From positions 1 through 24,992 of IMG/VR virus record IMGVR_UViG_3300028393_000312: 24,992 nt of DNA; one strand, given 5' to 3'. Position numbers and translations under genes: made by a program. A model generated the notes under the pieces. The model was not told the origin of the DNA and ran no database searches. It saw only the letters and a list, made by a program, of their open reading frames with translations. Within the stretch, counting starts at the first letter, position 1. The number at the start of each line of letters is the position of its first letter. Positions 1-24,992 of the stretch are shown here, one piece after another. The DNA is from a virus.

Positions 1-609
1 ACTGATAAAAGTACCTTATCCAACTTAGGTATTGGATACTACACAAAGCGCTACTACGCAAGTGTCACTGTAAACGCCTCTTCAGGAACAAATTCATCTG
101 GTGGTACCATCAACTGGTCATCAACTAACCAAACTGCATACACGATTGCTGGAGATATCAACGTAGGTTACACCACGTCGACTACGCAAAGTAGGGCTAT
201 CTCTGGTCTTGCTGGTAGTACAACTTATTACTTTACAGTCACTGTCTACTCATCAGACGGCCACTCTGCGTCAAGTCCAGGTACACTAACTACTGCCGCT
301 GCTTTTACTACTCCTTCATTTTCACCTAACCCTCCAGGTATAAGCTGGTCTAGTACTCAAACGTCAGGTTCGGCCGGACAATCTTGGACATGGGATTCAG
401 TAACTGCGTCAGGAAGTACGTCTGGAGGTTTGACGTATGACTGGCAAATATCATCTTCCAGCTCAGGGTCTCCACTTCTTAGCAGTAGCAGCACCTCTCA
501 AACCTTCTTAAACACCGGAGCTACGGCTCTTCGATGGGCTAGAGTGCGAGCAAAGATTAACGGCACAAACGGAACTACATACTATGGAAGCTGGACAGGA
601 TGGACCTAA
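1..609 (+). CDS. Fibronectin type III-like structural/tail protein, C-terminal part
   Basis: The reading frame is open from the first base of the window to TAA at 607-609, giving 202 residues; the start lies to the left. The sequence is very rich in Ser, Thr, Gly and Tyr. It contains a fibronectin-III-like half-domain ending in SGLAGSTTYYFTVTVYSSDG (about residues 70-89). A second beta-rich Ig-like segment carries spaced Trp and Tyr residues (WSSTQTSG, YDWQISSSS, ALRWARVRAK). Such domains are common in phage tail, fibre and capsid-decoration proteins that touch the host surface. I therefore read it as the end of a late structural gene; the exact virion component cannot be told. The next gene starts inside its last codons. 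Confidence 0.7.
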   Translation, partial: TDKSTLSNLGIGYYTKRYYASVTVNASSGTNSSGGTINWSSTNQTAYTIAGDINVGYTTSTTQSRAISGLAGSTTYYFTVTVYSSDGHSASSPGTLTTAAAFTTPSFSPNPPGISWSSTQTSGSAGQSWTWDSVTASGSTSGGLTYDWQISSSSSGSPLLSSSSTSQTFLNTGATALRWARVRAKINGTNGTTYYGSWTGWT

Positions 610-809
610 CAAACGCAGAAAAAGTAAGTGTAATTACGGAAAGAATCTTGTATAAAGAAGCTTTAACTACACAGTACCTTCAACTAGTAGAGGCTAACAA
701 AGACAACAGCAGCTATCCTTTAGAAAAAATTGAAGGATATCTTGCTAACGTGAACAACCTTAACTTAATGAAGGAAGCACTAAATAACGAACTAGACAGA
801 TTAGCATAA
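600..809 (+). CDS. Small helical protein, paralogue of the next gene
   Basis: A 69-residue acidic protein of unknown function, predicted mostly alpha-helical from its run of Leu, Glu, Lys and Asn. ATG at 600 overlaps the end of the upstream structural gene by 10 nt, and GGAAG at 588-592 is a plausible ribosome binding site. It aligns over its whole length with the 72-residue product of the next gene: an LT...K/EK.. start, a Tyr-containing middle, then I.G.LA.N...L..L..E...L at the end. The two are tandem paralogues. Position after a fibre-like gene could mean a small virion-associated or assembly protein, but nothing in the sequence proves this. Confidence 0.6.
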   Translation: MDLTNAEKVSVITERILYKEALTTQYLQLVEANKDNSSYPLEKIEGYLANVNNLNLMKEALNNELDRLA

Positions 810-823
810 TTATAAATAATAAT

Positions 824-837
824 TATGATATGATAAT
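824..837 (+). promoter_or_regulatory. Extended -10 promoter candidate
   Basis: In the AT-rich gap after the 69-aa gene, TGATATGAT lies at 826-834. This is a TGn extended -10 followed by a near-consensus hexamer, about 24 nt before the ATG at 858. No good -35 is visible, as is usual for extended -10 promoters. The same TGnTAT.AT pattern recurs near 2069 and 16462. Confidence 0.4.
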
Positions 838-857
838 ACTACTACACAAGGAGAAAA

Positions 858-1076
858 ATGGCTAACGAACTGACAGACACAGATAAGCTGGATATAATTA
901 ACCAGCATATCAGATCTTTAGAGTACAACCAGTACAACTTGACGTTGTCAAAACTAGAGGAAAACGCTTCATTGAGACCAGACGCAGATATTCTTGCGTC
1001 AATTGACGGACAGCTAGCTGATAACACAGCTAAGCTTTCCGCCCTAAACTCCGAGAAGGCTAAGCTTTCAGCTTAG
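858..1076 (+). CDS. Small helical protein, paralogue of the preceding gene
   Basis: A 72-residue protein of unknown function with a strong AAGGAG site at 849-854 just before ATG 858. The composition (Leu, Asn, Ser, Lys, Glu, Asp) and heptad-like Leu spacing suggest a helical or coiled-coil protein. It matches the 69-residue product immediately upstream from end to end, so a local duplication produced the pair. Its own promoter-like element sits in the gap before it, and it has a much better ribosome binding site than its neighbours. It may therefore be expressed more strongly than the copy upstream. Confidence 0.65.
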   Translation: MANELTDTDKLDIINQHIRSLEYNQYNLTLSKLEENASLRPDADILASIDGQLADNTAKLSALNSEKAKLSA

Positions 1077-1097
1077 TCTCTAACTAACAACACAGCT

Positions 1098-1421
1098 ATG
1101 TCATATTCGTACTCTGACTCTGACTCTGACGAGTACCGTGCACATGGAGATCCTATTATTGCTGAGCTTCTTCGTGAAAAGAAGGAGAAAGACAGTGAGC
1201 TTGCCTTAAAGGCATCTAAGATTGAGTTACTCTCTAGTCTTATACAGAAGGACAAGAACGTCTTATACCTTTGGGAGGTAGAGCGCCTGCTTGCCGACGT
1301 GCCTACAAGTGGCTTGAGTGAGCGTGAGATCCTAGAGATTGACCGTTGCATACAGGAAGTAAAAGATCGCATAGACAAAGATGCGTTAGAGTTAGACCGT
1401 TTACAAAACGACAATGAATAA
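1098..1421 (+). CDS. Hypothetical coiled-coil protein with Ser/Asp-rich start
   Basis: A 107-residue highly charged protein. The N-terminus is a short Ser/Tyr/Asp repeat (SYSYSDSDSDEY, residues 2-13). The rest is rich in Glu, Lys, Leu and Asp with heptad-like spacing, as in a coiled coil. No conserved enzymatic motif is visible. No clear Shine-Dalgarno precedes ATG 1098, so the start is uncertain. It lies between two other small helical proteins in a same-strand cluster. The long minus-strand open frame over this region (1073-1507) looks like an antisense shadow. Confidence 0.55.
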   Translation: MSYSYSDSDSDEYRAHGDPIIAELLREKKEKDSELALKASKIELLSSLIQKDKNVLYLWEVERLLADVPTSGLSEREILEIDRCIQEVKDRIDKDALELDRLQNDNE

Positions 1422-1437
1422 AGAGAAGGACGACATA

Positions 1438-1593
1438 ATGGACAAGAAGGAACTAATGCTTGCAGCGCTACAACAGCGTGTCGGAGAGTTAGAGCTTCAG
1501 TCTGCATCTTTCCGTGCAGATATAACTATGCTTATGGATGAAAATGCAGAGCTAAAATCACAATTAGAAAACAATAAGGCACAAGATGCATGA
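1438..1593 (+). CDS. Very small coiled-coil protein (51 aa)
   Basis: A short gene. I chose ATG 1438 because AGAAGGA at 1424-1430 sits 7 nt before it. The in-frame ATG at 1414 has no ribosome binding site and would give 59 residues. The product is 51 residues, mostly predicted helix with Leu and Met heptads (LMLAALQQRVGELEL, then MLMDENAELKSQLE), like a small leucine-zipper protein. It ends with TGA at 1591-1593, overlapping the next gene by 8 nt, so it is probably cotranslated with it. Function unknown; it could be a scaffold or adaptor peptide. Confidence 0.5.
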   Translation: MDKKELMLAALQQRVGELELQSASFRADITMLMDENAELKSQLENNKAQDA

Positions 1594-2056
1594 GGTAAAG
1601 GACGGCACTCGTACACTACAGTTTAGTGGAGTCATTCTTGCAAAGTCTTCATCTTGGCGAAGAGGGTCTACTCGCTGGATTGAGTTTGAACTCTACAAGA
1701 CTGATAACGGCAAATACATTCTTTCTCGCGTAGGTGTGTCTCTTATCTACCACGGGTCTGCTTGTCCTCTTGTAAAAAGGTATTCTCTAAACGAGGTACC
1801 TGCTGATTCTCTTCATAAGGACTCTCTTGCCTGTGAGGAGTGTAATCCTTCAGAGGAGGCGGTGTTTGTGTTTCCAGAGACTCATCGCTATTGGGCACAG
1901 GTGTCGGAGGAGCCAGACGCAGTTCTTGAGGCACTCTACAAGTATGATCAAGGCGGCGCTCGCTATCTAACTAAGGTTGCTGAACGTCTTCTTGAGGAGG
2001 CAGCGTCAATTGATAAGGGAATTGAAAAGATCTATCGAGTAGAGGTTATTTCCTAA
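1586..2056 (+). CDS. Hypothetical protein, 156 aa
   Basis: A 156-residue protein with a beta-rich N-terminal half (residues 8-60, with TRWIEFELYKTDNGKYILSR at about 29-48) and a helical C-terminal tail (about 115-150). Two cysteines in ACEEC (residues 82-86), together with Cys60, could bind a metal, but no full ribbon is present. The N-terminal stretch recalls short proteins common in actinobacterial phages; I cannot name the family with confidence. ATG 1586 overlaps the 51-aa gene by 8 nt. The gene closes the small-protein cluster and is followed by a promoter-like element. Confidence 0.55.
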   Translation: MHEVKDGTRTLQFSGVILAKSSSWRRGSTRWIEFELYKTDNGKYILSRVGVSLIYHGSACPLVKRYSLNEVPADSLHKDSLACEECNPSEEAVFVFPETHRYWAQVSEEPDAVLEALYKYDQGGARYLTKVAERLLEEAASIDKGIEKIYRVEVIS

Positions 2057-2068
2057 GACGCCTTTACG

Positions 2069-2077
2069 TGTTATAAT
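2069..2077 (+). promoter_or_regulatory. Extended -10 promoter for the nucleotide metabolism cluster
   Basis: TGTTATAAT matches the extended -10 consensus TGnTATAAT exactly. It lies in the 56-nt gap before the GTG at 2113, about 35 nt upstream of that start, where a transcript leader would begin. The -35 region is poor. It is the best-looking promoter on the plus strand and would drive the kinase, thymidylate-synthase-like and deaminase genes. Confidence 0.55.
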
Positions 2078-2112
2078 TTATTCAACGACATCAAGACTAA
2101 GGACAAAGATAC

Positions 2113-3129
2113 GTGTTTATCGTTATTGAAGGTACAGACGCCTCAGGCAAGACGTCTTTAAGCGAGGCTGTAAAGCACGAACTAGAGACGCGTCAGCACG
2201 GCTTTCCAATACAAACTTTTCATAAAGGACGTCCACTAGAGGAAACTCGTCGTTGGGTCTTAAAGGATTACGTGACGTCAATCGAGGACGTTGACTGGAC
2301 ATCTTGCATTGCAATGTCAGATCGCTGGCACTGGGGCGAGATAACATATGCTCCACTTAAGCGACCACACACAAATTTAGATGGATATGGTCTATTAAGT
2401 AAGGCAGGTTGGCGTTGGACAGAGCTGTTCTTAATGTCACGTGGTATTGCTCAATTTTGGCTGTATCAACCACTCCACGTCATCCAGGAGCGCATCAATA
2501 GTCGCGGCGATGATTTCGTCAATGCCGATGAACTTGAGACAATCCTAGGTCAATATGAGCTTGCTGCAGGCCAATCCTGTATCCTTGAAAAGTTAATGCC
2601 TGCCGCCAACAGTCTTGAACAGGTTAAGGATCTTGCTCTTGACATCATCAACAAGGCAAAGGACTGCTCTGACTCCGCGTCTAAGCTATCTCAGTATCCA
2701 GACTACATTGGTTCTCCTAATCCTAAGGTTCTACTTGTAGGCGACGTTCGCAACATCACCGCTAAACATGGTGAGGAGACTATTCTTCCCTTTATGCCTG
2801 TTGACGGTAACTCCGGCGAGTATCTTCTTAACTCTTTACCTGATGATTTTTGGAAAACTGTTGGAATAATAAACGTCAATGATGTTCGCCATATCGGAAA
2901 AACAATGTATGATCTTTGGATACTACTAGGTCGACCTAACATAATCGCGCTTGGTAGACTAGCTTCTCGTGGTTTAGAGCGTGAAGGTTTCTCTAACGAT
3001 CTCTTCACAACCATGCCACACCCGCAATACGTAAGACGATTCCATAACAAGGATCAACAAGAGTACGGAACAGCAATACAAAGAAACGCACAAAACAAAC
3101 CTACGGAGGATAGATGGATACTAAGATAA
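2113..3129 (+). CDS. dNMP (thymidylate-type) kinase fused to a uracil-DNA-glycosylase-like domain
   Basis: A 338-residue two-domain protein starting at GTG 2113. Residues 1-185 are a P-loop nucleoside monophosphate kinase of the thymidylate kinase type: Walker A GTDASGKTS at 7-15, a substrate-loop motif DRWHWGEITY at 70-79, and a basic lid-like segment INSRGDDFVN at 128-137. Such kinases convert dNMPs to dNDPs. Residues 204-325 resemble the uracil-DNA glycosylase superfamily (family 4/5 type): VLLVGD at 206-211, PFMPVDGNSGEYLL at 226-239, INVND, IIALG at 278-281 and HP at 303-304. The usual GEAPG motif is degenerate (GDVRN), so glycosylase activity is doubtful. It overlaps the next gene by 16 nt. 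In context the kinase may act on dTMP or on 5-hydroxymethyl-dCMP, as T4 gp1 does. Confidence 0.75.
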   Translation: MFIVIEGTDASGKTSLSEAVKHELETRQHGFPIQTFHKGRPLEETRRWVLKDYVTSIEDVDWTSCIAMSDRWHWGEITYAPLKRPHTNLDGYGLLSKAGWRWTELFLMSRGIAQFWLYQPLHVIQERINSRGDDFVNADELETILGQYELAAGQSCILEKLMPAANSLEQVKDLALDIINKAKDCSDSASKLSQYPDYIGSPNPKVLLVGDVRNITAKHGEETILPFMPVDGNSGEYLLNSLPDDFWKTVGIINVNDVRHIGKTMYDLWILLGRPNIIALGRLASRGLEREGFSNDLFTTMPHPQYVRRFHNKDQQEYGTAIQRNAQNKPTEDRWILR

Positions 3130-4028
3130 TTGAACTGCCTGACGCAGTCAACGGGTACGTTGATCTCGTTACACACGTTCTAAATAACGGCAAAGAGGTA
3201 TCTCCTCGTGGGATGAAAACTCTTGAAATTGAAGATGCTCTTATTACAATTAAGGACATCACTAAGACTCTTCCACTTGGAGTTAACCGTGGGACAGTCG
3301 CTGGTATTGGCGCAGTCGAGGCTATGCAGCTTCTTTCTGGCACAACGTACCCAGAACTAGTAATCAACGTTGGACCTCAGTTTGCAAACTACGTTGAGAA
3401 CAACGGGCTATTTCACGGAGCATACGGACCACGCACACGTGGACAGTATGACGCTGTTATCGAGCGTCTAAAGCAAGATCCACAGACGCGTCAAGCTGTC
3501 GTAACAATCTGGAATCCGCAGTGGGACCTAATGCCAGGAAAGAAAGACTATCCTTGCACTGTTCTTCACCAGTTCCGTATTCGCGACAACAAGTTAAACA
3601 TGAGCGTATACATGCGCTCAAACGATGTATGGCTAGGCGCAGCGTATGACTTCTTCCAGTTTACGCGTGTTCAGCTTGCTATGGCATCAGTTCTTGGAAT
3701 TGAACCAGGAACGTATGGTCATCACGTCGGATCTCTTCACCTTTACGAGCAACACTTTGAGTCAGCTGGCGCACTTCAATACACCAACTACGAGGACATT
3801 GAGACAATTCCTTATATTGAAGGTCGCTCTTGGCGTGAGGTTGAGGCATCAGCACTTATGGCTATCAGCGCCGCCATCGATGAGAAGGACAATAAGAACC
3901 TTAAGCTTTCTGAACAGTGGTACGCGGACGCGATGATTAAGTCAATTGAAAAGAATCGTGCGCGCTACGACCAAGCGTCAGCAGACGCTCTTATGCAGGA
4001 ACTTACAACAGAACATAACGATGACTAA
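3114..4028 (+). CDS. Thymidylate synthase superfamily enzyme, probably dCMP hydroxymethylase
   Basis: A 304-residue folate-dependent pyrimidine C5-modifying enzyme. The catalytic cysteine is in DYPCTVLHQF (Cys148). The phosphate/nucleotide motif RSNDVWLGAAYD follows at 168-179, and HLY at 209-211 is conserved. In thymidylate synthases the last residue of the equivalent motif is Asn (E. coli Asn177), which selects dUMP. Here it is Asp179, the residue that T4 dCMP hydroxymethylase uses to select dCMP. The first-subunit Arg-Arg pair is Arg-Gln (TRQAV, 125-129). It probably makes 5-hydroxymethyl-dCMP; a dCMP methylase is the alternative, and an ordinary ThyA is less likely. The product is longer than T4 gp42 (246 aa). 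GGAGGA at 3105-3110 precedes ATG 3114. Confidence 0.8.
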   Translation: MDTKIIELPDAVNGYVDLVTHVLNNGKEVSPRGMKTLEIEDALITIKDITKTLPLGVNRGTVAGIGAVEAMQLLSGTTYPELVINVGPQFANYVENNGLFHGAYGPRTRGQYDAVIERLKQDPQTRQAVVTIWNPQWDLMPGKKDYPCTVLHQFRIRDNKLNMSVYMRSNDVWLGAAYDFFQFTRVQLAMASVLGIEPGTYGHHVGSLHLYEQHFESAGALQYTNYEDIETIPYIEGRSWREVEASALMAISAAIDEKDNKNLKLSEQWYADAMIKSIEKNRARYDQASADALMQELTTEHNDD

Positions 4029-4230
4029 TAGTAAGGATGCTGACGAGGAGGACTACTTAATTAGTCCTCTTCGCTCGGCGGCTATACAGATGCATGAGAT
4101 GTATAGTGAGTTTCATCGTGCAGGTTTTACAAAAAGGCAATCCTTATTTCTTGTAAGTAGGGTAGTTGCGTTTGGAATGACGCAGGGAATAGAAGATGCT
4201 AAAGACAAAAAAGACAACATAGGAGATTAA
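4021..4230 (+). CDS. Hypothetical protein, 69 aa
   Basis: A small protein, acidic at the N-terminus, starting at ATG 4021, which overlaps the stop of the preceding gene by 8 nt. The frame is open upstream to 3946, but that part lies inside the preceding gene and is unlikely to be used. The body (SPLRSAAIQMHEMYSEFHRA, then GFTKRQSLFLVSRVVAFGM) looks like two amphipathic helices, followed by a charged tail. I do not recognise a family. It is embedded between two nucleotide-metabolism genes, so a role as an accessory subunit or regulator is possible but unproven. Confidence 0.55.
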   Translation: MTNSKDADEEDYLISPLRSAAIQMHEMYSEFHRAGFTKRQSLFLVSRVVAFGMTQGIEDAKDKKDNIGD

Positions 4231-4231
4231 A

Positions 4232-4711
4232 TTGTCGCTTATCAGACCGTCGTGGGACACCGTGTGGATGGAAATGGCACACTCGATTGGAAGACGCTCT
4301 AGGTGTACGCGAGCACAGGTTGGTGCTGTCGTAGTTTCTCGTAATCAAAGAATAAGTTCTACTGGTTACAACGGTCCTTCCGCTAACTGGCCTCATCAGT
4401 CTGACTGTATAGACTGGTGCCCACGCGCGCAAGGTTTGACTCCTTTAGATAACATGTATGATTCTTGTCCATCAATTCACGCTGAGGCAAACGCACTTCT
4501 TTACGTTGATAGATCTATGGTTCAAGGTGGGACAATTTACATAACCGGCGCAGCGTGTATGCAATGCGCTAAGCTTATATCTAACTCTGGGCTATCCCGC
4601 GTAATGATGAACATTCGTGACATAGACGTTCACCGTAAGCCAGAGGACGTTGTAGACTATCTTATTAAATGTGGGATTGACGTAACAATTATTAAGGAAT
4701 CAAATGAGTGA
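4232..4711 (+). CDS. Deoxycytidylate deaminase (dCMP deaminase)
   Basis: A 159-residue zinc-dependent cytidine/deoxycytidylate deaminase, which converts dCMP to dUMP. The active-site motif HAEANAL has the zinc ligand His83 and the proton-shuttling Glu85. The second motif is ACMQC (Cys109 and Cys112), where the usual Pro before the first Cys is Ala. An insert with Cys59, Cys63 and Cys79 before the His-Ala-Glu motif resembles the extra zinc site of T4-type dCMP deaminases. The start is TTG 4232, supported by AGGAG at 4221-4225. It overlaps the polymerase gene by 8 nt. If the preceding enzyme consumes dCMP, this one competes for the same substrate and supplies dUMP for thymidylate, as in T4. Confidence 0.9.
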   Translation: MSLIRPSWDTVWMEMAHSIGRRSRCTRAQVGAVVVSRNQRISSTGYNGPSANWPHQSDCIDWCPRAQGLTPLDNMYDSCPSIHAEANALLYVDRSMVQGGTIYITGAACMQCAKLISNSGLSRVMMNIRDIDVHRKPEDVVDYLIKCGIDVTIIKESNE

Positions 4712-6527
4712 TGGTCTAGGTGACGTAAAGCTTCACCTTATTGACAACGTTGATACTGCCCGCGAGTTTATCTCTTGGCTTGGTGAACGTAGACCTCATA
4801 ACGCTATTTCCATCGACACAGAAACTGGTGAACTGCCTGGTGGAGCTCGTGACCACGCGCTCTCACCTTGGCACGGACAGTTGCGATTAGTTCAGGTTGG
4901 TGATGGTCAACAAGGTTGGGCTATTCCTTGGAAGGAATGGGCTGGAGTTTTTTATGAGGCTATGGATAAGTTTAACGGTCCTATAGTCTGCCATAACATT
5001 GCGTTTGAAGCTCGCTGGTTTGACGTTCACTCGACGTGGAAGATGCCGTGGGAACGCGCGCACGACACAATGATTATGGCTCACATCATTGATCCACTAG
5101 GTTCAGGTGCACTAAAACGTCTATCGTCCTTATACGTTGATGGTCGTGCGGCAGCAATGCAGGAAACTCTTGACACATCACTTGCAACCAACGGTTGGAC
5201 GTGGGGAACAGTTCCTACTAACTTTCAACCTTACTGGGCATACGGTGCTTTAGATACCGTGCTTACTATGCGCATATGGGAACAATTCTGGGAAAAGTGT
5301 GGACCGGGACAGCCATACCACCGTGCCTACGAGTTAGAGATGCAGGCACGCAAGATCGTTACGCGCATGGAAATTAACGGTGCGCGTATCGATCTTGATT
5401 ACTCAAATAAAAAATATAAGGAGCTTAATGACTACGCTGAGTCTGTAAAGTCCTGGGCAAAGCAAACATACGGCGGAGTTTCTATATCTAGTAACATTCA
5501 ACTAGTTCGTTTGTTTGAGAGCCTTGGAGCTGATATAACATCATACACGCCTTCTGGACAAAAGTCCGCTGATAAGGATCAGCTAAAGCTTCTTTCAATT
5601 GAAGGAAACGACGAGGTAAAGGCGCTTGCTGAGATCGTGCTAAAACAGCGCAAGGCAGATAAGCTTGCTAATACCTACTTCTTAAACTTTATCAACGATA
5701 ACGTAAATGGATTTGTTCACCCGTCAGTTAAGACTCTTGGCGCCCGAACAAGTCGCATGTCAATCCAAAACCCAGCACTGCAAACGTTGCCAAAGGGCGA
5801 TGACACTGTTCGCACTGCGTTTATACCAAAGGACGAAGATCATGTCATCATCACCTCAGACCTTGACCAAGTTGAGTTCAGAATGTTCGCGTCACTCTCG
5901 AAAGATCCAAACCTCATCACTCTCTTTAACAGAGCAGACGCTACAGGGTCAGACCCGTTCACTGAAATTGGTCGTGAAATCTACAATGACCCAACTATGC
6001 AGCGGTCAGACAAACGTCGTAACCTCATTAAAGGTACTGTATACGGTCGACTCTATGGAGCGGGTGTTAATAAGCAAGCCCTAACTGCAGGCGTGCCAGA
6101 GAGTCAAATGCGCGGTGTATCAGACGCGTTTGATACTCGTTTCCCAGGAATGGCAATGTTCCAAAAACAAATTGAAGACGTAGGTATGCGCCGTCTTAAA
6201 ACAGAAGGTCAAGGGTACGTATACACGTGGACAGGTCGACGACTTCCTTGCGATGAAGATAGAGTTTACACACTGGTGAACTATTTAATTCAAGGTGGAG
6301 CTGCCGAGGTATTTAAGTCTAATCTAATAAAACTTGACCAGGCAGAGCTAACTGAACTTCTTATTGTCCCAGTTCACGATGAAATCGTTCTTAACGCTCC
6401 TCGTAAGGACGTTGAAGAAATTATGAAGATTGTCAAGAAGTGTATGACTACCTCTGAAGGTTGGGACGTCCCACTTACAGCTGGCATTGATGGACCTATG
6501 GAAAACTGGGGAGAAAAATACCGATGA
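4704..6527 (+). CDS. DNA polymerase I (family A) with 3'-5' exonuclease
   Basis: A 607-residue replicative polymerase without a 5' nuclease domain. The exonuclease domain (about 30-200) has Exo I IDTE (Asp38, Glu40), Exo II CHNIAFEARW (96-105), where the usual Asp is Glu102, and Exo III YGALD (Tyr180, Asp184). The polymerase domain has motif A SDLDQVEFRM (385-394, Asp386), motif B RRNLIKGTVYGRLYG (Lys443, Tyr447, Tyr451) and motif C VPVHDE (555-560). Tyr447 occupies the position of E. coli Phe762 and T7 Tyr526, which predicts easy incorporation of dideoxynucleotides. It overlaps the deaminase gene by 8 nt and the resolvase gene by 4 nt. It is likely the phage's own replicase. Confidence 0.95.
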   Translation: MSDGLGDVKLHLIDNVDTAREFISWLGERRPHNAISIDTETGELPGGARDHALSPWHGQLRLVQVGDGQQGWAIPWKEWAGVFYEAMDKFNGPIVCHNIAFEARWFDVHSTWKMPWERAHDTMIMAHIIDPLGSGALKRLSSLYVDGRAAAMQETLDTSLATNGWTWGTVPTNFQPYWAYGALDTVLTMRIWEQFWEKCGPGQPYHRAYELEMQARKIVTRMEINGARIDLDYSNKKYKELNDYAESVKSWAKQTYGGVSISSNIQLVRLFESLGADITSYTPSGQKSADKDQLKLLSIEGNDEVKALAEIVLKQRKADKLANTYFLNFINDNVNGFVHPSVKTLGARTSRMSIQNPALQTLPKGDDTVRTAFIPKDEDHVIITSDLDQVEFRMFASLSKDPNLITLFNRADATGSDPFTEIGREIYNDPTMQRSDKRRNLIKGTVYGRLYGAGVNKQALTAGVPESQMRGVSDAFDTRFPGMAMFQKQIEDVGMRRLKTEGQGYVYTWTGRRLPCDEDRVYTLVNYLIQGGAAEVFKSNLIKLDQAELTELLIVPVHDEIVLNAPRKDVEEIMKIVKKCMTTSEGWDVPLTAGIDGPMENWGEKYR

Positions 6528-6976
6528 AATACATTCTTTCAGTAGACCCAGGTAAGGCAACGGGTATGGCTTTGTTTAGCTACTCCGCAGGGCAGGAACC
6601 TGTTCTTGTTTGGTCAGGCGAGTATCAACAGGAAGAATACGCTTTACCAATTAGAACTACACTTAAGGAACACCCTGACGTTGAGATTGTGTGTGAAAGA
6701 TTTACAATCAACATGCAAACAGTTAAAAACTCGCAGGCTCCTTACTCGTTGGAGCAGATAGGAATTCTTAAACAGTGCATGCTTGACGCGGGTAGATCTA
6801 CAGATGACATATACCTTCAATCTCCGTCAGACGCTAAGGGCATGTTTGATAATCCTAAGCTAAAGAAGTTAGAGTATTGGCACAAGGGAGGAGAAGGTCA
6901 TGCCCTTGATGCCATCCGTCACGGCCTTCTCCGCTTAGTAAAGATAGGTTGGAAGCCTTTAAGACTACTACAATAG
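6524..6976 (+). CDS. RuvC-like Holliday junction resolvase
   Basis: A 150-residue RNase H-fold nuclease. Acidic catalytic residues sit in the expected places: SVDPGKATGMALF at the N-terminus (Asp8), IVCERF (Glu58) and GHALDAIRHGL near the C-terminus (Asp129). This pattern matches RuvC-like resolvases of phages, which cut branched recombination or replication intermediates before packaging. Its ATG overlaps the polymerase stop in an ATGA arrangement, so the two are translationally coupled. It is the last gene before a regulatory inverted repeat and probably ends a transcription unit. Confidence 0.85.
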   Translation: MKYILSVDPGKATGMALFSYSAGQEPVLVWSGEYQQEEYALPIRTTLKEHPDVEIVCERFTINMQTVKNSQAPYSLEQIGILKQCMLDAGRSTDDIYLQSPSDAKGMFDNPKLKKLEYWHKGGEGHALDAIRHGLLRLVKIGWKPLRLLQ

Positions 6977-6986
6977 CAAGATCTAC

Positions 6987-7033
6987 ATACTATCAGAAAT
7001 AATGTTTTATTTTCTGTAGAATCCTGATAGTAT
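6987..7033. repeat. 10-bp inverted repeat overlapping a promoter
   Basis: ATACTATCAG at 6987-6996 is repeated as its exact reverse complement CTGATAGTAT at 7024-7033, around a 27-nt AT-rich spacer. Inside it a second imperfect hairpin forms between CAGAAATAA and TTATTTTCTG. The right arm overlaps a candidate -10 element, TATAAA at 7031-7036. It could be an operator, a terminator for the upstream unit, or both. Confidence 0.5.
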
Positions 7034-7036
7034 AAA
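7031..7036 (+). promoter_or_regulatory. Candidate -10 element for the SNF2 helicase unit
   Basis: TATAAA at 7031-7036, in the context GTATAAATA, lies 28 nt before the GTG at 7064 and shares bases with the right arm of the inverted repeat. The -35 region is AT-rich and unconvincing. The same GTATAAATA core occurs on the minus strand at 20389-20397. Confidence 0.35.
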
Positions 7037-7063
7037 TACATAACGACGAGAGGACAAGACTTA

Positions 7064-8869
7064 GTGTCTGTAGCAGTAGAGCTTGATGAAGCCGGCAAGC
7101 GCATAATTATCAATGCAGAGTGGCGCTTTAAGGAACTTTGCAAGAGTCTCCCTGGATCAAAGTGGGATACGACAGCGCAACAATGGCATGCTCCAGTATC
7201 ATGGGCAACGTGCTTAGCACTCCGCTCGACGTTCCGAGACGCCCTTGTTATTGGCCCTAGATTGGCCGACTGGGCAATGAACGAGCTAGCTACTAGGGTT
7301 ACACCTGCTAATAATCTTAGGGACCTAGAGGCCTTTGAAGACGGCACCAACGAAGACTTGTTCCCACACCAAAAGGCAGGTGTTAAGTTTCTTACAGCCG
7401 CACGCAGAGCCTTACTTGCTGACGAACCTGGTCTAGGAAAGACTGCCCAGGCAATTAGAGCCTTAGCTGAACTTCAAAAGAACGGGGAGGACGTTTTCCC
7501 TGCGCTCGTTGTATGCCCTAACACCCTTAAGAAAAACTGGAAGCGTGAGTTTGCAAAATGGTGGCCAGGCGTTGAGGTTGAGGTTATTCGTGGTTCATCT
7601 ACTCAACGTCGTAAACAGTTTGAGACTCCTGCGCACGTATACGTTATTAACTGGGAATCCCTTCGCTCTCACTCCAAGCTTGCCTCATATGGCTCAATCG
7701 CGCTTGCACGTTGTCGCGAATGTGGAGGACAGGATGAAAAGATCTCAGAGAATCGTTGCGAGGTTCATAAGCGTGAACTAAACAACATGGACTTTAAGGC
7801 GGTAATTGCCGATGAGATCCATCGTTCAAAGGATCCAAAGTCTAAGCAAACTCGTGCGCTGTGGGCTGCAACAGGTGACGCTGATATTCGCTTTGCACTT
7901 ACAGGTACACCTATTGCAAATGACGTTCTTGATCTTTGGTCTATTCTTCATTGGCTTAGTCCAGAGGAGTGGCCAAGCAAGACCCGTTGGGTTGACCGTA
8001 TGGTAAACACAATGTTAAATGCCTTTGGCGGAATGATGGTTCTTGGCGTAAAGCCTCATATGGAAAAAGAATTCTATGACGCAATAAATCCACGCATGCG
8101 TCGTATGCTTAAGAAGATCGTTCTTCCTTGGCTACCAGACATGATGTTCGAGCGTCGTGACATTGAGATGTCAACTAAGCAAAAGAAAGCTTATGACCAA
8201 ATGCGCGATCTCATGATTGCAGAACTTGAAGGTGGCGAGGCAATAACCGCGCCTAGTCCTCTAACGCAAACCATACGCTTACTACAGTTTGCGAGTTCAT
8301 TTGCTGAGATAAACGTAGATGAGACTACAGGCGAAACACGGGTTCGTCTTGCAGAACCTTCATGCAAGGTTGATGCCTTAATGAACGATATTGAGAATAA
8401 AGATTTTGGTGACGATTCAGTTGCAGTCTGCGCTGTGTCACGCCAGTTGATTGAGCTACTAAGTGCAGAGATGACAAAAGCTAAGATTCCACATGGTCTT
8501 ATCACTGGAGCTCAAGACGAGGATGAACGTCAACAAGCAGTTGATGACTTTCAATCTGGAAAGATTAAGTGGATTCTATTTACAGCGCAGGCTGGTGGCG
8601 TTGGAATTACGCTTACCGCGGCTCGTCGTCTTGTGATGTTACAACGTCCTTGGTCTCTTGTAGATCATAAACAAGCGCTTGACCGCGTTCACCGCATTGG
8701 GTCTGAGATCCATGATTCTGTAATCATTACAGACTATGTTACAGAAGGAACTATTGAGGAACGGGTTCTGCAGGTTCTTGAAACCAAGGCAGACAACTTC
8801 GAACAAATTGTTCGAGATAAGACCGCGCTTCTTGCACTACTAAAAGACGACAAGGCAGGAAAACTATGA
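7064..8869 (+). CDS. SNF2-family DEAD/DEAH-type helicase/translocase
   Basis: A 601-residue superfamily 2 ATPase of the SNF2 type, common in phage replication modules. Motif I is DEPGLGKTAQAI (120-131), motif II DEIH (250-253), motif III ALTGTP (278-283) and motif VI DRVHRIG in the C-terminal RecA lobe. The first 60 residues (KRIIINAEW, KWDTTAQQWHAP) recall the HARP-like N-terminus seen in annealing helicases of the SMARCAL1 group. Four potential zinc ligands, Cys217, Cys220, Cys232 and His235, form a small insert between motifs Ia and II. GTG 7064 is preceded by GAGAGGA at 7048-7054. It probably remodels forks or acts with the nuclease, Sak4-like and SSB-like genes that follow. Confidence 0.9.
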   Translation: MSVAVELDEAGKRIIINAEWRFKELCKSLPGSKWDTTAQQWHAPVSWATCLALRSTFRDALVIGPRLADWAMNELATRVTPANNLRDLEAFEDGTNEDLFPHQKAGVKFLTAARRALLADEPGLGKTAQAIRALAELQKNGEDVFPALVVCPNTLKKNWKREFAKWWPGVEVEVIRGSSTQRRKQFETPAHVYVINWESLRSHSKLASYGSIALARCRECGGQDEKISENRCEVHKRELNNMDFKAVIADEIHRSKDPKSKQTRALWAATGDADIRFALTGTPIANDVLDLWSILHWLSPEEWPSKTRWVDRMVNTMLNAFGGMMVLGVKPHMEKEFYDAINPRMRRMLKKIVLPWLPDMMFERRDIEMSTKQKKAYDQMRDLMIAELEGGEAITAPSPLTQTIRLLQFASSFAEINVDETTGETRVRLAEPSCKVDALMNDIENKDFGDDSVAVCAVSRQLIELLSAEMTKAKIPHGLITGAQDEDERQQAVDDFQSGKIKWILFTAQAGGVGITLTAARRLVMLQRPWSLVDHKQALDRVHRIGSEIHDSVIITDYVTEGTIEERVLQVLETKADNFEQIVRDKTALLALLKDDKAGKL

Positions 8870-9807
8870 GTGACAAGCCAATAGAACCAGTCCGTATCTC
8901 TAACTCTGAGATTCAGACCTTTAAGGACTGCAAGCGTAAGTGGTGGCTTAGCTACTATCGTCGTCTGCAGCCTAAGACACAGCAGTTTACAGGCGCACTT
9001 GCACTTGGGTCTCGCATCCACCAGGCGCTTGACGACCACTACTCAAAAGGCATTCCTTTAATTGAGGCTCACGCTGCGTTGGTTGACACTGACCGTGGGA
9101 TTCTTCAGGCGCAGTATCGCGATACATACGACCTAGATAGTGACGCAGAACTTGGTCGCATTATGCTTGAAGGTTATCTTGAGTGGAACGAAGAAAATGG
9201 AATTGACTCTGAGCTAGAACTTATCTCCGCTGAAGAGATTATTGAAATGCCGATGCTTAACGGTGAGGTTATCCTTCAAGGAAAGATTGATCAACGTGTT
9301 CGTCGCAAGACTGACGGAGTTCGTATGTTCCGTGACTGGAAAACAGTCGGTGGTTCATTTACTGACTTTGCAGCGGGCGCTCAAATGAATGAACAGATTA
9401 AGACGTATATGCTTCTTGAGACTGCGCAGAATAAGGAAGGTGAACGCACTGAAGGCGGAGTGTTTACCTTATTTAAGAAGGTAAAGCGCACGGCTAACGC
9501 TAAACCTCCGTTCTATGATCAGATCGAAGTTCGTCATAATATCTTTACGTTGCGTGCGTTCTGGGCAAATATCAACGCTGTTCTATCAGAGATGATGAAT
9601 ACACGTAAGGCACTAGACGCTGGTGCAAACTTTCAAACAGTTACGTATCCACGACCAAGTCGTGATTGCAAATGGAAATGCCAATTTTTCACTCTATGTC
9701 CGATGTTTGACGACGGAAGCGCTGTTGAACAAGCATTGAGTGATTCGTATGAGATCGCAGATCCATACGCGTACTACCAAATCGAAGAGAAGAAAGGAAG
9801 TGAGTGA
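8866..9807 (+). CDS. Cas4/RecB-like PD-(D/E)XK exonuclease with Fe-S cluster
   Basis: A 313-residue nuclease. It carries the RecB-nuclease motifs GSRIHQAL (His52), LQGKID (Asp142), RDWKT (Asp157, Lys159) and QIKTY (Gln177, Tyr181). Cys22 in FKDCKRKWW and the C-terminal trio Cys268, Cys272 and Cys278 are arranged as in the [4Fe-4S] clasp of Cas4 and AddB. There is no adjacent cas1/cas2 or repeat array, so it is a phage recombination exonuclease rather than CRISPR adaptation machinery. It overlaps the helicase stop by 4 nt (ATGA) and the next gene's GTG by 4 nt. It probably resects ends for the Sak4-like and SSB-like proteins downstream. Confidence 0.9.
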   Translation: MSDKPIEPVRISNSEIQTFKDCKRKWWLSYYRRLQPKTQQFTGALALGSRIHQALDDHYSKGIPLIEAHAALVDTDRGILQAQYRDTYDLDSDAELGRIMLEGYLEWNEENGIDSELELISAEEIIEMPMLNGEVILQGKIDQRVRRKTDGVRMFRDWKTVGGSFTDFAAGAQMNEQIKTYMLLETAQNKEGERTEGGVFTLFKKVKRTANAKPPFYDQIEVRHNIFTLRAFWANINAVLSEMMNTRKALDAGANFQTVTYPRPSRDCKWKCQFFTLCPMFDDGSAVEQALSDSYEIADPYAYYQIEEKKGSE

Positions 9808-10574
9808 CGATGTCCGTACAACGCTCTCTCACGATGATGGTCTACGGCGAGTCAAAGGTTGGTAAATCAACCTTCGCTGTAACTGCGCCTTATCCACGTC
9901 TTATGTTAGACGTAGAAGGTGGGCACAGATTCTTGCCAATCGTCGTAAAGTACTGGGATCCACTGCGTGAGGAACCTCCTGTCGCAGATGGTACATGGGA
10001 TACTTGCGTAGTCACTGTTCGTGATTATGACACCGTGATAAAGACATATCAATGGCTTCAACTTGGAAAGCATCAGTTTAAGAGTCTTATTATTGACTCT
10101 ATCTCTGAACTACAAGTTAAGTGCATGGATTCGATTGCTGGTAACGAACAGATGAAGATGCAACAGTGGGGTGAATTGCTTCGCCACATGGGCGCGCTTC
10201 TTCGAGATCTTCGTGACCTAACAATGCACCCAACAAATCCGCTAGAGGCAGTCGTATTAACTGCGATGTCTCGTTCAGCAGACGGTCGTGCAAAGCCTTA
10301 CCTGCAAGGACAACTTGCAATTCAGGCTCCATATTTCTATGACATTCTTGGAGCTATCACCGTTGAGACAGTTCCAAACCCAGATCCATTGCAGTCTCCA
10401 TACAAGGTACGTCGCATGTATGTAGAACGCACTACTGAATACGAAGCAGGCGAGCGTGTCCAAGGTCGTCTTGGCGCGGTCGTCGAACAAGAGAATCTTG
10501 GGGTTGAGCGCATGCTTGATCTTGTATTCGGTCAAAAGACACAAATACCACCAACAGCAACACCAACTAACTAA
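9804..10574 (+). CDS. Sak4-like RecA-fold ATPase (single-strand annealing/recombinase)
   Basis: A 256-residue P-loop ATPase with Walker A GESKVGKST at 15-23, a following DVEGGH segment (36-41) and Walker B-like SLIIDSISEL at 94-103. Size and motifs fit the phage Sak4/RecA-core family that promotes single-strand annealing and works with a phage SSB. The GTG at 9804 gives a 4-nt overlap with the nuclease gene; ATG 9810 (two codons later) is also possible, since AAGGA at 9794-9798 could serve either. The C-terminal 20 residues are Pro/Thr-rich and probably unstructured. The order nuclease, Sak4, SSB is a recurrent phage recombination cassette. Confidence 0.85.
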   Translation: MTMSVQRSLTMMVYGESKVGKSTFAVTAPYPRLMLDVEGGHRFLPIVVKYWDPLREEPPVADGTWDTCVVTVRDYDTVIKTYQWLQLGKHQFKSLIIDSISELQVKCMDSIAGNEQMKMQQWGELLRHMGALLRDLRDLTMHPTNPLEAVVLTAMSRSADGRAKPYLQGQLAIQAPYFYDILGAITVETVPNPDPLQSPYKVRRMYVERTTEYEAGERVQGRLGAVVEQENLGVERMLDLVFGQKTQIPPTATPTN

Positions 10575-10586
10575 GGAGACAATACA

Positions 10587-11147
10587 GTGAGTTCACTCAA
10601 CTGGGGCGATCTTGTAAAAGACGCCGGAGATGTAGCAAGTTACGAGCCACTTCCAGACGGAGATTACGATCTAACCGTTATTGAAGCAACTGCCAAGGTT
10701 TCACAATCTGGCAAGACAATGTTCGCAATCAAGGCGCAGGTTCAATCAGGCGCTCACGCTAAGCGTCTTGTGTGGGACAACCTTGTTGTTTCACCAGAAA
10801 ATTCCAATGCACTTGGAATCTTCTTCCGCAAGATGGCAGCACTTGGACTTAATCGCGATTTCTTTTCGACAAGCCCAAGCAACGCTCAAATTGAGCAAGC
10901 TATCAAAGGTCGTTCATTCCGCGCTGCAATTACCTCACGTACTTGGCAGGGTCAGAAGAAGAACGAAATCAAGAACTACTATGTTGCGCCTGCCGCTGGA
11001 ACACCTGGCGCTGCTCCCGTAGCAGCTGCCGCTCCTGCACCAGCACCTGCACCAGCACCAGCTGCTCCTATAGCTCCTGTTGCCGCTGCACCAGTTGCTG
11101 CTGCAGTTCCACCAGCACCTCCTGCTGCACCTGCAGCACCGTTCTAA
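10587..11147 (+). CDS. Phage single-stranded DNA-binding protein with Ala/Pro-rich tail
   Basis: A 186-residue protein. Residues 1-133 look like the DUF669-type phage SSB: a conserved start (WGDLVKDAGD), PLPDGDYDLTVIEA, then beta strands, and KGRSFRAAITSRTWQGQ leading to KNYYV. Residues 134-186 are almost only Ala and Pro, a flexible linker encoded by imperfect GCACCA/GCTCCT repeats. The protein ends in Pro-Phe, as the protein-interaction tip of classical SSBs does, but the acidic residues usual before it are absent. GTG 10587 has AAGGAG at 10573-10578. It would coat ssDNA for the Sak4-like ATPase and the polymerase. It ends the replication/recombination unit, just before a strong hairpin. 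Confidence 0.8.
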   Translation: MSSLNWGDLVKDAGDVASYEPLPDGDYDLTVIEATAKVSQSGKTMFAIKAQVQSGAHAKRLVWDNLVVSPENSNALGIFFRKMAALGLNRDFFSTSPSNAQIEQAIKGRSFRAAITSRTWQGQKKNEIKNYYVAPAAGTPGAAPVAAAAPAPAPAPAPAAPIAPVAAAPVAAAVPPAPPAAPAAPF

Positions 11148-11160
11148 TCAAACACTAGTT

Positions 11161-11210
11161 GTTCTGGTATCATCGTCTAGCTTAAAAACTTAGGCGATGA
11201 TACCAGCAAC
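11161..11210 (+). repeat. Strong intergenic hairpin (12-bp perfect inverted repeat, extended stem)
   Basis: CTGGTATCATCG at 11164-11175 and its exact reverse complement CGATGATACCAG at 11195-11206 form a 12-bp stem. It extends inward by a T-G wobble and CTA/TAG, and outward by GTT/AAC past a bulged C. No U-tract follows on either strand, so it is not a classical intrinsic terminator. The ribosome site AAAGGAG (11213-11219) of the next gene follows directly. Confidence 0.7.
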
Positions 11211-11223
11211 TTAAAGGAGCAAC

Positions 11224-12435
11224 ATGAAAATCTTAATGACGGGTTTTACCGCTTTACAGATAAACACAGAACGACGAACAATCCAAAAGATTGATGTTCC
11301 GGCGCTTATCGCAAAGGCACTGACTGAGCAGGGTCATGAAGTAGATTGGCGCAAGGTAACACCTGGCGAAGATCTTTCATCCTACGATGTTGCGTGGATT
11401 AACCTTGCGCCGTTGAACTCTCTTAATGGACGACAAGGTGCTATGGGAGCGTTGTATGCTCTTTCATCTGGCGTTCCTGCGGTTGGATTTTTTGATGATT
11501 GGCAGTTTAACACAGTCTTTAACGGAGCTCGCGCCTTAATTCGTAAACCTGAGATGCTGTATAAGCATCTACTTGTTGGAACTGAACATCGCGGTGATGA
11601 AGGCGCAACATACTTTAGTCGTGCAGACATTGAAGCTGCACTTGAAAGAGTTAGAGAAGTAAATCCAGACGCCGCAAAGAAGTGCTATATTGAACGTTAC
11701 TACATGATGGACAACGATGAAAACATTAAACCTTATGAAAAACGTCTTGTTGAGGCAGCGCGAGATCTAATAGCAGACCGCTGGTCCGCGGGCATGGTGC
11801 CAGTGTGCCCTATGTATGCGTGGGGTAACCGCGCCGGTGTTCGCAAACGCATGCCAGTTGAGGTCGGTCCTATTGAGGCTCTAGACCCTAGTGTTGTTGT
11901 TAACGATACACTTGCTGCGGTGCTACCTAAGTCACCAAAGGAAAAGGTGCGTTCATGGGTACTTGGCGCGTTGATGCCACACGATGAATGGCTTGCACGC
12001 AAAAGTCCAGATTGGCCAGTTGAGATTGTTGGTAGTCGTAAACTTATTAAGAAACTTGGTGGACAACGTCTAGACACCGAGCAAGACGTTCTTGAATACT
12101 ATAATGAGCGCTGGGGAATTCTTTCTCCACCATATCCGCATGCTGGCTCTGGCTGGTGGCGTTCACGCTTTCTATACGCGGCGCACATCGGATCTATCCT
12201 TGTAACTGATAAAGGCGAAGGTGATCCGCTGGGTGATGCCTACAAGTTAACTATCTCTGACGTTGAAAAGATGTCTGATGATGAGCTAGCTGCCGCAGCA
12301 AAAGCACAGGCTGATGCCTTGCGTCCATACATTGGAACGTATGATCAGTTTAAGGATCACTGCGAACGCATCGTTAACCGCGCGGTTGCACAGGACAAAG
12401 GTCTTAAGAGAAATCCAGATGGGACAATTGCATGA
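11224..12435 (+). CDS. Glycosyltransferase-like protein A (GT-B-like), candidate DNA-modifying enzyme
   Basis: A 403-residue protein with a Rossmann-like start (MKILMTGFTALQI) and a GHEV strand at 38-41, as in the N-terminal domain of GT-B glycosyltransferases. The first domain ends with INLAPLNSLNGRQGAMGALY (59-78). The C-terminal half has ILSPPYPHAGSGWWRSRF (299-316) and ILVTDKGEGDPLGDAY (325-340), placed like a nucleotide-sugar-binding region. No DXD motif is needed in this fold. The downstream gene is a clear paralogue. Neither has a signal peptide or membrane segment, so both should act in the cytoplasm. Given the dCMP-hydroxymethylase-like gene, sugar transfer to 5-hydroxymethylcytosine in DNA is a reasonable hypothesis. 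Capsule, fibre or lipid glycosylation is the alternative. AAAGGAG precedes ATG 11224. Confidence 0.55.
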   Translation: MKILMTGFTALQINTERRTIQKIDVPALIAKALTEQGHEVDWRKVTPGEDLSSYDVAWINLAPLNSLNGRQGAMGALYALSSGVPAVGFFDDWQFNTVFNGARALIRKPEMLYKHLLVGTEHRGDEGATYFSRADIEAALERVREVNPDAAKKCYIERYYMMDNDENIKPYEKRLVEAARDLIADRWSAGMVPVCPMYAWGNRAGVRKRMPVEVGPIEALDPSVVVNDTLAAVLPKSPKEKVRSWVLGALMPHDEWLARKSPDWPVEIVGSRKLIKKLGGQRLDTEQDVLEYYNERWGILSPPYPHAGSGWWRSRFLYAAHIGSILVTDKGEGDPLGDAYKLTISDVEKMSDDELAAAAKAQADALRPYIGTYDQFKDHCERIVNRAVAQDKGLKRNPDGTIA

Positions 12436-13469
12436 GTCGTATTCTTATAACTGGCATGACGTCTCCTCAGACGTCACACGCACTAAACAAGAAGTCTCTA
12501 TCATTCTCCGGCGTTATAGAAAATGTTCTGAACGATGCTGGTCACACGGTGTCTATGTGCGAGCCCGACATGACGTGGACAAAGGAAAACCTTGACGTAT
12601 ATGACTCTATCATTGTTGGAACTGCGCCTTTAAGTAGCTTAAGTGCAAATCATGCTTATGGTGCTCTTCACATTATAGACCAGATGTACGATTCTGGAAA
12701 ACTTGCTCTTCTGATTGACGCCCCGCAGCCTTCACAGATAGCGGTAGGTCTTCGCTCAGTTAAATCTAAACCAGAGAACCTTACTAAACCTTTCTATGTA
12801 AATCGTAGAGGTTACCAGCTAATGAAGGATACAAAGGTCTCTAAGAGGATTCTAGGAACTGTTGATAGGCTAATAGACGACAATGCGCAGTGGCCAACGG
12901 TTATCTATCCATCGTTGCCTTGGAAAAGTGCGACGTCAGTTATTGACGATCTTCCATCTAAGGCTGGAGTGTCTGTAAATGGAATAAACCTAGATGCCTA
13001 TATGTCTAAGATACAAAACCCTATGGATACTCCTAGAGAAAATCGCTGGGCATCTGATTCTATTTCTTCTCCGTGGATTAAGAAAATAATGAACACGCTT
13101 AACACACAGGTTACCTTAATGAAAGAACACAAAGGTTACTCAGATGCTGCCGTAGAGGAACATATAGGTAAGTCGATTGGATCCTTAATAACACCTCACC
13201 GTGGTGGAACGTGGTGGTCGTATCGGTACGTTCAATCACTAAACAGACTTACGCCGGTTGCAACTGACTGGCAGGAAAGCTGCAACATTGGCAGCTCGTG
13301 GAATGCAATCGCGGCAACAATAGAACACATGGAGCCAGGGCAAAGAGAAGAGCTAGCACGGGCACAGCAAAAGGAGTATCTTGCAAGTATTCCAAATAAG
13401 GAGGAAGCGCTAAATGATCTTCATGAGGCGTTGAACATAACGGCAAAGAACAGAAAGGTTACAGCATGA
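12432..13469 (+). CDS. Glycosyltransferase-like protein B, paralogue of the preceding gene
   Basis: A 345-residue protein whose ATG overlaps the stop of its paralogue by 4 nt (ATGA), so they are coupled. Shared landmarks, in order, are ILITGMTSPQ (4-13), GHTV (37-40), VYDSIIVGTAPLSSLSANHA (56-75), ITPHRGGTWWSYRY (253-266) and a region of Asp and Ser residues (VATDWQESCNIGSSW, 276-290). It is about 60 residues shorter than protein A, and its middle region diverges. Conservation of the Trp-Trp-x-x-Arg motif in both suggests both are active. Two different transferases in tandem could add two sugars in succession or make different linkages, as T4 does with alpha- and beta-glucosyltransferases. 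Family membership is inferred from pattern only. Confidence 0.5.
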   Translation: MSRILITGMTSPQTSHALNKKSLSFSGVIENVLNDAGHTVSMCEPDMTWTKENLDVYDSIIVGTAPLSSLSANHAYGALHIIDQMYDSGKLALLIDAPQPSQIAVGLRSVKSKPENLTKPFYVNRRGYQLMKDTKVSKRILGTVDRLIDDNAQWPTVIYPSLPWKSATSVIDDLPSKAGVSVNGINLDAYMSKIQNPMDTPRENRWASDSISSPWIKKIMNTLNTQVTLMKEHKGYSDAAVEEHIGKSIGSLITPHRGGTWWSYRYVQSLNRLTPVATDWQESCNIGSSWNAIAATIEHMEPGQREELARAQQKEYLASIPNKEEALNDLHEALNITAKNRKVTA

Positions 13470-13954
13470 CACTATTCAATAGATGGCTAAAGGAGACACG
13501 TAACCTTCAAGAGACCGTGTACTTCATTAACTACGAGGAGATGGACGGCGATAAGCCGCAAAACATTCGTAAGTTTGTAGAGTACCTACGGTGGAACATG
13601 CTTGCCGTTGACGATGAACTTGCTGAGATGCGTCAGGCTATCTCTTGGAAACCTTGGCAGCACGACCAACCTTACGCAGATCGCGAGGAGGTCATTAAGG
13701 AAGCCGTTGACGTTCTGCACTTTGTTGCAAACATTATTGTTGCAGCAGGCGGAACTGATGATGAACTAAATAAGTTCTATCTTGAAAAGATGGAAAAGAA
13801 TCGCCAGCGTCAACTTAAGGGATACAAGGTTAAGGACGTTGGAGTAAAGTGCACGCTATGTAATCGTGCAATAGATGACGTGGGCGTTGGCGAAGTGCCA
13901 GACGTTTGCGCAAAGTGCCTACCAAAAAGAGAAGGGGATACTACAAATGCCTGA
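13466..13954 (+). CDS. All-alpha NTP pyrophosphohydrolase (dimeric dUTPase/MazG type) with C-terminal zinc ribbon
   Basis: A 162-residue protein. Residues 30-115 carry the all-alpha pyrophosphohydrolase pattern: DDELAEMRQAISWKPW (Glu51, Glu54, Trp61) and EVIKEAVDVLHFVANI (Glu79, Asp82). The SWKPW and LHF segments favour the dimeric dUTPase group over classical MazG. That group contains T4 gp56, which removes both dUTP and dCTP. Residues 129-151 add a zinc ribbon (CTLC and CAKC), absent from typical members. It is coupled to the glycosyltransferase-like gene by a 4-nt overlap. If cytosine is modified in this phage, a dCTPase role would keep ordinary dCTP out of phage DNA; dUTP removal alone is the conservative reading. 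Confidence 0.75.
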   Translation: MTLFNRWLKETRNLQETVYFINYEEMDGDKPQNIRKFVEYLRWNMLAVDDELAEMRQAISWKPWQHDQPYADREEVIKEAVDVLHFVANIIVAAGGTDDELNKFYLEKMEKNRQRQLKGYKVKDVGVKCTLCNRAIDDVGVGEVPDVCAKCLPKREGDTTNA

Positions 13955-14366
13955 GTATGATGATAAATGGGTACGTGAACAGTTTGCAGCTGCAAAGGTG
14001 CGAGTTGGAACTGGCAACGCGGTGTTAAAGCTGCTAAAAACTTGGTCAGAGATTAAGGCCACTGAAAAAAGTGCTGCTGAAATTATGGAGGTGTTCTCTA
14101 AGGTTGCGCTAAATCACGCGCTTGTTGAGGAGCCTAAAGGTGAGGTATGGGCTCCAGCGCAGCCTGGATTTATTCTTGTTGGAGATCAAGTAAGAGTTAT
14201 GTATGATGCCTTTAGCGATGCTACTGGCAAAATACACAATGGTCGACGAGGAATTGTAGTTGCAGTTCGTCATGGTGACGTTGTTATTAGATCTAATGAT
14301 GACAAGGAACCTTTCCTAGATGGGGCTCACTACTCTCCCTATAAGCTAGATAAGAGAGTTCGATGA
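13947..14366 (+). CDS. Hypothetical protein with SH3/KOW-like segment, 139 aa
   Basis: I place the start at ATG 13947, because GAAGGGGA at 13931-13938 precedes it and it overlaps the previous gene by the usual 8 nt. The frame is open further upstream, inside that gene. The N-terminal 70 residues look helical. The C-terminal part (GDQVRVMYDAF, then GRRGIVVAVRHGDVVIRS) has the alternating beta pattern and central Gly of SH3-like/KOW domains, which often bind nucleic acid or ribosomes. No catalytic motif is visible. It overlaps the next gene in an ATGA arrangement. Confidence 0.55.
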   Translation: MPEYDDKWVREQFAAAKVRVGTGNAVLKLLKTWSEIKATEKSAAEIMEVFSKVALNHALVEEPKGEVWAPAQPGFILVGDQVRVMYDAFSDATGKIHNGRRGIVVAVRHGDVVIRSNDDKEPFLDGAHYSPYKLDKRVR

Positions 14367-14548
14367 GACAGACTATTCACCTGCAGGCAAGCGGAAAGAA
14401 TCACGCTGATATGCAAACGTCTATTCATAATGCAGTTATTAAGTACTTTGGCGTAGAGGACGAAGAGACGCTAAAGAACGCTGAGGTTGCAGTCACGCAA
14501 GAGTCAGAGGAAAAGTACACGGCAGTAATTCACATAAGGATGCGATAA
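14363..14548 (+). CDS. Hypothetical protein, 61 aa
   Basis: A 61-residue alpha/beta protein: a beta strand (QTIHLQASG), a helix (HADMQTSIHNAVIKYFG), then a long acidic link and a final strand (YTAVIHIRMR). The layout is like a small ferredoxin-like or dodecin-like fold, but the family is not recognised. The start overlaps the previous gene by 4 nt, and its stop shares one base with the next gene's ATG (TAATG), so it belongs to the same coupled operon. Confidence 0.55.
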   Translation: MRQTIHLQASGKNHADMQTSIHNAVIKYFGVEDEETLKNAEVAVTQESEEKYTAVIHIRMR

Positions 14549-14862
14549 TGGAAGATACAACAGCAGTTCCACAGGTCCCAGCTAGAGTTGCAGCTCTTCG
14601 TGAAGCTGCGCTACTTATTAACGGCGATAGAGACGCGCAGTACGGAAGCCCTAAGGACAACTTTAATCGCATTGCGCGTATCTGGTCTGTCATTCTTGGT
14701 ATAGATATAACAGAGGAAGACGTTGCGATGTGCATGGCTGGACTTAAGATGGCACGGTACGCATCTAAGTCTGGATTCCAACCTGATACCTGGGTAGATA
14801 TTGCAGGATACGCCGGATGCGGATACGAAGTAGGGCAACTGCTCGCACAAAAAGCTGAGTAA
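14548..14862 (+). CDS. DUF6378-type phage protein
   Basis: A 104-residue protein containing the motif LINGDRDAQYGSPKDNF (about residues 23-39), followed by a helical region with Trp, Met and Arg (ARIWSVILG, MCMAGLKMARYA). This is the hallmark of a small domain (DUF6378) common in phages of Actinobacteria and other bacteria. Its biochemical role is not established; its usual place beside nucleotide or DNA-modification genes suggests a link to nucleotide handling. It ends just before a 19-bp palindrome. Confidence 0.7.
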   Translation: MEDTTAVPQVPARVAALREAALLINGDRDAQYGSPKDNFNRIARIWSVILGIDITEEDVAMCMAGLKMARYASKSGFQPDTWVDIAGYAGCGYEVGQLLAQKAE

Positions 14863-14864
14863 TC

Positions 14865-14883
14865 ATGACCCATAGTGGGTCAT
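14865..14883. repeat. 19-bp palindrome between genes
   Basis: ATGACCCA, three bases TAG, then TGGGTCAT form a perfect 8-bp inverted repeat three bases after the stop of the DUF6378 gene. No T-run follows. It could be a protein-binding operator or a tailless terminator upstream of the methyltransferase gene. Confidence 0.6.
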
Positions 14884-14937
14884 ACTGCACTAACGCGGTA
14901 TACAGTCCATCTATACGAAACTATGGAGGACTTACCT

Positions 14938-16185
14938 ATGTCGCAACCTACCTTTATTGACTGTAATGGTCTTGCTGGATTCTTAAGTCTTGGCCTTGTG
15001 CAGGCAGGAATGGAAATGAAAACTCGCACAGGAACACTTAACTTTGGAAACCCTCTAGCTGAGGCAAACCGTAAGTATCTTGGCAATACGTGGAACAGTT
15101 ACTTCTCAGATGACGCTGATGAATGGCCAAAGTCTAAGGTAGACGTAGTCGCAGGCTGCCCTCCTTGTTCAGGCTGGTCCGTCTGGTCTGGACCCGCTAA
15201 TCGCGGTGAAGACTCTGCAGCACATGAACACACACGCGCATTCATGAGATACGCAGGACGAGTCAAGCCAAAGATGATTGTGTTTGAGTGCGTTCAACAG
15301 GCATACACACAAGGACGCGGTGTTATGAACAAGTACCGAGAGATGGTCGAAGATGTCTCTGGAAAGAAGTACGACCTATACCACGTTAAGCAAAACAACT
15401 TGCTTCTTGGTGGATTCTCGTATCGTCCACGCTACTTCTGGGTAGCTGTAGAAAAAGGTATGAAGTTTGGAATTAGCGTGCAGCAGCCAACTGAGCTTCC
15501 ACGCATCATGGACATTATTGGTGATCTTGCAAAGCTTCCACAGTCATGGGATAAGCAAAAATACGTTGAAGAGCCTTCCCGCTGGGTGTCGCATCTTAAA
15601 TCACCAGATGGAATGGTTAACGGTCACGTAGGAAAAACAAACATTCACGCTCAACGTATTGAAGAGATATTTGACATCATTGGAAATGACGGCTGGCCTG
15701 GAAACGGAGATCTTGGTGGAGCCATCAAGAAAGCCGTAGAGATGAACAACGGAGAGTTTCCACAAAAGTGGTTAGACATATCTGAGAGAGTTCTTCGTAA
15801 GAACTACAAGCTTGGATTTTCTCAACCGTACCGCTGGAAGGAAGATCACTGGTGCAACGTTCTTACAGGATCTGCACTAGACCACGTAGTTCACCCAACT
15901 GAACCTCGTCTTATCACGCACAGAGAGTCCGCGCGTATGCAAGGCTTGCCTGATGACTTTGATATTGAAGGCGCTAAGGAGTACTCGTCTCTTGCTGCAG
16001 TATGGGGCAAGGCTGTCCCAGTACAAGCTGCTAAATGGTTAGGAGACGCTATGGTTGCCTCTCTAAGCGGCCAACCTGATACTAACCAAGGTGAACTAAT
16101 AGGAGATAGAGAGTGGCTTCTAGACATGGATAAAGGGTTCTCTAGACAGGCGGCAAAAAAGAAGTGGTACGCCGATGTCAGCTAA
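14938..16185 (+). CDS. DNA (cytosine-5) methyltransferase
   Basis: A 415-residue SAM-dependent C5-cytosine methyltransferase. Motif I is FIDCNGLAGFLSLGL (6-20), motif IV GCPPCSGWS with catalytic Cys77, motif VI FECVQ (116-120), where the usual Glu-Asn-Val is Glu-Cys-Val, and motif VIII RPRYFWVAV (163-171). The late motifs are HRESARMQGLPDDF and GKAVPVQAAKWLG. The target recognition region lies between motifs VIII and IX. ATG 14938 is preferred because GGAGGA at 14925-14930 precedes it; the frame is open back to 14875 without a better site. It may protect the phage genome from host restriction or mark specific sites in addition to any hydroxymethylation. No cognate endonuclease is adjacent. 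Confidence 0.85.
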   Translation: MSQPTFIDCNGLAGFLSLGLVQAGMEMKTRTGTLNFGNPLAEANRKYLGNTWNSYFSDDADEWPKSKVDVVAGCPPCSGWSVWSGPANRGEDSAAHEHTRAFMRYAGRVKPKMIVFECVQQAYTQGRGVMNKYREMVEDVSGKKYDLYHVKQNNLLLGGFSYRPRYFWVAVEKGMKFGISVQQPTELPRIMDIIGDLAKLPQSWDKQKYVEEPSRWVSHLKSPDGMVNGHVGKTNIHAQRIEEIFDIIGNDGWPGNGDLGGAIKKAVEMNNGEFPQKWLDISERVLRKNYKLGFSQPYRWKEDHWCNVLTGSALDHVVHPTEPRLITHRESARMQGLPDDFDIEGAKEYSSLAAVWGKAVPVQAAKWLGDAMVASLSGQPDTNQGELIGDREWLLDMDKGFSRQAAKKKWYADVS

Positions 16186-16459
16186 GGATGACTTTGAAGA
16201 AGAGAACATATACCCCCAGTGTGAGCAGTGTTACATCAAGGAAAACAGTAAGTGGGAGCCGGAAGGCGTAGGATCAGACGGAAGTCTTATATCCACGCTT
16301 GTTGCGGTAGCAATACCAACTCGGTTAGATCCGGGGCAGATCAACGTTTGCTCAACCTGCGGTGAAATTACGATAGCTGGAATCTTTGTAGATCTTGATG
16401 AGGAAGAGGTTAAGTACGACGAAGGCCCTCTAGGCAGCCTTGAGGACTACGACGAGTAA
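16175..16459 (+). CDS. Acidic zinc-ribbon protein, 94 aa
   Basis: A 94-residue acidic protein with two Cys-x-x-Cys pairs, CEQC near residue 16 and CSTC near residue 59, as in a zinc ribbon. They flank a beta-rich segment (SLISTLVAVAIPTRLDPGQI). The C-terminus is Asp/Glu/Tyr-rich. The ATG overlaps the methyltransferase stop by 11 nt. The family is unknown; nucleic-acid or protein binding would be usual for the fold. It ends just before a consensus extended -10 element. Confidence 0.6.
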   Translation: MSAKDDFEEENIYPQCEQCYIKENSKWEPEGVGSDGSLISTLVAVAIPTRLDPGQINVCSTCGEITIAGIFVDLDEEEVKYDEGPLGSLEDYDE

Positions 16460-16461
16460 CC

Positions 16462-16470
16462 TGATATAAT
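16462..16470 (+). promoter_or_regulatory. Extended -10 promoter
   Basis: TGATATAAT, an exact TGnTATAAT, lies 25 nt before the ATG at 16496. Transcription would start near 16477. No -35 is evident. An ATG at 16477 would open only a 14-codon frame. Confidence 0.55.
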
Positions 16471-16495
16471 TTACTTATGACGAAACGACACAAAC

Positions 16496-17023
16496 ATGCA
16501 AACCTTTATATTTCAAACTGACTCCTTTGAGCGCATCGCCGCGGAGTTAGATAACAAGCGTCTTCATAAGCAGACCCTTGAGGGCTGGCAACTTCTTCTT
16601 GCCGTGACAAAGCTAGGACCTGATGGAAATTACCGTGACCCTAAAGGCTGGGCAAATCACCCGGCTGCAAATATGTGGCGCGGGCACGAAACCTTGCTAG
16701 TCTCATATCTATCTGCCACATACTTCGAGTGGCGTAAGCGTGGGTACAAATCTACAATGCTTCCTAAGATCTACTCGACGTATGACCTAGCGATAGATCG
16801 CGGATTGATATCACCTGATATCACCATGCCTTGGTGGATGGAAAATAAAAGAAAGTTTGAACAGCTTGCGTCTACCCACAGGGTAGCTCTTCTTCGTAAG
16901 GACTACACCTGGTACTCCCAGTTTGGCTGGGCAGAGGACACCGGAACTCGTCCTCCCTACTACCAGTACCTATGGCCAGACGTAAACGGCAACCTGTGCC
17001 TAGGGACATACAATAATCTATAA
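16496..17023 (+). CDS. Pyrimidine dimer DNA glycosylase family protein (T4 endonuclease V-like)
   Basis: A 175-residue protein matching the Pyr_excise family pattern: MQTF at the N-terminus, a central LDNKRLHKQTLEGWQLL (about 18-34), then GWANHPAANMWRGHE and YFEWRKRGYKST, and a C-terminal YTWYSQFGW comparable to the WYKYYG end of T4 DenV. T4 DenV is a glycosylase/AP lyase that excises UV-induced thymine dimers using its N-terminal amino group. Whether this more distant subgroup has that activity cannot be told. There is no clear Shine-Dalgarno before ATG 16496. It has its own promoter and stands outside the coupled operons, so it may be regulated separately. Confidence 0.75.
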   Translation: MQTFIFQTDSFERIAAELDNKRLHKQTLEGWQLLLAVTKLGPDGNYRDPKGWANHPAANMWRGHETLLVSYLSATYFEWRKRGYKSTMLPKIYSTYDLAIDRGLISPDITMPWWMENKRKFEQLASTHRVALLRKDYTWYSQFGWAEDTGTRPPYYQYLWPDVNGNLCLGTYNNL

Positions 17024-17161
17024 ATAGGTTACTTTGGCATAAAGTACAGGCGCTCAGATGACATTAGAGACACTTTCACGCCTAGGTCCATATGGTTTTA
17101 TAGGTCTCTAAAATAACAAAAAGAAACACCCGTGTAGGCTACCTTTTCTGGAGTCTCAAGA
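17024..17161 (+). other. Structured non-coding stretch
   Basis: This gap holds several inverted repeats: TACTTT/AAAGTA (17030-17035 and 17041-17046), AGGCG/CGCCT (17048-17052 and 17079-17083), TAGAGAC/GTCTCTA (17065-17071 and 17104-17110), and CCTA...TAGG around the palindrome CCATATGG. I see no tRNA arms and no long open frame. It could be a small RNA, a terminator region, or a leader/operator for the genes that follow. Confidence 0.4.
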
Positions 17162-17167
17162 TACAAT
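17162..17167 (+). promoter_or_regulatory. Candidate -10 element, possibly giving a leaderless transcript
   Basis: TACAAT ends 6 nt before the ATG at 17174, so transcription would begin at or next to the start codon. No ribosome binding site is visible. Leaderless mRNAs are common in Actinobacteria, which makes the arrangement plausible. Confidence 0.35.
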
Positions 17168-17173
17168 GTACCT

Positions 17174-17509
17174 ATGAGAGACTCGCGTATTGGCGAAACA
17201 CTATGGAGTGAATGGTCTGGTGAAGGCTTTGAGCCTACCAGCCAAGATGCTCTTGTGTTCTTCACGGAAGATCACGTTGATATTGAAAACGAGACTGTCA
17301 GACGTGCGCTAGCCTCTGCACTTCAACGCGATGGATCTTCAATCTCCCTTGGTAATGGGTACAGCGCTATTGAATCTGCCACTGTTTCTCACGGGTACGC
17401 TGGTGAAGTAGATGAGGCAATCTACTTTACAATGTGCAATGAAGACGGAGAAACACGTGACGGAGATTACGTAGACAGAGTTATTCCTATTACCTGGGTG
17501 GAGATCTAA
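17174..17509 (+). CDS. Hypothetical acidic protein, 111 aa
   Basis: A 111-residue acidic protein with no recognised motif. It looks like a compact alpha/beta protein: an N-terminal helix-rich part with Trp residues (ETLWSEWSGEGFEP), a central helix (VRRALASALQRDG) and beta strands to the end (AIYFTMCNED, RVIPITWVEI). The start has no ribosome site and lies immediately after a -10-like box, so it may be read from a leaderless transcript. Its stop abuts the GTG of the WhiB-like gene with no gap, suggesting joint expression. Confidence 0.5.
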   Translation: MRDSRIGETLWSEWSGEGFEPTSQDALVFFTEDHVDIENETVRRALASALQRDGSSISLGNGYSAIESATVSHGYAGEVDEAIYFTMCNEDGETRDGDYVDRVIPITWVEI

Positions 17510-18076
17510 GTGGCACGTGGCGAAACAGACTTAAGTTGGCAGAAGGAAGCAATCTGCGCGTTACCGGAGAATGAAAAGATAAGAGACTTCTTTTTCTCAA
17601 CGGAACCAACAGAGAAGTATCAAGCAAAGAATCTTTGTTTCCTGTGCCCTGCGCGACAAGGTTGCTTAAAGTGGGCTCTTGAACATCGACAGATCTGGGG
17701 AATCTGGGGAGGCAAGGACGAAGGTGAAATTCGTCGCGCACTCTCAGTCTCAGGCGCAGGACAAGAAACTCGTCGTCGTCGTTTTCCTCAGTGCCCTTAC
17801 TGCAACGCTCGTCCGTCTAAGTTAGAATCCTTAGTTGTTGATTCTCCAAACGGAGGACGTTGGGCAACTATGCGTGTGGTTCACTGCACATCGTGTGACT
17901 TCACATGGCGCTCACGAACAAGTGCAAACGCTGTTGATGCCTATCACGTTGAACGAGCTGAGAAGCTTGTTAAGGCTGAGAAGGAAAAGGCTAAGAAGTT
18001 GGAGAGGCAGCTAAAGCGTAAAATGAAAGATTCTGAGCGAGCCGCGCGTCGTCAGGCTGCAATTCCAAAGCGATAG
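17510..18076 (+). CDS. WhiB-family transcription regulator with extra zinc ribbon and basic tail
   Basis: A 188-residue protein. Residues 8-70 are a WhiB domain: Cys16, then Cys43-x-x-Cys46 and Cys52, the four ligands of a [4Fe-4S] cluster. They are followed by the family signature GIWGG (64-68). Typical WhiB proteins are about 80-140 residues. Here a second domain adds a zinc ribbon (Cys95, Cys98, Cys126, Cys129) and a long basic, probably coiled-coil tail (from about 148) rich in Lys, Glu and Arg. WhiB proteins bind the host sigma factor and alter promoter choice. A phage copy could redirect host RNA polymerase or block host WhiB function. GTG start at 17510. The last 86 nt overlap the gene on the other strand. 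Confidence 0.85.
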   Translation: MARGETDLSWQKEAICALPENEKIRDFFFSTEPTEKYQAKNLCFLCPARQGCLKWALEHRQIWGIWGGKDEGEIRRALSVSGAGQETRRRRFPQCPYCNARPSKLESLVVDSPNGGRWATMRVVHCTSCDFTWRSRTSANAVDAYHVERAEKLVKAEKEKAKKLERQLKRKMKDSERAARRQAAIPKR

Positions 18077-19088
18077 CACCATACTCTTTTGCCTTATCAA
18101 ACTTTCCAAGTCTAAACGCAGAGATTGCAGCGTAGTCATACGGTGCATGACCCCAAGCCTCAGGTTCACAAAGATACTCTAGAGGTTTCTCTGTAATCGC
18201 AATAGCGTCTTCAGCAGACTTTAAGCACTCTTCCCACTTTTCAGCTATGTAGAAGTGTTTTGCAAGATCTACGTGAGGTTCGCGTCGACCGGGCGCTTCC
18301 TCTATCGCGCGATTAAACCAGTATGCTGCCTTATCGTGTTCAATTTCTCCGTCACTCATAAGTATCTCCGTTATCTTTCCTAGGTAACGCATCGAGGCCG
18401 CGCGTTCTGCATCCCAGGTAGCTGTTGGCAAGCTTAGGTGACGCTTAAACTCTTCCATAGCTTGCTTGTATTGAGCATGAAAGTATAGCTCACGTGCGTA
18501 GTAAAATACGTTTCTATCACTTGTTGGATCCTCCTGCACAGACATTGCAAGAAGTGGTAGGTACTGCGCTCGGCTTTTTGTTGAGTCTGGATGATGATGA
18601 GTCTCTAGTCCTTCAAGCCAGCCAGATGTTTCATTCATACCATAGGCATAAAGACACTCGTGAACAGGATGGCGCCAACGATAGTTCTTACGTGTATGAA
18701 TATGGTCATAGCTAAACTCTAGTCCGGGAGTTCCATCATCGTTCCACGACCAGACGTGCTTGTACTTAGGGCGAGTCCACCCGTTGTCAGCTGCAACCTG
18801 TAGAGCCTCACGCCAGTTAGGTGTGATGATCTCATCCATATCAAGAGAGATGCAGTAGTCAATGTCGATAGGAAGAAGCGCCAATGCAGCGTTGCGTGCA
18901 TCATCAAAACGCCAAGGAGAGATCTTTACTACCTCTACGTTGATGCCAAGACTTTTGGCAAGCTCTACCGTCTTATCAGTTGAGCCGGTGTCTGCAATCA
19001 TTAGATAGTCTGCGTCCTTAGCGGACTCATACCAGCGCTCAACAAACTGTTCCTCATTGAGGGCTATCGTGTAGATTGCTACCTTCAT
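17991..19088 (-). CDS. Family 2 glycosyltransferase with TPR repeats
   Basis: A 365-residue protein. Residues 1-100 form a GT-A domain: MKVAIYTIALNEE, the UDP-sugar strand IADTGSTDKT (31-40), WRFDDARN, and the metal-binding SLDMDE (80-85). About residue 110 to 175 completes the acceptor domain (RWRHPVHEC, THHHPDST). The rest consists of helical TPR-like units (RELYFHAQYKQAMEEFKRHL; AAISAFRLGKFDKAKEYGAI). The arrangement is known from bacterial and phage glycosyltransferases that decorate cell surface or protein acceptors. It lies beside tail-fibre genes on the same strand, so fibre glycosylation is one option and DNA modification another. Its 3' end overlaps the WhiB-like gene by 86 nt, antisense. 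Confidence 0.85.
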   Translation of the reverse strand: MKVAIYTIALNEEQFVERWYESAKDADYLMIADTGSTDKTVELAKSLGINVEVVKISPWRFDDARNAALALLPIDIDYCISLDMDEIITPNWREALQVAADNGWTRPKYKHVWSWNDDGTPGLEFSYDHIHTRKNYRWRHPVHECLYAYGMNETSGWLEGLETHHHPDSTKSRAQYLPLLAMSVQEDPTSDRNVFYYARELYFHAQYKQAMEEFKRHLSLPTATWDAERAASMRYLGKITEILMSDGEIEHDKAAYWFNRAIEEAPGRREPHVDLAKHFYIAEKWEECLKSAEDAIAITEKPLEYLCEPEAWGHAPYDYAAISAFRLGKFDKAKEYGAIALELQPDDARLAQNLSFYALAASPTS

Positions 19089-19129
19089 TTTTCTCTCCCG
19101 GTCGTTTCGTTATGTGTGTTTAATGTATC

Positions 19130-19717
19130 CTATAAGTCTCTATAAAAGAATTTAATGTTATCAAAATATCCACCGCCAGTTCCTGCGCCGTCTCCGTGAA
19201 CTGCGATGTAGTTTCCATTTGATACAAAACCAATCATTGAACCCTGCCATACATCATTGAGGTACCACTCGATGTCTGTTCCAGTCTTATCTATGGTGAT
19301 TCTTACGTTATACCAAACACCCGTCGTAACTAAACCTTGCGAGACAGTAGGATACGAAGGTGCATCCCAGCTTGTCCAGCTTCTTGTCGCGGCAAAACCC
19401 GAGTAGCTTGCAGTACGTCCATCAAAACGAATCATCTGTCCTCTGCCGTTTATATCGCATCCAAAATAAAAGTTAGCTAGTGGAGCGCCGCTTTCAATAA
19501 GCTTAATGTCAAATGACACGGTCTTGCCAAGACAGGACTGCGTTACGTTTGTGTACGCATATTGTCCGCCTTGCGCCACTATGGCAGGGCCAGGGCGTCC
19601 TTGTAGAACCGTTGTAGTTACACTAGTTGTGCTTGTCCAGCCAGATAAGGTAGAGGCGTCCTTAAAGTAGAACGGTCTGGTGCTTACCGCCGAAGAGATA
19701 GCTCCAATAACTTGCAT
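19130..19717 (-). CDS. Lectin-like (concanavalin A/LamG fold) tail protein
   Basis: A 195-residue protein. I take the ATG at 19717, which overlaps the upstream stop as TAATG, with GGGAGA upstream; the frame is open 10 codons further but inside the upstream gene. The sequence looks like a jelly-roll lectin/glucanase fold: FYFKDASTLSGW, VSFDIKLIESG, FYFGCDINGRG, WYNVRITIDKTGTDIEWYLN and FDNIKFFYRD at the end. Such domains bind carbohydrate and occur at the tips of phage fibres. It lies directly after the collagen-like fibre gene and is probably part of the same receptor-binding structure. Confidence 0.65.
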   Translation of the reverse strand: MQVIGAISSAVSTRPFYFKDASTLSGWTSTTSVTTTVLQGRPGPAIVAQGGQYAYTNVTQSCLGKTVSFDIKLIESGAPLANFYFGCDINGRGQMIRFDGRTASYSGFAATRSWTSWDAPSYPTVSQGLVTTGVWYNVRITIDKTGTDIEWYLNDVWQGSMIGFVSNGNYIAVHGDGAGTGGGYFDNIKFFYRDL

Positions 19718-20352
19718 TAGACTACTAAGTCTCCCGCGGCTACCCACGTGTTAGGTGACAGCTTAACGAGAGTTGCCATTGAGTACTGAGCTCTAAACGC
19801 AAGACCAGGCGTAGAGTAGATCGTTACGCCGGCAACCGGTGTGATCTTTGCTCCGCCAGAAGATTGAATAAAGAAGTTAACCTGCGAGCCAACTGCCATG
19901 TTTACAACTGAGTCAAGAGCGACGTTCAATGTTACAAAGACATTTGATACTGGGTTAACTACGATAAGCTTAGATATGTCCGTTACCTGTAGTGTGTAAG
20001 ACGAGTTAGTCACTGTGTTAATTGGAAGCGTAGGATCTGCGTATCCAACTGGTCCCTGTGCGCCAGTAGCACCCGTAGGTCCAGTTACTCCCTGTGAGCC
20101 GGTAGCGCCAGTTGCTCCTGTAGCTCCAGTAACGCTTGGCCCTGTTGAACCTGCGATTCCAGGTGATCCACGAAAGCCGGTTGGACCCGTAGGACCGGTA
20201 GCTCCGTTAGACCCAGATGCCCCTGTAGGACCTGACTGTAGATACGTCGCGTAATCTGTTGCAACCCAACTGATGCCGTTCCAAGACCAAGCACGACCAG
20301 ACGCTGTGTATTTTTGACCAACGGTAGGACCGGTTGGAAAGGTAACTGCCAT
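19717..20352 (-). CDS. Collagen-like phage tail fibre protein
   Basis: A 211-residue protein. The N-terminal 35 residues ([20 protein letters not shown], then WNGISWVA) match the short module that starts many phage fibre proteins. Residues 41-103 are Gly-X-Y repeats rich in GPT, GAT and GPQ-like triplets with an interruption near residue 71, as in a collagen triple helix; phage versions form trimeric stalks. Residues 104-211 are a beta-rich head ending [18 protein letters not shown] and a good promoter candidate lie upstream. The stop overlaps the lectin-like gene's ATG, so stalk and tip are co-translated. Confidence 0.8.
20044..20232 (-). repeat. Collagen-like Gly-X-Y coding repeat
   Basis: Imperfect 9-nt repeats encoding Gly-Pro-Thr and Gly-Ala-Thr triplets over about 63 residues of the fibre protein. 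Such repeats readily change length by slippage or recombination, which would alter stalk length. Confidence 0.75.
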
Positions 20353-20390
20353 TTCCTGTCCTTTCTAATGCTTACAGACGAATAAACCTA

Positions 20391-20418
20391 TTTATACTTT
20401 TCTTAAACTATACTGCAA
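20391..20418 (-). promoter_or_regulatory. Candidate promoter for the fibre/lectin genes
   Basis: On the minus strand TTGCAG (20413-20418) lies 16 nt before TATAAA (20391-20396), with the context GTATAAATA also seen at 7030-7038. It is about 39 nt upstream of the fibre gene's ATG. The -35 lies in the 3' end of the upstream tail gene. Confidence 0.45.
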
Positions 20419-21952
20419 GGTTTGAGTAAAGTACCGATCCGTAGAAGTCCGTACCATTTGGTGAGGCAAACTGAACTATGCTTCGTGATGGAGTGGCACC
20501 AGACAACGAAGACGTGAGTGTTGGAGCTGAACCGCCATCCCAGTAGATAGTTCCTGCCTGTGCAGCCCACGTAAACGTAGGAGTAAACGAGTAGTTAGCT
20601 GTAAAGAACGTGGCCTGAGCTCCGATGGCAGCCGTCGTTGCTGCGCTAAGCGTTAGATACGTCTTAGTTGTAACCGTGCCTGTTGACGCATAACGGTCAG
20701 TTAGAACTGATGAGATCGTAAACCATGTAGAGGTAGCTGCAACTATGGTGTCGTTTGTAAGTCCGTTAAAGTTAGATAGCGTTGCGACTGAGCCTGTCGC
20801 TGTTGAGCTAGAGCCGGTGGTTGAGTTAGTTACCGTAAAGCTTGCGTTAGTTGTAACAACTCCTACGGTAAACGTTCCGTTGAACCCGGCTGTTGACGCT
20901 CCTGAGACCGTGATGGTCTGTCCTGAAACTAGATTTGTTGTGTCAGTCAGTGCGTACGTAACTGTTGTGCCACTTGCGGTGATACCCGTGATGTCATACA
21001 CGCGGTTAGCACCAGATACCGTAACGATCTGACCAGCAAACACCGTATTAGTTCCTGTAACCACTAGAGTACCTGCGACTGTCGTTGCTATCGCGGCCGA
21101 CGTTGCTCCAGTTGCTGTGCTTGCCACGACGATGCTGGCGTTGACGTTGACGGCTGTGATGTTGTACGTTCCATTGTAGGCGGACGTTGACGCCGTTGTA
21201 ATGGTGATCGGCATTCCAACAGTTAGACCTGTCGTGTTTGCAATGCTGTATGTTACCGCTGTGCCTGAGCCTGAGATTGCAGTTATGGCGTACTGACCTG
21301 TCGTCGCGTTAGCCGATGATGTTGTGCCTGTGGCTGTGCTTGTTACCGTAAAGCTTACGTTGTTAACAACGCTAAGAACCGTGTAGTACCCATTGAACGC
21401 GGTGTTTGTTGCACCTGAGATGTTAACAGGTTGTCCAGGAATAATGTTTGCAGTGTTTGTCGTCGAGTATGTTACCTGACTACCGTTCGCAGATATCGCT
21501 GAAATTGAGTAGGTTGCGCCAAACGTAGGGGTCATGCGAGTTGCGGTGACTGCGGTTGATGGGTTAATCGCGCTGATTGTTGTACCAGCTGTGATGTTTG
21601 AACCCGAGACAAGCATTCCTGTGTAAAGGTTAGCCGTGCCTGACGTTGTTCCCGTGTCTGGGATAACCTGCATCGAGGTTGATCCGCTAGCTGCAAGAAC
21701 GCATGTCTTGTTGAATGACGTTCTTCCGCCAACCTCAACATAGAACGTGTGACCCGACGTAGTAGCCATAGAAGGAAGAGTTAGCTGAACGTTTCCTGCA
21801 ACGTTAGTAAGACGAGTGACAGGACCGTTGCTAGCTACAGGGGCAATCGCGCCGGTTGCGGCGTCAAACGTCTGTGTCTTATAGGTGATGCCTGAGCTAA
21901 TATATGCGGATGCGTTCTTAGGAAGAAAGTCTGGAGAGTATGTAATACCCAT
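20408..21952 (-). CDS. Large tail protein: paralogous core interrupted by three Ig-like repeats
   Basis: A 514-residue, Thr/Ser/Ala/Val-rich protein without Lys/Arg-rich regions, typical of an extended beta-structured virion protein. Residues 1-95 and about 440-514 match the two 131-132-residue proteins encoded just upstream (shared ISSGITYKT start, WDGGSAPTL, and the end FASPNGTDFYGSVLYSNL). The middle is an insert that includes three related units of about 73 residues (149-221, 222-293, 320-393). Each has a V.Y...NT..L..G..I.ISGA pattern, then AFNGTY and a final strand. It looks like a tail/adhesin subunit that grew by insertion and duplication. The start is 2 nt after the stop of the upstream paralogue, so they are coupled. 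Confidence 0.7.
   Translation of the reverse strand: MGITYSPDFLPKNASAYISSGITYKTQTFDAATGAIAPVASNGPVTRLTNVAGNVQLTLPSMATTSGHTFYVEVGGRTSFNKTCVLAASGSTSMQVIPDTGTTSGTANLYTGMLVSGSNITAGTTISAINPSTAVTATRMTPTFGATYSISAISANGSQVTYSTTNTANIIPGQPVNISGATNTAFNGYYTVLSVVNNVSFTVTSTATGTTSSANATTGQYAITAISGSGTAVTYSIANTTGLTVGMPITITTASTSAYNGTYNITAVNVNASIVVASTATGATSAAIATTVAGTLVVTGTNTVFAGQIVTVSGANRVYDITGITASGTTVTYALTDTTNLVSGQTITVSGASTAGFNGTFTVGVVTTNASFTVTNSTTGSSSTATGSVATLSNFNGLTNDTIVAATSTWFTISSVLTDRYASTGTVTTKTYLTLSAATTAAIGAQATFFTANYSFTPTFTWAAQAGTIYWDGGSAPTLTSSLSGATPSRSIVQFASPNGTDFYGSVLYSNLAV
20774..21508 (-). repeat. Internal repeats coding for three ~73-aa units
   Basis: Three diverged copies of about 220 nt lie within the large tail gene. 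Two are directly adjacent and the third follows after a short spacer. They encode the Ig-like units with the AFNG/AYNG turn. Confidence 0.65.
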
Positions 21953-21954
21953 GT

Positions 21955-22350
21955 TTAGTATCCAATCATCTTACGAACGTTAATGACCGCGCCGTCACTT
22001 GTCCAGCATTGAAAAAGATTATAGGTTGAAGAGAGTGCAGGTTGTGACCCACCTTCAAAGTTGATTGTTGCCGCTCCTGAGCTCACGGACGTTCCTGCAA
22101 ATGACACTGACTGTCCAGCTGGTACAAGTTCAAAGTACCACATTGCGTAGAAGTTAACGTCAAACTTTGTCAGATCAAATGAAAGAGCAACCGTTGCACC
22201 AGGGTTTTTAACCGAGATAAAAGGGTAGGTAATAACGTCAAAGGTAGTGCTGCCATTTGCTACGCTCGTGCGGTAGCGAACTCCGCTTGATGCGGTAAGA
22301 TACGCTCCGTTTGCGGCTACAAACTTCTTAGGTGTTATTGTATTTCCCAC
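21955..22350 (-). CDS. Small tail protein, paralogue 1
   Basis: A 131-residue beta-rich protein, probably a virion component. The start is GTG 22350 with AGGAG a few bases upstream. It aligns with the next gene upstream and with the two ends of the 514-residue gene downstream. Landmarks are a SSGVRYRT segment near residue 21, a WYFEL strand in the middle, FEGGSQPAL and a C-terminal strand. The final segment (DGAVINVRKMIGY) has drifted from the FGKVLYSQL end of its sister. No function is known. Tandem paralogues of this kind in a tail module often form variants of a decoration or receptor-binding subunit. Confidence 0.6.
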   Translation of the reverse strand: MGNTITPKKFVAANGAYLTASSGVRYRTSVANGSTTFDVITYPFISVKNPGATVALSFDLTKFDVNFYAMWYFELVPAGQSVSFAGTSVSSGAATINFEGGSQPALSSTYNLFQCWTSDGAVINVRKMIGY

Positions 22351-22361
22351 GGGAACTCCTC

Positions 22362-22760
22362 TTAAGAATTAAGCTGGCTGTAAAGAACCTTGCCAAAGAT
22401 TGACACGCCGTCAGGGCTATAGAATATAAGCATGTAACGACCAGTTCTTGCGTTTACGTTTGGAGCTCCAGTATTTGATGCTCCGTTGTCCCAGGCTGTT
22501 ACGTTTGTCCAGGACACGGTAGTTGTACCGATGGCTTTCATCTCAAGGTACCACACCGAGACGCCATCACTTGGAACACCGATAAAGGTAATTGCCAAGT
22601 TTGCGACAGGGGATGCAATTCTTACTAGTCCACCGTTAGTTGGATTGATGGAGTAAGCTCCGCCAAGACCAGTGTAGCTTTGAATGCGTGAAGAGTATGC
22701 AGCGCCGTTTACAGCATCGTTAGATTGCTGTAGCGTCTGTGGTACCATTGAGATTGCCAC
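22362..22760 (-). CDS. Small tail protein, paralogue 2
   Basis: A 132-residue beta-rich protein read from GTG 22760 with AAAGGA about 10 nt upstream. The core runs ASPVANLAITFIGVPSDGVS, WYLEMKAIG, TAWDNGAS and FYSPDGVSIFGKVLYSQL. These match the corresponding segments of the 131- and 514-residue neighbours, so one ancestral gene was duplicated twice. It is probably a virion surface or tail subunit; exact role unknown. Confidence 0.6.
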   Translation of the reverse strand: MAISMVPQTLQQSNDAVNGAAYSSRIQSYTGLGGAYSINPTNGGLVRIASPVANLAITFIGVPSDGVSVWYLEMKAIGTTTVSWTNVTAWDNGASNTGAPNVNARTGRYMLIFYSPDGVSIFGKVLYSQLNS

Positions 22761-22785
22761 TATTATTTATCCTTTGCTTGGATTA

Positions 22786-23037
22786 TTATTCAGGTGATGC
22801 TTCAATTGAAAGTGAAGAGTCAAACCCACTGCCATTCCACTCTGCCTTAGCAGCGTCAGAAATCTTTGGTGGATAGAACGTTCCGCCTTCATATGTCCAG
22901 CCTCGTGATGGTGTAACGACGTTTGTAGATATCTCAACCGCGTCAAAGAGCTCGGTCATGTTGCCGAGCCCTTCTTCGCTGTCGGAAACAACAACGTTAA
23001 CTACATCTACACCAGAGATTAGCGCGAATTTAGCCAT
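22786..23037 (-). CDS. Small phage tail-associated protein, 83 aa
   Basis: An 83-residue acidic protein. The N-terminal MAKFALISGVDVVNVVVSD and the later GWTYEGGTFYPPKI are characteristic of short proteins encoded next to tail-fibre genes in many phages. These usually begin with a strand-turn-strand ALV.. / VVN.. motif and end with GW.Y.GG.F..P. Such proteins are taken to be fibre-associated, but their role is not settled. ATG 23037 has AGGAG upstream. It sits between the large adhesin-like gene and the paralogous tail genes. Confidence 0.6.
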   Translation of the reverse strand: MAKFALISGVDVVNVVVSDSEEGLGNMTELFDAVEISTNVVTPSRGWTYEGGTFYPPKISDAAKAEWNGSGFDSSLSIEASPE

Positions 23038-23065
23038 TTATGTTTCTCCTTTTCGATCAGTTAAC

Positions 23066-24992
23066 TTAAACTACAGCTTTGTCGAAGTAGCGAACGATAG
23101 CAAGACCATCGCCGCCATTTCCACCGTATGGTTGGTATGCATAGTACTGGCAGTCTGAAATATCGACGTAAACTACGTCGCCAGCATCAAAGTACAAGAA
23201 CTCCCAGCAGACATCGAAGTATGCTGCGTTATCAGGAGCTGGAACTGTCTGCCAGCCTGATGGAACAGTTGAACCTGCAGTGTTACCTGAGGCTGTACCT
23301 GCGATGTAGTTGTTGGTTGTAATTGCAGAGAATTGAATATCGTACGTTGGACGATCTTCGCGGATGATAACACCCTGGTAGTTCTTCCAACGAACTGTTG
23401 GACGAACGCGCTTTGGCAGACCAGAGAAGTTATTGCTTGTTACGCCTGTTGGTGCAGTCTGAAGACGAGCACCGACGATAGGGAAGATAAGTGCAGTGCG
23501 TGGAAGGATTGGGAATGCCTGCCATGCTGTTACTACCTTTGCGTTTCCAACGTCTTGAATCGTAACCTGTAGACCGTATGTACCACCGGCAATGTTAGCA
23601 GGCGATGACTGCTGAATTGCCTGAGCGTTATACAACCCTGTCCACTTGTAGGCATCTGAGGTGATCGTGTCATACGCAACGGCTGTACCAGCTGATACGT
23701 GCTGACGAGTTGTTTGTGGAGTGTTACCGAGGTTTGCACCACCACCACCACCGCCGCCGCCGGTGTTAACAACACCGTCGATACCGCGTGAGTAATAGTC
23801 AACTACACCAGCTGCTTGCGTTGAGTTGTAAGCAACGAGCCATGTTCCGCCGCCCTTACCGCCGCCCGCGTTTCCGCGACCAGGTACTGTTGCAAACTGC
23901 GTGGTGCTTGTCCAACCTGCGCCGCCACCGCCACCTGCTAGTGGGATACCGTATGCAGATCCGCTGTTAAGACCAGATGGGATAACACCTGGGCCACCGT
24001 CACCGGCAGCAGAAGGCATGTAAGCGTTAGTGCTCGAGCCTGTTGTAGACGTGTTCCACATTGCGTATCCACCAGCGTTTCCACGCATTGGGAACGTCTG
24101 GAACGACGATCCAGCTGTTGAGTTCCAACCAGAGCCATATGTAAATGACGTTGTTGCGCTGTTAGTTGGCATGTACATAATTCCGTTACCGCCAATGCCA
24201 CCTGCGCCGCCACCGCCACCTGCTAGTGTAGGAAGAGTACCAAGTGTGCCTGAGGCACCAGCAGCGTGTCCGCCGTTGTTTGCACCTTCAAGGCCGTATA
24301 GCCAAGCTGACACCGAGGTGTTATAGGTTCCGCCTCCGCCGCCGCCTTCAGCAGCAACTGTTGCGGACGTTACGATTGGAGACATTCCTGGCTGGCCAGC
24401 ATATGTGTACGTACCATCGTTTGCACGCTTTAGAACTGTTGAAGTTGCCGCAAGTTCAAGCTGTGGATACATTAGGTAGAATTCCATCGTCGTACCTGTT
24501 GCAGACTGTGCTGCCTGGTACGCGGTAGCGCCTAGACGCATCCACGCGGTTCCTGTTGGAGCCTGTGCGGATACACCGATACGTACCGGGTACGATGATT
24601 GTGGCATCTGAGCCGTTGTAGATGCAACCGTTGTGATTGGAAGAACGTTGGATAGACCAAGGCTGCGACCAAGTGAGTTGTAATCCTTGTCAAAGTACTC
24701 GAGGAACGCTTGCACTGGGCGATACTGCTGTGCGGTACCACCTGCAACCGCAAAGAGAGTACCAGTGTACGTGTTTCCTGCGATAGACTTAACAAAGCGA
24801 TGTCCAACCTCAAGGTCAGACCCTGCTGTTGAGTTTGTCTGCAGAACAAGAACGTTATCATAAGCGTAAAGTGGCTGCTGGTAAGCTGTAACAGATCCAC
24901 CAACCTCAAGCTGCATGTTGTCGAACCAGAACACGGTGCTTGCCTGCTGTAGAACGATCGTAGGGTAGATAAGCTGTCCCCATGATCCGTAG
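23066..24992 (-). CDS. Large glycine-rich adhesin/tail protein, 5' end beyond the window
   Basis: The frame is open to the right edge (reading ...QLIYPTIVLQQASTV before 24934), so the N-terminus is missing; 642 residues are visible. First comes the end of a carbohydrate-binding-like jelly roll (FWFDNMQLEVG, typical of CBM-type modules). A second such module follows, ending YLMYPQLELAATST. The middle is a glycine-rich domain with several runs of 5-8 Gly (GGGGGAGGIGGNG and similar), comparable to the polyglycine receptor-binding domains of some tail adhesins. The C-terminal part is beta-rich and ends FDKAVV. It is probably the main receptor-binding or fibre protein. A GTG at 24934 in this frame is unlikely to be the true start. 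Confidence 0.75.
   Translation of the reverse strand, partial: YGSWGQLIYPTIVLQQASTVFWFDNMQLEVGGSVTAYQQPLYAYDNVLVLQTNSTAGSDLEVGHRFVKSIAGNTYTGTLFAVAGGTAQQYRPVQAFLEYFDKDYNSLGRSLGLSNVLPITTVASTTAQMPQSSYPVRIGVSAQAPTGTAWMRLGATAYQAAQSATGTTMEFYLMYPQLELAATSTVLKRANDGTYTYAGQPGMSPIVTSATVAAEGGGGGGTYNTSVSAWLYGLEGANNGGHAAGASGTLGTLPTLAGGGGGAGGIGGNGIMYMPTNSATTSFTYGSGWNSTAGSSFQTFPMRGNAGGYAMWNTSTTGSSTNAYMPSAAGDGGPGVIPSGLNSGSAYGIPLAGGGGGAGWTSTTQFATVPGRGNAGGGKGGGTWLVAYNSTQAAGVVDYYSRGIDGVVNTGGGGGGGGANLGNTPQTTRQHVSAGTAVAYDTITSDAYKWTGLYNAQAIQQSSPANIAGGTYGLQVTIQDVGNAKVVTAWQAFPILPRTALIFPIVGARLQTAPTGVTSNNFSGLPKRVRPTVRWKNYQGVIIREDRPTYDIQFSAITTNNYIAGTASGNTAGSTVPSGWQTVPAPDNAAYFDVCWEFLYFDAGDVVYVDISDCQYYAYQPYGGNGGDGLAIVRYFDKAVV

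Follow-up and report, generated by a model that had tools for sequence, protein, structure and literature searches.

Gene content and organization of the locus

The window analyzed here, that is, the whole stretch of 24,992 nt from IMGVR_UViG_3300028393_000312, is a fragment of an actinobacteriophage genome related to DSL-LC01 and to Gordonia phages. An actinobacterial host, which the original prediction had considered probable, is supported by this kinship and by a WhiB gene in the window; the virus infects freshwater actinobacteria. The cassette under study (Table 1) was kept across more than 150 viral loci. All its named genes were open reading frames on the plus strand at the positions first given, and the pathway genes share that strand with the replication genes, as had been proposed. 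The synthase gene was located upstream of the glycosyltransferase (GT) region in 69 of the 69 loci with room for it; six further contigs without a synthase, all of which end 362 bases or less from the deaminase gene, are outside this count. Throughout the lineage, the GT pair was found between the replication genes and the dCTPase gene.

Table 1 Features of the cassette, with positions in the window
Feature	Position	Strand	Evidence or remark
Candidate kinase for hydroxymethyl-dCMP: P-loop deoxynucleoside monophosphate kinase domain, aa 1-194	2113..2694	+	start codon GTG
C-terminal UDG-superfamily domain of the kinase fusion (aa 195-338)	2695..3129	+	PF03167 in homologous domains
Thymidylate-synthase-superfamily enzyme, predicted dCMP 5-hydroxymethylase	3114..4028	+	PF00303, active-site residues, PDB and gp42 matches
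dCMP deaminase	4232..4711	+	dCMP_cyt_deam_1 PF00383, E 5e-17; start codon TTG
Replication genes	4704-11147	+	between the dCMP deaminase and the GT pair
GT1, predicted GT-B DNA glycosyltransferase, 403 aa	11224..12435	+	AlphaFold2 and Foldseek
GT2, paralogue of GT1 and likewise a predicted GT-B glycosyltransferase (345 aa)	12432..13469	+	AlphaFold2 and Foldseek
All-alpha NTP pyrophosphohydrolase, candidate dCTPase/dUTPase	13466..13954	+	dUTPase_2, E 8e-12
C5-cytosine DNA methyltransferase homologue, in the same cassette	14875..16185	+	PF00145, E 2e-20; start codon GTG

The synthase homologue and the accompanying enzymes

The synthase matched Pfam Thymidylat_synt (PF00303, E 8e-27) and carries Asp at the position equivalent to residue 177 of E. 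coli ThyA, which is Asn in thymidylate synthases. A corresponding Asn-to-Asp change in thymidylate synthase moves preference to dCMP. The dCMP-selecting Asp of the original prediction was confirmed by alignment: it was present in 129 of 131 homologues, the SPO1-type dUMP hydroxymethylase that served as a control being one of the two with Asn, and it is thus real and not a product of chance. The catalytic Cys was found in all 131 sequences. Cys146, Glu58, Asp169 and Tyr209 (E. coli numbering) are retained in the window synthase, which keeps the folate-chemistry residues that are missing from the RB69-type 5-hydroxy-dCMP synthase. The top PDB match was the CMP 5-hydroxymethylase 5jnh (E 4e-21), and similarity to T4 gp42 was also detected (BLASTP, E 2e-15). 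The nearest solved relative, MilA, is a CMP 5-hydroxymethylase of mildiomycin (nucleoside antibiotic) biosynthesis with Asp at the same place; its substrate is CMP, whereas the genome context of the window implies dCMP destined for DNA. The residues of the predicted synthase would allow hydroxymethylation of dCMP, and together with its nearest relatives they support this step in the making of hydroxymethyl-dCTP, as originally put forward. Synthases with Asp co-occurred with GT-family members in Gordonia and Manatee Spring phages, and neither ThyX nor a second synthase was found in the large relatives searched.

The dNMP-kinase-like gene noted earlier does lie directly upstream, its reading frame (2113-3129) overlapping that of the synthase by 16 nt. 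The kinase matched the thymidylate kinase family phrog_761 (E 2e-10); its Pfam matches were weak and limited to P-loop families. Residues E6-G7-D9-S11-G12-K13 and D70-R71 were conserved in at least 90% of 78 homologues, and no BLAST alignment with T4 gp1 was obtained at E ≤ 100. The UDG-superfamily domain at its C-terminus was absent from the original prediction. Of 27 homologous domains, 12 matched PF03167 (UDG) with a best E of 1.7e-13, the window copy falling below threshold, and gp315 of phage G shows the same kinase-UDG fusion (UDG, E 1.5e-12).

The dCMP deaminase and the all-alpha dUTPase-type enzyme proposed earlier were both borne out by their Pfam matches, the best PDB match of the former being the deoxycytidylate deaminase 1vq2 (E 3e-14). 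The pyrophosphatase is homologous to the T4 dCTPase-dUTPase gp56 (BLASTP, E 8e-10); this direct homology supports the suggested removal of dCTP, and dCTP hydrolysis is a candidate activity of the window enzyme.

The methyltransferase gene, also absent from the original prediction, was present in 66 of the 68 loci that reach the following gene (it is missing from L224 and L227), and its residues P97-C98, E138, R184 and R186 were invariant or nearly so among 90 homologues. The window gene is intact; its enzyme would be left without a substrate if all cytosines were already substituted at C5, so that replacement may be partial.

Two paralogous predicted glycosyltransferases and their relatives

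GT1 and GT2, whose reading frames overlap by 4 nt, are paralogues (BLASTP, E 1e-8) with predicted GT-B folds, in agreement with the earlier description of two glycosyltransferase-like paralogues. Neither matched a family in Pfam or NCBIfam. Each carries a conserved Asp, D91 in GT1 and D96 in GT2. The AlphaFold2 models (pLDDT 88 for GT1 and 94.4 for GT2) were compared with 350,542 PDB chains using Foldseek, carrying out the proposed structural comparison with T4 AGT and BGT. For GT1, ranks 1 to 6 were all T4 DNA beta-glucosyltransferase (best E 8e-7), and the list also included PimA, PimB′ and Gtf3; the matches of GT2 included LanGT2, SenB and, at rank 5, T4 alpha-glucosyltransferase (1xv5, E 2e-4). 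TM-scores of these structural matches were moderate (0.4-0.6). By sequence, similarity to T4 BGT was not significant for GT1 (BLASTP E 0.43; hhalign probability 7%) or GT2 (hhalign probability 2%), T4 AGT was compared by fold only, and a profile of the GT family found no match among PDB sequences. DNA as the acceptor therefore rests on fold and linkage. Apparent insertions (introns or inteins) in GT1 at several loci were rejected, since tblastn had merged GT1 with GT2.

Relatives of GT1 occur beside a homologue of T4 gp42 and a UDP-galactopyranose mutase in Tulanevirus phages, among which IME13 combines a GT-family member with a T4-type gp42 (57% identity to T4). In cyanophages they form part of a TET oxygenase-GT-mutase operon, and cyanophages with this operon had no thymidylate-synthase homologue. 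In C48C1, which has no PF00303 gene, the GT-family member adjoins the TET oxygenase, an adjacency also observed in 17 of 17 C48C1-related loci covering the site. The family thus accompanies two unrelated routes to 5-hydroxymethylcytosine (hmC), which argues that hmC is its acceptor and, together with the GT-B folds, supports the earlier proposal that the DNA is glycosylated. A distant relative in Vibrio phage D481 lies within a 7-deazaguanine-type cluster; the link to hmC is therefore not strict across the wider family. TET as a second source of hmC in actinophages was rejected, since a search of six actinophage genomes or large fragments yielded no TET gene; in this the actinophages differ from phage TET-glycosyltransferase systems, which they resemble in that cyanophage members of the GT1/GT2 family stand beside a TET oxygenase.

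When 12 genomes or records were searched with Pfam GLF, the mutase turned up in DSL-LC01, IME13 and C48C1. Among eight of the longest available relatives, it was detected in DSL-LC01 only, and five further DSL-LC01-type fragments carry it. The position of the mutase beside the transferase in three related lineages points to a furanose; the closest relatives of the window phage are without it, and a phage-made furanose donor is therefore unsupported in that subgroup. We suggest only tentatively, and with more doubt than confidence, that GT1 and GT2 belong to a separate class of DNA glycosyltransferases, common to actinophages, Tulanevirus T4-like phages and cyanophages, that builds furanose (galactofuranose or arabinofuranose) mono- or disaccharides on hmC, the source of the hydroxymethyl group being either dCMP hydroxymethylase or TET, which are unrelated enzymes. 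To our knowledge, there is no earlier description of furanosyl-hmC as a base in DNA.

Proposed pathway and alternative readings

Gene identities, active-site residues, predicted folds and conserved linkage were established computationally, and on this basis we consider it probable (approximately 0.8) that the cassette makes DNA with glycosylated hmC. We infer the following activities and order of steps. The gp56-like enzyme would hydrolyze dCTP and dUTP, providing dCMP and lowering the dCTP pool; the synthase homologue would place a hydroxymethyl group from methylene-tetrahydrofolate onto C5 of dCMP; the kinase domain would phosphorylate hydroxymethyl-dCMP; and the phage DNA polymerase would then build the product, as triphosphate, into DNA. 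Unlike in the TET route, hydroxymethylation would precede polymerization. After replication, the paralogous GT-B enzymes would add one or two sugars to the hydroxymethyl group, GT2 probably acting first and GT1 then adding the second sugar, and the dCMP deaminase would balance the pyrimidine pools.

All enzyme families of the cassette except the GTs are also used for ordinary dTTP supply, and HMM libraries label the genes thymidylate synthase and thymidylate kinase. Deaminase and dUTPase could accordingly yield dUMP, the synthase dTMP and the kinase dTDP, with the GTs serving otherwise. This is very unlikely, because the dUMP-binding Asn is replaced by Asp in all but two of the 131 homologues, a change that established enzymology links to a preference for dCMP, the nearest solved relatives of the synthase are CMP hydroxymethylases, and synthase and GT genes stay linked across the whole lineage. 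It is also improbable that the synthase makes 5-hydroxymethyl- or 5-methyl-dCMP while the GTs decorate virion or cell-surface molecules: GT-B folds are common among surface-glycan enzymes, such as those in the GT1 list, and an unrelated GT-A gene lies near the structural genes, but the GT pair is flanked in the lineage by replication genes and the dCTPase, DNA glucosyltransferases head the list of structural matches for GT1, and the cyanophage operon ties the family to hmC.

Glycosylated 5-hydroxycytosine is reportedly the subject of a 2025 preprint by Lee et al., which PMC13390438 cites. The window synthase might be an RB69-type 5-hydroxy-dCMP synthase, with the sugar joined directly to C5 via oxygen. 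RB69-type phages have a similar gene arrangement, with a synthase of the same superfamily and two putative transferases (PMC13390438). In this 5-arabinosyl-dC pathway of RB69 and its genus Mosigvirus the transferases are possibly sequential, as they may be in the cassette. We nevertheless regard this reading as highly improbable, because Glu58, Asp169, Gly173 and Tyr209, lost in the synthase of Mosigvirus SHSML-52-1, are all kept in the window, and because the GT relatives accompany T4-type gp42 and TET, enzymes that each produce hydroxymethyl groups. The GT-family profile had no match in one Mosigvirus genome.

The T4 pathway of hmC glucosylation comprises gp42, gp56, cd, gp1, AGT and BGT. 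The cassette resembles it in the Asp-bearing, gp42-homologous synthase, the gp56-like pyrophosphatase, the dCMP deaminase and two predicted GT-B transferases with AGT- and BGT-like folds. It differs in that its kinase belongs to another P-loop family and is fused to a UDG domain, its GTs are mutual paralogues with no detectable sequence similarity to BGT, it includes a C5-methyltransferase gene and its host is actinobacterial. The T4-like pathway originally predicted is thus supported for the synthase, gp56-like, deaminase and GT steps. Its limits are that the kinase lacks sequence homology to gp1, that the GTs have no significant sequence similarity to BGT, and that complete cytosine replacement is questionable. 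Most likely, some or all of the cytosine in the phage DNA is exchanged for a sugar-coated form through a T4-like route encoded by the gene set.

Restriction enzymes are blocked and CRISPR nucleases impeded by glycosylated cytosine, a modification studied mainly in T4-like phages. GT1 and GT2 may represent a previously undescribed family of DNA glycosyltransferases, part of which has possibly been mentioned already in the base-modification literature. If the proposed glycosylation of hmC is correct, a widespread group of freshwater actinophages (>150 loci) and cultured Gordonia phages would carry glycosylated cytosine, and the transferases responsible would be mostly "hypothetical proteins" in current databases. 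They would provide new enzymes for labeling hmC in DNA and would make modification-dependent defense in actinobacteria worth looking for.

Gene layout and pool enzymes

At 24,992 bases, the window covers an entire IMG/VR record and represents a virus genome fragment. The genes of the original prediction were all present where it had placed them, every one on the + strand, and were interleaved with genes for DNA polymerase A, a RuvC-like resolvase, a helicase, a PD-(D/E)XK nuclease, a RecA-like protein and a DUF669 protein. The closest annotated genome, Actinomycetia phage DSL-LC01 (from a lake metagenome assembly), had an identical gene order, and Gordonia phages were the next nearest relatives. 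A WhiB gene in the window supports the proposed actinobacterial host. Of two further genes, one, encoding a GT-A family glycosyltransferase with TPR repeats, borders structural genes (in DSL-LC01, the neighbor is annotated as tryptophan halogenase); the other, amid structural genes, encodes collagen-like Gly-X-Y repeats.

Features of the window and of compared viral loci (L-numbers)
Feature	Location	Strand
Kinase domain	2113-2694	+
UDG-superfamily domain, C-terminal to kinase	2695-3129	+
Synthase (thymidylate synthase superfamily)	3114-4028	+
Deaminase	4232-4711	+
GT1, predicted glycosyltransferase	11224-12435	+
GT2, predicted glycosyltransferase	12432-13469	+
Pyrophosphatase	13466-13954	+
C5-cytosine methyltransferase	14875-16185	
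GT-A family glycosyltransferase with TPR repeats	17991-19088	-
Collagen-like repeat protein	19717-20352	-
TET/JBP oxygenase, GT-family transferase and UDP-galactopyranose mutase operon, cyanophage-type (conserved in all related contigs covering it)	L237:8052-11499 and L261-L279	
Distant GT1 relative, Vibrio phage D481	L236:7386-8309	
ColaCorta synthase homologue and PF20691 glycosyltransferase	L239:1471-2235 and 2768-3702	

The predicted all-alpha dUTPase-type enzyme, the pyrophosphatase, was directly homologous to T4 gp56 dCTPase-dUTPase (BLASTP, E = 8e-10). The assignment of the dCMP deaminase was likewise supported, its nearest solved relative being 1vq2 (E = 3e-14), the deoxycytidylate deaminase of T4. 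A phage family resembling thymidylate kinases includes the kinase, for which similarity to T4 gp1 was not detectable. Its C-terminus is a UDG-superfamily domain overlooked in the original prediction; PF03167 was matched in 12 of 27 homologues of this domain (best E = 1.7e-13), and the same fusion occurs in Bacillus phage G gp315.

Predicted substrate and product of the synthase

The synthase was aligned with T4 gp42, an SPO1-type dUMP hydroxymethylase, phage G gp319 and an E. coli ThyA reference sequence. The proposed dCMP-selecting Asp was found at ThyA N177. Asp also occupies this position in T4 gp42 and in all members of the lineage, and Asn does so in the dUMP enzymes of the alignment. Among aligned homologues, 129/131 had Asp, the exceptions being the SPO1-type control and one further contig. 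The closest solved structures were MilA-type CMP 5-hydroxymethylases, which outranked all thymidylate synthases.

Asp alone is insufficient proof of hydroxymethylation because RB69-type phages are reported to use a 5-hydroxy-dCMP synthase of the same superfamily (PMC13390438), and a Mosigvirus enzyme was therefore included in the residue comparison. It has lost Glu58, Asp169, Gly173 and Tyr209, all of which are retained in the window synthase, T4 gp42, IME13 gp42 and the Gordonia enzyme. Judged by these residues, a hydroxymethyl rather than a hydroxy product is favored. The same residues would be compatible with a methylating enzyme that makes 5-methyl-dCMP, but the glycosyltransferases would then be left without an acceptor.

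Glycosyltransferases and their linkage to the cassette

GT1 and GT2 had no matches in Pfam or NCBIfam, and the sole family match of GT1 was one unnamed PHROG. They were confirmed as paralogues, and the proposed comparison with the T4 glucosyltransferases AGT (alpha) and BGT (beta) was positive. AlphaFold2 models built from sequences of the compared loci were confident (pLDDT 88.0 for GT1 and 94.4 for GT2). In Foldseek searches against 350,542 PDB chains, the six top-ranked matches of GT1 were all BGT (best E = 8e-7), followed at lower ranks by AGT and the phage HY126 glycosyltransferase; the best matches of GT2 were LanGT2, SenB and AGT (E = 2e-4). Sequence comparison with BGT did not reach significance; thus, the likeness is one of fold, and membership is not proven. 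GT2 Asp96, almost invariant across the family, falls on BGT Asp100 in a weak alignment, which hints at a correspondence; a BGT D100A mutant structure is present in the PDB.

The cassette was widespread, with 154 IMG/VR loci carrying a GT and a DUF669 gene; some overlap on one contig, so distinct viruses number fewer than 154. Each of the 69 loci long enough to include the synthase had it; in the remaining six the contig ended ≤362 bases from the deaminase. In nearly all loci spanning the stretch, the slot preceding the pyrophosphatase held the GT1-GT2 pair. GT2 occurred without GT1 in L119, L124 and L141, which suggests that GT2 can act alone and that GT1 contributes an extra step, perhaps a second sugar. 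GT1 was much more conserved than GT2 (median identity over the same loci, 80% vs. 45%), and GT2 varies as if diversifying. GT1-like and GT2-like clades were split in a tree (support 100/99), the GT2 clade holding only actinophage-type sequences and the GT1 clade also Tulanevirus, cyanophage and Manatee Spring sequences. Single metagenome contigs carried a frameshift or stop in GT1 (L006, L068) or GT2 (L213), through either assembly error or real loss.

Relatives outside actinophages and the predicted modification

The strongest new support came from relatives outside actinophages. A UDP-galactopyranose mutase gene adjoins the GT relative in Tulanevirus IME13, which encodes a T4-type gp42 (57% identity), and in Aeromonas phage 25. 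In cyanophage C48C1, where no thymidylate-synthase homologue was found, the GT relative has a TET/JBP oxygenase gene (E = 3e-17) on one side and a mutase gene (E = 6e-52) on the other. The TET gene lay upstream of the GT in 17/17 related viral contigs covering the site, and the mutase was present in all those extending far enough downstream. TET enzymes convert 5-methylcytosine in DNA to 5-hydroxymethylcytosine (hmC). One GT family is therefore tied to two unrelated hmC-making routes, which is hard to explain unless hmC is the acceptor. In these lineages, the presence of the mutase points to a furanose donor, and the cyanophage-type operon is a possible furanosyl-hmC pathway. The mutase also occurred in DSL-LC01 and five relatives; searches of actinophage genomes from the window's subgroup found none.

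The D481 protein, a C-terminal relative of GT1, lies within a QueC/radical-SAM/phosphoribosyltransferase cluster and perhaps glycosylates 7-deazaguanine; the wider family may therefore also act on other modified bases. Cultured Microbacterium phage ColaCorta combines a synthase homologue with Asp at the N177 position and a TET-associated glycosyltransferase, has no GT1/GT2-family member, and possibly represents a second hmC system in actinophages.

The C5-cytosine methyltransferase gene, which has intact motifs and is conserved in 66/68 loci, is a misfit because fully hydroxymethylated DNA offers it no substrate. Either cytosine is partially replaced, or the enzyme targets other DNA or has a different activity. 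It is dispensable, because L224 and L227 do without it and still have the synthase, the pyrophosphatase and the GT pair.

The most likely product of the gene set is glycosylated hmC. This type of pathway is already known from T4. Parts of what follows may already stand in the literature, but the novelty lies in an undescribed family of transferases, in the scale on which the gene set occurs in an actinobacterial setting, in the fusion of kinase and UDG domains, and in the association with TET and mutase operons.
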